In this document: positions 1 to 64,000 of the stretch, piece after piece | How the letters are laid out: each line of letters starts with the position of its first letter | Position numbering within the stretch: the stretch's first letter is position 1 | Made by a program: the position numbers and the translations under genes | Notes under the pieces: model-generated | What the model was told of the DNA's origin: nothing | What the model saw: the letters and a program-made list of their open reading frames with translations, nothing else | The model's database searches: none | Assembly (NCBI RefSeq): GCF_002844235.1 | Contig: NZ_PGTS01000002.1 | Coordinates: forward strand, 496,001 to 560,000 | Direction of reading: 5' to 3' | Length of the DNA stretch: 64,000 bases | Origin: Thalassospira povalilytica | GTDB taxonomy: Bacteria; Pseudomonadota; Alphaproteobacteria; Rhodospirillales; Thalassospiraceae

Positions 1-1160
1 CTGAACACCACGTCATCCTGAAACAGTGCATGTGTTCCGACCGCAATCTGGACTTCGCCACTTGCGAAACCTTCCAGCGATGCCTTGCGGGATTTTCCCT
101 TGTCCCGTCCGGTCAGGATTGCGCAACTGACCCCGATCTTTTCAAGCAAGGGGGCAATCGTTTCAAAATGTTGCCGGGCCAGAATTTCAGTCGGGGCCAT
201 CAATGCTGCCTGACGCCCGCATTCGACCGCATTCAGCATCGCCATCAGGGCAACCACTGTCTTGCCCGAACCAACATCCCCCTGCAAAAGACGCAACATG
301 CGACCTTCGCTTGCCATATCGGCATAGATGTCCGTTAACGCGCGTTGCTGCGCGCCTGTCATGGCAAAGGGCAGGTGGCCCGCCAACGCATCACGAAGCC
401 CGCCATCCCCCTTGGTCACACGTCCGCCAAGCTTGCGCATCTTGGCGCGAATAAGTGCAAGGGCCAGCTGATTTGCCAGCAATTCATCATAGGCCAGTCG
501 TTTGCGCGCCGGATGATCGGGCGACAGATCTGTGTCATCTTGCGGATTATGAACAATATTCAGGGCCGTTTTAAGGTCCGGCCATTTATGGCGCGCAACA
601 AGTGCCGGATCATGCCATTCCGGCAATTCGGGCAGGGTGCCAAGTGCTGCGCGTGCGGCTTTTGTCAATGTTTTGCCGGTAACGCCAGCAGACATCGGAT
701 AGACCGGCTCAACCGTTTGAATTTCGTCACGTTCGGCCTCTGTCCCGATCCGGTCGGGATGCGTGATCTGATATTCGCCGCGATAATGATCAATCTTTCC
801 CGACACAATACGTTTTTCGCCCACTGGCAAAACGTCATTCAGGTATTTTGCGCGTGCATTGAAAAACGCCAGAACAAGCGTGCCGCTTTGAGTTTTGCAA
901 ATCACACGGTAAGGACGGCGGCGGTTGGGCGAAGGATCATGTCGCTCGACCCAGACATCCATTGTTACGACCGACCCGTCAATTGTTTCGCTTAACGGCG
1001 GGGACAAGCGGCGATCAATGATCCCGGATGGCAAGTGCCATAGTAGATCGGCTACATGTTCTCCGCCAATCAACCGGGCAACAAGCGGCTTTAACCGTGG
1101 ACCAATGCCCGGCAGGGTGTCGATTTCAGCAAAAAGCGGGAACAGAATTTCCGGGCGCAT
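1..1160 (-). CDS. recG: ATP-dependent DNA helicase RecG, N-terminal part
   Basis: RecG is a superfamily 2 helicase that remodels stalled replication forks and branched recombination intermediates in the cytoplasm. Reading leftward from the ATG at 1158-1160, about 386 codons are open and run off the left edge, so roughly the last 300 residues of a normal RecG (about 690 aa) are missing. The N-terminus (MRPEILFPLFAEIDTLPGIG) is the wedge-domain start with its helix-hairpin-helix-like LPGIGP. A Walker A motif, GDVGSGKT, is encoded near 269-292, and a VGTHALFQ motif lies close to the edge. The gene diverges from sdhE-mfd across a 233-base intergenic region, an arrangement known from other alphaproteobacteria. 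Because the frame has no stop in the window it is easily missed by ORF calling. Confidence 0.95.
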   Translation of the reverse strand, partial: MRPEILFPLFAEIDTLPGIGPRLKPLVARLIGGEHVADLLWHLPSGIIDRRLSPPLSETIDGSVVTMDVWVERHDPSPNRRRPYRVICKTQSGTLVLAFFNARAKYLNDVLPVGEKRIVSGKIDHYRGEYQITHPDRIGTEAERDEIQTVEPVYPMSAGVTGKTLTKAARAALGTLPELPEWHDPALVARHKWPDLKTALNIVHNPQDDTDLSPDHPARKRLAYDELLANQLALALIRAKMRKLGGRVTKGDGGLRDALAGHLPFAMTGAQQRALTDIYADMASEGRMLRLLQGDVGSGKTVVALMAMLNAVECGRQAALMAPTEILARQHFETIAPLLEKIGVSCAILTGRDKGKSRKASLEGFASGEVQIAVGTHALFQDDVVF

Positions 1161-1393
1161 GACGGTTTTGGTTGCAACTTTTGATGAGAACGTTAATAGA
1201 ACAATTGCGTTTATGGCACGGGTATACAACAAAATTATCGCGGGACAACCGGCAAGTCACCAATTGATGCAAAATCAGGTGATCGGCACCATGGACCCGG
1301 ATCGTATTTTACCGTAAAAGCCATGCCACAGAATTGCAGACAGCCGGCCCTCCCGCCGGGCGGCTATCAAAGAGTTAAATCAGGAGATCGACC

Positions 1394-1666
1394 ATGACTG
1401 ACAACATTTCGGAACTCGAAATGCGTCGCAAGAAACTGTTGTTCCGGGGTGGCCATCGCGGCACCAAGGAAAACGATATCCTGATGGGGCGTTTCATGGA
1501 AAAACACCTGAGCACCCTGACCGAAGAACAGCTTGATACGTTCGAGGCACTGATCAACGAAGTACCGGATGCAGATTTCTTCAAATGGGCAACCGGCAAG
1601 GAACAAGCGCCAGCCCAATATGACACGGATGTTCTGCGGATGATCCGGGAACTTAGCAACGCCTGA
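1394..1666 (+). CDS. sdhE: FAD assembly factor SdhE (succinate dehydrogenase assembly factor 2)
   Basis: This 90-residue protein matches the SdhE/Sdh5 (DUF339) family, small helical cytoplasmic proteins that promote covalent attachment of FAD to the flavoprotein subunit of succinate dehydrogenase. The family signature, an RG-x-x-E type loop followed by a hydrophobic LxG-F/RF stretch, is seen as RGTKENDILMGRF at about residues 22-34, and the length is usual. The start is supported by AGGAG at 1382-1386, seven bases before the ATG. It lies only seven bases upstream of mfd, so the two are probably co-transcribed. The pairing with mfd on one side and divergent recG on the other is typical of alphaproteobacteria. 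Confidence 0.93.
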   Translation: MTDNISELEMRRKKLLFRGGHRGTKENDILMGRFMEKHLSTLTEEQLDTFEALINEVPDADFFKWATGKEQAPAQYDTDVLRMIRELSNA

Positions 1667-1673
1667 TAAAGCA

Positions 1674-4600
1674 TTGAGTAAAATCAAAGAAATCATATCG
1701 ACCAAAGGTCGGAAACGTGTTGGTGGTGTCCCGGAAGGGGCCGACGCCCTGATCCTGCGTGAGTTGCTTGACGCTGCCGGAACCAACCAGACGGTTCTTC
1801 ATATTGCGCGCGATGACAAACGCATGTCGCAATTGGCAGAGGCGCTTCGGTTTTTTGCCGGCGAAGTAGACACATTGACGCTTCCGGCCTGGGATTGCCT
1901 TCCCTATGACCGGGTATCCCCGATCGCGGAAGTAACCGCACGGCGTATCGAGACCCTGACCACCCTGGCAGAGGGCACAAAGCCGGCCGCCGGGCAGGGT
2001 CGCATTGTGCTTACAACCGCGGCCGCCGCCATCCAGCGTGTCCCGCGGCTTGAAGTAATGCGCAAGGGTAAACTCGCCTTCAAGGCCGGATCGGAATATG
2101 ACCGGTCTGAACTGACCGCCTATTTCGAACGCATGGGATATAACCGCGCCGAGCAGGTGATGGAACCGGGCGACTATGCCGTGCGCGGCGACATTGTCGA
2201 TATCTTTGCACCGGGCATGAAAGAACCTGTGCGCCTTGATTTCTTTGGGGATGAAATTGAAAGCATCCGCCGCTTTGACGTTGAAACACAGCGCACCGTT
2301 GGCAAGGTCAAGGAAATCGCCCTGTTGCCGGTGGGCGAGGTATTCCTTGATCCCGACAGCATTTCACGGTTCCGAAGCGGTTATCGCGAATTGTTCGGCG
2401 CGGTTTCGCAAACCGATCCGCTATACGAGTCAATTTCAAACGGCCTGAAATATGGTGGCATGGAACACTGGTTGCCACTGTTCCATGACGGGCTTGATAC
2501 GATCTTTGCCTATCTGCCAGACACCATCGTCACACTGGATTACCAGTATGGCGAGGTCATCGAGAACCGCCTTGAAATGATTGACGATTATTATCAGGCA
2601 CGTCTGAATATCAAAGGCGGCGGTCTTTCGGGTGATAATGTCTATAAGCCGGTTCCAACCGAACGGCTTTATCTTGATCAGGCCGAATTTGACCGCATGC
2701 TGGCAGATCGCGTCGTTCTTGAATATTCGCCATATTATGACGATGAAAACCCGGAGCGCGGCATCTTTGACCTTGGTGCACGGGCGGGGCGTGATTTTGG
2801 TGACGTGCGTGCGCGTGCTGATACCAACCTTTATGACGAACTACGCGATTTCATCACGACCCAGCGCGGCAAGGAAAATCAGGTTGTCATTGCGGCCTAT
2901 TCCGACGGATCACGTGATCGGATGGTATCGCTTCTGCGCGAACATGGGGTTGGCAAGGTTGTCACATGTGAATGCTGGGAAGATATCACTGTTGATTTGA
3001 CCCATGAACATGTTGCGGTCGTCATCCTTGATATTGAACGCGGTTTCCGTCGTCAGGGCCTGTGGTTTGTAACCGAACAGGATATCCTCGGGGATCGAAT
3101 GAGCCGTCCGGGCGGTCGTCGCCGCAAGGCGGACAACTTCCTGCGCGAAGCATCCGAAATCTCCGAAGGCGATCTTGTTGTTCACCTTGAACACGGTATC
3201 GGGCGTTATCTTGGCCTTAAAACCGTGACAGCGGGTGGCGCACCGCATGATTGTCTTGAGCTTGAATATGATGGCGGCGACAAGCTGTTTGTCCCGGTCG
3301 AGAATATAGAAGTCCTGTCGCGTTACGGCTCGGACGAAGGCATATCAATCCTTGATAAACTGGGCGGTGTTGCCTGGCAGGCCCGCAAGGCCAAACTGCG
3401 CGAACGTATCCGCGACATGGCCGGCAAGCTGATCAAGGTTGCCGCCGAACGGCATCTGCGCAAAGGTGCGCAATTGCAGGCACCCGAAGGAAGTTACGAC
3501 GAATTCTGCGCAAGCTTCCCGTTCGCCGAAACCGAAGACCAGGCACGTGCCATCCGCGATACACTTGATGACCTTGCCGCTGGCAAGCCGATGGACCGCC
3601 TTGTCTGTGGCGATGTCGGATTTGGCAAAACCGAGGTTGCCATGCGTGCTGCCTTTGCCGCGGTGATGTCTGGTAAACAGGTCGCCATTGTCGCACCGAC
3701 CACCTTGTTGTGCCGCCAGCATTACCTGAATTTCAAGCAACGCTTTGACGGGCTTCCGGTTCGGGTCGAACAGCTTTCGCGCCTGGTCACCGGCAAGAAT
3801 GCCAAACTGGTCAAAGACAACCTTGAAAGCGGCCATGTTGATATCGTCTGTGGCACCCACGCGTTGTTGGGCAATGGCGTGCATTTCAAGGATCTGGGCC
3901 TTCTGATCATTGATGAAGAACAGCATTTCGGTGTGAAACACAAGGAACGCCTGAAAGAACTGAAATCAGACGTGCATGTTCTGACCCTTACCGCGACACC
4001 GATCCCGCGGACGCTGCAATTGGCGCTGACCGGGGTCAAAGAACTGTCGATTATCGCCACGCCGCCGGTCGACCGCCTGGCGGTTCGTACATACATTACG
4101 CCCTATGACCCGGTGGTTGTTCGCGAGGCCATCCTTCGCGAACGTCATCGTGGTGGTCAGATTTTCTATGTCTGTCCGCGCGTGAACGAACTTGGCCGGG
4201 TAGCCAAGGAACTCGAAAACCTGGTGCCGGAAATCAAGTTCGATGTTGCCCACGGTCAGATGGGCGCCCGCGATCTTGAACAGGTGATGACTGATTTCAC
4301 CGATCGCAAATTTGATCTTTTGCTTGCGACCAACATCATTGAATCGGGTATCGACGTTCCCAACGCCAATACCATGATCATCCATCGTGCGGATATGTTT
4401 GGTCTGGCACAGCTTTATCAGTTGCGCGGGCGGATTGGCCGTTCAAAACAGCGTGCCTATGCCTATCTCACGCTTCCGAACGGCAAGAAGCTGACAGCAA
4501 CGGCGCTAAAACGTCTTGAAGTCATGCAAACGCTCGACAGCCTTGGCGCCGGGTTCAACCTTGCCAGCCATGACCTTGACATTCGCGGGGCAGGGAACCT

Positions 4601-5171
4601 GCTTGGCGAAGAACAATCCGGTCATATCAAGGAAGTCGGGATCGAGCTGTATCAGCAAATGATCGAAGAAGCCGTGGCCGAGGCCAAGGGCGAAATTGAT
4701 GCTTCCGAAGATGCAAGCTTTGTCCCGCAGATCAATATCGGTATGCCGGTTCTGATCCCGGATCGCTACGTGCCTGATCTTGGCGTGCGATTGGGTCTTT
4801 ATCGCCGGATTTCCGAATTGCGATCACGCGAAGAAGTCGACCAGTTCGCGGCCGAGATGATCGACCGGTTTGGCAAATTGCCCAAAGAAGTCGAGAACCT
4901 TCTGGATGTTGTCACGATCAAGCAATGGTGCCGTGTCGCCAATATCGAAAAGCTTGATGCGGGCCCCAAAGGCGCACTAATCACGTTGCGCAATAACGAA
5001 TTCCCCAACCCGGCCGGATTGATCGGCTTTATCCAGCAGCAGGTCGGCGTTGCCCGCCTGCGTCCTGACCACAAGATTGTCTATTCAGCTGGCTGGGATG
5101 GACCGACAGATCGACTGGAAGGCCTTAAAAGGCTGATGAAGCGGCTTTCCGATATTGCAGTCGCAACTTAA
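1674..5171 (+). CDS. mfd: Transcription-repair coupling factor Mfd
   Basis: Mfd removes RNA polymerase stalled at DNA lesions and recruits UvrA to start nucleotide-excision repair. The 1165 residues match the usual length. In order there is a UvrB-homology region, the RNA-polymerase interaction domain (VHLEHGIGRY, near residue 505), a RecG-like translocase with Walker A GDVGFGKTEV (about residue 646) and the Walker B-type box IIDEEQHFG (about 747), motif VI QLRGRIGRS, and a C-terminal TRCF domain. The start is TTG at 1674, seven bases after the sdhE stop; no strong Shine-Dalgarno sequence is visible, so translation may be coupled to sdhE. A hairpin terminator follows directly. Confidence 0.97.
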   Translation: MSKIKEIISTKGRKRVGGVPEGADALILRELLDAAGTNQTVLHIARDDKRMSQLAEALRFFAGEVDTLTLPAWDCLPYDRVSPIAEVTARRIETLTTLAEGTKPAAGQGRIVLTTAAAAIQRVPRLEVMRKGKLAFKAGSEYDRSELTAYFERMGYNRAEQVMEPGDYAVRGDIVDIFAPGMKEPVRLDFFGDEIESIRRFDVETQRTVGKVKEIALLPVGEVFLDPDSISRFRSGYRELFGAVSQTDPLYESISNGLKYGGMEHWLPLFHDGLDTIFAYLPDTIVTLDYQYGEVIENRLEMIDDYYQARLNIKGGGLSGDNVYKPVPTERLYLDQAEFDRMLADRVVLEYSPYYDDENPERGIFDLGARAGRDFGDVRARADTNLYDELRDFITTQRGKENQVVIAAYSDGSRDRMVSLLREHGVGKVVTCECWEDITVDLTHEHVAVVILDIERGFRRQGLWFVTEQDILGDRMSRPGGRRRKADNFLREASEISEGDLVVHLEHGIGRYLGLKTVTAGGAPHDCLELEYDGGDKLFVPVENIEVLSRYGSDEGISILDKLGGVAWQARKAKLRERIRDMAGKLIKVAAERHLRKGAQLQAPEGSYDEFCASFPFAETEDQARAIRDTLDDLAAGKPMDRLVCGDVGFGKTEVAMRAAFAAVMSGKQVAIVAPTTLLCRQHYLNFKQRFDGLPVRVEQLSRLVTGKNAKLVKDNLESGHVDIVCGTHALLGNGVHFKDLGLLIIDEEQHFGVKHKERLKELKSDVHVLTLTATPIPRTLQLALTGVKELSIIATPPVDRLAVRTYITPYDPVVVREAILRERHRGGQIFYVCPRVNELGRVAKELENLVPEIKFDVAHGQMGARDLEQVMTDFTDRKFDLLLATNIIESGIDVPNANTMIIHRADMFGLAQLYQLRGRIGRSKQRAYAYLTLPNGKKLTATALKRLEVMQTLDSLGAGFNLASHDLDIRGAGNLLGEEQSGHIKEVGIELYQQMIEEAVAEAKGEIDASEDASFVPQINIGMPVLIPDRYVPDLGVRLGLYRRISELRSREEVDQFAAEMIDRFGKLPKEVENLLDVVTIKQWCRVANIEKLDAGPKGALITLRNNEFPNPAGLIGFIQQQVGVARLRPDHKIVYSAGWDGPTDRLEGLKRLMKRLSDIAVAT

Positions 5172-5173
5172 AG

Positions 5174-5210
5174 AAAAGGCGGGTAACAAACTGTTATCCC
5201 GCCTTTTTTT
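5174..5210 (+). terminator. Intrinsic terminator of mfd
   Basis: The stem GGCGGG-TAAC pairs with GTTA-t-CCCGCC (one bulged T) across a five-base loop and is followed by seven T. It lies three bases after the mfd stop and between converging genes. The preceding AAAA run gives a weaker U-tract on the other strand, so it may also serve the leftward gene. Confidence 0.85.
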
Positions 5211-5227
5211 GATTTCTCACTTGCTGA

Positions 5228-5926
5228 TCAGGCCGGTATTTCTTCCTGTCGAGCAAGACGGATCATCCGTTGCAAAATGTCGGGTTCCTGTGCCCCCGAC
5301 AAAGCATGACGGCTGTTAAACAGGAAACAGGGCACACCGGTCACACCCATTTGATGGGCCACACGATTTTCCTGTCCGACAAATTCCCGATCCATATCAC
5401 CGGCAAGATATTCAAGAATTTCATTTCGGTCTTCGCCATGGCGAACCGCGATATCGGCTAAAAGTTCATGATCGCCAATGTCCTGGCCTTCCAGGAAATA
5501 GGCGACAAACAGATCTTCGACCAGCGCATTGCCAACAGCCGGGCGTTCCGCGCACATCTTGTAAATCAGGCGATGGGAATCTGTTGAATCGGGTGTGACC
5601 TTGATCTGGTCAAATTTGAAGTCAATGCCGACAGCTGCCCCGGCATCTTCGATTGCCTTATAGACCCGTGCAGCACTTTCTGATCCGCCGAACTTTGCCG
5701 ACAAATACAGTTTGCGGTCGATGCCGCCACTGGGCATGTCCGGGTTCAGAAGGAAAGGGCGCCACGTGATCATCAACTGATCAAGCTTTTCGCGTGCCAG
5801 CGCCTTTTCCAGTCGTTTTTTACCGATGTAACACCATGGGCAAATCGTATCGACAATGGCCTCGATCCGGATCGGTGCCGTTGTTGTTTCACTTTGTCCG
5901 ATTTGCCAGTTCATGATGCTATCCAT
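5228..5926 (-). CDS. DsbA-family (FrnE-like) oxidoreductase
   Basis: This 232-residue protein is a thioredoxin-fold member of the FrnE/DsbA-like group (often called 2-hydroxychromene-2-carboxylate isomerase/DsbA family). The active site [12 protein letters not shown] lies at about residues 29-40, and the helical insert and the cis-proline loop VTGVPCFLF near residue 195 follow in the expected order. There is no signal peptide, so it should act in the cytoplasm as a thiol-disulfide oxidoreductase; FrnE of Deinococcus is known to help against oxidative stress. The ATG at 5926 overlaps the deoB stop by eight bases; a second in-frame ATG at 5914 is also possible. It is the last gene of a deoC-deoB-frnE run. 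The precise substrate cannot be read from sequence. Confidence 0.85.
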
Positions 5927-7142
5927 TCAAAAACGATGTTCCCGCCGCAAGTGGCGCAATACCAAGGTGATCGGCAACCGTTTGTCCGATATCGGCAAAC
6001 GTTTCCCGCAAACCGAATGGCCCCGGTGCGATCGCCGGACCAAAGGCCATGATCGGCACAAATTCGCGGGTATGATCATTCCCGCGCCACGTGGGGTCAC
6101 ATCCATGATCGGCGGTGATAATCACCAAATCACCGGGTTTGAGGGCTGCGCGCAATTCAGGAATTCGTTTATCGAACTCCTCAAGCGCGTTGGCATAGCC
6201 CGCAACATCGCGACGGTGACCGAATTCCATATCGAAGTCCACCAGGTTGGTGAACACAATGCTGTTATCAGGTGCGTCGGCTATTTCGGTCATCATGGCG
6301 TCAAACAGGGCCATATTGCCCGATGCCTTGACCTTCTTGGCAATACCGCGATGGGCATAGATATCGGCGATCTTGCCAACTGAAATGACTTTGCCACCGG
6401 CATCGCTGAACCGGTCAAGAAGGGTTGGTTTGTGCGGGGGAACCGCAAGATCACGGCGGTTTGCAGTCCGTTTGAAATCAGCCGGGCTTTCGCCGACAAA
6501 CGGACGGGCAATCACGCGACCGATATTATACGGCTCGACCAGTTTGAAGGCGATTTCGCAAACTTCATAAAGTCGTTCAAGCCCAAAATGTTCTTCATGT
6601 GCGGCAATCTGAAACACACTATCGGCCGAGGTATAGCAAATCGGCTTTCCGGTCCTGATGTGTTCTTCGCCCAGTTCGGCAATGATCGTCGTACCAGATG
6701 CGTGACAATTGCCCAAAATCCCCGGCAGATTGGCCTGTTCAATCAGGGCATCGGTCAATTCCGCCGGGAAGGTCGGAACCGTCATCGGAAAATAACCCCA
6801 GTCAAAATCGACCGGCACACCTGCAATTTCCCAGTGACCGCTTGGCGTATCTTTGCCGCGCGACAGTTCCTTGGCATGGCCAAACGCACCAATCATCGCC
6901 CCGCCATGATCAAGTCCCGGCGGCACACGACCGGTTGCATCGCGTGCAGCTTCGCCAAGGCCAAGAGCAACCATGTTCGGGATATTGAGCGGACCGCTGC
7001 GCTGATCGTTATCAGCCAAGCCCTTGGCACAATGTTCGGCAATATGTCCGAGCGTATCAGATCCCTGATCCCCGAACTTCGATGCATCCGGTGCAGAACC
7101 GATACCGAAACTGTCCGCTACGATGATGATGGCACGTGCCAT
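5919..7142 (-). CDS. deoB: Phosphopentomutase
   Basis: DeoB interconverts (deoxy)ribose 1-phosphate and 5-phosphate, linking nucleoside breakdown to central carbon metabolism. The 407-residue protein carries the alkaline-phosphatase-superfamily metal sites: [11 protein letters not shown] near the N-terminus, SDTLGH, and [11 protein letters not shown] near residue 340, followed by GNDHTRE. Length and motif order are those of DeoB. The ATG has AAGGA nine bases upstream. It follows deoC by 58 bases on the same strand, so pentose phosphate made here can pass directly to the aldolase. No nucleoside phosphorylase gene is in the window. Confidence 0.96.
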
Positions 7143-7200
7143 GGATATTTTCCTTCAAACCAGAAGCTGCGAAAACCTGTGTCGCAGATAGTCAGTCGTC

Positions 7201-8034
7201 TTAGTAATTGCCAGTCGCCGCGGGCGCATCCGACGGTTTCGACCCGCAGGTTTCAAGCAGGGCGGTCAAAACCCCGCTGGCACCAAAACGGAACGTTTCG
7301 GGTTTTGCCCATCCGTCCCCCATGATGTGGTCGGCGATTGCGATATACAGTGCGGCGTCATCGGTGGTCTTGACCCCGCCCGATGCCTTGAAACCGGCGT
7401 CAATGCCGTCTTCTTCTTTGGCATCCCGGATGGCCGTCAGCATTGCCACAGCCGCTTCTGGCGTGGCACCGACGGGAACCTTCCCGGTTGAGGTCTTGAC
7501 GAAATTGGCCCCGTGCCGGATCGCAAGGCGGGCGGCATCATAGACCTTGGCAAGGTCGTCAAACTCGCCGCTTTCAAGAATGACCTTCATGGTGGTCATC
7601 GTGCCGCACGCCATCCGGGTCGCATCAACAACATCGGCGGCAATCGCGACATCCCCGCTAATAAAGGCCTTATAGGGGAAAACAAGATCGACTTCATCCG
7701 CACCCTTGGCAACGCAATCGGCTGTTTCATCGCCAACGCGCTGGGCATTGGTGCCACCTTCGGGGAAGTTCACAACAGTCGCCGTCTTGACCCCGGACTG
7801 TCCCAGCGCCCGCCAGGACGTTTCGATAAAGGGCGCATAGACACAAACCGCGGCGGTATTGCCCTCGGGTGTTTGGGCGCGCTTGCACAGGGCTTCGATG
7901 ACCTCTGGCGTGTCATCATCATTCAGACTGGTCAGGTCAAGAACGGAAATGGCACGACGTGCAGTATCGGCGTCAGCTACTGCTTTTTTGCGGGCAGCGG
8001 CAATCACGTCGGAAGCAGTTTTCGGGTCGAACAT
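7201..8034 (-). CDS. deoC: Deoxyribose-phosphate aldolase
   Basis: DeoC cleaves 2-deoxyribose 5-phosphate to glyceraldehyde 3-phosphate and acetaldehyde. The TIM-barrel motifs are present: the Schiff-base lysine in FVKTSTGKV and the second lysine in FKASGGVKT. The reading frame is open upstream to 8103, but the ATG at 8032-8034 is preferred because AAGGA sits just upstream at good spacing and the family's N-terminus begins there, giving 277 residues. It is the first gene of a deoC-deoB-frnE group. A perfect inverted repeat about 95 bases upstream (8129-8147) might be an operator. Confidence 0.95.
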   Translation of the reverse strand: MFDPKTASDVIAAARKKAVADADTARRAISVLDLTSLNDDDTPEVIEALCKRAQTPEGNTAAVCVYAPFIETSWRALGQSGVKTATVVNFPEGGTNAQRVGDETADCVAKGADEVDLVFPYKAFISGDVAIAADVVDATRMACGTMTTMKVILESGEFDDLAKVYDAARLAIRHGANFVKTSTGKVPVGATPEAAVAMLTAIRDAKEEDGIDAGFKASGGVKTTDDAALYIAIADHIMGDGWAKPETFRFGASGVLTALLETCGSKPSDAPAATGNY

Positions 8035-8128
8035 CGGAATATCCTTGCAACGCGCATCGCGCGACTTGTCGGTTTTAGGTGTGCACACCAGACAATCTGG
8101 CATCGAATGGTGGCAAAAGTCGGTTCAC

Positions 8129-8147
8129 TTAATGCATCTGGCATTAA
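8129..8147. promoter_or_regulatory. Inverted repeat upstream of deoC, possible operator
   Basis: TTAATGC - five bases - GCATTAA is a perfect seven-base inverted repeat between the amino-acid transporter operon and deoC, about 95 bases before the deoC start. There is no T-run, so a terminator is unlikely. Operator function is a guess from position only. Confidence 0.3.
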
Positions 8148-8271
8148 AGATAAAGACGGATCGTCCAATCGCCAAGAAGGTATCCAACCTTACCCCGGCA
8201 ATCAATCGATCCGTCCAAAACACAGTTTCAATCAAAACAGCAGAACTGCCTGACAACTGCCGTCCAAAATC

Positions 8272-9411
8272 CTATTTCGACAGCAGCAATTGTCCTTCGC
8301 GGCCGGGTAGTGGTTTTTCACCGGCGACCGAACACAAATAGCCCCCCGGCACGACAAGCCGGATACCAAGACGGGAATAAAGGATTCCGTCCGTGCGGCT
8401 TGAAAACGGCGTTTTCTGACCGGTTTCACAATCCAGCACATAACCCAGTTCCTGACCGGCCTTAACCTGTGCACCGGCTTCGACAGAAAAGACAACCATG
8501 CCACCATGAACCGCAGCAACACGATCAACACCGGAAAGCGGCGTCGCATCACATTTCGGTTCGGGCAGGGGGCCCGGATCCCCGGCAACAAGACCGCGGC
8601 GCTGCAGGAACTTGAACATGTTCAGGGCATCGGGGATAGCATATTCATCATAAACATCCCGGTCACCGCGCAATTCGATTGTTGTTGCCAGGGTCGCCAT
8701 CGGGATCGGGAACTTGTCGCCATAGGCACGGCGTAGCTCGACCCACGGGCGGCTGAATGCTTCATCAAACGGGTTGTCACCGCTGATCTCGGCAATCAGG
8801 GAACATTCCGATCCGATCTGTGCGGAAAGGTCGGCGGCATCGGGCCAGTTATGGTCACTGATATAAAGATGCATCGGCGCTTCCCAGTCGCAATGCAAAT
8901 CCAGGACATAGTCCGCATCGATCGCCAGTTCGGCAAGTGTAAGGCGCAAATCCTGCAAATCGGTCAGCGGACTTACATCTTTGCGGTGTTGCGCAATCAG
9001 TTTGCGAAGTTCGGCCCGGATCAGTTTGACGTTCGCGTCGGCATCCTGACCGAGTTTGCCGTCAACGGCGGCAATCAGCGCAGGGCTAAGATCCGGGTAA
9101 TGGCGATTGAAATTCTGGCCGCTGCGCAGTTCAAACCGGCCAAGCGGCTTCATATCGACATATTGGGTAAGACCGATCGGGTTGGCAAACGGAACAACAA
9201 CAATCTCACCGGTGATTTCACCCTTGGCATCGGCTTCTTTCAGCAATGCTTCAAGATGATGAAGGGTGATGACACCGGGCAACTCGTCTGCATGCAATGC
9301 TGCCTGAAAATAGGCTTTCGGACCGGCTCCGGCCTTGCCATAGCGGCGCACGGTAAGGGCGCGTGACGTGCCCATTTGCGGGCGAACGAGTTCAATGCGT
9401 TCTTCTTGCAT
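8272..9411 (-). CDS. Succinylglutamate desuccinylase/aspartoacylase-family zinc hydrolase
   Basis: This protein belongs to the AstE/AspA M14-like zinc amidohydrolases, which remove an acyl group from N-acyl amino acids. The zinc ligands appear as HADELPG near residue 45 (H..E) and DLHCD near residue 165; a C-terminal beta-barrel segment (VFSVEAGAQVKAGQELGYVLD) follows, typical of the family. The frame is open to 9444, but the ATG at 9409-9411 has AGGA seven bases upstream, giving 379 residues. It is the last gene of the operon encoding a polar amino-acid ABC importer, so an N-acylated or conjugated amino acid is a reasonable substrate; which one is not visible. Confidence 0.85.
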   Translation of the reverse strand: MQEERIELVRPQMGTSRALTVRRYGKAGAGPKAYFQAALHADELPGVITLHHLEALLKEADAKGEITGEIVVVPFANPIGLTQYVDMKPLGRFELRSGQNFNRHYPDLSPALIAAVDGKLGQDADANVKLIRAELRKLIAQHRKDVSPLTDLQDLRLTLAELAIDADYVLDLHCDWEAPMHLYISDHNWPDAADLSAQIGSECSLIAEISGDNPFDEAFSRPWVELRRAYGDKFPIPMATLATTIELRGDRDVYDEYAIPDALNMFKFLQRRGLVAGDPGPLPEPKCDATPLSGVDRVAAVHGGMVVFSVEAGAQVKAGQELGYVLDCETGQKTPFSSRTDGILYSRLGIRLVVPGGYLCSVAGEKPLPGREGQLLLSK

Positions 9412-9536
9412 TTTGGTTTCCTGAAAAATGGTGGCGTGGGGCAAAACAGCCCGGACGGAAACAGATCATCACCAAAGTTCTGGCATATGATTGTTACCGG
9501 CTTCCGGGCCGTTTGAGTATTCAAATTCAGTCAAGG

Positions 9537-10280
9537 TCAGGTAGGTAGCGCCTTGGTATTTGCTGAATGCTTGTCTTTTCGGCGTTCGTTCCGGCGCAGG
9601 TATCGCTCCATGCCCTTGAAGCCGAAAGTCAGCGTATAAACAATGATCAGATAAATCACGCCAGCCGAAATAAACGCCTCATAGGGAAGGGCGGTTCGCG
9701 CAACGATTTTACGCGCGGCACCGGTAAGCTCCATCATGGTCACGGTAGATGCCAGTGACGTCGCCTTAAGGGTAAAGATCACGTCATTGGTGTAAGCCGG
9801 CCAGATCATTTGCCACATCCGCGGGAAGATAATCCGGCGATAGGTGGTCCAGGGTGTCATTCCGCATGCACGCGCAGCTTCGAGTTCACCACTTGGGACG
9901 TTCTGAATGCCACCGCGCATGATTTCAGCAACATAGGCCGATGTATTGAGCACAAAGGTCAGCAGGCAGTACCAATAGGGATTGCGAAGATAGACCCAGC
10001 TCCAATGATCCTGGATGCCGTCAATGTTCGAAATCAGCTGTCCGACGCCATAATACATCATGAACAGCTGCCCGATCAGGGGCGTTCCGCGAAACACATA
10101 GATGAAGGCAAAAGGAACGGCCTGGACCCAGACTTTTTTGGACACGCGCGCCACCGCAAGCGGAATGGCCAAAATCGTTCCAAAGGTAACCGAGATTACC
10201 AGCAGCTCCATCGTCAGCAAAAAGCCACGCCAAAGCCAGGTATCATATTTGCCAAGAACGTAAATCAGATCTTCAAACAT
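9537..10280 (-). CDS. Polar amino-acid ABC transporter permease (HisM type)
   Basis: This is one of the two membrane subunits of a HisQMP-type importer. The 247 residues include about five hydrophobic helices and the EAA loop ELEAARACGMTPWTTYRRIIFPRMW near residues 135-160, which docks onto the ATPase. The tail is basic (RRNERRKDKHS). The start lies three bases after the hisQ-like stop, so the pair is translationally coupled. With its neighbours it should import lysine/arginine/ornithine/histidine-like substrates; family membership is clear, substrate is not. Confidence 0.92.
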   Translation of the reverse strand: MFEDLIYVLGKYDTWLWRGFLLTMELLVISVTFGTILAIPLAVARVSKKVWVQAVPFAFIYVFRGTPLIGQLFMMYYGVGQLISNIDGIQDHWSWVYLRNPYWYCLLTFVLNTSAYVAEIMRGGIQNVPSGELEAARACGMTPWTTYRRIIFPRMWQMIWPAYTNDVIFTLKATSLASTVTMMELTGAARKIVARTALPYEAFISAGVIYLIIVYTLTFGFKGMERYLRRNERRKDKHSANTKALPT

Positions 10281-10283
10281 ATC

Positions 10284-10976
10284 TTAGGCCCTCGCGATAC
10301 CGCGGGCAGCCCGCTTTTCAAGATAGTTGAAGGCAATAAGCGAAACTGTTGTAAATGAAAGAAACATCAGCATCGCCACAAGATAGAATGTAAAGGGGGC
10401 CTTGTCCGTTCCAGCCCCGATGGCCGCCTTGCGCATGATTTCTTCGACACCAACAACCGAAATAAGGGCGGTGTCCTTGATCAGCACCTGGAACAGGTTG
10501 TTAAGCCCCGGAAGCGCAAAACGCCAAAGCTGCGGCAACTTGATGCGCATAAAGATTTGCCGTGGTGTCATGCCACATGCCGTGGCAGCCTCAATCTGGC
10601 CAACCGGAATGGATTGCATGGCAGCACGAAAAACTTCGGATGCGAATGCGCCCTGTACCAGTGCAAGGGCGGCGACACCGGACCAGAATGCCGGAATATC
10701 GACACGGGTTTCTTCGCCGGAAATCAGCTCGGCAATGTTCTGAACAGCAATCGTGCCGCCAAAATAGATCAATAAAATAACAAGAAGTTCAGGGATACCG
10801 CGAATAAGAACGGTGTAGCTTTCCCCGATAATGCGCAACGAGCGATAGCGTGAAAGTTTCGCCGATGCGCCCAGCAGACCAATAATGATCATGAATGGCA
10901 AAACGGTAAGGCAAAGCTGAACTGTAACCAGTCCCCCTTCAAGCATCTGCCAGCCGCGGCCGTATAAATCGAGCAT
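10284..10976 (-). CDS. Polar amino-acid ABC transporter permease (HisQ type)
   Basis: This is the partner permease of the HisQMP-type importer, 230 residues with about five transmembrane helices. The EAA loop is seen as QIEAATACGMTPRQIFMRIKLPQLW near residues 127-151. The ATG has GGAG a few bases upstream. It sits between the substrate-binding protein gene and the second permease. The two permeases share the same EAA-loop pattern, as expected for a heterodimer derived by duplication. Confidence 0.92.
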   Translation of the reverse strand: MLDLYGRGWQMLEGGLVTVQLCLTVLPFMIIIGLLGASAKLSRYRSLRIIGESYTVLIRGIPELLVILLIYFGGTIAVQNIAELISGEETRVDIPAFWSGVAALALVQGAFASEVFRAAMQSIPVGQIEAATACGMTPRQIFMRIKLPQLWRFALPGLNNLFQVLIKDTALISVVGVEEIMRKAAIGAGTDKAPFTFYLVAMLMFLSFTTVSLIAFNYLEKRAARGIARA

Positions 10977-11049
10977 GGTGTCTCCAGCTTTCCTTGATGT
11001 CGCAGGCGTTTCAATCCCCTAAAAAGAAACACCAGACAACAATAAGGGC

Positions 11050-11073
11050 GGGGCGGCACAGTAATGCCGCCCC
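11050..11073 (-). terminator. GC-rich hairpin between binding-protein and permease genes
   Basis: A nine-base perfect stem (GGGGCGGCA with TGCCGCCCC, six-base loop) lies just after the binding-protein stop on the minus strand. It is followed only by a weak T-containing stretch (CCCTTATT), so it is more likely an attenuator or mRNA-stabilising hairpin that raises binding-protein yield relative to the permeases than a full terminator. Confidence 0.55.
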
Positions 11074-11088
11074 GGAAAAATCAACAGA

Positions 11089-11886
11089 TCAATTCGGGTG
11101 CAGATTGATCGTCGGGAAATACTTTTTGTTCAGCTCGGCATAGGAGCCGTTTTCAAGCATTTCAGCCAGTGCCTTGTTGAAGATCTCTTTGAGATCCTGG
11201 TCTTCCTTGCGGATACCGATACCAGCGCCATCGCCGAACCATTCGCTCGGTGCGAACTGGTTGGAAACAAAGCCGTAGCCTTTGCCTTCGTCGGATTTCA
11301 GCCAGTCTTCAAGCGTACCGGAGTCAGCCAGGGTGGCATCAACACGACCGGCAGTCAGGTCAAGAAGTGCTTCGTCCTGGGTGCCGTACATACGGATTTC
11401 GACAGACGGGAAGTTGTCTTCCAGGAAGTTTGCGTGGGTCGTCGAACGCTGTACGCCAACGACAAGACCGTCAAGTGCGTCTTCGACGACTTCACCATCT
11501 TTGTACGCTTCGATGCTCATGCCGTCTTTACCAACGAAAACAGCCGGAGTGTTGCTGTAATAGTCGGAGAAGTCGATAGAGCGTTTGCGCTCTTCGGTGA
11601 TCGACATCTGAGCAATGATCGCGTCATATTTTTTCGCCAGAAGACCCGGGATCATGCCATCCCAGTCCTGGGCAACGATTTCGCATTCGATTTTTGCGGT
11701 TTCGCAAAGCTTGTTGGCGAAATCAACGTCAAAACCGATGAGTTTACCGTTCTCGTCAACCATGTTGAACGGAGGGTAGGCACCTTCGGTTGCAATCACA
11801 ACCTTTTCCCACGCCGCATTTGCTGCAGATGCGCTCAGTGCAATACCAATAGCGGCAGCCGAAGCAACCTTGATCCAGTTTTTCAT
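11089..11886 (-). CDS. Periplasmic amino-acid-binding protein (HisJ/ArgT family)
   Basis: This solute-binding protein of a polar amino-acid ABC importer has 265 residues. A signal peptide (MKNWIKVASAAAIGIALSAS, cleavage after ANA near residue 24) directs it to the periplasm. The SBP_bac_3 fold is shown by EGAYPPFNMVDENGKLIGFDVDFA and by AQMSITEERKRSIDFSDYY, followed by the substrate-linked segment VVGVQRSTTHANFLE. An SD (AGGGAGA) lies nine bases before the ATG. It is second in the operon after the ATPase and is followed by a stable hairpin, a common way of boosting binding-protein expression. Confidence 0.94.
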   Translation of the reverse strand: MKNWIKVASAAAIGIALSASAANAAWEKVVIATEGAYPPFNMVDENGKLIGFDVDFANKLCETAKIECEIVAQDWDGMIPGLLAKKYDAIIAQMSITEERKRSIDFSDYYSNTPAVFVGKDGMSIEAYKDGEVVEDALDGLVVGVQRSTTHANFLEDNFPSVEIRMYGTQDEALLDLTAGRVDATLADSGTLEDWLKSDEGKGYGFVSNQFAPSEWFGDGAGIGIRKEDQDLKEIFNKALAEMLENGSYAELNKKYFPTINLHPN

Positions 11887-11972
11887 TCAAATTCTCCCTT
11901 GTAAATTGGAATGGCGCACAACCTCTTGCACCCATTCACGCGACCGCCCCCAACAGAGGCAGCCTGCCCATA

Positions 11973-12746
11973 TCAGAAATCGCGTTGAAGGAATTGCTTC
12001 ATACGTTCCGATTTGGGGTTCTCGAACACATCAGTCGGGTTTCCGAATTCTTCAACCCGGCCCTGATGCAAATACATCACATGGCTGGATACCCCTTTAG
12101 CGAAGCCCATTTCATGGGTCACCACCAGCATCGTGCGGCCTTCTTCGGCCAAATCTGTCATTACCTTAAGCACTTCCCCGACCAGTTCGGGATCAAGTGC
12201 GGAAGTCGGTTCGTCAAACAGCAGGACTTCAGGCTCGATCGCAAGGGCGCGGGCAATCGCCGCACGCTGTTGCTGACCACCTGAAACATGCCCCGGGTAA
12301 TAATCGCGCCGCTCATACATGCCGACTTTCTGAAGCAGCGCGTCTGCGCGCTCGATCGCTTCCTTTTTCGGCACCCCCAAAACATGCACCGGTGCTTCGA
12401 TAACATTTTCAAGAATGGTCAAATGGCTCCAGAGATTGAAGCTCTGAAACACCATTGCCAGTTTGGTACGGATGCGCTGAAGTTGTTTTTTGTCCGCGGC
12501 TTCCTGCGAACCGTCCTTCAATGTCTTCATGCGAATAAGTTCGCCATGGACATGGACTTTACCCGCATTCGGGGTTTCAAGCAGATTGATGCACCGCAGG
12601 AACGTACTTTTGCCCGAGCCAGAGGAACCGATAATCGAAATCACGTCCCCAGTATGCGCCGTCAGGTCAATTCCCTTGAGGACTTCGTGATCCCCAAAGC
12701 TTTTGATCATCCCTTCGACCTGCAGGGCGGGTATGTTTTTGCTCAT
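11973..12746 (-). CDS. Amino-acid ABC transporter ATP-binding protein (HisP type)
   Basis: This is the ATPase subunit, 257 residues. Walker A is [16 protein letters not shown] (about residues 37-52), the Q-loop is [13 protein letters not shown], the signature is [17 protein letters not shown] and Walker B is [15 protein letters not shown], followed by the switch histidine in VVTHEMGFA. The RMKTLKDGS insertion is typical of HisP/ArtP/AotP ATPases. It is the first gene of the minus-strand operon and an imperfect palindrome lies 48-67 bases upstream of its ATG. No strong SD is visible. Confidence 0.95.
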
Positions 12747-12793
12747 AGCGAGTGAAAAGTTTCCCTGTTGAGAGTCTGAATTTTGTTCGTCTT

Positions 12794-12813
12794 AGCATCA
12801 TCGAAACGATGCT
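12794..12813. promoter_or_regulatory. Imperfect palindrome upstream of the amino-acid ABC operon
   Basis: AGCATC and GATGCT flank an eight-base centre 48-67 bases before the ATPase start. It could be an operator or a 5'-UTR hairpin. There is no adjacent T-run. Only position and symmetry support it. Confidence 0.3.
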
Positions 12814-13084
12814 CCCCCACAAGACACGCCATAAATGCGCCTCTCATCGCGACAATAATTGCCTATCGACGCTGCGTATTTCCACTGATTTTTTGCAGTT
12901 TTATGAATAAAGGCAATATTTCAAACGCTTAGCCATTCCAATTGGACAAACACCCGCAAACATCGTGCGCCGCACCCGCATTTCACGCAACAAAACACCA
13001 CGTCCGATTTTGCCATTTGTGCACCTGCACCAGACTCTTGGGATATATCCCGACAAAATCCCAAGGAACGGCAACCGGATCACA
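12814..13084. other. Intergenic region without a recognisable gene
   Basis: The 412-base gap between the ABC operon and the chemoreceptor gene holds the palindrome at 12794-12813 and the terminator at 13085-13122. The rest is noncoding as far as can be seen; short frames on either strand lack a ribosome site or recognisable sequence. The ABC operon promoter is expected near its right-hand side. Confidence 0.5.
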
Positions 13085-13122
13085 CAAAAAACGCCATCGT
13101 TCGGGATCATGAACAATGGCGT
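13085..13122 (-). terminator. Intrinsic terminator of the chemoreceptor gene
   Basis: On the minus strand ACGCCATTGTTC pairs with GAACGATGGCGT (one G-T pair) across an eight-base loop and is followed by a run of T (13085-13090). It lies about 40 bases after the chemoreceptor stop. Confidence 0.85.
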
Positions 13123-13159
13123 CAATTTGATACTCGTGCAGGGGACTTCTGTCCGGATC

Positions 13160-15106
13160 CTATTTGTTTTCCCGAACAGATTTCAGGAAGCCAAGGACCT
13201 CCTCGCGAAGCCGCTGGGCCAGTTCACGCATCTCGCGCGATGATGTCAGAAGGGAGTTGGCCTCTGTGCTGACCATATTGGACGCATCCGATACTGCTGA
13301 AACGTTTTGCGAAACTTCCTGTGTACCCGATGCCGCCCGCTGGACACTGTCGGCGATTTCACGGGTTGCGGCACCTTGCTGCTCAACAGCGGCTGCAATG
13401 GCATTGCAGAACTCGTTAATCCGTTCAATCGTCGTGGAAATTGACCCGATTTCTGTCACCGAGCGGTTAGACGATCCCTGAATGCCGTCAATCTGAGTTT
13501 GAATGTCACCCGTTGCCTTGTCTGTCTGGTTGGCCAGTGACTTGACCTCGCCGGCGACCACGGCAAAGCCTTTGCCCGCGTCACCAGCACGTGCGGCTTC
13601 GATTGTTGCGTTCAGAGCAAGAAGGTTGGTTTGTCCGGCAATGTCCTGAATAAGCCCGACGACCTGACCGATGCGTTCGGCGGCCTCGGCCAGTTCTGTT
13701 ACGGTTGCCGTGGTATTGTTGATGCCATTCACGGCCTCGGTTGCAACATCAATCGATTGGGTCACCTGCGCGCCGATTTCACGAATGGCTGCTGACAGTT
13801 CCTCGGTGGCAGAGGCAACGGCCTGAACGTTTTCGGTCGTGATATTGGCCGCATTTGAAACCGCGGCAGCACGACTGGTGGATTCTTCGGCATTGGCTGA
13901 AAGCTGGGTCGCAACCGACTGGGTTCGTTCAGCCGCATCGGCAACCGTTTCAACGATCGAAAGCACGCTTTTTTCGAAATTGTCGGCCATCTGATCAAGT
14001 GCACGTTTGCGCTCCATTGCAGCCCGCTGTGTGGCCTGTTCGTTTTCATGTGCAAGGCGTTCGACCTCGGCCGCATTGTTTTTAAACACAAGGACCGCGG
14101 CTGCCATCGCCCCGATTTCATCTTTCAGCTCCGTTCCGGGTACATCAACATCCTTTTCCCCCTTGGCCAGGCGGGTCATGGCCGATGTCATGCTCAGCAC
14201 CGGACGCGAAACCCAGGTGCGTACCAGAACCCCCATCAACCCCATGATCGCCAGCACGGCAATGATCGCCGTGATGATGGCGGTATAGCGAAACTCGGTC
14301 AGTGATGCATATGCCGCATCCCGATCAAGGGCAAAGCCAAGATACCAGTTCACAGAAGGCAACCCGTCGACCTTGAAGAAGGTAAACAATTGCGGACCAC
14401 TTCCTTCAAGAACGCTTTGCATGCCTTCTTCGACGGTCGGGGTGTTTTCCGGGAAAACTTCGGCAATCGGTTTAAGCGTGAAATCTGCATTGGGGTGGAT
14501 CAGGACGGTGCCCTGATCATTGACAAGGAACCCGTATCCGATCCCGCCCAGATCGATGCTGCGAACCAGTTCGCCAAGAATGGAGATGTTGATATCACCA
14601 CCCACCACGCCAAGAAGTTTCGACCCGTCAAACACCGGGGTTGTTGCCGTTACAATAAGCTGCCCGGTAGAGGCATCGGTGTAGGGTTCGGTAAGGGTAC
14701 TGTCACCGATGGCCACCGCATCACCATACCATGGGCGTTTGCGCGGATCGTAATCGGGCGGCAGCTCGTCTGGCGGGTTCATCGTCATTACGCCATCGGC
14801 GCTGCCGAAATAGGCATAAATAAACGACTCAGCAAGCGCCTGGCCGCTGGCGACTTCACGTACGGCTTCGGGCGAGCTGTCCCGTGCGATGTTGTTGGCA
14901 AGGCTTTCGACCAGAAGACGACGGCCATCAAGCCAGTTGGCAATCCCAGCCGTCGCAAGCGATCCGCTTTCGGTCAATTTTGACTGCAACGCGCTCTGGA
15001 TCGACGTTCGCTGCTGGTAATCAAAATACAGGATAAAGGCAACAAACGTCGCAACAACAATCATCGCCGCTGCAAGCAAGATTCTACTGCCGATATTCAA
15101 TGACAC
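13160..15106 (-). CDS. Methyl-accepting chemotaxis protein with periplasmic Cache domain
   Basis: This is a transmembrane chemoreceptor of 648 residues. The order is TM1 (about 9-29), a periplasmic double-Cache-type sensor (about 35-270, with [12 protein letters not shown] and [14 protein letters not shown] typical of dCache_1), TM2 (about 278-297), a HAMP linker and a long cytoplasmic coiled coil. The highly conserved signalling tip, [18 protein letters not shown], lies near residue 490 and should contact CheA/CheW. The GTG start at 15104-15106 is preceded by GGAGGG at good spacing. It diverges from the TAXI TRAP transporter genes, which hints that it may sense a similar ligand, but that is only positional. 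No che genes are in the window. Confidence 0.94.
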
Positions 15107-15403
15107 TGCGCCGCCCTCCGAGACACCATGGTTTCTAGAGACGTTGTAACGTCTTCATGCCATTACAAGCGTTTGTAGCGCGGTCTTTAAATTTAAATCA
15201 GAGTAACGTGTTTTAGTGGCGTCAAATGCACGCAATAGAACCATTCAACGAAAGTCGCATAAGTTCTGAGACCAACATCACTTTCCAAGTGCCTTGTTTT
15301 AGTTATTGATTATAGATCACATTGCCTTCAACCTTTGGTTTCCCCATATGTGGAACTGTCTTGGGGGCAACGTCACATAAGTACCGATAAACGGAGGAAA
15401 TAG

Positions 15404-16378
15404 ATGAAACGCGCATTAATTGCAGGGATGGCGGTCGCGTTTGCGTTTGGGAGCACTGCTGCTGTCGCGCAGGATCGCACCGGTTGGCCTGATAGCTTCA
15501 CCGTTGGCACCGCTTCTCAGGGCGGCACATACTTTGCCTATGGTTCGGGCTGGGCAAACCTTGTCGCTGACGAACTCGGCATTTCCGGTGGTGGTGAAGT
15601 CACCGGTGGTCCGATGCAGAACATGGCACTGGTCCATACTGGTGAAGCCGCATTTGGCATGACCACGATGGGACCGGCTGCAGAATCGCTGGCCGGGACC
15701 AACCCGATTGCACCGGGCGTCCAGATGACCAACGCCTGCGCAATGTTCCCGATGTATCAGACGCCGTTCTCGATCACCGCATTGGCATCGTCGGGCATCG
15801 CATCGGTTGCCGACATTCCGGAAGGTGCAAAAATCGGTTTCGGCCCGGCGGGGTCGACGTCCGATACCTATTTCCCGCGGATGCTTGAAGAACTCGGCGT
15901 GAAATTCGAACGCCGTAACGGCGGCTGGTCTGATCTTGGTGGTCAGCTTCAGGATGGCCTGCTTGACGTTATCGCATTCGCCGCCGGCGTTCCGGTTCCG
16001 GCTGTCAGCCAGCTGGAAGTCCAGACCAAAGTGAACATCATCGAGTTCACCGAAGCAGAACAGAAACAGATCATGGATGCCTTCCCGGTATCCGAGTTCG
16101 ACATCGCAGCTGATACCTACACCACTTTGACCGCACCGGCACGTTCGGTTTCGATGTGGAACTTTGCGATTGCCAACTGCGATCTTCCTGAAAGCTTCGT
16201 CTATGCCGCAACCGACGTTGTGATGTCGGACAACGCCCGCATGGTTTCGATCCACCGTGCGGCCCGTTCGACGGTTCCGGAAAACTGGAACAAGAACAAA
16301 GTCATGAAATGGCACCCGGGTGCAGCCAAATGGTTCAATGAACATGGCGCATCCATCCCGGCTGACATGATCCACTAA
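15404..16378 (+). CDS. TAXI-family TRAP transporter solute-binding protein
   Basis: This 324-residue periplasmic protein is the substrate-binding component of a TRAP transporter of the TAXI class. A signal peptide ends after AAVAQ (about residue 23). Diagnostic sequence follows: FTVGTASQGGTYFAYGSGWA near residues 32-51, and GPAGSTSDTYFPRMLEELG in the second half. A strong SD (GGAGGA, six bases before the ATG) fixes the start. The fused permease follows. TAXI systems import small carboxylated solutes using an ion gradient; the particular ligand cannot be read here. Confidence 0.95.
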   Translation: MKRALIAGMAVAFAFGSTAAVAQDRTGWPDSFTVGTASQGGTYFAYGSGWANLVADELGISGGGEVTGGPMQNMALVHTGEAAFGMTTMGPAAESLAGTNPIAPGVQMTNACAMFPMYQTPFSITALASSGIASVADIPEGAKIGFGPAGSTSDTYFPRMLEELGVKFERRNGGWSDLGGQLQDGLLDVIAFAAGVPVPAVSQLEVQTKVNIIEFTEAEQKQIMDAFPVSEFDIAADTYTTLTAPARSVSMWNFAIANCDLPESFVYAATDVVMSDNARMVSIHRAARSTVPENWNKNKVMKWHPGAAKWFNEHGASIPADMIH

Positions 16379-16399
16379 GTCAGCCCGATCTGATATCGC

Positions 16400-16430
16400 A
16401 AGGCGGGTCATCGCAATGGTGACCCGCCTT
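16400..16430 (+). terminator. Hairpin between TRAP binding-protein and permease genes
   Basis: AAGGCGGGTCA and TGACCCGCCTT form a perfect eleven-base stem with a nine-base loop. The following T-run is interrupted (TTTGCTC), so partial termination or mRNA stabilisation is more likely than a full stop; this would keep binding protein in excess over permease. Confidence 0.6.
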
Positions 16431-16491
16431 TGCTCAATCGCCGTAAAGAAGCTTGCCAAAAACAAATGACCAAAGAGTGCGGGGAAACCTT

Positions 16492-18732
16492 ATGACCGAA
16501 CCCAACAAACCTGATGACGACCATCTCATCGCCGATGGCGTTGACGAGGAACCGGTTGAACAAAACCGACGCCTTTTTGAAGGGCGCGGCCTTACTTTCA
16601 TTACGATTGCTGCTGCGATTTATGCCGCGTTTCACATGCTGGCACTTAATGGCGTGTCGCTGTCGGGCATGACCGGTGGTTTGGTTAATCTTGCGTTTCT
16701 GCCTGATTTTCCGCTCGAAACCTGGAACTTCCGAATTGTTCACGTTGCCGGTGCGCTGGCACTTGGTTTCCTTTGGTATTCGGCCAACAAATTTGCGGAT
16801 GCCCCGACCGGCCAGACGCCGCTTTTGGGTTATCTGTCCTATATTCTGCTGGTTCCGGCCTTTGTTGCCGTGGGAACCGCAATCAGTTTCGCCTTTGAAA
16901 TCAACAATGGCGTGATGTGGAACGGCATTGACGCGCGCATCAAGTTCAATGAAACTTGGGTCTTTGGCGCACCGCTTATGGCTGCGACAGTCGGCGGTAT
17001 CGTTTTGTCCTGGTTCCACAAAACCACCAGAAACCGTTATTCGCCGCCGGACTTTGTCCTTACGGTATGCGGGCTTGCAGTCGCCATCTATCTGATTACG
17101 ATTTATGGCACCTTGATGCGCAACTCGACCGGAACGCCGTTTGCGCCAATCGGAATTTCGATTGCTGCGATTTCCGGAACATTGCTGATTATGGAATTGA
17201 CCCGTCGTGTCGCCGGGCTTGCGCTTGTGATCATCGCAACGATCTTCCTCGTGTACGTCTTTGTCGGTGAATTCCTGCCGGGCTTCCTGCAATCACCGGC
17301 CATCACCTGGCAGCGCTTCTTCAGCCAGGTCTATACCGATGCCGGTATTCTCGGACCGACGACGGCCGTTTCTTCGACTTACATCATCCTGTTCATCATC
17401 TTCGCAGCCTTTCTTCAGGCATCCAAAGTTGGCGACTATTTTGTGAACTTTGCCTTTTCGGTCGCCGGACGGGCGCGGGGTGGCCCGGCCAAGGTCGCGA
17501 TTTTTGCGTCCGGTTTGATGGGCATGATTAATGGCACATCGGCCGGTAACGTTGTGGCAACCGGTTCCTTGACCATCCCGTTGATGAAAAAGGTCGGCTA
17601 TCACAAGAAAACCGCCGGTGCGATTGAGGCCGCAGCATCGACTGGTGGCCAGATCATGCCTCCCATCATGGGGGCGGGCGCCTTCATCATGGCCGAGATT
17701 ACCGGCATTCCATATACCGACATTGCGATTGCCGCGGTTATTCCTGCGATCCTTTATTTTGTATCGATCTATTTCATGGTCGATTTCGAAGCCGCAAAAC
17801 TCGGCATGCGCGGCATGAAGGAAGAAGAACTGCCGCGCTTCAACACGATGGTCAAACAGGTCTACCTGTTCCTGCCGATCATCATATTGATCATTGCGTT
17901 GTTCCTTGGATATTCGGTTATCCGTGCAGGTACGCTGGCGACGGTTGCGGCCGTCGTGGTCAGTTGGCTGACGCCAAACCGGGTCGGTGTTCGCGCCGTT
18001 GCCAAGGCCTTTGAGCTGGCCGGTGGCATGTCAATTCAGATCATTGCTGTTTGTGCCTGTGCCGGGATCATTGTTGGCGTTATCGCCTTGACCGGTGTTG
18101 GTGCGCGGTTCTCGAACCTGTTACTTGGTCTGGCAGAAGCATCCCAGCTTCTGGCACTGGTATTTGCCATGCTGATTGCCATTCTTCTTGGCATGGGCAT
18201 GCCAACAACTGCTGCCTATGCCGTGGCGGCATCCGTTGTTGCGCCTGGCCTGATTGAGCTTGGAATTGAACCACTTACCGCTCATTTCTTCGTGTTCTAC
18301 TTTGCTGTGGTTTCGGCAATCACGCCGCCAGTTGCGTTGGCATCTTATGCCGCGGCCGGGATTTCAGGAGCCAATCCGATGGAAACATCGGTTGCGTCAT
18401 TCAAGATCGGCATCGCCGCCTTTATCGTGCCGTTCATGTTCTTCTATAACGCTGCAATCCTGATGGAGGGCACATACCTTCAGATCGGGCAGGCGCTGAT
18501 TACGGCCGTTGTCGGTGTATTCCTGCTGTCTGCGGGTGTTCAGGGCTGGTTCCTTGGCCGCAACGCAGTCTGGTTCTTGCGTATTGCTCTGATTATTGCA
18601 GCGTTGTTCATGATTTCCGGCGGTCTTGTCACCGATCTTATCGGTGTCGGGATGGCTGCGGTGATCTGGTTTGTTCAGCGCGTGATCAAACCAAAAGCCG
18701 GCGCGACTTTCCGTACCGGAAGTGCGGACTAA
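16492..18732 (+). CDS. TRAP transporter fused permease (small and large subunits)
   Basis: This 746-residue inner-membrane protein joins the small (DctQ-like, four helices) and large (DctM-like, about twelve helices) TRAP permease subunits, as is usual for TAXI systems. A hydrophilic N-terminus (about 40 residues) is followed by the helices; recognisable DctM-type stretches are INGTSAGNVVATGSLTIPLM near residue 345, GQIMPPIMGAGAFIMAEI, and GMGMPTTAAYAVAAS near 565. The frame is open to a TTG at 16453, but the ATG at 16492 follows GGGGAAA at good spacing. It is paired with the binding protein upstream and ends in a strong terminator. Confidence 0.95.
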   Translation: MTEPNKPDDDHLIADGVDEEPVEQNRRLFEGRGLTFITIAAAIYAAFHMLALNGVSLSGMTGGLVNLAFLPDFPLETWNFRIVHVAGALALGFLWYSANKFADAPTGQTPLLGYLSYILLVPAFVAVGTAISFAFEINNGVMWNGIDARIKFNETWVFGAPLMAATVGGIVLSWFHKTTRNRYSPPDFVLTVCGLAVAIYLITIYGTLMRNSTGTPFAPIGISIAAISGTLLIMELTRRVAGLALVIIATIFLVYVFVGEFLPGFLQSPAITWQRFFSQVYTDAGILGPTTAVSSTYIILFIIFAAFLQASKVGDYFVNFAFSVAGRARGGPAKVAIFASGLMGMINGTSAGNVVATGSLTIPLMKKVGYHKKTAGAIEAAASTGGQIMPPIMGAGAFIMAEITGIPYTDIAIAAVIPAILYFVSIYFMVDFEAAKLGMRGMKEEELPRFNTMVKQVYLFLPIIILIIALFLGYSVIRAGTLATVAAVVVSWLTPNRVGVRAVAKAFELAGGMSIQIIAVCACAGIIVGVIALTGVGARFSNLLLGLAEASQLLALVFAMLIAILLGMGMPTTAAYAVAASVVAPGLIELGIEPLTAHFFVFYFAVVSAITPPVALASYAAAGISGANPMETSVASFKIGIAAFIVPFMFFYNAAILMEGTYLQIGQALITAVVGVFLLSAGVQGWFLGRNAVWFLRIALIIAALFMISGGLVTDLIGVGMAAVIWFVQRVIKPKAGATFRTGSAD

Positions 18733-18760
18733 GCACCGCCCAACATCATATTGAAACGAC

Positions 18761-18789
18761 AAAAGCGCACCGGAAACGGTGCGCTTTTT
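18761..18789. terminator. Bidirectional intrinsic terminator after the TRAP permease
   Basis: AAAAGCGCACCG - GAAA tetraloop - CGGTGCGCTTTT is a perfect stem, with five T on one side and an AAAA run on the other. It lies between the converging TRAP permease and yjdM genes and should work in both directions. Confidence 0.9.
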
Positions 18790-18816
18790 CTTGTCTGAAA
18801 TACAGGACTTGGGAAA

Positions 18817-19155
18817 TCAGTCAGATACCTTTTTCACAAATTCGGATTTCAGTCCCATCTGACCAATCCCGGGGATTTTGCAATCAATATCGTGATCACC
18901 GTCGACCAGGCGAATGCCTTTGACCTTGGTGCCAACCTTGACAACGGCCGATGACCCTTTGACTTTCAGGTCCTTGATAACGCTTACCGTATCACCATCA
19001 GAAAGCGGCGTTCCGTTGGCATCCCTGACAGCTGTCTCGGATGAAGTATCGGCAGATGCAAACCATTCATGTGCACATTCCGGACAAATCAGGAGCTCGC
19101 CATCCTCATAGGCATAGGGCGATTGGCATTTGGGGCAGGGCGGTAACGCGCTCAT
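18817..19155 (-). CDS. yjdM: Zinc-ribbon protein of the YjdM (PhnA) family
   Basis: This 112-residue protein has an N-terminal zinc ribbon (CPKC at residues 7-10 and CPEC at 28-31) followed by a small beta domain rich in conserved [20 protein letters not shown] sequence. Both length and order match the family called PhnA or YjdM, once linked by name to phosphonate use but without an established reaction. It is monocistronic here, converging on the TRAP operon. Confidence 0.92.
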
Positions 19156-19494
19156 TGGCGGACTTTCATTACGACGGTTTCAAAATCTTGCGAAAGGAGG
19201 CTACAGTTCGCAGAACAGTGACGACCGCGTCAAGATAAACAATATCCGTGCAGTCAGCATCCCATGGCTTAAAACCCCGAAATCCCGGCGAAATCGACAA
19301 TTGTCATTTACCGGCGCGTATTTGGATATAAGTTGCCGCGGCAGTCGCAGGCGTCCGTATCCGCAAGGTACCCGCCTTATGGGCCAATGCAATTCCCACC
19401 CGCTGATACATGTCTGCGTTGCAGAATAGGAAGTGTGCGTTTGGTCAAAACACGGCCATAACGCACACAGCTGATGCAGATATGAGTGAATAAA
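19156..19494. other. Intergenic region without a recognisable gene
   Basis: This stretch separates yjdM (leftward) from a small membrane-protein gene (rightward). A GAAAGGAGG sequence near 19192 looks like a ribosome site but no plausible start codon and frame follow it. Promoters for both flanking genes are expected here; none could be assigned with confidence. Confidence 0.45.
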
Positions 19495-19719
19495 ATGGAT
19501 TGGGTCCCAATAATCTTCGGCACATTCAAGATTGTCGCGCTATGCACCGCCATGTTCTTTTCCATCAAATGGCATTACGACCAGGGAGAAAAGGGCGAGA
19601 CCCGCGCCCTGATACGCTCTGGCGCCAAGATGGTCGCTATTTTCGTGGTTGCATTGATCGCAGTCGGACTTGTCGCCATATTGCTGAGCCGGATGCTCGG
19701 CCTGGAATTAAATTACTGA
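19495..19719 (+). CDS. Small two-helix membrane protein of unknown function
   Basis: The 74-residue product (MDWVPIIFGTFKIVALCTAM...) has two predicted transmembrane helices, about residues 5-23 and 44-67, joined by a charged loop (KWHYDQGEKGETRALIRSG). I do not recognise a characterised family; similar small proteins occur in alphaproteobacterial genomes as hypotheticals. An in-frame GTG at 19486 is an alternative start; neither has a clear SD. Codon usage resembles the surrounding core genes, which supports a real gene. Confidence 0.65.
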   Translation: MDWVPIIFGTFKIVALCTAMFFSIKWHYDQGEKGETRALIRSGAKMVAIFVVALIAVGLVAILLSRMLGLELNY

Positions 19720-19941
19720 TCACGACAACCTAAATGCATCACACCGTATGGGATGCCTGCCATGCCGTCATTATGGTAAATGGCCCAGAAAGCAAACGGA
19801 TGCCGGGCGGATAAAACAATGTCCGCGACCGCGCGAGGAAGATATGCACAAGCCAAGCTGAATGCTAAATCGGAAACCAGTTTTGGTTCACAATTCGCAA
19901 TAATCAGCGGCAATTCACAACGTAATCAACGACTTGGGAAA

Positions 19942-20031
<90 letters not shown>

Positions 20032-20193
20032 GCAAAAATGGTTGGAGCATCTCGCTCTGGGCGCTTTCAATAAATTGGGTGCGCTGCCCTGTCAATAGGT
20101 CAATCCGATATTGCATCGAATGCTGACGAAATAATTTGTTTTCAGTAAGGTACCAGCAACCACAGGGCGAACAACCAGTCGGATTGAATTCAC

Positions 20194-21018
20194 GTGTTCT
20201 ATTTTCTGTCTAAAACAGTGGGCTATATCGTCAATATCGGGCTGGTCCATGGGCTTGTCTTGTTGGCGCTGACCGCATTGATTTTCCTGCGCCGAACGCG
20301 GCGCTTTGCTCTTGCCGGCCTGGTTGTCGTGACCGTTTTATCACTGTTGATTACGGTATTTCCGCTCGGTGCGTTTCTGTCCCGGACACTCGAAACGCGG
20401 TTCGAAAAGCCTGATCTGGACAAAACCGAATTTGCAGGCGTCATCACATTGTCAGGCAGTATCGATGCAAACGGCTTCCTTCAGCGTGGCGACGTGCAGT
20501 TTCTCAGTGCCCCGGACCGGGTCTTTACGATGCTGCGCGTTGCAAACAAATACCCCGATAAACCCGTAATATTCACCGGGGGCGATGGTGTTTTGAACGA
20601 TCGGGGTTTCAGCGAGGCCAATGTTCTTCGCGACTGGCTTTACGATTCGAAACTTCTGACGCCGAACATGCATTTTGAGACCGAAGCACGCAACACATAT
20701 GAGAATGCGCTAAACTCCCACAAGGTTGTGTACGGCAACTGGCCTGAACTGGCACAAAAACCTTGGCTTTTAATCACTTCGGCCGATCATATGCCGCGCG
20801 CGGTTGGTGTTTTTCGACAGGTTGGATGGACTGTAATTCCCTATCCGGTCGGCAGATTGACCTCAGACGACATCCATTTAGCAAGTCTTAACGTCTCAGG
20901 CGGTATCAAATCTCTAAGCCGTGGTTTGCGTGAATGGGTCGGTTTGACCGCTTATTACCTGACCGGGCGAACGAATGAGTGGTTCCCCGGCCCGGTGCCG
21001 GTCGCCCCTGACAACTAA
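20194..21018 (+). CDS. YdcF/ElyC-family (DUF218) membrane protein
   Basis: This 274-residue protein has two N-terminal transmembrane helices (about residues 12-30 and 36-60) and a DUF218 domain from about residue 83: FAGVITLSGSIDANGFLQRGD, FTGGDGVLNDRGFSEANV, EARNTYENALNS and LLITSADHMPRAVGVFRQVGW are in family order. ElyC/YdcF proteins are linked to peptidoglycan and envelope polysaccharide homeostasis in E. coli, although their chemistry is unsettled. The start is GTG with a weak SD. The next three genes all concern peptidoglycan, which fits an envelope role. Confidence 0.88.
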   Translation: MFYFLSKTVGYIVNIGLVHGLVLLALTALIFLRRTRRFALAGLVVVTVLSLLITVFPLGAFLSRTLETRFEKPDLDKTEFAGVITLSGSIDANGFLQRGDVQFLSAPDRVFTMLRVANKYPDKPVIFTGGDGVLNDRGFSEANVLRDWLYDSKLLTPNMHFETEARNTYENALNSHKVVYGNWPELAQKPWLLITSADHMPRAVGVFRQVGWTVIPYPVGRLTSDDIHLASLNVSGGIKSLSRGLREWVGLTAYYLTGRTNEWFPGPVPVAPDN

Positions 21019-21039
21019 AATCCTGGATGAGGCCTTTTG

Positions 21040-22044
21040 ATGAAATTCTGGAAATTGCTGACTGCCGCCTCGGTGTTGACTGTTTTGGCTGCGCATTCAC
21101 CTGCCTTCGCACAGACCGATGAAAAACTTCCAGAATTTACCACAGAGGGGTTTGATGAATGGCTTGTTGACTTCAAAAAAGAAGCAGCAGCCAAAGGCAT
21201 TTCACAGCCGACACTCGATGTCGCCTTTGCCAATACCAAGCCGATCCCCAAAGTCATCGAATATGATCGCAGCCAGCCGGAATTCAAACTGACGTTTGAA
21301 CAATATATCCAGCGTGTGGTGCCGCAGTCCCGTATTGATGAAGGACGCCGGAAATACGCCGAAAACCGCGCCGTGATTGATGCCGCGGCAAAGAAATATG
21401 GTGTACCCGGTCAGTATCTTACGGCTTTTTGGGGAATCGAGACCGGATTTGGCCGCCATACTGGCGGGTATTCCGTGGTTGATTCACTTGCGACCCTTGC
21501 CTTTGAGGGCCGTCGGGCGGAATATTTCCGCAAGGAATTGATGAATGCCCTGACCATTATTGATGCCGGGCATATCGCACCTGAAAACATGTCAGGATCC
21601 TGGGCCGGTGCAATGGGGCAGGCGCAATTCATGCCTTCCACATTCCTGAACTATGCACGTGATGGAAATGGCGACGGCAAGATTGATTTGTGGGGGGCAA
21701 AGGAAGATGTCTTTGCGTCGGCTGCAAACTATCTTTCGACCGTTGGCTGGAAGGGTGACGAGCGTTGGGGACGCAAGGTCAGCATCCCGAAAGATTTTGA
21801 CAAGTCACTGGTTGGCCGCGACATTCGCAAACCAATCGCCGAATGGCAGAAAGCCGGTGTACGCATGCCTAATGGTGCGGATCTGCCAAAGGCTGACATG
21901 GATGCATCAATTGTTACCGTAAATGACGGTGAAGGTCCGGCATATATGGTTTATAACAATTTCCACACCATCATGCATTGGAACCGTTCGACCTATTTCG
22001 CGATTGCTGTCGGTACGTTGGCAGACGCGATTGCAGGGCAGTAA
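21040..22044 (+). CDS. Lytic murein transglycosylase, MltB family
   Basis: The 334-residue product cleaves the MurNAc-GlcNAc bond of peptidoglycan to form 1,6-anhydro ends. A signal peptide ends after PAFAQ (about residue 24). The MltB-type catalytic region shows LTAFWGIETGFGRHTGGYSV (catalytic Glu in GIETGFG), SWAGAMGQAQFMPSTFLNYA and a DGNGDGKIDLW segment that resembles a Ca-binding loop. No lipobox is present, so it should be a soluble periplasmic form. GAGG eight bases upstream supports the ATG at 21040; a TTG precedes it directly. Confidence 0.93.
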   Translation: MKFWKLLTAASVLTVLAAHSPAFAQTDEKLPEFTTEGFDEWLVDFKKEAAAKGISQPTLDVAFANTKPIPKVIEYDRSQPEFKLTFEQYIQRVVPQSRIDEGRRKYAENRAVIDAAAKKYGVPGQYLTAFWGIETGFGRHTGGYSVVDSLATLAFEGRRAEYFRKELMNALTIIDAGHIAPENMSGSWAGAMGQAQFMPSTFLNYARDGNGDGKIDLWGAKEDVFASAANYLSTVGWKGDERWGRKVSIPKDFDKSLVGRDIRKPIAEWQKAGVRMPNGADLPKADMDASIVTVNDGEGPAYMVYNNFHTIMHWNRSTYFAIAVGTLADAIAGQ

Positions 22045-22117
22045 CCATTGAATGTCCAGGTGACGGGCAAGTCCCGTCACCGACAGATACAGAGCATCTT
22101 TAAGCGGGGACACCTTG

Positions 22118-23164
22118 ATGCCATCACCAAGAAAAAGTGCATTCGCACGCCTGCGGACAAATGGCCGCCTCGGACTGTCCGTGGTTGCACTTGGTATGTT
22201 ACTGGCAGGTTGTGCCGAAACCCAGTTGGCCGTTCACGGTGTCAAACGTCTGGGTGGCGGACAAACACAACCGGTTCAGGTCGGAAGCTACAAGATCGGC
22301 AATCCCTATGAAATTGCTGGTCAGTGGTATTACCCCGCCGTTGATTACGAATATAGCGAAACCGGTATCGCATCCTGGTACGGCCCCAAATTCCACGGCA
22401 AACGGACAGCCAATGGAGAAGTTTTTGATCAGTACGAAATATCGGCGGCCCACCGTACCTTGCCACTGCCAAGCATTGTTCGTGTAACCAACCTTGAAAA
22501 CGGCAAATCGCTTAAGGTTCGCATCAATGACCGCGGGCCGTTTGCACATGGCCGCATCATTGATATGTCGCGCCGCGCGGCCCAGTTACTCGGTTTCGAG
22601 AAAAAGGGCACGGCCAAGGTGATGGTCGAGGTGATCGAAAGCGAAAGTCGGCAGATCGCCGCAATCGCGCAGGGCAAAGCAGCACCGGCGGTCACCGTTG
22701 CCGAACAGAATACCGTATCGGCCGCACCGCGTGATGTTGTCGAAACCGTACGTCTTGATGATGGTCCGATTACCGACAGCGGACAGCCTACAACGTCCCG
22801 AATCAAACTGACGCCGCCATCGTCCGAACCAAGCGTATCGTCGTCCCCGCTGGAAGGAACGGTTGAAGAGGCCGCAGTTGTCAATGTTGCACCTGTTGCC
22901 AATTCGTCAATCTATGTTCAGGCTGGTGCATTTTCAGTTTATGACAATGCCTTGAACCTTCGGAACCGTCTTTATGATCTTGCACCAAGCAAGATTGAAC
23001 CGATTGAAGTCAAAGGCACGACCTTTTACCGGGTACGTCTTGGACCGTTAAACACGGTGCCCGAAGCTGACATTTTACTCGAACGGGTGATTGCAACCGG
23101 CCAGAACGGCGCCAAAGTGGTCGTTGAATGCGCTGACGGTGGGGCAGCCAAGTCGGGATGTTGA
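22118..23164 (+). CDS. rlpA: RlpA-like septal lytic transglycosylase lipoprotein with SPOR domain
   Basis: The 348-residue product starts with a lipoprotein signal and lipobox (MLLAGC, Cys near residue 32). A double-psi beta-barrel domain follows (GIASWYGPKFHGKRTANGE, and RINDRGPFAHGRIIDMSRRAA), then a Ser/Thr/Pro-rich linker, then a C-terminal SPOR domain (IYVQAGAFSVYDNALNLRNR) that binds denuded septal peptidoglycan. RlpA proteins cleave glycan strands lacking stem peptides. The ATG at 22118 follows GGGGA; a TTG precedes it. It lies between the MltB-like gene and a D,D-carboxypeptidase gene, an association common in proteobacteria. Confidence 0.93.
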   Translation: MPSPRKSAFARLRTNGRLGLSVVALGMLLAGCAETQLAVHGVKRLGGGQTQPVQVGSYKIGNPYEIAGQWYYPAVDYEYSETGIASWYGPKFHGKRTANGEVFDQYEISAAHRTLPLPSIVRVTNLENGKSLKVRINDRGPFAHGRIIDMSRRAAQLLGFEKKGTAKVMVEVIESESRQIAAIAQGKAAPAVTVAEQNTVSAAPRDVVETVRLDDGPITDSGQPTTSRIKLTPPSSEPSVSSSPLEGTVEEAAVVNVAPVANSSIYVQAGAFSVYDNALNLRNRLYDLAPSKIEPIEVKGTTFYRVRLGPLNTVPEADILLERVIATGQNGAKVVVECADGGAAKSGC

Positions 23165-23350
23165 TTGCAGAAATCCGCTGTGCCACCGCTTTGATTGCTG
23201 TCATGCGCACGGTTTTCTGATGAAGTCTTTTGTTTTATGAGCATACCGGCTTGCTGTTGCACAATTTTGCCGGATTTGCGACATAAGCAACAGAATGAAC
23301 ACGCCGAAAGACCGGCGGGAACAGATTTTATTATACAGGGTTAGGACGCT

Positions 23351-24523
23351 ATGACTTTGATGCCGCCAATTCCGTTCAAAAACAGTCTGAACCGGGTAGT
23401 GGCCGGGGCCGCAATATTGGGGTCCGTCATGGCAATGTCGATGACCAGCGCACAGGCGATCGAGACCAGCGCGCGTGAAGCCTATATTATGGATTTCGAC
23501 ACCGGTGCTGTCCTTCTGAACAAGGAAGGGGACACGCTGACCGAACCGGCATCCATGACCAAGATGATGACTGTCCATATGCTGTTCAAGCATATCAAGG
23601 ACGGCAGCGTATCGATGGATGACACCTTCCATGTCAGTGAAAAGGCATGGCGCAAGGGCGGATCCAAAATGTTCGTCGAGGTCAATTCCGACGTTTCTGT
23701 TTCCGACCTTCTGCACGGAATTATCGTTCAATCCGGCAATGATGCCGCGATTGTGGTAGCCGAAGGTCTGGCCGGCACCGAAGAAGCCTTTGCCGAGGAA
23801 ATGACCCAGGAAGCACGCAATATCGGCATGACCAAATCGGTGTTCAAGAATGCCACCGGTTGGCCTGCCGAAGGGCATCTTGTCACTGTACATGATCTTG
23901 CGATCCTGGCCCGCGATACCATTCGCAATTTCCCTGATCTTTATGAACTCTATTCCGTCAAGGAATTCACCTATAACGGCATCCGTCAGCCCAACCGCAA
24001 CCCGCTTTTGGGGACCAGCGCAGGTGTCGACGGCCTTAAAACCGGGCATACGGAGTCTGCCGGTTATGGCCTTACCGCGTCGGCCGAACGTGATGGCCGT
24101 CGCTTGATCATTGTTGTCAATGGCCTGAACTCGGTCCGGGAACGCCGTACGGAATCACAGAAACTTCTCGATTGGGGTTTCCGCGAATTCGACAATTACG
24201 ACCTGTTTTCCAAGGATGAAACGGTCAGTTCCGCCAATGTCTGGCTTGGCGCCGAAACAAAGGTTGATCTGGTCGCAGATCAGGACATTCTCCTGACACT
24301 CCCGCGCAGCGCCAGCCGTGATATGAAAGTGTCTGTCGTCTATGACGGTCCGATTCCGGCCCCGATTGCCAAAGGCGATCAGATCGCGACCCTGAAGGTT
24401 GAAGTTCCTGATCAGGAAGCCAAAGAATTCCCGCTTTATGCGGCCCATGATGTCGAGCGCCTCGGCTTTGTCGGCCGTATCGGTGCCGCCATCAAATATC
24501 TTCTGTGGGGGGCAAACGGGTGA
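23351..24523 (+). CDS. dacA: D-alanyl-D-alanine carboxypeptidase (PBP5/6 type)
   Basis: This 390-residue low-molecular-weight penicillin-binding protein removes the terminal D-Ala from peptidoglycan stem peptides. A signal peptide ends after AQA. Catalytic motifs are SMTK (Ser about residue 68), SGN and KTGH in the expected order, followed by the PBP5 C-terminal beta domain (about residues 290-380). A short hydrophobic/amphipathic tail may attach it to the membrane. AGGA precedes the ATG. Its stop overlaps the tmk start (GTGA). Confidence 0.96.
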   Translation: MTLMPPIPFKNSLNRVVAGAAILGSVMAMSMTSAQAIETSAREAYIMDFDTGAVLLNKEGDTLTEPASMTKMMTVHMLFKHIKDGSVSMDDTFHVSEKAWRKGGSKMFVEVNSDVSVSDLLHGIIVQSGNDAAIVVAEGLAGTEEAFAEEMTQEARNIGMTKSVFKNATGWPAEGHLVTVHDLAILARDTIRNFPDLYELYSVKEFTYNGIRQPNRNPLLGTSAGVDGLKTGHTESAGYGLTASAERDGRRLIIVVNGLNSVRERRTESQKLLDWGFREFDNYDLFSKDETVSSANVWLGAETKVDLVADQDILLTLPRSASRDMKVSVVYDGPIPAPIAKGDQIATLKVEVPDQEAKEFPLYAAHDVERLGFVGRIGAAIKYLLWGANG

Positions 24524-25176
24524 GTGTGAAGCCCGGCTTGTTCATCAGCTTTGAAGGCGGGGAAGGCAGCGGAAAATCGACACAGATCAGATGCCTTGAG
24601 AAATGGTTCCGCAACCAGGGCCGTGATGTCGTTGTCACCCGCGAACCAGGCGGCTCGCCTGGCGCAGAGGAAATCCGAACGCTTCTGTTGACGGGCGATC
24701 CGGGGCGCTGGGATGCGGTCACCGAAGCACTTTTGATGTTTGCATCGCGCCGGGACCATGTCGAACGCACGATCCGTCCGGCCCTTGCCGAAGGCAAGGT
24801 TGTGCTTTGCGACCGCTTTGCCGACTCATCCGTTGCCTATCAGGGATATGGCCACGGGCTCGGGGCTGATTACATCAGAAATCTTTGGCAACTTGCCATC
24901 GATGGTTTCAAACCCGATATCACCCTGATTTTTGATCTTCCAATCGAAATAGGACTTGAACGCGCTGGTGCACGTTTTGCCAATGTCAGCGCCGCCGAAG
25001 ACCGGTTTGAACGGATGGGGCTGGAATTTCATCAGCGTCTGCGTGACGGTTTCCGTGAAATCGCGGCCGCAGAACCGGAACGTTGCTGCGTTGTTGATGC
25101 CCTGGGTGATATTGATGACGTGACCGCACGTGTCATTGAAACGGTCAAGAACCGAATTGTCGGGCAGGGGGCATAA
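24520..25176 (+). CDS. tmk: Thymidylate kinase
   Basis: Tmk phosphorylates dTMP to dTDP. The P-loop FEGGEGSGKST lies at about residues 10-20, the DR-motif is DRFADSSVAYQGYGHGLG, and the lid region (ERAGARF..EDRFERMG) is complete. The frame is open to a GTG at 24505, but the GTG at 24520 overlaps the dacA stop as GTGA, a typical coupled start, and gives 218 residues. tmk followed by holB is a very widespread gene pair. Confidence 0.95.
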   Translation: MSVKPGLFISFEGGEGSGKSTQIRCLEKWFRNQGRDVVVTREPGGSPGAEEIRTLLLTGDPGRWDAVTEALLMFASRRDHVERTIRPALAEGKVVLCDRFADSSVAYQGYGHGLGADYIRNLWQLAIDGFKPDITLIFDLPIEIGLERAGARFANVSAAEDRFERMGLEFHQRLRDGFREIAAAEPERCCVVDALGDIDDVTARVIETVKNRIVGQGA

Positions 25177-25181
25177 GCCGG

Positions 25182-26288
25182 ATGGCCCGTAACGACGACC
25201 TTCAAGAAGACAACAATCCGTTTGAACCGCGCCGTAATGAGGCGCTTCTTGGCCACGAAGAGGCCGAGAAAACAATTCTTGATGCCTGGAACAGCAAACG
25301 GATGCATCACGCGTGGCTATTGTGTGGTCCGCGTGGCGTCGGCAAGGCAACGCTGGCCTATCGCATGGCGCGCTTTATCCTGTCTGGTGGCGGGACCGGC
25401 GGGGCAGGCCTGTTTGGTGATCAGCCGGATGGACTTTACGTTGATCCCGAAGATCCGGTCGCCCGACGGATTGCGGGTGGCGGACATGGTGACCTTAAGG
25501 TCATCGAGCGCCAGTATGACGAGAAGAAAAAACGGCTTCAGGGCGAAATTACCGTTGCCAATGTGCGTACTGTTGGCAATTTCATGTCCAAAACCTCGGC
25601 CGAGGGTGGCTGGCGGATCGTGATCGTCGATGCGGCTGACGAGTTGAACCGTAACGCAGCAAACGCCATTCTGAAGGTTCTCGAAGAACCGCCGGCAAAT
25701 GCGATGATGATCCTTATTGCCCATCATCCGGGCCGTTTGCTGCCAACCATCCGTTCACGTTGCCGTCGATTGAACCTTGGCGCGCTTGAGGACCATCAGG
25801 TTGTCGATCTTTTGGGACGCTATTGTCCTGAAATGGATCTTGGCGATCGTGATGCGCTTTCGGGTCTGGCCGAAGGCAGCATTGGCCGCGCCCTTCAACT
25901 GCATGAAGTCGGCGGGCTTGAGCTATATACCGAGATGGTCAATCTGATCGCATCTTTGCCAAATGCCGATGTTGCGGCCCAGCACAAATTTGCCGAACGC
26001 TTTTCCCCGGCAGACAAGGACGCGGCCTTTGCCACCGTGACCGAACTTCTGCATTGGTGGCTGGCCCGAATGATCCGGTTTGCCGCAACCGGACAGCCGC
26101 CACGCGAAGTGGTCGAAGGCGAATTGCCAGCCATGCAACGCATGGCCGCTGCGCAACCGCTTGATCAATGGCTGGAGGTATGGGAAAAGATCAACGAATT
26201 GATGGGCGCGACCCGCGGTTTGCATCTTGATCGCAAGCAGGCCTTGCTGAATGCATTCTTCATGCTTGAAGAAACCATGCGAACCTGA
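25182..26288 (+). CDS. holB: DNA polymerase III subunit delta-prime
   Basis: HolB is the non-hydrolysing clamp-loader subunit. The 368-residue protein starts with LLGHEEAEKTILDAW, then GPRGVGKATLAYRMARFIL (P-loop-like), VDAADELNRNAANAILKVLEEPP, and the SRC arginine-finger motif TIRSRCRRLNLG. The zinc-binding cysteines seen in gamma-proteobacterial delta-prime are not obvious, as is usual in alphaproteobacteria. It starts five bases after tmk with no strong SD, implying coupled translation. Confidence 0.94.
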   Translation: MARNDDLQEDNNPFEPRRNEALLGHEEAEKTILDAWNSKRMHHAWLLCGPRGVGKATLAYRMARFILSGGGTGGAGLFGDQPDGLYVDPEDPVARRIAGGGHGDLKVIERQYDEKKKRLQGEITVANVRTVGNFMSKTSAEGGWRIVIVDAADELNRNAANAILKVLEEPPANAMMILIAHHPGRLLPTIRSRCRRLNLGALEDHQVVDLLGRYCPEMDLGDRDALSGLAEGSIGRALQLHEVGGLELYTEMVNLIASLPNADVAAQHKFAERFSPADKDAAFATVTELLHWWLARMIRFAATGQPPREVVEGELPAMQRMAAAQPLDQWLEVWEKINELMGATRGLHLDRKQALLNAFFMLEETMRT

Positions 26289-26374
26289 CATCACTGCCCT
26301 GTAACCGAAATTTTGACCATCACGGCCCATTTCGGGCCGTTTTGTTTCACGACTTGCGCGAAGGATTTGCGACC

Positions 26375-27937
26375 ATGACCGGGCACAAACAGCCCTATTA
26401 CATCACGACCCCGATCTATTACGTCAATGACAAGCCCCATATTGGCCATGCCTATACGACGCTTGCCTGTGACGTTCTGGCACGCTTCAAGCGCCTGGAC
26501 GGGTATGACGTGATGTTCCTGACGGGCACGGACGAACATGGTCAGAAAGTCGACAAGTCGGCCGCGGCCAAGGGTATTGACCCGCAAACCTTTACCGACC
26601 AGGTATCGCAGAACTTCCGCGATCTGGCCGTGCATATGAACTATTCGAATGATGATTTCATTCGGACGACCGAAGAACGCCACAAAAAGGCCTGTCAGGC
26701 GCTTTGGAATACGTTGCTTGAAAAGGGCGAGATTTATCTTGGCTCCTATGATGGCTGGTATTCGGTTCGCGACGAGGCGTTTTATGCTGAAAAAGAACTG
26801 ATCACCAAGGATGGCGAGAAACTGGCACCGACCGGGGCCCCGGTCGAATGGGTGTCTGAACCCAGCTATTTCTTCAAGCTGTCGGCATGGGGGGATCGTC
26901 TGCTTGAGTTCTATGAACAGAACCCGGATTTCATCGCGCCGCAGTCACGCCGCAACGAAGTCATCAGCTTTGTCAAAGGCGGCATGCACGACCTTTCGGT
27001 ATCGCGCACCAGCTTCAAATGGGGCGTGCCGGTTCCGGGTGACGAAGACCATGTCATGTATGTGTGGCTTGACGCGCTGACCAACTATCTGACGGCGATC
27101 GGTTATCCCGATGCAGACCCGGCCAAACTTGAAAAATACTGGCCGGCGGACCTCCACATGGTTGGCAAGGATATTCTGCGCTTCCATGCCGTTTACTGGC
27201 CGGCCTTCCTGCTTGCCGCTGGTATCACGCCGCCCAAGCGCGTCTTTGCCCATGGCTGGTGGACCAATGAAGGCCAGAAGATTTCCAAATCGATCGGCAA
27301 TGTCATTGATCCCTATGACCTTACCGAAAAATATGGTTTGGATCAGACTCGCTATTTCCTGATGCGCGAAGTTCCGTTCGGCAATGATGGTGACTTTGCC
27401 CATCGCGCCATGGTCAATCGCATGAACAGCGAATTGGCAAACGATCTTGGCAATATGTGCCAGCGCGTTCTGTCGATGATCCACAAAAACTGCAACGCCG
27501 CGATCCCGACACCGGGCGCGCTCACCAATGCGGATAATGAAATCCTCGGCAAAGCACACGGGATGCTGGACACCGTTCGGCCGCTGTTTGATGAGCAGGC
27601 ATTCAACAAGGGCCTTGAAGCAATCTGGAGCCTTGTGGGCGATGCCAACCGTTATGTCGATGAAATGGCGCCCTGGGGCCTGAAAAAGACCGATCCGGCA
27701 CGTATGGAAACGGTTCTTTATGTTCTGGCCGAAGTCATTCGCCATGTTGGCATTCTGGTTCAGCCGATCATGCCGGATTCCGCATCGAAAATTCTCGATT
27801 TGCTGGTGCTGGCCGATGCTCAGCGCGGGTTCGAGAATCTTGGCCCGCATCATGCCCTTGTACCGGGAACGGAAATCCCGAAACCGGCTGGAGTATTCCC
27901 GCGCTATGTAGAAGAAGACGAAGGAGAGAAGGCATGA
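26375..27937 (+). CDS. metG: Methionyl-tRNA synthetase
   Basis: This class I synthetase charges tRNA-Met. The HIGH motif is PHIGHAYTT (about residues 18-26) and the KMSKS motif is KISKS in EGQKISKSIGNVIDP. The connective region has no CxxC pairs, so it is the single-knuckle type without bound zinc, and at 520 residues it lacks the C-terminal Trbp111-like dimerisation domain. The frame opens at a TTG at 26342, but AAGGA at 26360-26364 points to the ATG at 26375. Its stop overlaps the tatD start (ATGA). Confidence 0.96.
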   Translation: MTGHKQPYYITTPIYYVNDKPHIGHAYTTLACDVLARFKRLDGYDVMFLTGTDEHGQKVDKSAAAKGIDPQTFTDQVSQNFRDLAVHMNYSNDDFIRTTEERHKKACQALWNTLLEKGEIYLGSYDGWYSVRDEAFYAEKELITKDGEKLAPTGAPVEWVSEPSYFFKLSAWGDRLLEFYEQNPDFIAPQSRRNEVISFVKGGMHDLSVSRTSFKWGVPVPGDEDHVMYVWLDALTNYLTAIGYPDADPAKLEKYWPADLHMVGKDILRFHAVYWPAFLLAAGITPPKRVFAHGWWTNEGQKISKSIGNVIDPYDLTEKYGLDQTRYFLMREVPFGNDGDFAHRAMVNRMNSELANDLGNMCQRVLSMIHKNCNAAIPTPGALTNADNEILGKAHGMLDTVRPLFDEQAFNKGLEAIWSLVGDANRYVDEMAPWGLKKTDPARMETVLYVLAEVIRHVGILVQPIMPDSASKILDLLVLADAQRGFENLGPHHALVPGTEIPKPAGVFPRYVEEDEGEKA

Positions 27938-28752
27938 ATGTCTCCCTGGTCGACAGCCACTGCCATCTGGATTATCCGCAGTTTTCCGAAGATTTTTCGG
28001 GCACCATCGCGCGCGCGAAAAATGCCGGCGTTGGCATGATGGTCAGCATCGGCGTGAAACTGACGACCTTTGATCAGGTTCGCGCCATTGCCGAAAAATC
28101 CGATCATATCTATTGCACGATTGGCGTGCATCCGCACGAAGCAGGCGAGGAGGGGCTTTCAAGCCCCGAACCGTTGCTGGCCAAGGCATCCGATCCCAAA
28201 ATTATTGGCATCGGCGAAAGTGGCCTTGACTATTTTTACGACAATGCACCGCGCGAAGCCCAGCAACAAAGCTTTCGCGCCCACATTGCCGCATGCCGTG
28301 AAACCGGTTTGCCTTTGATCGTTCACACCCGTGATGCGGATGATGACACGATGGATATTCTCGAAGAAGAATATGAAAAAGGGCCCTTTACCGGGGTGAT
28401 CCATTGCTTTTCAAGTTCGGCAACACTGGCGCAGCGGGCCTTGAAAATCGGGTTTTATATCTCTTGCTCGGGCATTATTACCTTTAATTCCGCCAAGGAA
28501 ATCCGTGCGGCTCTTGAAGATGTGCCATTGGACCGGTTGCTTGTGGAAACAGACGCGCCGTATCTGGCACCTGTGCCCAAACGCGGCAAACCGAACGAGC
28601 CAAGCTATGTCGCCCACACAGCGGCAAAGCTCGCCGAAATCAAGGGTGTAAGCCTCGAAGAAATCACCCGGATCACCACCGACAACTTCTTTAAGCTCTT
28701 CACCAAGGCCGATCGCAAAAATCTTCTTCTGCCAGGAGAAGCGGCACAGTGA
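27934..28752 (+). CDS. TatD-family metal-dependent hydrolase
   Basis: This TIM-barrel hydrolase of 272 residues belongs to the TatD/YcfH DNase group. Metal-binding signatures are seen: DSHCHLDYPQF (residues 7-17), GESGLDYFYDN, LIVHTRDADDDT and LLVETDAPYLAPVPKRGK. Members show 3'-5' exonuclease activity and are linked to DNA repair; a protein-quality role has also been proposed. An SD (GGAGAG) lies inside the end of metG, and the ATG overlaps the metG stop. metG-tatD-MBL is a conserved alphaproteobacterial order. Confidence 0.93.
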   Translation: MNVSLVDSHCHLDYPQFSEDFSGTIARAKNAGVGMMVSIGVKLTTFDQVRAIAEKSDHIYCTIGVHPHEAGEEGLSSPEPLLAKASDPKIIGIGESGLDYFYDNAPREAQQQSFRAHIAACRETGLPLIVHTRDADDDTMDILEEEYEKGPFTGVIHCFSSSATLAQRALKIGFYISCSGIITFNSAKEIRAALEDVPLDRLLVETDAPYLAPVPKRGKPNEPSYVAHTAAKLAEIKGVSLEEITRITTDNFFKLFTKADRKNLLLPGEAAQ

Positions 28753-29531
28753 CCAAAATAACCATTCTTGGCTGCGGATCATCAAATGGCGTGCCATCCG
28801 TTGGCCTTGGATGGGGAAAGTGCGACCCGAACAATCCGAAAAACCGCCGTTTACGCAGTTCTATCCTGATCGAAGAAGCCGGGAAAAAGATCCTTGTCGA
28901 TGTCACCCCGGACTTCCGTGAACAGGCGATCCGCCATAACATTGACCATCTTGACGCGATCCTGTTCACGCATTCACATGCCGATCACGTGCACGGGATT
29001 GATGATGTTCGCTGGCTCAATGTGGCGATGAACCGGCCGATAGATATCTATGCCTCGGCCGAGACGATCTCTGATATCGACCATCGCTTCAATTATGTCT
29101 TTACGCCGTTGCCTGACGGGGTTGAGTTCTATTTCAAACCGGTCCTGATACCGCACGTCATCACAGGGCCGTTGGTCGCAGCAGGGGTCCCGATAACCGT
29201 TTTCTCGCAGGATCACGGCTATGGCGAAACCCTTGGCTTCAAGATCGGGAAATTTGCCTATTCGACGGATGTCGTGAATTTCCCCGAGCAATCCAAACAG
29301 CATCTTTATGATCTTGATGTGTGGGTCGTCGATTGTTTGCGCCACCGACCACACAACACGCATGCGCACCTTGAAAAGCTGCTGGGCTGGGTTGAAGAAT
29401 TCAAACCCAAAAAGGTCTACATGACCCATATGGGTATTCAGTTCGATTACGCACAGGCGATGGCCGACACACCGAACCATGTTGAACCGGCTTATGACGG
29501 CTTATCCATTACAGTAAATGAGAAATATTAG
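28749..29531 (+). CDS. MBL-fold metallo-hydrolase, PhnP-like
   Basis: This 260-residue metallo-beta-lactamase-fold protein has the zinc motif FTHSHADHVHGIDD (about residues 76-89), GCGSSNGVPSVG at the N-terminus and the later ligands ...STDVVNF and YMTHMGIQFDY. The GCGSS/GVP start resembles PhnP-type phosphodiesterases, which hydrolyse cyclic phosphate esters; without phn genes here the substrate is open. The GTG start overlaps the tatD stop as GTGA. It is the last gene of the GC-rich core block; composition changes immediately after its stop. Confidence 0.9.
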   Translation: MTKITILGCGSSNGVPSVGLGWGKCDPNNPKNRRLRSSILIEEAGKKILVDVTPDFREQAIRHNIDHLDAILFTHSHADHVHGIDDVRWLNVAMNRPIDIYASAETISDIDHRFNYVFTPLPDGVEFYFKPVLIPHVITGPLVAAGVPITVFSQDHGYGETLGFKIGKFAYSTDVVNFPEQSKQHLYDLDVWVVDCLRHRPHNTHAHLEKLLGWVEEFKPKKVYMTHMGIQFDYAQAMADTPNHVEPAYDGLSITVNEKY

Positions 29532-29556
29532 TGCTGATAGTGGAGCATGGGAATGT

Positions 29557-31113
29557 ATGGAATTACAATTACATAATTTCAATACGGAAAAAGTTAAGTT
29601 AACATATCGATTTTTTTATCGAATACCACGCATCATATCAATGAGACTAAATGTGAAAAAGTCCCCACAAGAGCATAATTACTTTCACATATATAGCAGG
29701 CGCAGGCTTGCTATTCGTGACATCATGATATTATCTGATGGTGTATTGTTTTTGCTATCAGCTTTAACATCATATTACTTACGGTTTGGGGAAATCGGAA
29801 GTTCATTTTCGATGTATTCATATATTATTCCAATATGGATGCTATATTTTTTGTTTATGCTATCTTCACGGGCGTACACTAGATTAGATTTGAGTATTCT
29901 TCGGTTTGGCATTGTGCGACTAACCGCAGCTACAATATTTTCGTTCTCAGTATTTTTTTCTGTAGCTTATTTCACCAAATCATCGGCTGAAATCTCTCGA
30001 TTATGGATGGGATACAACATTGCGATTTGTTTAACCCTGCTAACAACATATCGATTTATTTTTGGTTATGCCCTTTATAGAACGGGATTATTGGACAAGA
30101 TAAAGCCTGCATTTGCAGTAGTTTACAGCAAGTCCTATTCTAATTTCTTAAAATTTGTCGATTCACAAGCAATTTCCCATCGAATTAATATTGTTAAAAA
30201 AATTGAAACTCCATTTGATCGAAAACACCCGACTGAACTGCGAAAGTTTGAGGAACAAATATATCAGTTAAGGCGGTCAGTTCCTGATGTCTTGATATTT
30301 GCGCTTTCAGATCAGGACAGAGAGCAATTTTCTGATCACATTGTAACGCTGTCGGCCATGCCTTCGGAGATATTGGAGTTTTCAACTCTATCCGCAGATG
30401 CATCTAACTTGGACTTCTGCAGCACGAACAGCAACTCCAATAAGTTTCGGGAATGGGTGATAGTTGCCGGGCTACCATTTGTTCGCATTGCAGTGAAACC
30501 TCTTTCGGCCAGAGCTTGGTGGATAAAACGCTTAGAAGATATTGTTTTAGGCACAATCCTGTTGATTTTGTTGTCGCCCGTAATGATGGTTATAGCGCTG
30601 TGCATTAAAGCAACAAGCCCTGGACCTGTTTTATTCCGGCAACTACGGCACGGGTTTAACGGCGACGAAATCCAAATTCTCAAATTCCGCTCAATGTATG
30701 CGCGCAGTTGTGACACAGACGTATCTGGGCAAATTGTGCAGGCACGGAGAAATGATCCTCGCGTCACAAAATTTGGGTCTTTCATCAGACGAACAAGCCT
30801 CGACGAATTGCCTCAGCTGATAAATGTCCTCAAAGGAGAGATGTCTCTCGTCGGCCCTAGGCCACACGCGACAGCCCAATATGAACTCTACCAGGGAAAA
30901 GTTGACACCTATTTTTCAAGGCACCGGGTACGCCCCGGCATCACTGGATGGGCGCAAGTAAATGGATGGAGAGGTGAAACTGATACCGACGAAAAAATCC
31001 AGCAGCGGATTGCATGCGATCTGTATTATATTCGCCACTGGTCAATTTGGTTCGATTTGCGCATTCTGTTTTTGACTATGTTGTCAGTTCTCTCAAACAA
31101 GAACGCCTTTTGA
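29557..31113 (+). CDS. Undecaprenyl-phosphate sugar-1-phosphate transferase (WcaJ/ExoY type)
   Basis: This inner-membrane enzyme starts glycan synthesis by moving a sugar 1-phosphate from a nucleotide sugar to undecaprenyl phosphate. About four or five N-terminal helices (starting near DIMILSDGVLFLLSALTSYY), a variable cytoplasmic middle domain and the C-terminal transferase domain are present; the last shows KRLEDIVLGTILLILLSPVM, GPVLFRQLRHGFNG, KFRSM, RRTSLDELPQLINVLKGEMS and the LVGPRPH box. ATG at 29557 follows GGAG at about 11 bases; the frame is open from 29518 and another ATG is at 29641, so the N-terminus is uncertain. It opens the AT-rich polysaccharide region and is followed by a terminator. 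Confidence 0.93.
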   Translation: MELQLHNFNTEKVKLTYRFFYRIPRIISMRLNVKKSPQEHNYFHIYSRRRLAIRDIMILSDGVLFLLSALTSYYLRFGEIGSSFSMYSYIIPIWMLYFLFMLSSRAYTRLDLSILRFGIVRLTAATIFSFSVFFSVAYFTKSSAEISRLWMGYNIAICLTLLTTYRFIFGYALYRTGLLDKIKPAFAVVYSKSYSNFLKFVDSQAISHRINIVKKIETPFDRKHPTELRKFEEQIYQLRRSVPDVLIFALSDQDREQFSDHIVTLSAMPSEILEFSTLSADASNLDFCSTNSNSNKFREWVIVAGLPFVRIAVKPLSARAWWIKRLEDIVLGTILLILLSPVMMVIALCIKATSPGPVLFRQLRHGFNGDEIQILKFRSMYARSCDTDVSGQIVQARRNDPRVTKFGSFIRRTSLDELPQLINVLKGEMSLVGPRPHATAQYELYQGKVDTYFSRHRVRPGITGWAQVNGWRGETDTDEKIQQRIACDLYYIRHWSIWFDLRILFLTMLSVLSNKNAF

Positions 31114-31119
31114 TTTTTT

Positions 31120-31173
31120 CCTCCCCCGATAATTTACTACGTAAATTGTTCAGGGGAGGTTGTGTTTCTTTTT
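31120..31173 (+). terminator. Extended hairpin terminator after the sugar-phosphate transferase
   Basis: CCTCCCC (31120-31126) pairs with GGGGAGG (31153-31159), and inside it AATTTAC pairs with GTAAATT around a TAC loop, forming a long interrupted stem. A T-rich tail (TTGTGTTTCTTTTTTC) follows on the plus strand. It separates the converging transferase and aminotransferase genes. Confidence 0.8.
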
Positions 31174-31184
31174 TCTTCTGACAA

Positions 31185-32399
31185 TCAAGAAAACTGCGAG
31201 AGAGTCTTTCTTAAAATCTGCGCCTGTTCCTCTGCGTCATCCCAGTTCCAGTAATTGGTTTTAAATTGGAAGAGTTTTGGCTGAACCATCTCTGCATTTG
31301 GACATAATCCTGGACCAAACTTCTGATATATACCTTTGTACGCGGGGTGGGTTAACGGGCATCCATTGGCAAACATCGGCTCCATATAGCTAAGTTTCCA
31401 GGCTGCATAGACGCCATCTCCGCCATTTGCCAAAAAGGCATCACGGAATTCATGCCAGCTGACATCGGGATGCTCAAGTTTGGCGACGAACGTCCAGTAG
31501 CTGTTGGTGCAATTAGAAGGAGTCTTTTGAGAAACAAACCATTGGTATTGTGCTGTAACCTCATTAAACAGGTTGCCAACATCTATGCGTCGCTGCACCA
31601 ATTCATCAATGCGCTCTAACTGAGCCAACGCTACTGCCGCACACAATTCTGGCATGCGGTAATTGAACCCGGTCGACACGTGACGGGAGTAGGCGGGATC
31701 CTGAATATCGGTTTTGGTGATTTTACCTTTACGCGAACCCACACCGGCATACCCTAAACTATTGAAGCGGCGAATGCTGTTTGCAAGTGCTTCGTCGTTG
31801 GTGAGGATCATTCCTCCTTCACCAGCAGTAAGATGCTTGGAACTCTGAAAGCTGAAACTTGAGACATGCCCTACTGTTCCAATTTTGCGACCTTTGTAAG
31901 TATTGGTAATAGCCTCCGCATCATCCTCAATAACAATGAGATCATGCTCTTTCGCAATTTGCATGATGGCATCCATGTCCGGCGATAATCCGTACAGTGC
32001 AACGGGAATAATTGCTTTGGTGCGCTCAGTGACCCGTTCACGAATACTCATCGGGTCAATCTGAAATGTATCCGGGTCCACATCCGCAAAAACCGGAACC
32101 GCATGGGCTTGAAGGACGACAAAGGTAGTTGAGGACATAGTCAGTGGTGGCACAATGACTTCGTCTCCGGGCCCGACACCTGCCGCCTCAAGCGCTGCGT
32201 GCATGGTGCAAGTGCCATTCATGAATGAAATGGCAAACTCCATTCCATGATAGTCCGCAAAAGCTCTTTCTAAGCGTGTGCAAAACTCTGAGCCTTTGGA
32301 AGTTTCAAAGCCATAATCCAGACATTGCATTACATAACGGCGCTCAAGATCGGTAACACGTGAGATAACGCGCTTCTTTGGGGCGGGGTAGGAGAACAT
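31185..32399 (-). CDS. DegT/DnrJ/EryC1/StrS-family aminotransferase
   Basis: This PLP enzyme of 404 residues belongs to the sugar aminotransferase family that aminates keto-sugar nucleotides. The PLP lysine is K188 in SFQSSKHLTAGEGGM, with the ring-contacting acid in VIEDDAEA (about 157-159) and the FMNGTCTMHAAL phosphate-binding start. The ATG at 32399 overlaps the stop of the preceding cytidylyltransferase gene; a TTG sits just before it. In the context of the two cytidylyltransferases it may supply the amino group of a nonulosonic-acid precursor (PseC/LegC-like role), but the specific sugar is not determined. Confidence 0.9.
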   Translation of the reverse strand: MFSYPAPKKRVISRVTDLERRYVMQCLDYGFETSKGSEFCTRLERAFADYHGMEFAISFMNGTCTMHAALEAAGVGPGDEVIVPPLTMSSTTFVVLQAHAVPVFADVDPDTFQIDPMSIRERVTERTKAIIPVALYGLSPDMDAIMQIAKEHDLIVIEDDAEAITNTYKGRKIGTVGHVSSFSFQSSKHLTAGEGGMILTNDEALANSIRRFNSLGYAGVGSRKGKITKTDIQDPAYSRHVSTGFNYRMPELCAAVALAQLERIDELVQRRIDVGNLFNEVTAQYQWFVSQKTPSNCTNSYWTFVAKLEHPDVSWHEFRDAFLANGGDGVYAAWKLSYMEPMFANGCPLTHPAYKGIYQKFGPGLCPNAEMVQPKLFQFKTNYWNWDDAEEQAQILRKTLSQFS

Positions 32400-33175
32400 C
32401 AACTATTACCTGTGTCTGAAAGATAAAGGGAGGAGCGGACAACGTTTGAATTTAAGGCTCTGATCTCCGGTTTCTGTTCTAACAGGTCTAAAATTTCTTG
32501 CATTCGGGGCATTGAATTATCCGAAAAATGTGAAAACACTTCCGTAAAGAAGTCCATGTCTTTCTCTGTATCCAAGGTCCAGCGATTACCTGACAAATCT
32601 GGCGTACCGTGCAGGCTATGGCAGCGAAACTCGTGAGAGTTATGATAGAAGTACGGGGTTACATGTTCACGCTCATACGGGCTGATCGACAGCTCATCAG
32701 CACGCAACAATGCTTGAATTGAGACGATTTCACTATCTTGTCCCTCTGGCAACCAAGGTGGCTGATTGTTACATACGTAATCCCAGGTGCCCGGAAGTTT
32801 TATGAACTCTTTAATGACAGCACCCATAACTGACGGGTCTTTTACGGGATCATCGGCGGTTAACCGTACAACCGCACCAGAATCCCACTCTTCTTCTGGT
32901 ATCAAAGCTCTAGTCGCACCGGCAAATCGGCTCAAAACATCGGCCTCAGAACCGCGATAAACCAACACGCCCTGGCTGTTTAAAAAGTTTTCAAGCACAT
33001 CGTCTTCTGCAGAATTCGAGATTGCCACAATAATTCTATCGATTAGATCCACGGCTCTGACTCGATCTATCAAATGCAGAACAACTGGCTTCCCTGCGAG
33101 TTGCATAAGCGTTTTCCCCGGCAGGCGGGTAGACCTCATGCGCGCCTGAATGATTGCTGTAATATTATTGCTCAT
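32399..33175 (-). CDS. SpsF-like cytidylyltransferase family protein
   Basis: The 258-residue protein has the nucleotidyltransferase Rossmann start IIQARMRSTRLPGKTLMQLAG (residues 8-28) and VVRLTADDPVKDPSVM, as in SpsF-type proteins related to CMP-sugar and KDO cytidylyltransferases. Such genes are often paired with a DegT aminotransferase and a NeuB/SpsE synthase. The neighbouring gene at 33249 is closer to true CMP-nonulosonate synthetases, so the two may act at different steps or on different sugars. It overlaps the aminotransferase start by one base. Confidence 0.85.
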   Translation of the reverse strand: MSNNITAIIQARMRSTRLPGKTLMQLAGKPVVLHLIDRVRAVDLIDRIIVAISNSAEDDVLENFLNSQGVLVYRGSEADVLSRFAGATRALIPEEEWDSGAVVRLTADDPVKDPSVMGAVIKEFIKLPGTWDYVCNNQPPWLPEGQDSEIVSIQALLRADELSISPYEREHVTPYFYHNSHEFRCHSLHGTPDLSGNRWTLDTEKDMDFFTEVFSHFSDNSMPRMQEILDLLEQKPEIRALNSNVVRSSLYLSDTGNS

Positions 33176-33248
33176 AAAATTTCTTTATAATAAACAACAA
33201 TTGCACCTACTTTATCGGTGATTGTAATGGAGGATATTAATTGAATAA

Positions 33249-33977
33249 TTATATATGATATTTTTTATCATATCTTTGATTATGAATACGTAATTTTTCT
33301 TCCGCAACCTCCAAGTCTTCCATGGTATCGATGTCTATAACATTATTTCTATTCAACAACTTCATTCGAACGTGTGAATTGGTAAGAATCTTCCCTTTTC
33401 TGACCGCGCCTGCTCGACTAATCGAGAATTGACCGGCATCATGCTTTGATTCTACAAGATCCTGAGAACGTGAATGAAAATATTGCGGTTGGAACATCTC
33501 TGCATACCCATCAGCATTTTCAAAAACGGCACGCTGAACTGGATACGGAAATGTGCACGCAGAAAGAACTGAGTCGCAGAGCTTGTCACGTCGGAGCATC
33601 TCAAAAGCATCCAAAATGTCATCGATTAGCAGCATTACAGCAGTTGGATAAACTGCAAGTACATAGTCCACACGCTTGACATTTTTCTCAAACCATTCAA
33701 GCGCATGTGTTATGACAGGAACTGTGCCTGTATGATCATCCGACAAGTGCACCGGCCGACGCAAGGGGACGCGCAATCCCAGCTCTTCAACCGCCTCAGC
33801 AATTTCATCTGAATCGGTGGAAACCAGAATTTCCTCTGGAGTAAAAATTTTGCGCAATTCCATTATTGGCCAATAAATCATTGGCTGCCCTAATATGGGA
33901 TGAATATTCTTTTTAGGTATGCGCTTGCTGTTGCCCCGGGCTGGCAATACTACCAAAATATTTTCAATATTTTTCAT
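33249..33977 (-). CDS. pseF: CMP-nonulosonate cytidylyltransferase, PseF-like
   Basis: This 242-residue enzyme should activate a nine-carbon acidic sugar with CTP. The N-terminal signature is VVLPARGNSKRIPKKNIHPILGQPMI (in sections at residues 9-34), then VSTDSDEIAEAVEELG, the PseF-like RPVHLSDDHTGTVPVI and, near the C-terminus, NNVIDIDTMEDLEVAE. The TGT-VPV pattern favours pseudaminic-acid cytidylyltransferase over NeuA. It sits 73 bases upstream of the SpsF-like gene. The last codons include an AT hairpin (33254-33272). The symbol is an assignment by similarity from memory. Confidence 0.82.
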   Translation of the reverse strand: MKNIENILVVLPARGNSKRIPKKNIHPILGQPMIYWPIMELRKIFTPEEILVSTDSDEIAEAVEELGLRVPLRRPVHLSDDHTGTVPVITHALEWFEKNVKRVDYVLAVYPTAVMLLIDDILDAFEMLRRDKLCDSVLSACTFPYPVQRAVFENADGYAEMFQPQYFHSRSQDLVESKHDAGQFSISRAGAVRKGKILTNSHVRMKLLNRNNVIDIDTMEDLEVAEEKLRIHNQRYDKKYHI

Positions 33978-34137
33978 TTGACTTTGTCTTCATATAGTCC
34001 CGTGTTTTGATCGGAAAGCAACTAATCCCGCATGTGCGGCAAATATGAAATCGCCTAAACGAGGGAAAGCCGCAGGATCTACAAGCATGACTTCGCTGGT
34101 TGGATTACTTTAAAATCACCTTACAATTATCGAGAAC

Positions 34138-35454
34138 TCACGCCTTTGAGGTATGTTTTTCAACTAAGACCTTCAAACATTGTAATGGCGTAGGAAGGGC
34201 ATTCGAAGAAGAAGGTCGCTCAATATCTATATGCTGCTCCAGACGCATATTTCGAAGTTCAGCAAACGATTTCACAACAGAAATTGCAGGGAAAACTCCC
34301 ATTTCATCTCCACCCTCCACACCAAAAATATCCAGGCTCACGACTGGACAACCTTCTAAGCGACTAGCCCATATCAGAACGCTTGAAACATCACCAACGA
34401 CCAGTGCCGCTGACACCATCATTTCTTCTGCACCCATTTTCCCTGTTTTAGAGACAAATCCCGGAATCCTAGCTTGTAGTCTATCAGTTAATCCCATCAT
34501 CGTTGGGTCATCGACAAACCCCGGATGTAACTTCCACCAGATATCCAACCCTCCCGACTTTTGCTTCAAAATCTCCAAGGCAGGGCCCCAAGCTGCTTCT
34601 AGACGGTTGATCTGCTCTTCAACTGTGTCCGAGTTTCCGTATTCGAGACACGATGAGGGCAAAGCTACAATAACTTTCTTGCAATGTTTTGCTGGAAACA
34701 ACGCCTCCACCGCAGCGGGTGATAGACTCATCGGGTGTTGCACAAGATAAATCTTATCGCTTTCGTGCATTTCCATCAAATATCCCTGTTGCTCGGACTG
34801 CGTGTAGCACAAAACAGCATCGAACAAATCCGCTGTATTCTTCGTGCGAAGCTTTCCAAGCCATGGATTATGTGTTTCGGTCAAAGGGCGCTGACCATTT
34901 AGCATAGGGAAAAGGAAAAAGTCTCGGATACCGATCCAGCGTCCCCATAATTCATATGTCACGTTTGCAATTAGCGCGGGAACCCAAAACCAGCGTGCCC
35001 GCCATTTGCATAGACTTGCCTCTCTAAGACGATAATCAGTAGTTTCAAAGTCGGTGATAGGAACGTGAACGCTAAGGCAAATCACAATTATAGTATTAGG
35101 CAGCAAGCGACGAACAGATCGTGAAATATATTTTTGATGAAATGCGTGCCAATTATTCATCAAGACAATAGACGGTTTAACTTCCTGCAAGACGTGCGGA
35201 AACGTAGAACAAAACCAACGATGTACTGCAAAGCGGCGGCTCCGCGATGGCAACACGACAAGCCTTTTGATACACCCTGAATCCAAAAGTATTTTGATAG
35301 AGCTGGAGTTTTTATCTTTTTCTTCGACCATAACAACAAGGTCATAGATTTTAGATAAGTACCAACAATAAAAATACCCTGCATTTAGGAAAGAATGAAA
35401 TGAAAATGTATCAAGAAGAATAGCCTGACGAGAAGATGACTCAGTGGAGCACAT
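34138..35454 (-). CDS. Putative GT-B glycosyltransferase, possible nonulosonate transferase
   Basis: I do not recognise a characterised family for this 438-residue protein. It has no signal peptide or clear membrane helix. The C-terminal half looks like a GT-B nucleotide-sugar domain related to CDP-glycerol and polysialyltransferase-type enzymes: IWWKLHPGF near residue 318, then LVVGDVSSVLIWASRLEGCPVVSLDIFG near 370-397, where the DVSS-x-L-x-x-A pattern is typical. It lies between a PseF-like gene and a flippase gene, which makes transfer of a CMP-activated nonulosonic acid a reasonable guess. The base composition is AT-rich like its neighbours. No SD is visible before the ATG at 35454. Confidence 0.6.
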   Translation of the reverse strand: MCSTESSSRQAILLDTFSFHSFLNAGYFYCWYLSKIYDLVVMVEEKDKNSSSIKILLDSGCIKRLVVLPSRSRRFAVHRWFCSTFPHVLQEVKPSIVLMNNWHAFHQKYISRSVRRLLPNTIIVICLSVHVPITDFETTDYRLREASLCKWRARWFWVPALIANVTYELWGRWIGIRDFFLFPMLNGQRPLTETHNPWLGKLRTKNTADLFDAVLCYTQSEQQGYLMEMHESDKIYLVQHPMSLSPAAVEALFPAKHCKKVIVALPSSCLEYGNSDTVEEQINRLEAAWGPALEILKQKSGGLDIWWKLHPGFVDDPTMMGLTDRLQARIPGFVSKTGKMGAEEMMVSAALVVGDVSSVLIWASRLEGCPVVSLDIFGVEGGDEMGVFPAISVVKSFAELRNMRLEQHIDIERPSSSNALPTPLQCLKVLVEKHTSKA

Positions 35455-35523
35455 GATCTAGACCCAAAAAATTATAGATATCAAAGTAATATGATTTTTT
35501 GTAAATTTGTGTTTTTCAATCCA

Positions 35524-37107
35524 CTACAATTCATTTTGACGACTTTTCGGGGGGCATTCATCAATTTCCTTGCTGCGCTGGAAGCTGGAAAACACTAGCT
35601 CCAAGTCGGCTTTGGAGAGCCCACCGGCAAAGAACAAGGCTATGAAATATACGACAGCACCAAGCGCAACTTTCGAAGCTAAGAAAAGTTCACTTTCTAG
35701 TTTAATGCCCCCAGGGCTGTACCCGGCAAACCAAAGCGTAATTGCCATAACGAACGAAGCAAAAAAAACGCAAAATATGGTTGAAACGTCAAACGTAAAC
35801 ACAAATGTAGCTCGGACAGCCGAAAGCGCATAAGCAAACGCTACACCGTATGACGCAATAGAAATAGCGGCGGGCACGCTAACGTTTGGATACACTTGCA
35901 GGAAAACGAGGTTGAGCAGGATATTAACTGTTACGGCAACAATGTTGGCATAAATAATAATTTTTGTATGTCGGATGACAAATGCAGCACTAGAAATCAG
36001 GATAACAAATCCGTAGAAAAATATTCCCACTGAAATCAAGGCTACTGCCCATCTTCCAGATTCTGCTATTGATGGAGTTGTCAGCACAGCAATAAGAGAC
36101 GGACCAACCAATAGAGTGCCGACAACAAACGGTACTCCAATAATTATGTAAAAACGGACCGCCTGAAAAAACAACTGCTCCGCCGCATAAATGTTTTTAG
36201 TGTCCCAGAGCTTGCAGAGGGCAGGGGTGAGAACAGTTGAAATTACCTTTGGAAAAAAAGTCAGCAAACCTGCAAGTGCATAAGCTGCCTGATATTGTCC
36301 GACAGCTGAAACGGTGAGGAAAAGACCTATAAGATAACGATCTCCAAATGCAACCAAGAAGTCGACGAGAAACTCACCATTAATTGGTAAGCCAAGCTTT
36401 GCTCCTGCCCAAAATTTCTTCCAATCGGTGCTTGGCCACGAAACTCCAGTCTCACGGATTACACCCCAAACAAATGCGGGCACAGAAAATACAATGAGGG
36501 TTATCGCTTGTAGTGCAATCAGTTGATCCAAACTCAAACTGTTCCACCAAAAACTCAGCCCAACGATTGCAGCAATGTGTAAGTAAATTTGCCCAACCAT
36601 AAGAAGGTTATACACGCCGAACCGAGATGTATATCGGTAGTAGTCAGTGACAATTTCTTGAATCGTCATCCCTAGGAGCCATAATGCTAAAAGACCTGGA
36701 GAAAATGGCACGTCTTGATTCAAGAAAGCAAAAATTTCTGGCGTTATGACAATTATGATTAAAGAAAATATTGCAGTAGTTAGAGCACGAAATGAAATCG
36801 ACGACATAAGTAGTTCTCGTCGATCGTCATAGGTATTTGCCGCCGGCAAATCTCTGCGAAAATTATAATTTGTTCCAAATGACGATGTTCCCAAAAGCAA
36901 AATGATGATTGATGATATGAGCACATACGACCCAAACACGGAATCACCGGCAGATTTGATGATTAATGGCATAATAATCAAACCGCGAAACCCTATAAGA
37001 ATCTGTGTTATTGCCCCCAACAATATCTGTTTTGCTATGGACCGACCAACCGACACGACAACTCCTGGATTTTTTCTTAAAAATATCAGATGTCGAAGAT
37101 ATGACAT
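35524..37107 (-). CDS. Polysaccharide flippase (Wzx/MOP superfamily)
   Basis: The 527-residue protein has about 12-14 hydrophobic segments with the layout of Wzx-like oligosaccharide translocases (for example FRGLIIMPLIIKSAGDSVFG, the YLIGLFLTVSAVGQYQAAYA helix, and FFPKVISTVLTPALCKLW). It would flip lipid-linked repeat units across the inner membrane. It is the most upstream gene of the leftward arm that includes the putative transferase and the PseF-like gene, divergent from the nonulosonate-synthase arm. The product ends in a short hydrophilic tail (KEIDECPPKSRQ). Confidence 0.9.
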   Translation of the reverse strand: MSYLRHLIFLRKNPGVVVSVGRSIAKQILLGAITQILIGFRGLIIMPLIIKSAGDSVFGSYVLISSIIILLLGTSSFGTNYNFRRDLPAANTYDDRRELLMSSISFRALTTAIFSLIIIVITPEIFAFLNQDVPFSPGLLALWLLGMTIQEIVTDYYRYTSRFGVYNLLMVGQIYLHIAAIVGLSFWWNSLSLDQLIALQAITLIVFSVPAFVWGVIRETGVSWPSTDWKKFWAGAKLGLPINGEFLVDFLVAFGDRYLIGLFLTVSAVGQYQAAYALAGLLTFFPKVISTVLTPALCKLWDTKNIYAAEQLFFQAVRFYIIIGVPFVVGTLLVGPSLIAVLTTPSIAESGRWAVALISVGIFFYGFVILISSAAFVIRHTKIIIYANIVAVTVNILLNLVFLQVYPNVSVPAAISIASYGVAFAYALSAVRATFVFTFDVSTIFCVFFASFVMAITLWFAGYSPGGIKLESELFLASKVALGAVVYFIALFFAGGLSKADLELVFSSFQRSKEIDECPPKSRQNEL

Positions 37108-37857
37108 GCTAAATGCACAATTCGACAGTACGAGTATCCGAATGTTTCACCGCATCCCCGTAGTCACGACTGAGGAAATAATACATTTCCTATGCATTAA
37201 TTAACTTTTCCTCATAACAAAATCTGAATTTAAACAAACAATAACTCAGATAGAAATTCCGGCACGCATAACATATTAGACAAACACAAAAGAAAGCCGT
37301 CAATTTAAGGTTTATTTTTCATAATTCAATTTGAACAGAAAAGACATGAACCGATTTTAACAAATACCTGATTGATTGCTATTTGCGTTTCTCGCCTATG
37401 ATGTGCTAATTGTCCACCACTTCGTGCCGATATCCTGAATAATTTACTGAGCAGAGCCACTTACCTGTACATTCACGCCGATGAATTGATTGACCCAACC
37501 TGTAAGATTCGTGCGCACTCTCACCGGGTAAAATGGAAGAAATTTTACACGTTGAATCGACGTCAATGAACCATACAGTACCTATATCTCACCAAGCTAA
37601 TTTTGGCGCCAGTGATGCAGCCGTTAGATAACCCGATTTCTATGGTGGACATCACGAACAAAGATAAAATACACCAAGTAATATGTGATTATTGATATAT
37701 CGAGATTGGACGATTCACCAGAATCATAAAGTTTATAAATTACATGCACCCAAATTGGCACCTGACATCGATGGCACGCTGTATTTCAATCACGTCAGTC
37801 CTCGTTCAGACGTGATTATATCTTTAAAGACGGCTATCAGTGTAGTTGGACTGCTTG
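37108..37857. other. 750-base AT-rich divergent intergenic region
   Basis: This gap separates the flippase gene (leftward) from the reductase gene (rightward) and should hold both promoters. Short frames exist, the longest reaching 66 codons near 37692-37892, but it overlaps the reductase gene, has no SD and resembles nothing known to me. No inverted repeats with T-runs and no JUMPstart-like element were found. It may contain a long leader or the remains of a decayed gene. Confidence 0.5.
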
Positions 37858-38841
37858 ATGAAAATGGTCAAAATGGTACTGCCCGAACATAACGCACAAT
37901 TAGCTGGTCCCGTAATAATAACAGGTGCAGCAGGAGCTCTTGGTTACTACTTTTGTTCCGCTTGGGCACAAAATGGCTTAGCAGGTACACATCTTGTACC
38001 TTCAGCCCGCAGGCAGAAATATCGGCTTGGCGGCTTAACGACAAAAGGCCAATTCCTTGGGGCAATGGAAGAAGTAGACCTTGCCGACCAGCAAGCGACG
38101 GAAAACATGATTGAACGCCATAGGCCCAGCGTAGTGATTCACTGTGCGGCCTTGAGTGATGTTGATCTGTGTGAAAGCAATCGGAACATAGCATTTCGGG
38201 ATAATGTTGAGGCGACGCGATCAGTTGTTGCTGCCTTAAAGCGGCATACCCCCAAATGCCATCTGATTCATATTTCAACAGATCAAGTATATTGCGACGG
38301 CGGAGGCCAAAGAGGGAAAATTGGTCCGGTCAATCTATATGGATGGACAAAATTGTGGAGTGAAGATATTGCAAAACAACATAACCATACGACCATCCTC
38401 CGCCTTAATTATGTCGGACGAGGAACTCCTGACCGCCCGGGATTGGTTAGCTGGCTAATCAACAGTCTTCGTGCAGAAGCACCAGTTACATTGTTCCAAG
38501 ACGTTCTGTTTAATCCGTGCCACGGGACGGTCGTAGCTAAAGTAACGGAAGCGATAATTGCGCAAAAAATTTATGGGACCTTTAACCTAGGTGCTCATGA
38601 CACCCCAATTTCGAAAGCAGAATTCTTACTAAGACTGGCAAATCTACTTCGCTTGCCAACAGAAACGGCGCAGCTTGGGTTCTTGAATGACTTTCCGCTG
38701 AAGGCTCCCCGGTGCCTCGACATGAGTATGAGTGTCTCCGAGATCGAATTACTGTTGGGAATCAAGATGCCCTCAATTCAAGATACCTTGCTTGCCCTCG
38801 TTAAGGAGTGGCAGGGAAAGGAGGGGCCTGATGAACAGTAA
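37858..38841 (+). CDS. RmlD-like NAD(P)-dependent sugar-nucleotide reductase (SDR)
   Basis: This extended short-chain dehydrogenase of about 327 residues has the cofactor loop IITGAAGALGYYF, the VVIHCAALSDVDLCESN stretch, HISTDQVY (catalytic Ser/Thr) and the Y-x-x-x-K active site as YGWTK. These features resemble RmlD-type 4-keto reductases. The exact start is unsure: ATG codons occur at 37858 and 37864, without a strong SD. It is first in a rightward run that ends with a NeuB-family synthase, so it probably acts on a sugar nucleotide feeding the same glycan. It overlaps the PIG-L gene by 11 bases. Confidence 0.85.
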   Translation: MKMVKMVLPEHNAQLAGPVIITGAAGALGYYFCSAWAQNGLAGTHLVPSARRQKYRLGGLTTKGQFLGAMEEVDLADQQATENMIERHRPSVVIHCAALSDVDLCESNRNIAFRDNVEATRSVVAALKRHTPKCHLIHISTDQVYCDGGGQRGKIGPVNLYGWTKLWSEDIAKQHNHTTILRLNYVGRGTPDRPGLVSWLINSLRAEAPVTLFQDVLFNPCHGTVVAKVTEAIIAQKIYGTFNLGAHDTPISKAEFLLRLANLLRLPTETAQLGFLNDFPLKAPRCLDMSMSVSEIELLLGIKMPSIQDTLLALVKEWQGKEGPDEQ

Positions 38842-39532
38842 CGACAGGGTTCTAGTAATCGCAGCCCATCCTGATGACGAGGTACTTGGTTGCGGGGGTA
38901 CCATAGCCCGATACCGGGCCGAAGGATGCGATGTGAGAGTCGTTTTCATGGCTGAAGGGATTACTGCTCGCTTTTCTCCGAGCGAATTTGACACTGATGC
39001 AGTCAAAGAAAAGTCGGCCAAACGCAATGCGGATGCTTTGGAGGCGATGACGGTTTTAGGAGTGAATACAGATCAAGTTTTTTTGTCAGAGCGCCATTGT
39101 TGTCGACTTGATCAAGTTCCATTGATTGAACTGACAAAGCAAATTGAAGACCACATTCGAGAGTTTTCTCCAACACACATGTTCACTCACGCCCCCGATG
39201 ACCCAAACATTGATCATGTAACGGTTCATAAAGCTGTGTTGCCTGCTATTCGTCCAATCAAAGGTCAGCATCTAAGAGGTGTTTTCGCGTTCGAGGTCTT
39301 ATCAAGCACCGAATGGAACCCCTTGAAACCCTACGCTCCAACTGTATTCCAGGATATTACGGATAGCATCACGCAAAAGATCGCTGCGATGCAAAAGTAC
39401 GAAAGTGAAATCCATCCTCCTCCACATCCTAGATCTCCGGAGGTTTTGCAGGCACTGGCTAGGTTTAGAGGTGCGCAAGCTGGACTGGACTATGCTGAAG
39501 GTTTTGTATTGATTCGCGGAATAAATTTGTGA
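38831..39532 (+). CDS. PIG-L (LmbE-like) family N-deacetylase
   Basis: This 233-residue zinc hydrolase belongs to the PIG-L family, which removes N-acetyl groups from GlcNAc-type sugars. The motif AAHPDDEVLGCGG (H13, D15, D16) and the later HAPDDPNIDHVTVHKAV (D..H) supply the metal ligands. AAGGAGG at 38817-38823, seven bases upstream, fixes the ATG at 38831 although the frame is open further left. It overlaps the reductase gene upstream and the PseG-like gene downstream, so one transcript is nearly certain. In a nonulosonate context it could expose an amino group for another acyl substituent; that is inference. Confidence 0.88.
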   Translation: MNSNDRVLVIAAHPDDEVLGCGGTIARYRAEGCDVRVVFMAEGITARFSPSEFDTDAVKEKSAKRNADALEAMTVLGVNTDQVFLSERHCCRLDQVPLIELTKQIEDHIREFSPTHMFTHAPDDPNIDHVTVHKAVLPAIRPIKGQHLRGVFAFEVLSSTEWNPLKPYAPTVFQDITDSITQKIAAMQKYESEIHPPPHPRSPEVLQALARFRGAQAGLDYAEGFVLIRGINL

Positions 39533-40581
39533 AGGCGTGGCCATCGATTCTTATTCGATGTGATGCAGGACGAGACCACGGGCTCGGGCACCTGATGCGC
39601 TGCTTGACGCTTGCCGAATCCCTGAGGGCACAGGGAGCTATGAACATAAAATTCATGGTTCAGGCTTCATCCAGAATCTTACAGCGTATCTATGACTCCG
39701 GCTTTTCTGTGCTGGACGCTCGGTTCGTGACTGGTACCAAGGAAAGCTGTGCCGAGATTTTGGACTGGAACCACCAGAATTGCCAGAATGATCCGATACG
39801 TCCGTGGATTGTAATTGATGGAAAATACGCCAGCCCAAGCTCTGTTGAGCCGTTGTCACATATAGCAAATGTTATTTGCTTTGATGATTTTCCTTATCGA
39901 GATTTTCCAGTCCCCGTGATTGTCAACGCACAGCCGTGGACGACAGAGCTGGACTATCCTCAACATGCCGACAGGCAAATACTTTCAGGCGGGCGCTTTA
40001 ACTCCATTCATCCTCGGTATTTTGAAGCTGCAAAAATTGAAAACCGGCAAGCTATTCTCATCACAATGGGCGGAGAAGATCCTCAAAATGACACAGCATG
40101 GATAGCCAACTCTTTGGGCGACATGCTAACCGGCTATCCCGTTATTGTAGCCATTGGTCCATCCCATCCCGACCAACTTGAAGCAGTTAACGCGATAAAC
40201 CAGCATATTCCGCAAGCAGAGATTCTGTATGCCCCTTCATCTCTTACATTAGCAGCAGAGCGTTCGTTTTTGGCTATATCAGCTGGTGGAACCAGTTGCT
40301 ACGAGCTACAAGCGGCAGGTATCGCAGTTGCCGCATTGGCAGTTGAACACCACCAGCTAGAATTCATAAATGCGCTAGAGAGGTTGGGGGGAATTGTTTC
40401 AATAGGGGGTCCGCAAAAGTCTTCCGACGAACGCGATAGCGGGCCTGCTCGACGCATTGTGCAACGCTTTCTTTATCATTCCGCCTGGAGAGAAGAACGC
40501 ATCGAGCGTGGAAAAGCAATGTTTCCCGCTCCTGGCGGGCCATATCTGGCACAACGTTTAGCGGACATTTTGCTAAAATGA
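39529..40581 (+). CDS. pseG: PseG-like UDP-sugar hydrolase
   Basis: PseG removes UDP from UDP-2,4-diacetamido-2,4,6-trideoxy-L-altrose before condensation with PEP; SpsG is a relative. The 350-residue protein has the family start IRCDAGRDHGLGHLMRCLTLAESL (in sections, residues 8-31), a central IVIDGKYASPS, ICFDDFPYRD, ITMGGEDPQND and the C-terminal AISAGGTSCYELQAAGI, all in GT-B order. The GTG start overlaps the PIG-L stop, and its own stop overlaps the next gene (ATGA). No fused PseH acetyltransferase is present, unlike some PseG proteins. Confidence 0.85.
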   Translation: MKAWPSILIRCDAGRDHGLGHLMRCLTLAESLRAQGAMNIKFMVQASSRILQRIYDSGFSVLDARFVTGTKESCAEILDWNHQNCQNDPIRPWIVIDGKYASPSSVEPLSHIANVICFDDFPYRDFPVPVIVNAQPWTTELDYPQHADRQILSGGRFNSIHPRYFEAAKIENRQAILITMGGEDPQNDTAWIANSLGDMLTGYPVIVAIGPSHPDQLEAVNAINQHIPQAEILYAPSSLTLAAERSFLAISAGGTSCYELQAAGIAVAALAVEHHQLEFINALERLGGIVSIGGPQKSSDERDSGPARRIVQRFLYHSAWREERIERGKAMFPAPGGPYLAQRLADILLK

Positions 40582-41513
40582 CTATCGGCACGCATCGCCT
40601 TGTTTTAGGAACGGCGCAGTTGGGAATGCAGTATGGAATTGCGAACGCAACCGGCATTCCTGACAGGAATGCCGCTGTGGATATAGTTCTTGCCGCCTTA
40701 CGGGCGGGAGTAAACACGCTGGATACAGCTCATTGCTATGGCGATGCAGAATCCATCTTGAGGGATGCTTTGGCATTGGCTGTGCAGGAAGGTCTTCCTA
40801 TCCCACGAGTCATTACAAAACTGGATACACCACTTGCTGAAGAAGCTGAACAATTAAGTGATAAGGAAACAATACAGTTTGTAAAACAAGGCGTGATTTC
40901 ATCTTGTCGCGCTCTTGGTCTTGAGCAACTTCCTGTATTGTTGATACGTGAATCTTGGCCTCTGATGAGGCCAACGATGTTCTGGGAAACTTTGTTAACC
41001 TTACGCGAACAGGGTTTAATTCACACCTTGGGTTTGTCAGCACAATCCCCCGCTGAGGTACAATTAGCCCTAAAATTTCCCGATATTAGGCACCTACAAG
41101 TTCCAATTAATATTTTGGATCATCGTTGGCGAAATAGTGATGTGTTCGCCCAAATTAGTGTCCGCGGCGATCTGACAGTACATGCTCGATCTGTCTTTTT
41201 GCAGGGGCTCTTGTTGGCCGGAAACAATTCACTGTGGCCGGATGTATCGCAAGGGTGCGGACCTGATGTTATCCATGCTATGCTCAAAGCTAAACAGATG
41301 CTGAACCGCAGCTCTTTGGCTGATCTATGCACAGCCTATGTATTGAGCTATCCGCAAATATCTGGTGTCGTTCTTGGCTTGGAAACCGCCGAACAACTCG
41401 AAGAAAATCTGCGTCTCGTCACGACGCCAGCTCTCAGTAATGCTGAAAGAAAATTTGTAGATGACATAATTCCCTATGTTCCTTCTGCATTATTAAACCC
41501 CAGCTCCTGGTAA
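40578..41513 (+). CDS. Aldo/keto reductase family protein
   Basis: The 311-residue protein is an AKR barrel: LVLGTAQLGMQYGIAN at the N-terminus, NTLDTAHCYGDAE (catalytic Asp and Tyr), KLDTP with the catalytic Lys position, and LGLSAQSPAEVQLAL. Such AKRs are repeatedly found beside NeuB/SpsE-type genes, but no defined reaction is known to me for this branch. Its start overlaps the PseG-like stop. It is followed by a 129-base gap containing two hairpins before the synthase gene. Confidence 0.87.
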   Translation: MTIGTHRLVLGTAQLGMQYGIANATGIPDRNAAVDIVLAALRAGVNTLDTAHCYGDAESILRDALALAVQEGLPIPRVITKLDTPLAEEAEQLSDKETIQFVKQGVISSCRALGLEQLPVLLIRESWPLMRPTMFWETLLTLREQGLIHTLGLSAQSPAEVQLALKFPDIRHLQVPINILDHRWRNSDVFAQISVRGDLTVHARSVFLQGLLLAGNNSLWPDVSQGCGPDVIHAMLKAKQMLNRSSLADLCTAYVLSYPQISGVVLGLETAEQLEENLRLVTTPALSNAERKFVDDIIPYVPSALLNPSSW

Positions 41514-41542
41514 TTAATTCCTCTAATCAAGTGGTGGTCAGC

Positions 41543-41604
41543 TTTGAGGCACAGTGTTATGTTCCGCCTCAAATTTGACGGCGTTCCGGCGAGATATGCC
41601 GGAA
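41543..41604 (+). promoter_or_regulatory. Tandem hairpins in the leader of the nonulosonate synthase gene
   Basis: TTTGAGGC (41543-41550) pairs with GCCTCAAA (41566-41573), and TTCCGGC (41584-41590) pairs with GCCGGAA (41598-41604) across seven bases. Neither is followed by a proper T-run. The ribosome site of the synthase gene comes about 25 bases after the second stem. Attenuation or mRNA processing are possible. Confidence 0.4.
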
Positions 41605-41642
41605 TGAGCTAACACATTAATTTGACAGAAAGGGCAGGGCGC

Positions 41643-42707
41643 ATGGCCGCGCAGATGAAAATCGGTGAACGGTTAATTGGCGACAATTCTCCAGTGTTCG
41701 TGATGGCTGAAGCCGGCGCGAACCACAATGGCGAACTGGAAATGGCCAAGAAGTTGATAGATGTTGCCAAAAATGCCGGCGCTGATTGTGTGAAGTTCCA
41801 AACATTTACGGCCGCCGAATTTTGCGCTGACGCGACGAAGACCTTCACCTATTTCAGTCAAGGAAAGCAGGTCACAGAAAGTGAGTACGAAATGTTCCGT
41901 CGCCTGGAGTTCACTCGGAACGAATGGGCAGAAATTATTTCATATTGTGACCAACAGAAAATTATGTTCCTGACGACAGTTCAGGATCCAGTAAATCTCG
42001 AAATGATGCAGGAATTGGGACTGCAAGCCATTAAAGTCGGTTCAGATGACTTCGATCATCTACCAAACCTGAGGTTTTTTGCCAGCAGCGGCTTACCTTT
42101 GATTATCTCCAAGGGGATGGCAGACTGCGATGAAGTCGATAAAGTCGTAAACGACCTGAAAGCGCGGTGCGAGAACTTTGGCGTTCTGCATTGTGTATCC
42201 CTTTACCCGTCAGATCCGGAACACCTTAATCTTGCGCAAATTCCTGTACTGAAAACCCGTCATCCTGACGTTGTGTGGGGTTTTTCTGATCATAGTCGCT
42301 CCACGATTGCGCCAGCACTCGCGGTAACATTGGGAGCTCGCATTATCGAAAAACACTTCACACTTGATCACGATCTCCCAGGGCCCGACCATTGGTTTTC
42401 TATGAACCCGCAAGAATTGACCGAAATGGTTTCTCACATTCGTTTTGCAGAAGCGGCACTTGGAAGCAATGCGATCAAACCACACACTGACGAAGAAAAA
42501 AGCCGAAAAATCATGCGGCGGCGGATTATTGCAAGCAACGCCCTTCAGGCAGGTACAGTGTTGAGCGATCTTTCAGTATCGTTCAAGCGTGCCGATTATG
42601 GCGCCTATGTTGGAGAATGGGATAACATATGTGGCCGAACGTTGCTGACCGATAAGGCTGCCGGAGAGGGCATTTCCATTGATGATCTGGAGCCATTGGG
42701 TGCGTAA
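41643..42707 (+). CDS. NeuB-family nonulosonic acid synthase
   Basis: NeuB-family enzymes condense PEP with a six-carbon amino sugar to give a nine-carbon acid such as neuraminic, legionaminic or pseudaminic acid. The 354-residue product has the barrel start FVMAEAGANHNGELEMAKKLID, DCVKFQTFTA, HCVSLYPSDPEHLNL, WGFSDHSR, IEKHFTLDHDLPGPDHWFSM and a C-terminal SAF (antifreeze-like) domain, RRRIIASNALQAGTVLSDLS. The AGGGCAGGG before ATG 41643 supports this start over the TTG at 41622. With PseF- and PseG-like genes nearby a pseudaminate-type product is likely, but NeuB subfamilies cannot be separated safely by eye. Confidence 0.9.
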   Translation: MAAQMKIGERLIGDNSPVFVMAEAGANHNGELEMAKKLIDVAKNAGADCVKFQTFTAAEFCADATKTFTYFSQGKQVTESEYEMFRRLEFTRNEWAEIISYCDQQKIMFLTTVQDPVNLEMMQELGLQAIKVGSDDFDHLPNLRFFASSGLPLIISKGMADCDEVDKVVNDLKARCENFGVLHCVSLYPSDPEHLNLAQIPVLKTRHPDVVWGFSDHSRSTIAPALAVTLGARIIEKHFTLDHDLPGPDHWFSMNPQELTEMVSHIRFAEAALGSNAIKPHTDEEKSRKIMRRRIIASNALQAGTVLSDLSVSFKRADYGAYVGEWDNICGRTLLTDKAAGEGISIDDLEPLGA

Positions 42708-43390
42708 TGATCGTCTCCATTCACCAGCCTGCCTATCTGCCGTGGCTCGGATATTTCGACAAGATTCAGAAGTCAGATTTGTTTTTGTATCTTGATACCG
42801 TGCAATTTCAGAAAGGTAGCTTTCAAAACCGCAACAAATTGCGCACCAAAGGCGGATGGGTTTGGCAAACCGTCCCAGTTCAGACTAAGGGAATTCTGTA
42901 CGAACATTCAATTTCGGAAATAGAAATTGATAACCGTCAACCTTGGCAAGCCAAGCACTGGGCAACGATCAAGCAGAATTACAGCAAGGCACCGTTTTCT
43001 TCCGAATGGCTCACACTGTTAGAACCATTTTATCATACTTCATATGACTGCTTCAGTGACCTGTGCTGGGACATGCTGCTCATGTTTAATAAGGCATTGG
43101 GGATATCCACGCCAATGCAGAAGACATCCGAGATGACTCCTGTTGATGGGGCCAAAAGCGACCTTATTCTAAACTTGTGTCGCCAGAGCAACGCAAGAAC
43201 ATATTTATCGGGAAGTCAGGGCCGCGGATATCTTGATGAAGATACCTTTGCAAAGTTCGATATTGCAGTTGTTTACCAAGATTTTAGCCACCCTATCTAT
43301 ACGCAATGCCATGGTGGTTTTGAACCCAATATGGGGATCATCGACCTTCTGATGAATGCTCCAGATCCCTCCGGTTTACTAAAGGTATAG
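42707..43390 (+). CDS. WbqC family protein
   Basis: The 227-residue protein matches WbqC: it begins IVSIHQPAYLPWLGYFDKI, then FLYLDTVQFQKGSFQNRNKL, with YLSGSQGRGYLDE and a VVYQDFSHPIYTQ stretch near the end. WbqC genes occur in O-antigen loci but their reaction is not established; an acyltransferase-like role has been suggested. The ATG overlaps the synthase stop (TAATG), so the two are coupled. Confidence 0.9.
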   Translation: MIVSIHQPAYLPWLGYFDKIQKSDLFLYLDTVQFQKGSFQNRNKLRTKGGWVWQTVPVQTKGILYEHSISEIEIDNRQPWQAKHWATIKQNYSKAPFSSEWLTLLEPFYHTSYDCFSDLCWDMLLMFNKALGISTPMQKTSEMTPVDGAKSDLILNLCRQSNARTYLSGSQGRGYLDEDTFAKFDIAVVYQDFSHPIYTQCHGGFEPNMGIIDLLMNAPDPSGLLKV

Positions 43391-43394
43391 TTCG

Positions 43395-44060
43395 ATGTCA
43401 TTTTCATCTGAGTGGGAAGATATTTACGCAGCAGGGGCCCATCACAGTGTATGGCCCTGGAGTGAATTAATCTCATTAATTATGAGACATGCAGCGCCCT
43501 ACAAAAGCCAAACACCTTGTCGTGTTCTGGAAATTGGTTGTGGAGTGGGCGCCAACATCCCCCTTGTGCACTGGTTTGGTGGTGAGTTCTGGGGCATTGA
43601 TAACAGCTCTTCAGCACTAGAAAGCATCAAGAGCCGCTTCGGAAAGAAGGTGAAACTTGCGCAAGCAGATTTTTGTGCAGAAATTCCGTTTGCTGGACCT
43701 TTCGACCTTGTTATCGATCGCGCATCGTTAACACATAACCCGACACTTGGTATTCAGCATAGCCTTGAAATGATCGAGGAGCGCCTTGCTCCCGGTGGAA
43801 TATTCGTTGGAGTTCACTGGTTCTCGAAGGACTCAGATGATTTTACAAGGGGCATTCCATCAGAATATCCCGACGTACGGAAGGGCTATAAAGATGGCCC
43901 GTTTGCAGAAGTCGGCCTCGTTCATTTCTTTGATCGGGATAAAATTGAAAGTCTTTTTTCTAACTTTACTATCGAAGTTCTGGATCACGTGGTCAGTGAA
44001 TCATATACCCCAAAACCAGAGCGACTTGCCTGGTGGAACATTGTTGCAAAGAAGAAGTAA
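43395..44060 (+). CDS. Class I SAM-dependent methyltransferase
   Basis: The 221-residue protein has a Rossmann methyltransferase core: VLEIGCGVGANIPLVHWF (motif I, about residues 38-55), FWGIDNSSSALESIKSRFG, and FDLVIDRASLTHNPT. It starts four bases after the WbqC stop. Its place at the end of the synthase run suggests methylation of the nonulosonate or its glycan, or of an acyl substituent; no sequence feature fixes the acceptor. Confidence 0.87.
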   Translation: MSFSSEWEDIYAAGAHHSVWPWSELISLIMRHAAPYKSQTPCRVLEIGCGVGANIPLVHWFGGEFWGIDNSSSALESIKSRFGKKVKLAQADFCAEIPFAGPFDLVIDRASLTHNPTLGIQHSLEMIEERLAPGGIFVGVHWFSKDSDDFTRGIPSEYPDVRKGYKDGPFAEVGLVHFFDRDKIESLFSNFTIEVLDHVVSESYTPKPERLAWWNIVAKKK

Positions 44061-44144
44061 GCAGTCGTTTTTTTAAAATATCAAAGCCGGCTTAATAATA
44101 TATTGAAATTTAAAATTGTATGCCGCATTCCGTAATGGTGCCCG

Positions 44145-46157
44145 ATGAAGCGCGCTCTCAATACTGATAAAATTGATCAATTTAAAAAACTGTTTCTATG
44201 CGCAAACACGCCTATCATAATAACCTACGCATTGTTCATTACTTATAGAATACATGCATTTACCTATTACATGATGATAGGTGATTTCATCACATATGCA
44301 TGTTTTGTCTTTATCTCATCTCAGGTTTTATGTGTAATTATATCTGCACTATCGCTCCTTGGCGTGTGTTTAGCCGAGAAATTTGGTCACACAGATCGTG
44401 CATTCGAAATAGCCCTGACGATAATTTTATATAGTGGATATTCTGTCAGTCTTTTTGCTTTTGCATTCTCGATGGAACGCGTTTTCATTGATCAATCAGT
44501 GCTTGATGGTATTGGTATAACTCCGGTCGTGCGTGCCGCCGGCGAAATGCTAATTGGTGTAACAATATTTGTACTAATGCTAATTCGTGGCGCTACTTCA
44601 TACCGAGCGCAAGCTGTTAACAAAACAACAACAACCGATCTGGATGCGGACGTAGCTGAAAAGCGTTTGAATCGCCGTATTTTTCTTGCCTCATCAGCTT
44701 CAGCACTTGCTACAGCAACAGTAGGTTCTCGTCTTGTTGCTGGAAATCAATTTGAGATGCCGATTCAAGGCAGGCGCGACGGACTCAAAAATATTCTGCT
44801 CATCACGTTTGATGCATTATCTGCAACTGACATGTCGTGCTACGGGTACGGCTTGAACACGACACCCAACATTGATTTGTTTGCTAACTCTGCGGATGTA
44901 TATCGAAACTTCTACGCGTGCTCGACATACACGACCCCGGCAATTGCGACCATACTGACTGGACGATACCCTTCGAGCTCGGGAATTTATCATTTGGCCG
45001 GAATGCTCCATGATCAAAACATTTACCGCACATTGCCCGCTCTATTAAAAAGCGCAGGTTACGAAACGACCGCCGTATTCGGTAACCCGTATGCAATGCC
45101 GTTAATGGGCTCTACTCACGGAGCATTCGATCATCTATGTGCTGCACCTAGGGCAGGGTGGACTGGTATTGCGCCTTCCGAACTCCAAGAGCTTCCTGGG
45201 ATGATGGACATGATTGATCTGGGCACACGAGTAGGAACAGTTTCAGGGCTTGTCGTACCTGCTTTCCGGCAAATGTTCTCGGAGACACCACCACACGAAA
45301 CCTTTGAGGCTGCCAAAACCCTTGTCTCTAAGGCAGACGGCCCGTTCTTTTTGTGGATCCATGTAATGGCACCACATGCGCCATACTTGCCTTCCGAGGA
45401 GTTCAGGTATCGCTTTCTTCCGCAAGGGGTACTTGAAACTCGGCAAGATATGCTTCATCCTCGCATTGTAAACAAAACCAAAAGCAAGTCTCAAATCCAA
45501 GCAGATATTGAAAACGTGCGATTGCGTTACAACGAATGGATTTCTGAAGCTGATGACGCTTTCGGGAAGTTCATGAGCTTCATGGATAAATCCGGACGCA
45601 TGGGCGAGACCATGACGATGGTCTCCGCAGATCACGGTGAGTTCTTTGCGCCGAATACATATGGTCATTCGGGTGGCACCTTCCACAAGTCCCTGATAAA
45701 TGTTCCAATGATTATAAAAGAGGCCGGACAACATACCGGTCGCCAGCTTGCAACTGTTGCTGATCAAACTGCTATTGCACCAACTATCCTTAAAGCCGCA
45801 GGCATAGAGCAGCCTATCTGGATGCAAGGGTCTCCACTCCGCAGCGCACAGACAATTATCGGAGAACCTTTTGAATCTGCGAATCTTGCAGTGACCCAAT
45901 ACTTTGTTAGGAACAGCAAATTCGAGCCCATCACGAAGGGGACAATTGGAGCTGTCAGTTCGGACTATCAGTATGTGAGAAACATTTCTACCGGAGAAGA
46001 GAAGCTCTTTTCTCTGCGCGAAGTTTCGTCCGGAAATGAGCTGGAAGGTGCTCGCACAGATGTAAAGAACGATATCCCTTACGAGCTGCATCATCTAAGA
46101 CATGCGCTTACTGCAAAATTTCCGGAAGTAATGTTAACCGGAGCCAAGAATGGGTGA
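44145..46157 (+). CDS. Membrane-anchored sulfatase-like (alkaline phosphatase superfamily) protein with Thr at the nucleophile site
   Basis: This 670-residue protein has four N-terminal helices (about 18-147), a basic cytoplasmic loop with RRIFL (R177-R178) and a fifth hydrophobic stretch, then a periplasmic sulfatase-fold domain from about residue 210 (ILLITFDALSATDMSCYGYG; VSADHGEFFAPNTYGHSGG). The sulfatase signature C/S-x-P-x-R is replaced by T263-T-P-A-I with no Cys/Ser or Arg, so a formylglycine sulfatase is unlikely; phosphoethanolamine and lipoteichoic-acid-type transferases use Thr there. It may therefore be a phospho-group transferase or hydrolase acting on the glycan. It overlaps the sulfotransferase gene by eight bases. 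Confidence 0.8.
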   Translation: MKRALNTDKIDQFKKLFLCANTPIIITYALFITYRIHAFTYYMMIGDFITYACFVFISSQVLCVIISALSLLGVCLAEKFGHTDRAFEIALTIILYSGYSVSLFAFAFSMERVFIDQSVLDGIGITPVVRAAGEMLIGVTIFVLMLIRGATSYRAQAVNKTTTTDLDADVAEKRLNRRIFLASSASALATATVGSRLVAGNQFEMPIQGRRDGLKNILLITFDALSATDMSCYGYGLNTTPNIDLFANSADVYRNFYACSTYTTPAIATILTGRYPSSSGIYHLAGMLHDQNIYRTLPALLKSAGYETTAVFGNPYAMPLMGSTHGAFDHLCAAPRAGWTGIAPSELQELPGMMDMIDLGTRVGTVSGLVVPAFRQMFSETPPHETFEAAKTLVSKADGPFFLWIHVMAPHAPYLPSEEFRYRFLPQGVLETRQDMLHPRIVNKTKSKSQIQADIENVRLRYNEWISEADDAFGKFMSFMDKSGRMGETMTMVSADHGEFFAPNTYGHSGGTFHKSLINVPMIIKEAGQHTGRQLATVADQTAIAPTILKAAGIEQPIWMQGSPLRSAQTIIGEPFESANLAVTQYFVRNSKFEPITKGTIGAVSSDYQYVRNISTGEEKLFSLREVSSGNELEGARTDVKNDIPYELHHLRHALTAKFPEVMLTGAKNG

Positions 46158-47205
46158 AGCTGACGCCTATCTAAATTTGAACAAGGCAGCCTGGGGTCAT
46201 ATTTCGGATTATGGCGAACTCGATCGGCGCATCCGTTTAATCAGAAAGCATATCTTGGGGACGTTGTTTTCTGCTGCCGGCCGGCTTCAATTCGCCCTTC
46301 TTAACAATGAAATAGACCAGTCTCAGTCTCAACCCCACATTTTCATAACTGGCCATTGGCGTTCGGGAACAACATACCTTCACAATCTGATGTGTCTTGA
46401 TCCGAACTACACGTTCCCAACAACATCAGATTGCATGAACCCTCATTCATTGCTTCTTGAGAATTCAAGAAAGACTGCTAGAGGAAAGACAGCAAGGAGA
46501 CCAATGGACAATCTCATGGTGTCCGCTCAGTCACCACAGGAGGACGAATTTGCGCTACTGAATTTAGGTGCTCGGTCCCCATATGAATGCCTTCTCTTTC
46601 CGCAAAAACTTCATGAGGCCTTGTCGATTGCGGATCCTGAGAGTATGGAGCTTCAGGACAGACAAAACTGGGAGAGAACATTTCGCACATTTGTTCACTT
46701 GATATCGTTTGTTGGAAATGATCGCCCTGTTATGTTTAAATCACCAACACATAGCTACCGCGTAAATTCAATTGCAACTGCGTTCCCAAATGCAAAGTTC
46801 ATCTCGATAAGAAGAAACCCCTTAGAGGTATTTGAATCCACTTTCCGAATGTGGAAATCACTTTTTGAACTTTACGCAATTGGTCCTTCAATCAATGATG
46901 ATGACCTAAGGGAAACAATACTGAAGAATGGAACTACTTTAGAAAGAAAAATGTCAGATGCACTGGGGAAATTGACCAAGGGTAGGGTGGCATTTCTGGA
47001 CTATGAAAACCTTGTCCACGCGCCCACATCAGAATTGCAAAAAATATATGAAACCCTGAATTTGGATAGCAGCCACTTGATCTCCACTCAAAGCATGCAG
47101 GCGATCAAAAAACACAAAGCTTATAAAGCACTAAACGAAATGCCTCCACCAGAATGGCGAACACGTGTCCTTTCCGAATGGAATAACTTCACTAGTTACA
47201 GATGA
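46150..47205 (+). CDS. Sulfotransferase family protein (Sulfotransfer_3-like)
   Basis: The 351-residue product carries the 5'-phosphosulfate loop FITGHWRSGTTYLHNLM near residue 58-74 and the 3'-phosphate motif FISIRRNPLEVFESTFRMW near residue 217-235, the two PAPS-binding signatures. It lacks a signal peptide and would act in the cytoplasm on a sugar or lipid-linked acceptor. Start ATG 46150 lies within the end of the preceding sulfatase-like gene. It is one of three sulfotransferase genes in the locus, each of a different subtype. Confidence 0.87.
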   Translation: MGEADAYLNLNKAAWGHISDYGELDRRIRLIRKHILGTLFSAAGRLQFALLNNEIDQSQSQPHIFITGHWRSGTTYLHNLMCLDPNYTFPTTSDCMNPHSLLLENSRKTARGKTARRPMDNLMVSAQSPQEDEFALLNLGARSPYECLLFPQKLHEALSIADPESMELQDRQNWERTFRTFVHLISFVGNDRPVMFKSPTHSYRVNSIATAFPNAKFISIRRNPLEVFESTFRMWKSLFELYAIGPSINDDDLRETILKNGTTLERKMSDALGKLTKGRVAFLDYENLVHAPTSELQKIYETLNLDSSHLISTQSMQAIKKHKAYKALNEMPPPEWRTRVLSEWNNFTSYR

Positions 47206-47246
47206 TTGTTAGAGCTATACAATCGGATTTTTATTTTTAAAAAAAA

Positions 47247-47453
47247 TTATTTTCCAGCTAACTTTTTTACAAGTTTCCGCACGCCGATTACAAGAAACTT
47301 CCAGGAAAATGCAACTATACCAATTATTGGAGTCAATATTTGAACAATAAGGCTTCCCGTATTTGGATCGATATAGGCCATCGCCGGAGTTGACACAGAG
47401 GACGCCAGGATCAACGCTAAAGATATTAATTTAATTTCCGGTAAGAACTTCAT
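47247..47453 (-). CDS. Small YIDP-motif secreted or membrane protein
   Basis: The 68-residue product starts with a signal-like helix (MKFLPEIKLISLALILASSV, probable cleavage after AMA) followed directly by YIDPNTGSLIVQILTPIIG, then a second hydrophobic helix and a basic tail (RKLVKKLAGK). Proteins with AYIDPGTGS next to a signal peptide recur in surface-polysaccharide loci, but I know of no defined function. In-frame ATGs at 47459 and 47543 are alternative starts. It is alone on the minus strand between plus-strand genes. Confidence 0.7.
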   Translation of the reverse strand: MKFLPEIKLISLALILASSVSTPAMAYIDPNTGSLIVQILTPIIGIVAFSWKFLVIGVRKLVKKLAGK

Positions 47454-47647
47454 GCACATCTTCTGTCGATCACGAATTAATCCCGATAAGCCATGACTGA
47501 ACTTTATCAAGGATGGTCGGACATGAAAATAGCTATTGAACAAGCTAATGTCCGCGAATAACTTGAATCCTGCCTTTTAAAAAATCATATCATATCTCTA
47601 CAAGCCACCCAAATAAACAAAAGTAATCACCACTGAAAATCATCATT

Positions 47648-49003
47648 ATGAAACATAAATTAACATACATCTCTTTATTATACTTATTTTTTATAAATTT
47701 TATTTTCATTATAATATCAAATTATATATTAATTGATAGGGCGCTTATAAACATTGACTATGCTTTATACATTGTGATTTCTGTGCTAATTAGACCATGC
47801 ATCGCATGCGCATCGATAATTATATTTTTAATATTCGATGCAATAATGTCAGCAAAATCGATATTTTATTTTGATGCGAAATCTATTGCTCTTTCTTTCC
47901 CCAAATTACAAGCAATTGAACTATTAAACAATGATCTCTTTGTGTTAACATTATTCGGATTTATTCTTCTAGCCTCCATGTCGTATACATTGTCGAGATT
48001 TGTGTACCGCAAGTATGAGATATTAAAAAGCTCGACATTGATTATACTTATAGTTTTGGGGGCAGACGCAATCAATGGAACCAGTGGCGTAATATCCAAT
48101 GTAATGCCAGAAACCTTCAATTCGGTAACTCTACCCACAAATATCGGAACGTCCCAGACTGGAAAATTTACATATGACCTTTTTCGCAGCCGCAAAGCAC
48201 TAAAATCCGCCGCTGTAGAAAGCGCCTCTGAAGCACGCCTTGTTCCTGTTCAGGACCAAACTACATCTGATCATCAAATGCTGGTTGTTGTTGAGTCCTG
48301 GGGACAGTCGACGGATCCGGCCTACAACGAAATTCCACTACTCCGCCTGCTGACGCCAGATCTTTTTCAAAGATATAAAGTGCACAGGGGAACAGTTCCT
48401 TTCAATGGGGCAACAACGAGCGGAGAAATGCGCGAGTTTTGCGGCATCCTTGCAAGCTTTATAAATGCAGGCGAACTGGGCAATCAGAATTGTATTCCCG
48501 GCCGCTTCGCCGCCAATGGATATGAAACCTATGCATTCCATGGGTTCACCGAAACATTCTTTAACCGCCAACAATGGTTTCCTGTCGTCGGATTTAAGCA
48601 TCTTGAATTCGGAAAAGACAATATTTCGAGAAAATGCGGAATATTCTTCCGCGGGCAATGTGATACAGACATTTTATTAAAAATTGCAGAGCTTATGCGA
48701 CGTTCAAAGGAAGAGAAGACCTTCGTTTACTTTCTGACTCTTAATACGCACCTGCCCAATGATGCTGCATTAGCCGACGGCTCACCGGCCGTATGCCCGG
48801 GTACTGCCACGGATAAAGTTTGCACATTGCTTAAGGCTCACGAGAACTTCTTTGCAAGCCTGGCGGGCCTATTGAAGGACCCAACACTTCCCCCTATACA
48901 TATCGTTCTTGTTGGCGATCATGCTCCCCCTTTTGCAGACTTGAAGAGCCGCCAGAAGTTTTCAGATAAAGTCGTCCCTTTCTTAGAGATTGTACCGAAA
49001 TGA
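47648..49003 (+). CDS. LtaS/OpgB-like membrane phosphotransferase (sulfatase fold)
   Basis: This 451-residue protein has about four N-terminal helices (residues 5-155), then an extracytoplasmic alkaline-phosphatase-superfamily domain. Landmarks are MLVVVESWGQS (metal-binding Glu, about 217), PFNGATTSGEMREFCG with the candidate nucleophile T256/T257, FHGFTETFFNRQQWFPVVGF, LTLNTHLPN and VLVGDHAPPF. This pattern follows lipoteichoic-acid synthase and phosphoglycerol transferases, which move sn-glycerol 1-phosphate from phosphatidylglycerol to a glycan. The 5' end is extremely AT-rich. Its stop overlaps the next gene, a glycerophosphodiesterase-like protein (ATGA). Confidence 0.8.
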   Translation: MKHKLTYISLLYLFFINFIFIIISNYILIDRALINIDYALYIVISVLIRPCIACASIIIFLIFDAIMSAKSIFYFDAKSIALSFPKLQAIELLNNDLFVLTLFGFILLASMSYTLSRFVYRKYEILKSSTLIILIVLGADAINGTSGVISNVMPETFNSVTLPTNIGTSQTGKFTYDLFRSRKALKSAAVESASEARLVPVQDQTTSDHQMLVVVESWGQSTDPAYNEIPLLRLLTPDLFQRYKVHRGTVPFNGATTSGEMREFCGILASFINAGELGNQNCIPGRFAANGYETYAFHGFTETFFNRQQWFPVVGFKHLEFGKDNISRKCGIFFRGQCDTDILLKIAELMRRSKEEKTFVYFLTLNTHLPNDAALADGSPAVCPGTATDKVCTLLKAHENFFASLAGLLKDPTLPPIHIVLVGDHAPPFADLKSRQKFSDKVVPFLEIVPK

Positions 49004-49875
49004 AATCCTGGCATTTGGTTACATTGTTCGGTTTTGTAACTTTGTTATTGATGGTAACGAACGTAAGCAGCGAAATCACCAAAGAAACTTTGATTGATTT
49101 TGACGCTAAATGGCTTAATGGCGCGCTTCGCCGAGTATACCATCAGCAGAATCTCCCGAATCTGCCGGCTTCACTTCCTGATCCTGACATTAATGCCTAT
49201 CTGTGGCTGGAACATAAACAAAGCAGAGTTATCAGGCACGCCATGGGCGAGACATCTGCTTTCCCCCGGAATTCTCTCAAGGCATTAATGAACAGTATTG
49301 CTAACGGGGACATGATCATAGAGGGAGACATACGGCTAACGACCGAAGGTGATCTTATCTGCTTCCATGGAGATGAGACGAAATCAGTTTCGACGGTAGA
49401 ATACCTAGCATTGAAAAAAAGTTTGGGCGAAACACCATGTTTCTTCTTGGATGTAGTTCAAACGTTACGTTCTCACCCCAATGTGTATTTCATTGTTGAT
49501 GCCAAAGATAATTTTGTCGAAACTTACTCTAAAATTGAAAAAATAGCAGAAGACGTTCTTAATCAAATAATTCCCCAAATCTATGACTTTGAACAAATTA
49601 TTTGGGTTCGGAATCATAAATTTTCCGGTGCTGTATTTACGTCCTACAAAAGCGCGCTTACCAACGAGCAAATATTACATTATGCTAACGTAGCAAAAAT
49701 CCAAGCCGTTACTTTAACAAAAGAACGAACTCGGAAGCTGGAAACAATTCCCCAAACTCCGTTTGTATTTACACACACAATTGACGCAGCATCAGAGGCC
49801 GAGGTCTTTTTTAAACTCGGCATTAAAGGGGTGTATAGCAATTCACTACCGACGTTTTTCTCATCCCAGAAATAA
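49000..49875 (+). CDS. Glycerophosphodiester phosphodiesterase-like protein
   Basis: The 291-residue protein has an N-terminal hydrophobic signal or anchor (residues 5-22) and a GDPD-type TIM barrel: IRHAMGETSAFPRNSLKALM (HA-x-G, then N), IEGDIRLTTEGDLICFHGDE (E-x-D and H), FIVDAKDN and, near the end, FFKLGIKGVYSNSLP. Such enzymes hydrolyse glycerophosphodiesters. Co-translation with the LtaS-like gene suggests that the pair adds and removes, or recycles, a glycerophosphate group on the glycan. The sequence is divergent, with FHGD where many members have HD. Confidence 0.78.
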   Translation: MKSWHLVTLFGFVTLLLMVTNVSSEITKETLIDFDAKWLNGALRRVYHQQNLPNLPASLPDPDINAYLWLEHKQSRVIRHAMGETSAFPRNSLKALMNSIANGDMIIEGDIRLTTEGDLICFHGDETKSVSTVEYLALKKSLGETPCFFLDVVQTLRSHPNVYFIVDAKDNFVETYSKIEKIAEDVLNQIIPQIYDFEQIIWVRNHKFSGAVFTSYKSALTNEQILHYANVAKIQAVTLTKERTRKLETIPQTPFVFTHTIDAASEAEVFFKLGIKGVYSNSLPTFFSSQK

Positions 49876-49893
49876 GATATTTTTTTAAGTAAC

Positions 49894-50712
49894 TTAAATA
49901 TAGCCGAAAGTACTCATCGTTTCTCCAGCCACCTTTTCTATAAAATCAATATCTTCTTTAGAAATTGTTGTTTTATAAGAACTTCCTCCTTCACGAACGA
50001 ATTTGAAATCCTCCGGAAGAGTAGGATTGTTTTCCGAGCAAAACGCTTCATTTTCTTTCATGGCTGAAAATGAAGCGAGATCGACGGCTCTGCCGATAAT
50101 CTCGTCCTCGATTGAATATCCCAACAAGCTGTATATGCGCTTCAATACGCCGCCTGCATCCGCCCGAAGATCTTCATATCGTATCACATTGAACGAAACG
50201 CTCGGTTTTGTTTCGTCCAACCAGCTATTTGCATGGGCAACCCATGCTTTAATACCAAATTGTGGGTCTTTGATCATGTCATGGAGGGATCCGTTGTACC
50301 ACCCCAACTTTCTTGCGAAAGCGTAGTAAGACACCATGACGTCCCTCGGGTCGCGAACCAGATAAATCACCTTACTGTACAAGGGATTGTAGCCAGCATG
50401 ACTTTTAATGAAACGCATATCGGGAAATGGCAAGGGAGGCGGTAAATGCCTCGATACATGTATATCAGGGACCAAATCATTGATGGCAAAGAATGTGGGC
50501 TGTCGCTCTAGTCCACTTTTTTGAAGATTCACGGATGCAATCAAAAAGGTTAGCCAAGTGATTCCACTTTTCGGAAATTCCACCAGAAATGTATCGTCAA
50601 TTCTAGGCGAAGAGGGAAGGGTAGACAGGTGCGGCTGATTACGCAGGTTGTGGCGTAAACCGATCATATACGCACGGCCTGCATCCATGACTTTTCGAAA
50701 ATTAGACCCCAT
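49894..50712 (-). CDS. Sulfotransferase domain protein (Sulfotransfer_1 type)
   Basis: The 272-residue product resembles cytosolic-type sulfotransferases: FLVEFPKSGITWLTFLIASV (5'-PSB loop, about residues 43-62), VIYLVRDPRDVMVSYYAFA (3'-PB motif) and NVIRYEDLRADAGGVLKRIY. AAAGG lies six bases before the ATG. It is the last gene of the leftward run that starts at 57515. PAPS-dependent sulfation of the glycan repeat is the likely role; the acceptor is unknown. Confidence 0.88.
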   Translation of the reverse strand: MGSNFRKVMDAGRAYMIGLRHNLRNQPHLSTLPSSPRIDDTFLVEFPKSGITWLTFLIASVNLQKSGLERQPTFFAINDLVPDIHVSRHLPPPLPFPDMRFIKSHAGYNPLYSKVIYLVRDPRDVMVSYYAFARKLGWYNGSLHDMIKDPQFGIKAWVAHANSWLDETKPSVSFNVIRYEDLRADAGGVLKRIYSLLGYSIEDEIIGRAVDLASFSAMKENEAFCSENNPTLPEDFKFVREGGSSYKTTISKEDIDFIEKVAGETMSTFGYI

Positions 50713-50820
50713 GAAAAACCTTTAATTCCCGCAAGAAAATCCAAAACAATAAAAAGTTCCGAGCAAAGCCAACAAACCAAACACACCAAAGCCAATAGGC
50801 ATCGCGGCAATTGGATGATA

Positions 50821-51609
50821 TTAACGAAGTTTATTAAGGCACCATTCCATATTATTGCGAACAAACATTTTTGCCCGCGCCACCAAATAGCTAATGCCCG
50901 CTTGCACAGCAGTTATGCCCAGATTACGGCGGCGAACAAATTGCGCTTCTTTAAGGGCAAGTACTTGTTGGCTGACTCCGCCAGCACGAACGCGAACAAG
51001 GGGAGTTTCGATGAAGGACGCCCTGATCTGATCCCCGGCACGAAGCAGGAAATCATAGTCCGAAGCGCTCTGCAAAGTGGTGTCAAATTTACCAAACCTA
51101 TCGAATAGTATGCGGTGATGAAGTGTGCCGGGATGACCGATCACCATCCATTTCTTCATCTTTTCCCAGTCCCAGGGAGAGGCAACGCTGCGCAGAACAC
51201 GGGTGTTCTCTTCATTAACTCTATCAACGCTTGCCACGATCAGATTAACATCGTTTGAAACACTTTTCGTCGCACGGAGAGATAGTTCAAGCCCATTTGG
51301 TAAATAGTAATCATCGGCGCCGACAAAGGCTATCCAAGTGCCTCTAGCCGCAGCTATGCCCTTATTCCAAGCATCATAAATACCACGATCTGGTTCAACT
51401 ATCAGTACATTGACGACATCGTGCGCATTTTTGGCTAAAGTAACTGTTTGATCTGTTGATCCACCATCGACAACAATCCATTCAATTTCTGCATTTTGTT
51501 GACTGCGAATACTGTCAATCAAGCCTCCAAAATGCGTTTCCGCATTGAATGTCGACGTAATTATGGAAATAAGTGGCTTTTCACAATCGTACACTTGACT
51601 TGCGATCAT
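50821..51609 (-). CDS. Glycosyltransferase family 2 (WcaE-like)
   Basis: The 262-residue enzyme has the GT-A start LISIITSTFNAETHFGGLID, WIVVDGGSTDQT and the metal-binding FVGADDYYLPNG. Presence of RGIYDAWNKGIAAARG is typical of the WcaE-like branch of GT2. It would add one sugar to the lipid-linked repeat in the cytoplasm. The start overlaps the stop of the sulfotransferase gene (ATGA). Confidence 0.92.
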   Translation of the reverse strand: MIASQVYDCEKPLISIITSTFNAETHFGGLIDSIRSQQNAEIEWIVVDGGSTDQTVTLAKNAHDVVNVLIVEPDRGIYDAWNKGIAAARGTWIAFVGADDYYLPNGLELSLRATKSVSNDVNLIVASVDRVNEENTRVLRSVASPWDWEKMKKWMVIGHPGTLHHRILFDRFGKFDTTLQSASDYDFLLRAGDQIRASFIETPLVRVRAGGVSQQVLALKEAQFVRRRNLGITAVQAGISYLVARAKMFVRNNMEWCLNKLR

Positions 51610-52526
51610 ACCGGTCTGCCCTTCCAGTCTTCAACATTCCAACCGGTAAGTGTCTCAACTTTAGACAGATCATCCAATAACTGGCCTACAATAAAAAGCC
51701 GCTCATCTTCACGCAAAGTCGCCCGCACCAAAGAACGATCCAACGTAGATCGTACCGTTCTCCGAACAGGTGCCGGAACTATTGCACGAGCAAGCCCGGC
51801 CAATTTCTCAATGTTTTTGAACGCCAGTGCACTTACCTTGCTGTTGGGCACCCCCGAGATATTTACCTGTCGTTTAGGTTCTAACTGGCGATGTGCGAAA
51901 TCGGGATCGACATCAAGAAATTTATAGATCGTCCTCAATGTTACCTCACGATCTTGGGTGTAGTGTTCGTGCCGAGCAACCAGGACATTTTCACGACCGA
52001 ATATAGTGAAATAACGCTTTAGAACCGGCGCGTAATGGCTTTGCCCCAGATAGGACCAAAACTCTCCCCATTTTTTTGCGGCACGCTCAGGCTCTAAAGA
52101 AACGGCTTTTAAAAATGATGGTTCAGGTTCGCACCCGATTAATCGGGCGTGGATAAACTGTGAAAATGCGCGCTCGGCCGGGTTCCGTAACATAATAAGG
52201 ATTTTTATTGGCCCCAAAAATTGATGGATATGTTCTGCCGTATGCTCACCTGCGAAATATGATGGACAGACCTCTCCGATGGCCGTTTCGCCTGCAACAC
52301 CGCGAAACAACGCTTTATATCGTTCAGGGGTATTAATCCTCATTGAGGGCGCTGTCCCCGGACCATTCCAAGTTAAGCCGTCAAAAGCCAGGCGAAAGAA
52401 ATGAGTTTCTTTCAACTCCGGCAAGAATATCTCAGGATGCTCAAGCAAATCGGCATACAACGCTGTGGTTCCACACTTTGGTGCCCCGACACAAATAAAG
52501 TTCGGCAGATTTGCATTATCAATCAT
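51606..52526 (-). CDS. Heparan-sulfate-type sulfotransferase family protein
   Basis: The 306-residue protein begins with the PAPS loop ICVGAPKCGTTALYADLLEH (about residues 11-30) followed by KETHFF, then ILIMLRNPAERAFSQFIHAR (3'-PB motif) and a C-terminal half with VARHEHYTQ. This order resembles N- and O-sulfotransferases acting on polysaccharides. The ATG follows directly after the stop of the upstream glycosyltransferase gene (TGAATG), so translation is coupled. Confidence 0.88.
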   Translation of the reverse strand: MIDNANLPNFICVGAPKCGTTALYADLLEHPEIFLPELKETHFFRLAFDGLTWNGPGTAPSMRINTPERYKALFRGVAGETAIGEVCPSYFAGEHTAEHIHQFLGPIKILIMLRNPAERAFSQFIHARLIGCEPEPSFLKAVSLEPERAAKKWGEFWSYLGQSHYAPVLKRYFTIFGRENVLVARHEHYTQDREVTLRTIYKFLDVDPDFAHRQLEPKRQVNISGVPNSKVSALAFKNIEKLAGLARAIVPAPVRRTVRSTLDRSLVRATLREDERLFIVGQLLDDLSKVETLTGWNVEDWKGRPV

Positions 52527-53750
52527 TCAGGAATTCCAAAGACGTCGTTTATAGGCATAAGCATCAAAGATATGTTGCAGACTTTTCCGGGTAGCGTCTT
52601 CATTCAGTGATGATGAAAGCTTAAGGCCTTCACTCTTTAGTATTTCAACGGTGGCCTGATCCTCAAGAATCAGACGCATTTGCTCGGCCAAACTTTTGGG
52701 ATCCGACAGATCGCAGTAAAGTGCAGCACTGCCCATTTGAGACCGAAAACTTCTCGTATCTGAATAAATTACAGGGCAGCCCAAGAGTGCTGCTTCAATA
52801 GGGGGTAAATTTGTCGGCCCAAAATAGGTGGGCATAACAAGTGCTTTTGCCCCGTCATACAATGCAGGGATATCCTCGTTATTGACGAAGCCAAGAAAAA
52901 ATACTTGATCGGCAAGCCCAAGCTTTTCGGCACAATTTCGTAAGTAACGCAGATTACCCTTGTCACCGCCACTAACTACAAGCGCAGGTGCAAGAGAAAA
53001 TCTCGCCTTCAGTTCTGCCAGCCCCTCGAACAAATACAAATGGTTTTTATGGGGCCACATCTGCGCAGGATAGAAAAAATAATCTTCGGGTAGTTTATAT
53101 TTTTGGCGCACAGAACTTACTGAAGACAAGCACGTCCCATTTGCATACGAACGTACTCCTACCGAGGGCAAAAAAGGAACTATATGCACCCGTGATCTAT
53201 CGACACCGTACCATTGAGAAATTTTGTCGGCACCGATTTCTGAGTCAGCAATCACGGCGACAGCTTTTGGTAGGACAGCATTCAAAACTTGTTCGCGACG
53301 TTCAAATTCTCTGTTTGCGGAGACTTCGGGAAATTCCGGGTGATCTCGATGACACAGGTCCCAAACAGTGAAAACATAAGAATGACGGGACAGCCGTATT
53401 GGCGTGGCCGAACGTGCATTAAAGAAAGCCAAATCAATTGAAAGATGATCGAGACGACAATCGAGGTTTTGTCCAAATCGTCTAAAACCAATCCGTTGTA
53501 CCAAATGCAATACCTTTTGGCATCGAGGCATTAGGCCGCCGATCGTATCTATAAAACGCGTCCACGCGCCGTCGTTGTAAAGATGCGCTTCTATTTCGTG
53601 CTTGCGAAGCTGGGCAATGTTGTCGGCGATAGGGGTCAACACAACCACTTCATGCCCGGGGAGGGACTGAATAGCCTGGACCATTGTCAAAGTTTGCTGA
53701 AACGTCCCACCGGCCTCAAGGGCGTTTTCTACAAATACTGCAATCCGCAT
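52527..53750 (-). CDS. Glycosyltransferase family 4/1 (GT-B)
   Basis: The 407-residue protein shows a GT-B layout: MRIAVFVENALEAGGTFQQT at the N-terminus, YFFYPAQMWPHKNHLYLFEG, LVVSGGDKGNLRYL, FLGFVNNEDIPALYDGAKAL and MPTYFGPTNLPPIEAALLGC with the E-x7-E type donor site. AGGA about eight bases upstream supports ATG 53750 rather than the TTG at 53768. It lies between a methyltransferase gene and a sulfotransferase gene in one leftward run. Confidence 0.92.
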   Translation of the reverse strand: MRIAVFVENALEAGGTFQQTLTMVQAIQSLPGHEVVVLTPIADNIAQLRKHEIEAHLYNDGAWTRFIDTIGGLMPRCQKVLHLVQRIGFRRFGQNLDCRLDHLSIDLAFFNARSATPIRLSRHSYVFTVWDLCHRDHPEFPEVSANREFERREQVLNAVLPKAVAVIADSEIGADKISQWYGVDRSRVHIVPFLPSVGVRSYANGTCLSSVSSVRQKYKLPEDYFFYPAQMWPHKNHLYLFEGLAELKARFSLAPALVVSGGDKGNLRYLRNCAEKLGLADQVFFLGFVNNEDIPALYDGAKALVMPTYFGPTNLPPIEAALLGCPVIYSDTRSFRSQMGSAALYCDLSDPKSLAEQMRLILEDQATVEILKSEGLKLSSSLNEDATRKSLQHIFDAYAYKRRLWNS

Positions 53751-53844
53751 AAGGGGGGTCCTAGGCAAAACTGATGGTTAAAACAATTGGATCACGGATG
53801 CGCATGGAAAACCCGACAGAAAGCACGCAACCAAACGATTTCAT

Positions 53845-54618
53845 TCAAACTGCAATTGCGACAACATAGGCACCTAATGCCCCTGGCTGCGGAGCCCCTT
53901 CAGACAGCCACTCGCCGTGTTTAACTGCCTTGAAGCCGGTTCGTGACAATGTTTCTTCAAGAAACGAAGGCTCAAAGTAGCGCATGGGATGCTCTTCATG
54001 CCAACTGTGAGTAACGTCGGTTTTCTTTTCTACTGCAGTGACATGAAAGTTCACGCGCACCAAATCTTGTTCCGGATCCCAGAAAGGATCAGTAACGCGG
54101 TGCACATGCCATTTGTCGTTTTCCGCTTCACGTTCACGGTGACTTACGCCATCTCTAAGGATGGCCCCCGCATACCAGTAATCAAACAGGAATGGGGCGC
54201 CGACATTCAGATGCTTTCGGACCTGGCGTAAAGCAGTTTCGATATCCGCCAGTTGAGTCAAATAGCTGAACACATGAAAAAGTGCCACAGCAGCGTCAAA
54301 CGTTTCCGGAAGTTCGAAGCTTCTCACATCACCTTGACAAAACCGAACCAGAGACGATGTTTTGCAGCTATCATTTCGATGGATCGCCAGTGCAATCATT
54401 TCTTCGGAAATATCAACACCTTGAACATTTATGCCATGATCCGCAAAACAATGCGCGTGGGTCCCTGTGCCACATCCTATGTCAAGCAAGGCATTCAACG
54501 AACCGGAACAAACGTCTTTTAGCCGGGCTAGCACGAAGTCCGCTTCTTTCCGGTAATGTTTGTCACCATAAAGCAGGTCATAAACCGCTACATATTCTTC
54601 AGAAAACGCACGACTCAT
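53845..54618 (-). CDS. SAM-dependent methyltransferase resembling amino-sugar N-methyltransferases
   Basis: This 257-residue class I methyltransferase has YDLLYGDKHYRKEADFVLAR, motif I as LLDIGCGTGTHAHCFADHG and VQGVDISEEMIALA, then FCQGDVRSFELPETFDAAVA. The YDxxY-x-KxY start and motif order recall the TylM1/DesVI group that N-methylates 3-amino deoxysugars in macrolide pathways, although this is a visual comparison only. It overlaps the aminotransferase stop (ATGA), which fits methylation of the amino group made by that enzyme. Confidence 0.82.
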   Translation of the reverse strand: MSRAFSEEYVAVYDLLYGDKHYRKEADFVLARLKDVCSGSLNALLDIGCGTGTHAHCFADHGINVQGVDISEEMIALAIHRNDSCKTSSLVRFCQGDVRSFELPETFDAAVALFHVFSYLTQLADIETALRQVRKHLNVGAPFLFDYWYAGAILRDGVSHREREAENDKWHVHRVTDPFWDPEQDLVRVNFHVTAVEKKTDVTHSWHEEHPMRYFEPSFLEETLSRTGFKAVKHGEWLSEGAPQPGALGAYVVAIAV

Positions 54619-55784
54619 CTCAGTACCTTATGCATTACTGCCGCAACTCGCTGCATCTGCAAAGTGGTTAGTGCAAGCCCAGAAGGTATATAGAAACCAC
54701 GTTTTGCAATCCGTTCTGCCACCGGGCAAGAGATATCGGCAAAAAGGCCCATCTTCTTAAAGACCGGCTGCATATGCATGGGCCAGAAAAATGGCCTTGT
54801 TCCGATTTTTTGTTCTGCCAACGCAGCCATTGCGGCCTTAGCATCCATCTCCATCTCGTCATCCAAAATGACCGAAAAAACCCAGTACAAACCCTCTGCA
54901 TAGTCGGTACGGTTTACCGGCAACTTGACACCAGATAACGAGCATAGCAATTCAGAATATTGCTTGCCAATTTCACGCTTTCTAGCCACGGTCTCGTCAA
55001 GTTGTTCGACTTGGGCCAGTCCAATGGCTGCCTGCATATTGGTAAGGCGGTAGTTCCAGCCCAGCTCTTCATGTACGAAACGCTGTCTGGGATCAAAACA
55101 TAGGTTGCGAAGACTGCGACAATTTTCTGCGAGCACCGGGTCGTTCGTCACGACCATTCCACCTTCACCAGATGTTACCAGTTTATTTGGATAAAAACTA
55201 AAGGTGCTGATTGTTCCAAAGCTCCCGCAAGGCCGACCTTTATAAGTCTGCCCATGCATTTGAGCAGCGTCTTCGATCACCGCCAAGCCATGTTTTTCCG
55301 CCAAGGCCAAGATTGGGTCCATATCAGCGGGAAGGCCATAAATATGGACAATCATCAAAGCTTTGGTGCGCGAAGTAATGGCATCGGAATAATGTTGTGC
55401 AGTGCTGTTGAATGTCAAAGGATCGCAGTCAACCACCACCGGAGTAGCACCACTTCTGACAACTGCAGCAGCACACGAAATGATTGTAAAAGAAGGCAAA
55501 ATCACCTCGTCACCCGGTTGAATCCGCAGCGACGCAATTGCAATATCAAGAGCAGCCGACCCGTTTGCAACACCAACTCCGTAACTACGGTCAACCCTTG
55601 CTGCCATTGCGGCTTCAAAACGCTCGACATACGGGCCTTCCGACGAAATCCAGCCAGTTTCAATGCAATCGTTTAAATACCGCTGCTCATTTCCATTGAG
55701 CAATGGCTGGTTGACCGGGATCGCGCCAACTGCTTTGTAGGACAAACTGCCGTCAAGGACATCGGAGATGCCGGAAGATTTCAT
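54615..55784 (-). CDS. DegT/DnrJ/EryC1/StrS-family aminotransferase
   Basis: This 389-residue sugar aminotransferase has the PLP lysine K201 in FSFYPNKLVTSGEGGMV, VIEDAAQMHG (about 169-178) and GVANGSAALDIAIASL. The sequence NEQRYLNDCIETGWISSEGPYVERFE is standard for perosamine synthetase-like enzymes. It overlaps the cupin gene upstream and the methyltransferase gene downstream by four bases each, forming a compact triad. It is separate from the aminotransferase at 31185, so the locus probably makes two different amino sugars. Confidence 0.92.
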   Translation of the reverse strand: MKSSGISDVLDGSLSYKAVGAIPVNQPLLNGNEQRYLNDCIETGWISSEGPYVERFEAAMAARVDRSYGVGVANGSAALDIAIASLRIQPGDEVILPSFTIISCAAAVVRSGATPVVVDCDPLTFNSTAQHYSDAITSRTKALMIVHIYGLPADMDPILALAEKHGLAVIEDAAQMHGQTYKGRPCGSFGTISTFSFYPNKLVTSGEGGMVVTNDPVLAENCRSLRNLCFDPRQRFVHEELGWNYRLTNMQAAIGLAQVEQLDETVARKREIGKQYSELLCSLSGVKLPVNRTDYAEGLYWVFSVILDDEMEMDAKAAMAALAEQKIGTRPFFWPMHMQPVFKKMGLFADISCPVAERIAKRGFYIPSGLALTTLQMQRVAAVMHKVLR

Positions 55785-56206
55785 TCTTTTGCTTCTTTCG
55801 CGGATATACCTGAAAATCTTGTTTTGTCCTGATCGCCGGCATAGGGGCCTTGTTTGATCTCGAACATTTCTACTTCTTCAATTACTTCAAACCCGTGTCC
55901 GCCCTTTATCAGCAAAATAACGTCACCGGCATTCAATGTTCGGCTATACAAGTAGACCTGTCTCTCGTCGTAGAAATCTACCCTCAAGGTTCCTTTCCGA
56001 AGCACGAGAACCTCTTGAGTTAAATGTACTTCACGTGCAACGGGAAGATGTACATGTGGCTCAATCAATTTACCGCTTGGATGCTGCATATAACCGATTT
56101 GTTGCGAAAGCGAGTTCTCAGTAAAGAATGTGATGCCCGGCCGAGAAAACGACGCGCGTATTATGAGCGCAAGAAGCTCACCATCATGTTCAATGTGTTC
56201 TATCAT
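55781..56206 (-). CDS. Cupin-domain protein of a polysaccharide cluster
   Basis: The 141-residue protein shows a cupin core: IEPHVHLPVAREV (H-x-H), TQEVLVLRKGTLRVDFYD, and AGDVILLIKGGHGFEVIEEVEMFEIKQGPY. Similar small cupins sit next to sugar aminotransferases and methyltransferases in many glycan loci, without a defined reaction; it does not look like the FdtA/WxcM ketoisomerase. Overlap with the aminotransferase start (ATGA) implies a shared pathway. Isomerase, epimerase or regulatory roles remain possible. Confidence 0.8.
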   Translation of the reverse strand: MIEHIEHDGELLALIIRASFSRPGITFFTENSLSQQIGYMQHPSGKLIEPHVHLPVAREVHLTQEVLVLRKGTLRVDFYDERQVYLYSRTLNAGDVILLIKGGHGFEVIEEVEMFEIKQGPYAGDQDKTRFSGISAKEAKE

Positions 56207-56255
56207 TTATCTTACTCAGGCTTCGGGCCAATAGATTGAGTGTGCTGACTGCGTG

Positions 56256-57515
56256 TTATCGATTTGTCTGAGCATTGGGCAGAGCAGGGTGCTTATCAGG
56301 CAATTGATGATAACAATTCACCAAGTTATTGATATATTGTTCCAATGTGGGTGGGTTGCGCCAAAAATGCTGATAGGCCGACGTCCCCATTCGTTCGACC
56401 ATTTTGTTATCTTTTATACGATCAAGCGCATTCTTCAAATCCTGCGTACTTCCACCGGCAAATAGAATCCCTGTCTTCTCGTGCACCACAATTTCTTTAG
56501 CAGCACAATTATCTGAAACAATCGCAGGTACACCGCGTGCTGCGCATTCAAGAACAACAAGACCGAGAGTTTCATACCATAAGGATGGAAACACCAGTGA
56601 TCTGGTTTTATCAACAAGTGTCAGAACATCGGAAAAAGACAACCAGCCTGTAAAATGATGCTCAGGGTAGGCGCCTTCCAGGCTTTCTCTCAGTTCGCCG
56701 TCACCGACGAATGTTACTTCCAATTGCGCTTCACGTGCTGCCGCTGCCAGTAAATCCGGGCCCTTTTCCTTGGAGAGGCGTCCGATAAAAAGCACGCCAT
56801 CTCTTTCCGCAGGCTTGGCTGGCGGTATTTTGGAGCATTCGATGGGATTGTTAATGCGATGGACAGATGCATCTTCAGGAAGATACGGCCGCAAAACATC
56901 ATAGCTAAGGTCGGAAACAGCAATAAATGCATCAACCGCCTGAGGAAGTTTCCCGAGACCAAGCTGAATAACTTGACGAGCAACTCGCCATATCTTGTGC
57001 GAAGCAGCTCGTGCATCACAATTTCTTGTCAGACAAGCAACTCCCAGAGGCCTTAAATCGCAAATTTGATTTGTATTGTAATCAAAAAAACCACCGTTTG
57101 GACAAGCTGAAAAATAGTCATGTAGCGTCAAAACAAGAGGAAATCGTGCATGCTTTATGACGGGGATGACCGATGACGAAAGACATTTGGTCCAGCTATG
57201 CAAATGAACAACTGTGTTCGCAGGATCAAGATTAGACAGGACGTTCTTCAACTGCTTTGCTGCAGCAATATTCCACAAGCCCGTAAAGGTCGTTTTTACA
57301 CGATTGGCTGGATCGGAAATTGTGTGAAGACCAAGACAGACGACCTCTACATTGGCTGTTTTCAAATCACTGCCAACATCCGCGGTTTCCCCGCTGATGA
57401 ATATCACCCTGTATCCTGCATTACTGAGGCCCACTGCACTCATTTGAGCGACTTTTGCAGCACCTCCGTCACTGCGGACAGAGTCCGATAACACGACGAC
57501 TGTCGACACCTGCAT
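56256..57515 (-). CDS. Glycosyltransferase family 4 (GT-B)
   Basis: The product is a GT-B enzyme: VVVLSDSVRSDGGAAKVAQM start, LVLTLHDYFSACPNGGFFDY acceptor-domain motif, GVLFIGRLSKEKGPDLLAAA, VTFVGDGELRESLE and VFPSLWYETLGLVVLECAAR with the E-x7-E donor site. The N-terminal domain begins at the ATG at 57515 (419 residues), with GGGAA upstream; the frame is open to 57581. A CDLRPLGVACLTRNCDARAA segment is a Cys-containing insert common in related transferases. It heads the leftward run. Confidence 0.91.
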   Translation of the reverse strand: MQVSTVVVLSDSVRSDGGAAKVAQMSAVGLSNAGYRVIFISGETADVGSDLKTANVEVVCLGLHTISDPANRVKTTFTGLWNIAAAKQLKNVLSNLDPANTVVHLHSWTKCLSSSVIPVIKHARFPLVLTLHDYFSACPNGGFFDYNTNQICDLRPLGVACLTRNCDARAASHKIWRVARQVIQLGLGKLPQAVDAFIAVSDLSYDVLRPYLPEDASVHRINNPIECSKIPPAKPAERDGVLFIGRLSKEKGPDLLAAAAREAQLEVTFVGDGELRESLEGAYPEHHFTGWLSFSDVLTLVDKTRSLVFPSLWYETLGLVVLECAARGVPAIVSDNCAAKEIVVHEKTGILFAGGSTQDLKNALDRIKDNKMVERMGTSAYQHFWRNPPTLEQYINNLVNCYHQLPDKHPALPNAQTNR

Positions 57516-57683
57516 ACGTTGCATTTCCCAAATGAAAGCATAAGCCGGGCACGGAATGCGCCAATCTTCCGAGAAGGTCATATCACTGACTGCATTTGAT
57601 TTTCCAGTCTAGTTTCAAGTTTTCCGGCGTGGTAAAGCTGCCCCAATCTCCTTGGATCTTTCGACAAGCAAAACAGGACCTGA

Positions 57684-58556
57684 ATGACAGCCTCAGCTCC
57701 ACAATCAACAAATGAACAATCACGCCGAGCCAATTCATCTAAAAAAGAAACTGGCGATCTTCTCGATGTTGTTATCGTAAATTACAATACATACGATGAC
57801 ACATGTAAATGCGTGCAACATTTACTTGAGCAAGGTGAAGTAAGCCCGGAAAACATCTATGTCGTAGACAATTGTTCTCCCGATGGCTCCGGGGAGATTC
57901 TCATGAAAACATACTCCTCGGGAGTGAACGTGATTCTCATGCAAGAAAATCGAGGATTTGGCGCTGGCGTCAATGTCGGATCGCGCGCAGGCAGAGCCGC
58001 CAATATTCTCATTCTGAATCCCGACTGCTATCCGGAAAAAGCAAACATCCATCTCGTGCTGGATCACATCAATCAAAATCCAGATGTTGGCATAGTAGGG
58101 GCAGAACTGGTCAATCCAGATGGTTCCTTGCAATATTCCGCTCGCACGTTTTATTCATGCCTGGATGTTCTCGTTCGGCGCTCATTTCTCAAAAACGTTT
58201 TCCCCTTCAGCCTTCTAAACCGTTCCCACCTAATGCAGGCGCACCCGAGAAACTCCGCGTTTGATGTTGACTGGGTAATGGGAACAGGGCTTTTTGTTCG
58301 GCGCGAACTGTTTTGCCAGGTCGGCAAAATGGATGAGGGCTATTTTCTGTATATGGATGATGTAGATCTATGTGCCAGAGTTCATCGCGCCGGATTTAGA
58401 GTTCAGCTTATGCCTGCGGTAAAGTTCATTCACGACCATCGGCGCCAAAGCGGCCAAATATGGAAATGGACACGGGCCCATTCACTGCATTTCCAAAGCT
58501 TGAAACTGTTCGCAAAACGGCATGGACTACCAGTTTTCCGGCGCCTTAAACTTTGA
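57684..58556 (+). CDS. Glycosyltransferase family 2 (rhamnosyltransferase-like)
   Basis: The 290-residue enzyme has the GT-A sequence VVIVNYNTYDDTCKCVQHLL, VVDNCSPDGSGE, QENRGFGAGVNVGSRAG and ILNPDCYPE in place of the DxD box, with VMGTGLFVRRELFCQVGKMD and YMDDVDLCARVHRAGF further on. These features match the WbbL-like GT2 branch. The ATG has AGGAC just upstream. It diverges from the leftward transferase run. Confidence 0.92.
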   Translation: MTASAPQSTNEQSRRANSSKKETGDLLDVVIVNYNTYDDTCKCVQHLLEQGEVSPENIYVVDNCSPDGSGEILMKTYSSGVNVILMQENRGFGAGVNVGSRAGRAANILILNPDCYPEKANIHLVLDHINQNPDVGIVGAELVNPDGSLQYSARTFYSCLDVLVRRSFLKNVFPFSLLNRSHLMQAHPRNSAFDVDWVMGTGLFVRRELFCQVGKMDEGYFLYMDDVDLCARVHRAGFRVQLMPAVKFIHDHRRQSGQIWKWTRAHSLHFQSLKLFAKRHGLPVFRRLKL

Positions 58557-58718
58557 CATGGTCCCAGTTAGATAAATTGCGCCTCATTCCGGAATACAGC
58601 TTGCCTCTTGGGGCAAAACCTGTTGCCGCAATCAGTGTTAAAATGTCGCGACTTAGCTTACTATGTTTAAGTTAAGGGCACACAATCCGCGCATACAGCA
58701 CATCGAGGAATGCGACCA

Positions 58719-60791
58719 TTGACAGTACAGAAGTTATCAGTGTTTCTTTTACGCGATCCGGTACGATGCGCAACGTGGCTTCCAGCCTTTATTTTAGTAG
58801 CTGGTACATTATCCACCCTCGCAGCACTACCTTTCTTCAGATTTGGCGTATGGCGCGACAGTGAGCCTACCGTAATCACGGTGTTCGCTATTGGCGCGAT
58901 GTCATGGAGTTGGGTCGGGTATCTGTTTTATCGAAAAGAAATAAAACAGATACCTCACGCAATTGCTGCCTGTTTATTCTTGGCATTGTGGTGCAGCCTG
59001 GCCAGTATTTTTTCTCCCTTTCCGTTACTTTCATTTCTGGGCAGCCCGCAGCTGGGTGAGGGACCCGCACTGTTCCTGTGCTGGTCAGGGTTAAGTTTGC
59101 TTGCATGGAAAACAGCTCGAAACAAGCTTGCTATGCGGTCAGCGTTGATAGCAGGCATTTTCATGGTGCTATACACTTCCGCAGCTTCGCATGTTGGCGA
59201 AGAGTACAGCTTCGAACTTTTCGGGTTTACTGATTTTGTTGGCGTTTTCGCAGTGTTGCTGCCGATCTTGGTCCATTGTCTCTGCCAACAATACGGTCTG
59301 AGCACAAAGATACGAATTGCCATTGTGATTGTCGGCTTTTCGATTGCGATGTTGATATCACTTGATGCCAACAGCAAAGGGGCCGTACTCGCGCTGACTT
59401 TCAGTTTTTTGGTGTGGGCTGGCAGTGCAATGCTTTTCGGAAAGGAATGGCCGGTACTCCAGCGAAGAGCAGTCTATTTGTCAATCGCCACCACCTTCGC
59501 CTTGCCGCTCACAGTCATGGCCATGCTTTATTTCGTCGGCCAGACCGTCGACATTTATCAGCAGGATAGTGCGCCTGATCTGCCCACGGGCCTGTATTCC
59601 ATGATCTCTCGCGGCTTAATGTTGAATTTAAGTAGTCATGCATTCGACGATAACGGTGCCATATCATACCTGTTCGGCAACGGATTTGGTCATTCCCTGT
59701 TCTATATTCAGAACTATCTGAGTTTTTCCGGACAAAGCTTTCTCTACCCAAATTGGGATGTCTTTTATCGTGATTTTGTGCACACGCACTCAATCCCTTA
59801 TGAAGTCCTGTTATCAGGTGGCATCGTTGCACTAACACTATACATCTCGGTGTTTGCATTGTGGATCCATCAAGCTGCACCCGAGCATAAAGCAATCGTC
59901 ATAGCGACAGCACTGGGTTACCTGGCTGTGGTCTCAATCTGGTTCGAGTTTTCCACCGTGATCCCGCTCTTGGCCTTGGTTATGGGCGCTACACTTTCAA
60001 AGAAAAAAAACAACAGGCCCTTGAGGGGCTTTATAAAATCTCAGCGCATCGGTCTAATCCTTAGCCTTACTGTAATTGTTGCATTAAGCAGCAGTGCAGG
60101 GTGGCTGTACTGGCTGAATAAAGGCCTAGATCGCGAACGGTTCTTGGACTTGCCGGTGGAACAACTATCTATCCAAATCCCTGATGACGGCGCGCGCGGC
60201 AATATTTCTCTTCAACGTGCATTTTTAAATGGTTGCAGAGACTTGGCAGGCCACGACAACACGCAAAACGTATCTGAGCGGAAGATGGAGTGGTGTGAAA
60301 ATTTAATCCGCCACGTATATAATCAAGTAAGCACGGAACCGACAAGCAGTCTGGTACTAGCGTATCTCGTTATCACTGCAGATTTTTCCAATTTACCTGC
60401 AGATGCACCAGCTCCATTTCAGGATCTCAAAAATCGGCTTGTTCAGAACTGGGGAAATGTCGCTGCGCAGCTGATAAACGTAGCCCCGCTTCGCATTGAT
60501 ACACTGATACCATACTTTTCTTATCTTTCAGATACCGATGCGGTTGGGATTTCCCGCCACCAAGGTGATCAGATTTTGGACGACTTTGCGCAGCGATATC
60601 CATCGAACCCGATTGTTTTGTGGTTCGATGGTCAGCGGAAAATAAATTCAACCAGTCGTCAGACGGTTCTTGAAGGTCTCTCAGACATGATTGATGCCAT
60701 ACAGAACTACAATTTGGAGCGCTATATCGCTTTATCGGATGATATTTTGGACAAACTCCATAACGCACGCGACAAAATCAGCGGCAAATGA
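58719..60791 (+). CDS. O-antigen ligase/polymerase-like membrane protein
   Basis: The 690-residue protein has about twelve transmembrane helices in its first 440 residues and a hydrophilic C-terminal region of about 230. The central periplasmic loop holds NGFGHSLFYIQNYLSF and DFVHTHSIPYEVLLSGGIVAL, where H-S-x-P/N-E is a known WaaL/Wzy hallmark. GAGGA at 58705-58709 is nine bases before a TTG at 58719, and directly abuts an ATG at 58710; the TTG start seems better spaced. It may polymerise repeats or ligate the glycan; the extra C-terminal domain is unusual. Confidence 0.85.
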   Translation: MTVQKLSVFLLRDPVRCATWLPAFILVAGTLSTLAALPFFRFGVWRDSEPTVITVFAIGAMSWSWVGYLFYRKEIKQIPHAIAACLFLALWCSLASIFSPFPLLSFLGSPQLGEGPALFLCWSGLSLLAWKTARNKLAMRSALIAGIFMVLYTSAASHVGEEYSFELFGFTDFVGVFAVLLPILVHCLCQQYGLSTKIRIAIVIVGFSIAMLISLDANSKGAVLALTFSFLVWAGSAMLFGKEWPVLQRRAVYLSIATTFALPLTVMAMLYFVGQTVDIYQQDSAPDLPTGLYSMISRGLMLNLSSHAFDDNGAISYLFGNGFGHSLFYIQNYLSFSGQSFLYPNWDVFYRDFVHTHSIPYEVLLSGGIVALTLYISVFALWIHQAAPEHKAIVIATALGYLAVVSIWFEFSTVIPLLALVMGATLSKKKNNRPLRGFIKSQRIGLILSLTVIVALSSSAGWLYWLNKGLDRERFLDLPVEQLSIQIPDDGARGNISLQRAFLNGCRDLAGHDNTQNVSERKMEWCENLIRHVYNQVSTEPTSSLVLAYLVITADFSNLPADAPAPFQDLKNRLVQNWGNVAAQLINVAPLRIDTLIPYFSYLSDTDAVGISRHQGDQILDDFAQRYPSNPIVLWFDGQRKINSTSRQTVLEGLSDMIDAIQNYNLERYIALSDDILDKLHNARDKISGK

Positions 60792-61079
60792 GCCAAGCCT
60801 CCCTAAACCCACAATAACTTCGACATTTAATGTTGGCGCCAACACCACTGTGCAATTAAAGCTCATAACGAAGCTGGCTACCGTACTCCTTTAATTTGCA
60901 TTTAAACAAATGCGCAAAAGAGATGTGGCCCAAATACCACACACGCCCCAAGATACTGTCAATATTGGCAAAATATTGGTGAATTTCGGTCAATTGTGTT
61001 TTTTTTCGGTTGCATCGATTGCCCGTATGCCTCATACGTCGAAGAAGGGAATAAAGATTTGCGACTCAGGAGGCCTACC

Positions 61080-62156
61080 GTGAATTCAAGGTTTGGTTGC
61101 GTTGTTATCGGCGCAATTTTTGCACTAACTTCGTTTCAAGCATCTGCCGTAACCTATGCAAGCGGCGAAAATGCTGCTGGCGCAACCGTTGTCACCCCAA
61201 CAATCGGAAGAACGGTTGCATCATCAAATGTCAGCAACATTTCCACTCACCTTGATGCTCTGGTTGGCAATCTTGGCGGCGGCGGATTTGGCGGCGGCGG
61301 ATTTGGCGGCGGTACGATTTCATCTGGTCTTGATGGCGGAGAAGACAAACAGAGCTTCTCTTTGTTCGACAGCAAGCTGCAAAACGGTTTGGCCGCTGGT
61401 GAAGACGAAAAAACTTACAGCATCTGGGCAAACGCCAACTATACCTATGTCGACAACGACAAAGCCGACACCCAGTTCGACGGTGATGTAAAAACTCTCA
61501 ATATCGGTGCCGACAAGAGATTCACAGATAACTTCTTGGCTGGTCTCTCGGTTGGCTACTCGAAGACCGACATTGACACCACCTACAATAACGGTACCTA
61601 CGAAGAAGATGCCTACACCTTGTCAGGTTACGCACTTTATGAATTTACCGACTACCTGAACTTGTCCGGCATGCTTGGCCGTGCATGGTCCAGCATCGAT
61701 CAGGATCGCCAGAACGGTGCGACCACCTCGAACCTTGATGCTGATACGACCTTTGCCGCTACGACCCTGACCACCTCGAAGAAGTTCGACAAGGTTGGAG
61801 TGTCGGCTCACTTGGGTTACCTCTGGGCGGATCGCGACACCGATGGCTACATCGAAAGTAACGCCAACGTTGTCACAGCAACCTCAGCCAAGACTGACCA
61901 GGGCCGCATCGGTGGTGTAGCATCGTATGATTTCGCAGCCTCTTCTGTAATGTTTACACCGTTCGTAAGCGTCGATTACCTTCATGACTTCTCTGACGAA
62001 ATCAACGAAGACGCCAACGCCTTTGACACCGGTTTGGGCCTGAAGGTCTCATCACAAGACGGCGTTCTGGAAGGATTTTTCCAGATCAAGACGCAGTTGG
62101 GCCGTGATGACTACAGCCAGACCAGCGGGACCGCCATGGTGCGCGTAAACTTCTAA
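61080..62156 (+). CDS. Short autotransporter-type outer-membrane beta-barrel protein
   Basis: The 358-residue product starts with GTG at 61080, fixed by AGGAGG (61068-61073) six bases before. A signal peptide ends after ASA (about residue 21). A glycine-rich linker (GGGGFGGGGFGGGT, residues 64-78) precedes an autotransporter beta-domain of about 270 residues with alternating strands (IWANANYTYVDND, LAGLSVGYSKTDID, AHLGYLWADRD) and the C-terminal sequence MVRVNF with terminal Phe, a BAM signal. No large passenger domain is present. An intrinsic terminator follows. Codon use is close to core genes, unlike flanking AT-rich genes. Confidence 0.88.
   Translation: MNSRFGCVVIGAIFALTSFQASAVTYASGENAAGATVVTPTIGRTVASSNVSNISTHLDALVGNLGGGGFGGGGFGGGTISSGLDGGEDKQSFSLFDSKLQNGLAAGEDEKTYSIWANANYTYVDNDKADTQFDGDVKTLNIGADKRFTDNFLAGLSVGYSKTDIDTTYNNGTYEEDAYTLSGYALYEFTDYLNLSGMLGRAWSSIDQDRQNGATTSNLDADTTFAATTLTTSKKFDKVGVSAHLGYLWADRDTDGYIESNANVVTATSAKTDQGRIGGVASYDFAASSVMFTPFVSVDYLHDFSDEINEDANAFDTGLGLKVSSQDGVLEGFFQIKTQLGRDDYSQTSGTAMVRVNF
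61275..61313 (+). repeat. In-frame 15-base glycine-rich tandem repeat
   Basis: GGCGGCGGCGGATTT occurs twice exactly (61275-61289, 61290-61304) and a third partial copy follows (GGCGGCGGT). The unit encodes GGGGF and keeps frame, so slippage would change linker length without disrupting the protein. Confidence 0.9.
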
Positions 62157-62178
62157 TCGATCCAGCCGGATTGTGACG

Positions 62179-63054
62179 ATGAGATATATTTTCAAAAAGG
62201 CCAGACACATCTGTCTGGCCTTTTTGTGTTTTAGCACATTGCCTTCCTGCCAGTCACTAACCGCATCTGGCGCATATCGGAATGCAGACAGTCTGGCACT
62301 ATCATCCCGTTGGGAAGGGCAATTTTTAGAAACACCACATTTTACGTTGAAATCCTACCTGGCTCCTCAGCGTAATGCCGATGGCCCTATGGTGATTTAT
62401 ATAGAGGGTGACGGGTATGCTTGGGTTAAGCAGAACTGGGCATCTCCAGATCCAACGCCACGCAAACCCTTTATGCTTGATGTCGCCCTGCAAGATAGAT
62501 TTTATAACGCAGCATATTTGGCAAGACCCTGTCAGTACGTAATAGAGGCAGGCCTTGGCGTAAACTGCCGTACGGCATTGTGGACCGATGCCCGCTTTCA
62601 TCGTGTCGTTGTAGCCGATATGAACAACGCCATCGATAAACTGCTCGCACAGCGCAGTCACCGCGGCCTCATTCTTGTAGGTGGTTCTGGAGGGGGGACG
62701 ATAGCGATGCTCCTTGCCGCACAGCGAAGTGATATTTCGGCGATCATAACCCTGTCCGGGTTAATCAATCACCAGAGCTGGACCCGTTATCACGATATTT
62801 CCCCTCTCGGCCAATCGATGAATCCCGCAGCGTTGTATGCTAAGATTGCCCTAACCAAACAACTTCATCTACTTGCAAGCGAAGATGATGTTATCCCGCC
62901 TGAACTATCGAAATATGAACTAAAGAGATTAAGAGATCTATCACCAGCTACTGTTGACTGGCAGGAAGTCTCCGGATTAGATCACAATTGTTGTTGGAGC
63001 AATTACTGGGCAGAGCACTATCAGGATATAATCGGCAGACTTGCGTCAAGATGA
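62179..63054 (+). CDS. Alpha/beta-hydrolase-fold lipoprotein
   Basis: The 291-residue product begins MRYIFKKARHICLAFLCFST followed by LPSC, a lipoprotein signal and lipobox. The hydrolase core shows MVIYIEGDGYAWVKQN near residue 70, the nucleophile elbow LVGGSGGGTIAML, LLASEDDVIPPEL with a likely acid residue and SGLDHNCCWS with the catalytic His. It would be anchored in the envelope. Substrate is unknown. The signal-peptide codons coincide with the terminator of the upstream barrel gene (62194-62225), so expression may depend on read-through or on a promoter close to the ATG. Confidence 0.8.
   Translation: MRYIFKKARHICLAFLCFSTLPSCQSLTASGAYRNADSLALSSRWEGQFLETPHFTLKSYLAPQRNADGPMVIYIEGDGYAWVKQNWASPDPTPRKPFMLDVALQDRFYNAAYLARPCQYVIEAGLGVNCRTALWTDARFHRVVVADMNNAIDKLLAQRSHRGLILVGGSGGGTIAMLLAAQRSDISAIITLSGLINHQSWTRYHDISPLGQSMNPAALYAKIALTKQLHLLASEDDVIPPELSKYELKRLRDLSPATVDWQEVSGLDHNCCWSNYWAEHYQDIIGRLASR
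62194..62225 (+). terminator. Perfect intrinsic terminator inside the lipoprotein hydrolase coding sequence
   Basis: AAAAAGGCCAGACA (62194-62207) and TGTCTGGCCTTTTT (62212-62225) are exact complements around a CATC loop. It is 38 bases after the barrel-protein stop, and lies at codons 6-16 of the hydrolase gene. The symmetrical A- and T-runs would allow termination in either direction. Confidence 0.88.
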
Positions 63055-63188
63055 TTTGATGCACTTGGCGCCCCTATATCCCGATTATTTATGAGCAGAA
63101 GTCAATGCTGCTCAGACAGTGGATTTGCCGGTCACTTTCAATTCCTGAAACATCGACTAACATAACCCCCAAGAGATGATTTCCTAAT

Positions 63189-64000
63189 ATGTCGTTCAGC
63201 ACGTCACGTATATATTCAATAATAAGTGCTATAGTAGTATCCTCTACTATTTTCCTATGGCCAATTGAATTTGGACCGAACAATTATGACGTTGGCATTA
63301 ATGTATACATTTCCATTGCATCATTTATCATATTTTTACCATACATTTATCGTAATATTGACCCATTTCCGATTATCATATCTGCAATACTACTAACACA
63401 ACACGTTCTATTTTCTCTATATAATGGAATAGATTACCGATCGACAATTATGATTGTGGTATTTATTTTGTATTTTGTGGCCGTGTACTACTCATTGCGA
63501 TTTTGTTTGCAAGACAATTTTCATACTCTTCGATATGCGATACTTACAATGCTCATCGCACAATTATCTTTTCAAGTCTTGGACATATTGGACATCTACC
63601 ATTTGTATGATTTCAATACCGTTCGGATGTATATATTTGGATCCATCGGAAGTACAGGGTTGTATGGCGAAGGATCACATGTTGCACTTTGTTTGGTGCC
63701 TCTGGTCTTCTTAAAAAACCGATATGGCCACCATCTGAATGCAATCAGTATACTAACATCAGTCTCGATAGCATTGGCTGTTTCTGCAACCGCCTTTATT
63801 GGTATTGTATTGCTGACAGTACTATTGATCGTAAAAGTTAACACTTGGCCGCGTCAGGTTGCAGCGCTCGGTTTGGTTGTCGGCTCCATATCTTTGGTCC
63901 TTGTCGGCTGGTACATATTTGGGCTGGAGTTCCTTTCACCTATCGCACGGCGCTTCTATGGTGTCTTCGAAGTTATGACAGGCACAATCGAACCCGGCGT
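63189..64000 (+). CDS. O-antigen polymerase (Wzy)-like membrane protein, N-terminal part
   Basis: An open frame runs from ATG 63189 to the window edge without a stop (270 codons seen). The protein starts MSFSTSRIYSIISAIVVSST and has at least seven hydrophobic helices with short loops; GSIGSTGLYGEGSHVALCLV near residue 155-174 resembles the central segment of Wzy polymerases of exopolysaccharide loci. Low sequence complexity makes family assignment tentative. It follows the lipoprotein gene by 134 bases that include a GAGCAG/CTGCTC hairpin. It is the second ligase/polymerase-like gene in the locus. Confidence 0.72.
   Translation, partial: MSFSTSRIYSIISAIVVSSTIFLWPIEFGPNNYDVGINVYISIASFIIFLPYIYRNIDPFPIIISAILLTQHVLFSLYNGIDYRSTIMIVVFILYFVAVYYSLRFCLQDNFHTLRYAILTMLIAQLSFQVLDILDIYHLYDFNTVRMYIFGSIGSTGLYGEGSHVALCLVPLVFLKNRYGHHLNAISILTSVSIALAVSATAFIGIVLLTVLLIVKVNTWPRQVAALGLVVGSISLVLVGWYIFGLEFLSPIARRFYGVFEVMTGTIEPG

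Follow-up and report, generated by a model that had tools for sequence, protein, structure and literature searches.

How does a locus that encodes a NeuB-family synthase and a PseG-like hydrolase, but neither PseB nor PseH, make a nine-carbon sugar, and which one? The question is raised by positions 31185 to 44060 of a 64,000-nucleotide stretch of Thalassospira povalilytica DNA (the window). A preliminary description had left two answers standing: early steps encoded elsewhere in the genome, or a variant pathway to a modified nine-carbon acid. The explanation that we favor, and to which as a whole we give an even chance, is that the module belongs to a surface polysaccharide locus and makes a 7-hydroxy nonulosonic acid by an RmlD-based route, the nitrogen at C5 being modified by the PIG-L, WbqC, and methyltransferase proteins.

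Gene content and recurrence of the locus

The genes of the locus, with their best family matches, are the following:

29518..31113, plus strand: initiating sugar transferase, at the edge of the locus (PF02397, 229.1 bits)
31185..32402, minus strand: DegT-family aminotransferase (PF01041, 292.4 bits)
32399..33175, minus strand: SpsF-like (SpsF/KdsB-like) cytidylyltransferase (PF02348, 90.2 bits)
33249..33977, minus strand: PseF-like cytidylyltransferase (TIGR03584, 203.6 bits, cut-off 205.7)
34138..35454, minus strand: 438-amino acid protein without Pfam, NCBIfam, or PHROG match
35524..37107, minus strand: MatE-type flippase (PF01554, 25.9 bits)
37846..38841, plus strand: RmlD-like protein, predicted 4-ketoreductase, start codon uncertain (TIGR01214, 100.9 bits, cut-off 224.05)
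38831..39532, plus strand: PIG-L deacetylase with HPDDE and HxxxH-type motifs (PF02585, 90.9 bits)
39529..40581, plus strand: PseG-like UDP-sugar hydrolase (TIGR03590, 109.4 bits, cut-off 153.55)
40578..41513, plus strand: aldo/keto reductase (AKR) (PF00248, 87.4 bits)
41622..42707, plus strand: NeuB-family synthase, start codon uncertain (PF03102, 251.1 bits, plus SAF)
42707..43390, plus strand: WbqC (PF08889, 245.7 bits, cut-off 21.3)
43395..44060, plus strand: class I SAM methyltransferase (PF13649, 45.5 bits)

The open reading frames start and end where the preliminary description had placed them, and all the families it named, from NeuB, PseG, the 2 cytidylyltransferases, and DegT to the RmlD-like, PIG-L, AKR, WbqC, and methyltransferase proteins, were recovered by Pfam or NCBIfam profile matches. 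The flippase and the 438-amino acid protein, which is possibly a glycosyltransferase (a guess), also lie inside the stretch and were absent from that description. The genes form 2 divergent groups separated by 738 bases. Within the plus-strand group the tight spacing claimed earlier was found, with genes overlapping by 1 to 11 bases or lying 4 bases apart, except upstream of neuB, where 108 to 141 bases intervene, depending on which start codon is chosen.

The same gene order was found in 2 other Thalassospira genomes. Across the 3 loci the proteins are 47% to 88% identical, and synonymous rates are saturated and undefined in all comparisons but one. Because the order recurs although third codon positions are only 32% to 43% identical, the locus goes beyond a chance arrangement; its content, order, and recurrence are directly established. 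Decay of the locus was rejected on the same third-position values and on the frames being open in the 3 genomes. DegT is the best conserved gene (86% to 88% identity); that it has no place in the pathway scheme proposed below counts against that scheme. The SpsF-like gene is retained in both other Thalassospira loci, and no match to the PseF-like cytidylyltransferase was detected in the fetched loci of these 2 genomes.

The gene set is rare. Probing with PseG at 1e-20 identified 2 of 289 genomes of the class, and at 1e-12 10 of 398 of the phylum, the own genome being included in both counts. The 9 other phylum loci all had NeuB and PseG and 8 of them a DegT match, with no RmlD-like match above 23 bits in any. 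The PIG-L probe identified 12 of 398 phylum genomes (own included); NeuB was present in 7 of the 9 loci fetched, and an RmlD-like match at 1e-5 in none. No RmlD-like match was obtained on plasmids at 1e-20. Genome contigs were also scanned with NeuB, and the best 80 loci of a longer list, with no Fusobacterium among them, were considered. Variation among relatives also counts against the scheme: in locus L102 the RmlD-like and PIG-L genes are present, but neither WbqC nor a related methyltransferase was recognised, a related methyltransferase is also absent from L016, and G660 has no AKR.

An RmlD-like reductase at the position of PseC and its N-acyltransferase

The pseudaminic acid pathway consists of PseB, PseC, PseH, PseG, PseI, and PseF. 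The module shares with it the PseG-like, NeuB-family, and PseF-like proteins and, from elsewhere in the genome, PseB. As had been described, no PseB was found over cut-off in the window, and tblastn at E 10 revealed no PseB remnant between position 37000 and the RmlD-like gene. PseH was likewise not found, the search for hexapeptide, GNAT, and formyl acyltransferases between positions 25001 and 52000 yielding no match with the queries used. We considered whether the RmlD-like protein could be a substitute dehydratase and rejected this, since it carries the motif TDQ...YGWTK and lacks the Lys/Glu of UDP-GlcNAc dehydratases, as compared with a table in the available part of PMC8987622. A rhamnose RmlD is also unlikely, because the protein reaches only 100.9 of 224.05 bits and because genes just beyond the window (L013) are read as a separate RmlB, RmlD, RmlA, and RmlC set.

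In related clusters, PseC and an N-acyltransferase occupy the position at which the module has the RmlD-type reductase. An N-acyltransferase was found in none of the 5 RmlD-type loci, 3 of which come from one genus, compared with 10 acyltransferase-positive loci, 5 of which were the source of the queries; both sample compositions count against the scheme. NeuB differs as well. It scored 319.7 bits against NnaB (TIGR03569, cut-off 399.65) and 224.1 bits against PseI (TIGR03586, cut-off 340.25), so that neither NeuB nor PseG reaches the curated cut-off of any NCBIfam nonulosonate model that it matches. With no NeuC match in the locus either, the module falls outside the Neu5Ac pathway as defined by the NnaB cut-off plus NeuC. 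PseG had no sequence match in the PDB at 0.001. In the tree, the window NeuB forms a clade of its own among nonulosonate clusters, and this clade tracks the presence of the RmlD-like gene; neither NeuB nor PseG was placed in a family with another known substrate. We therefore propose that the reductase replaces PseC and its N-acyltransferase; most likely, the module dispenses with PseC and PseH and does not simply lack them.

The tree also bears on a reading that we hold to be very improbable, in which PseB and the RmlD-like protein make UDP-6-deoxy-L-AltNAc for a polysaccharide repeat instead of for NeuB, and PIG-L and WbqC decorate that hexose. The O-chain of Fusobacterium nucleatum 25586 indeed has an L-6dAltNAc hexose beside fusaminic acid, according to the available part of PMC13014188. 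However, membership in the NeuB clade goes with the RmlD-like gene, and PseG and NeuB share a gene group with it in all 5 loci, although this group is divergent in L016.

Searching the whole genome located PseB (C1:404414-405385, 516.9 bits, cut-off 407.75) and a true PseC (C1:454085-455269, 473.3 bits), together with a true PseI on contig C7 (490.3 bits, cut-off 340.25) and, on the same contig, a PseH-like GNAT below cut-off (42.7 bits versus 93.1). The idea of early steps encoded elsewhere thus holds in part. That PseB lies outside the window and that canonical genes exist elsewhere also permits other readings, which speaks against the pathway scheme. In one of these, the window merely lends PseG and PseF to a canonical pseudaminic acid pathway scattered over C1 and C7, its other genes being unrelated or idle. 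PseB, PseC, and PseI over cut-off elsewhere fit this, as does the window PseG being the single strong PseG match of the genome. Yet among 6 genomes of the genus with PseI over cut-off, 3 (G616, G668, and G674) lack any PseG match at 1e-5, which means that their canonical route dispenses with a recognisable PseG, and the NeuB, RmlD-like, and PIG-L genes of the module recur as a conserved unit. We judge this reading to be quite unlikely.

Somewhat less unlikely, if still doubtful, is a 5,7-diamino product, with the window DegT acting on the PseB product as PseC would, and with the RmlD-like protein and the AKR building or reducing a side chain. DegT is in the locus, is its best conserved gene, and its matches to the LegC and PseC models cover most of these models; however, it reaches just 205.3 of 423.5 bits for PseC and 223.2 of 420 bits for LegC, which leaves it outside the LegC family. 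In the PDB it matches perosamine synthetases best (209 bits), ahead of H. pylori 2fn6 (94.6 bits), which we take to be of the PseC type. L016 has no DegT-type match, the sole one in L102 (126 bits) lies outside its gene row, and the lack of an N-acyltransferase in all 5 loci argues in the same direction. A comparable set does exist in the sps genes for legionaminic acid of the Bacillus subtilis spore crust, which include SpsE, SpsF, SpsG, and the DegT protein SpsC; the available part of PMC7439481 also describes the acetyltransferase SpsD and names no RmlD-like reductase, PIG-L, or WbqC.

The same source shows that B. subtilis SpsF is necessary for sugar transfer, and we propose the SpsF-like protein as the CMP-sugar synthetase of the module. 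SpsF is fused to the AKR in 2 relatives (L102 and L107). The 2 domains also occur together in the Pse-type cluster of Vibrio B9-25K2, there as a fusion, in a cluster that has PseC and PseH, as far as PMC7371886 describes it, whereas in the window they are separate genes.

A candidate deacetylate-ligate-methylate cassette

The top NCBIfam match of PIG-L is BshB1 (64.8 bits, cut-off 182.5), and the predicted fold of WbqC contains a class I synthetase-like core as in BshC. According to the available parts of PMC4360819 and PMC12719100, BshB, BshC, and NmbA act in sequence on a sugar amine in the synthesis of bacillithiol and N-methyl-bacillithiol; BshC activity itself had not been shown in vitro as of 2015 (PMC4360819), a point against the scheme. 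The module would share with this route a PIG-L-family deacetylase, the modeled BshC-like fold, and a SAM methyltransferase, but its sugar, acyl group, and pathway differ, and WbqC has 227 amino acids compared with 540 in BshC. Foldseek returned no significant PDB match for WbqC and the profile comparison with BshC was not significant, both of which also count against the scheme. No match was found in NCBIfam, including the curated BshC family, at 1e-5, or by sequence in the PDB at E 1.

WbqC accompanies PIG-L in nonulosonate clusters from several phyla as well as on a plasmid and in phages. Of 7 WbqC neighbourhoods outside NeuB loci, chosen among 35 records from plasmids and 6 from phages, 2 had PIG-L adjacent, 4 had a DegT-type aminotransferase within 5 kb with PIG-L not listed, and 1, sparsely annotated, showed neither. 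The WbqC model had 5 matches among viral proteins at 0.001, all without names. Among the best 80 NeuB loci listed, methyltransferase relatives of at least 100 bits occurred solely alongside WbqC. In the limited library searched, we found no described function for WbqC (PF08889), nothing linking it to glycosylation and flagella together, and nothing linking a PIG-L deacetylase to pseudaminic acid. The name WbqC occurs there in 12 papers, never in a title or abstract, and several of these papers deal with other subjects.

We propose that PIG-L frees the nitrogen destined for N5, that WbqC is a BshC-like ligase acylating the freed amine, and that the methyltransferase methylates the added group. 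Clostridium botulinum flagellin reportedly carries N-methylglutamyl legionaminic acid. More broadly, and only tentatively, WbqC may be a compact relative of BshC and the class I aminoacyl-tRNA synthetases that couples sugar amines to an activated amino acid or a comparable carboxylate, the 3 proteins forming a portable cassette with the logic of BshB, BshC, and NmbA, here acting on a 7-hydroxy (fusaminic-type) nonulosonic acid in whose synthesis one reductase replaces PseC and PseH.

Proposed route and its implications

Every reaction of the favored route is inferred, as are its stereochemistry, the sequence of its steps, the nature of the acyl group, and the site of methylation. The RmlD-like enzyme would convert the C4 ketone into a hydroxyl group, which would make PseC and its N-acyltransferase unnecessary. 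The PseG-like enzyme would then strip UDP, and NeuB would condense the free 2-acetamido-2,6-dideoxy-L-hexose with PEP. The resulting nonulosonic acid would be of the 5-amino-3,5,9-trideoxy type and carry a hydroxyl at C7; SpsF, here perhaps also PseF, would convert it to the CMP sugar. PIG-L would expose the nitrogen that stands, or will later stand, at C5, WbqC would attach a carboxylate to it, probably an amino acid, and the methyltransferase would methylate the result. The product is thus probably a sialic acid-like sugar in which oxygen replaces one nitrogen, the group on the remaining nitrogen probably being swapped by analogy with bacillithiol. In part, then, the idea of a variant pathway to a modified nine-carbon acid holds, the module having its own signature in the RmlD-type reductase and the separate NeuB clade.

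This 3,5,9-trideoxy, 7-hydroxy constitution is that of the trideoxy fusaminic acid of F. nucleatum ATCC 25586, a known structure for which the available part of PMC13014188 names no genes; there C5 carries an acetimidoyl group, whereas the window encodes PIG-L, WbqC, and the methyltransferase in place of an amidotransferase. If correct, our proposal would assign genes to the synthesis of trideoxy, 7-hydroxy nonulosonic acids, would give WbqC a testable function, and would tie the decoration of surface sugars to bacillithiol chemistry. Sugar predictions based on NeuB and PseG would then be wrong for such loci.

Gene order and recurrence of the locus

The preliminary description had placed the open reading frames of a nonulosonic-acid-like module at 31185..44060, and we confirmed reading frames at these positions. 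Profile matches identified minus-strand genes for a MatE-type flippase and for PseF-like, SpsF-like and DegT proteins, alongside a 438-aa protein without family match, and, 738 bases from this group, plus-strand genes for RmlD-like, PIG-L, PseG-like, aldo/keto reductase (AKR), NeuB, WbqC and methyltransferase proteins, with overlaps of 4 to 11 bases at the first three plus-strand junctions. Every nonulosonate protein of the window scored below the cut-off of the NCBIfam models it matches. An initiating sugar transferase gene is located at the locus edge, and window GC is 0.51-0.56 as far as 28 kb and 0.39-0.48 between 30 and 48 kb. At 44145-52526, 3' of the module, are two sulfatase-superfamily proteins, three sulfotransferases and one GDPD-family protein; given these genes, the polysaccharide may be sulfated or phosphodiester-bearing.

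NeuB with 77-78% identity was found in 2 of the 28 other Thalassospira genomes searched, T. lohafexi and G660, which share the neighbourhood (initiating transferase, degT, spsF, flippase, rmlD-like, pigL, pseG, neuB, wbqC, methyltransferase, and also a sulfatase-family protein and a sulfotransferase). The G660 locus contains no AKR, and the fetched stretches of both genomes gave no PseF match at 1e-30. Among the three Thalassospira, identity is 47-88% for the module proteins and 32-43% at third codon positions; hence the proteins have been maintained by selection. The module core is also present in L016 (a locus of G258, same class) and L102 (a Pelagibacteraceae MAG). The IMG/VR viral contigs L195, L205 and L265 carry NeuB together with WbqC and PIG-L, and two of the three additionally a hexapeptide acyltransferase.

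A proposed RmlD-like replacement for PseC

The best 80 loci among the matches listed were taken from a NeuB scan of the named genomes, and a NeuB tree of 114 rows was built by a quick method with midpoint root. The five RmlD-type NeuB proteins form one clade (SH-aLRT 100) nested in a 22-row clade (SH-aLRT 99), the second NeuB of L016 being placed elsewhere. Because L051 and L110 are identical rows, one was removed, leaving 21 loci. Among the matches listed, PseC of at least 300 bits occurs in 12 of these, RmlD-like in 5 and both in none; the remaining four (L106, L111, L112, L114) have neither, and of these L111, L112 and L114 lie on contigs that measure 5 to 12 kb or are truncated at one end. 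A hexapeptide, GNAT or formyl acyltransferase of at least 35 bits accompanies 10 of the 12 PseC loci versus 0 of the 5 RmlD-like loci (one-sided Fisher by hand, 21/6188 = 0.0034, to be read knowing that five of the ten acyltransferase loci supplied queries, that unlike acyltransferases would be missed and that one genus contributes three of the five RmlD loci). The two PseC loci below 35 bits are L108, with a GNAT match of 24 bits, and L109, which ends just after its NeuB. PseH acetylates the amine made by PseC; with a C4 hydroxyl instead of that amine both enzymes would be superfluous, and the absence of PseC and acyltransferase from RmlD-like loci is the pattern predicted by this chemistry. 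Separately, a hexapeptide-repeat acyltransferase of approximately 150 aa recurs in PseC-type clusters (L103, L104, L105, L106, L107, L110, L113, L114, L123) in the expected place of PseH, adjoining neuB in most.

The RmlD-like protein retains Yx3K, but its residue is Gln at a position that is Lys or Glu in UDP-GlcNAc 4,6-dehydratases (excerpt of PMC8987622) and Lys in all three PseB proteins compared. Such a dehydratase/4-reductase step is ordinary on other sugars, since pairs like Pdeg and Preq, which make UDP-QuiNAc, exist (extract of PMC4514872). In L016 and L102 an intact PseB lies immediately 5' of the RmlD-like gene, and T. lohafexi has a decayed PseB fragment at the same place (L077:13682-14146, G659:C4; 44% over 66 residues); in the window no remnant was detectable there. 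PseB over the cut-off occurs in 7 of 29 genus genomes, including all three bearing the module (chance 0.0096 if genomes were independent, which as relatives they are not). In both other Thalassospira genomes it lies in loci differing in gene content.

Nonulosonate genes elsewhere in the genome

Three NeuB proteins are encoded in the T. povalilytica genome. The one on contig C7 scores 490.3 bits as PseI (cut-off 340.25), which makes it a true PseI, and a PseH-like GNAT (42.7 bits, cut-off 93.1) is encoded nearby. The one on C1 lies within the same 20-kb stretch as the only over-cut-off PseB of the genome (516.9 bits) and a WbuX-type amidotransferase (333 bits, cut-off 203.2):

L011:2373-19147 (G000:C1:404372-421146), second nonulosonate locus: PseB, WbuX-type amidotransferase, NeuB
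Same C1 locus, putative further genes: HisH- and HisF-like, SpsF, methyltransferase, PtmA-like SDR, aldehyde dehydrogenase, NeuA-like

This locus appears to encode a pathway to an acetamidino sugar. An over-cut-off PseC is found at C1:454085, and the sole strong PseG-like protein is that of the window (runner-up 19.4 bits). The earlier suggestion that early steps are encoded elsewhere thus holds in part, as PseB and PseC do sit on C1, and the PseH-like protein and PseI on C7.

On C7 (L012:2058-5676), the 3' part of the GMP synthase gene (214 aa) occurs a second time approximately 1.3 kb beyond the complete copy, ahead of a stretch with glycan genes such as PseI; this looks like an element inserted at the guaA 3' end. 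The Thalassospira genomes G616, G668 and G674 have PseI over the cut-off and no PseG match at 1e-5, and another hydrolase may serve there.

Predicted product and overall reading

From established chemistry, PseB would yield UDP-2-acetamido-2,6-dideoxy-L-arabino-4-hexulose, whose reduction would give an L-altro or L-ido hexose; NeuB would then add three carbons, producing a 5-acetamido-3,5,9-trideoxy nonulosonic acid with a 7-OH. Excerpts of PMC13014188 and PMC7371886 describe a known acid of this kind: F. nucleatum ATCC 25586 has fusaminic acid, tentatively assigned as L-glycero-L-gluco, as part of an O-chain in which L-6dAltNAc is present too. By our own Fischer bookkeeping, C5-C8 of fusaminic acid have the L-6dAltNAc configuration, and therefore a route of this type would work for it too.

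By analogy with B. subtilis SpsF (PMC7439481, in excerpt), SpsF is a candidate CMP-sugar synthetase. DegT is the best conserved gene of the locus (86-88% identity) and is without a place in the proposed scheme. In the AKR alignment, the window and T. lohafexi proteins have Arg where five others have His, which we take to be the catalytic His. SpsF and AKR belong together because they are fused in L102, L107 and a Vibrio cluster (excerpt of PMC7371886).

The proposed WbqC-BshC link is the boldest part of the whole reading. The variant pathway raised in the preliminary description gains partial support from the RmlD-like gene, which stands in loci of the NeuB clade that carry no PseC, and we propose, with moderate confidence, that the locus represents a new variant of nonulosonate biosynthesis.
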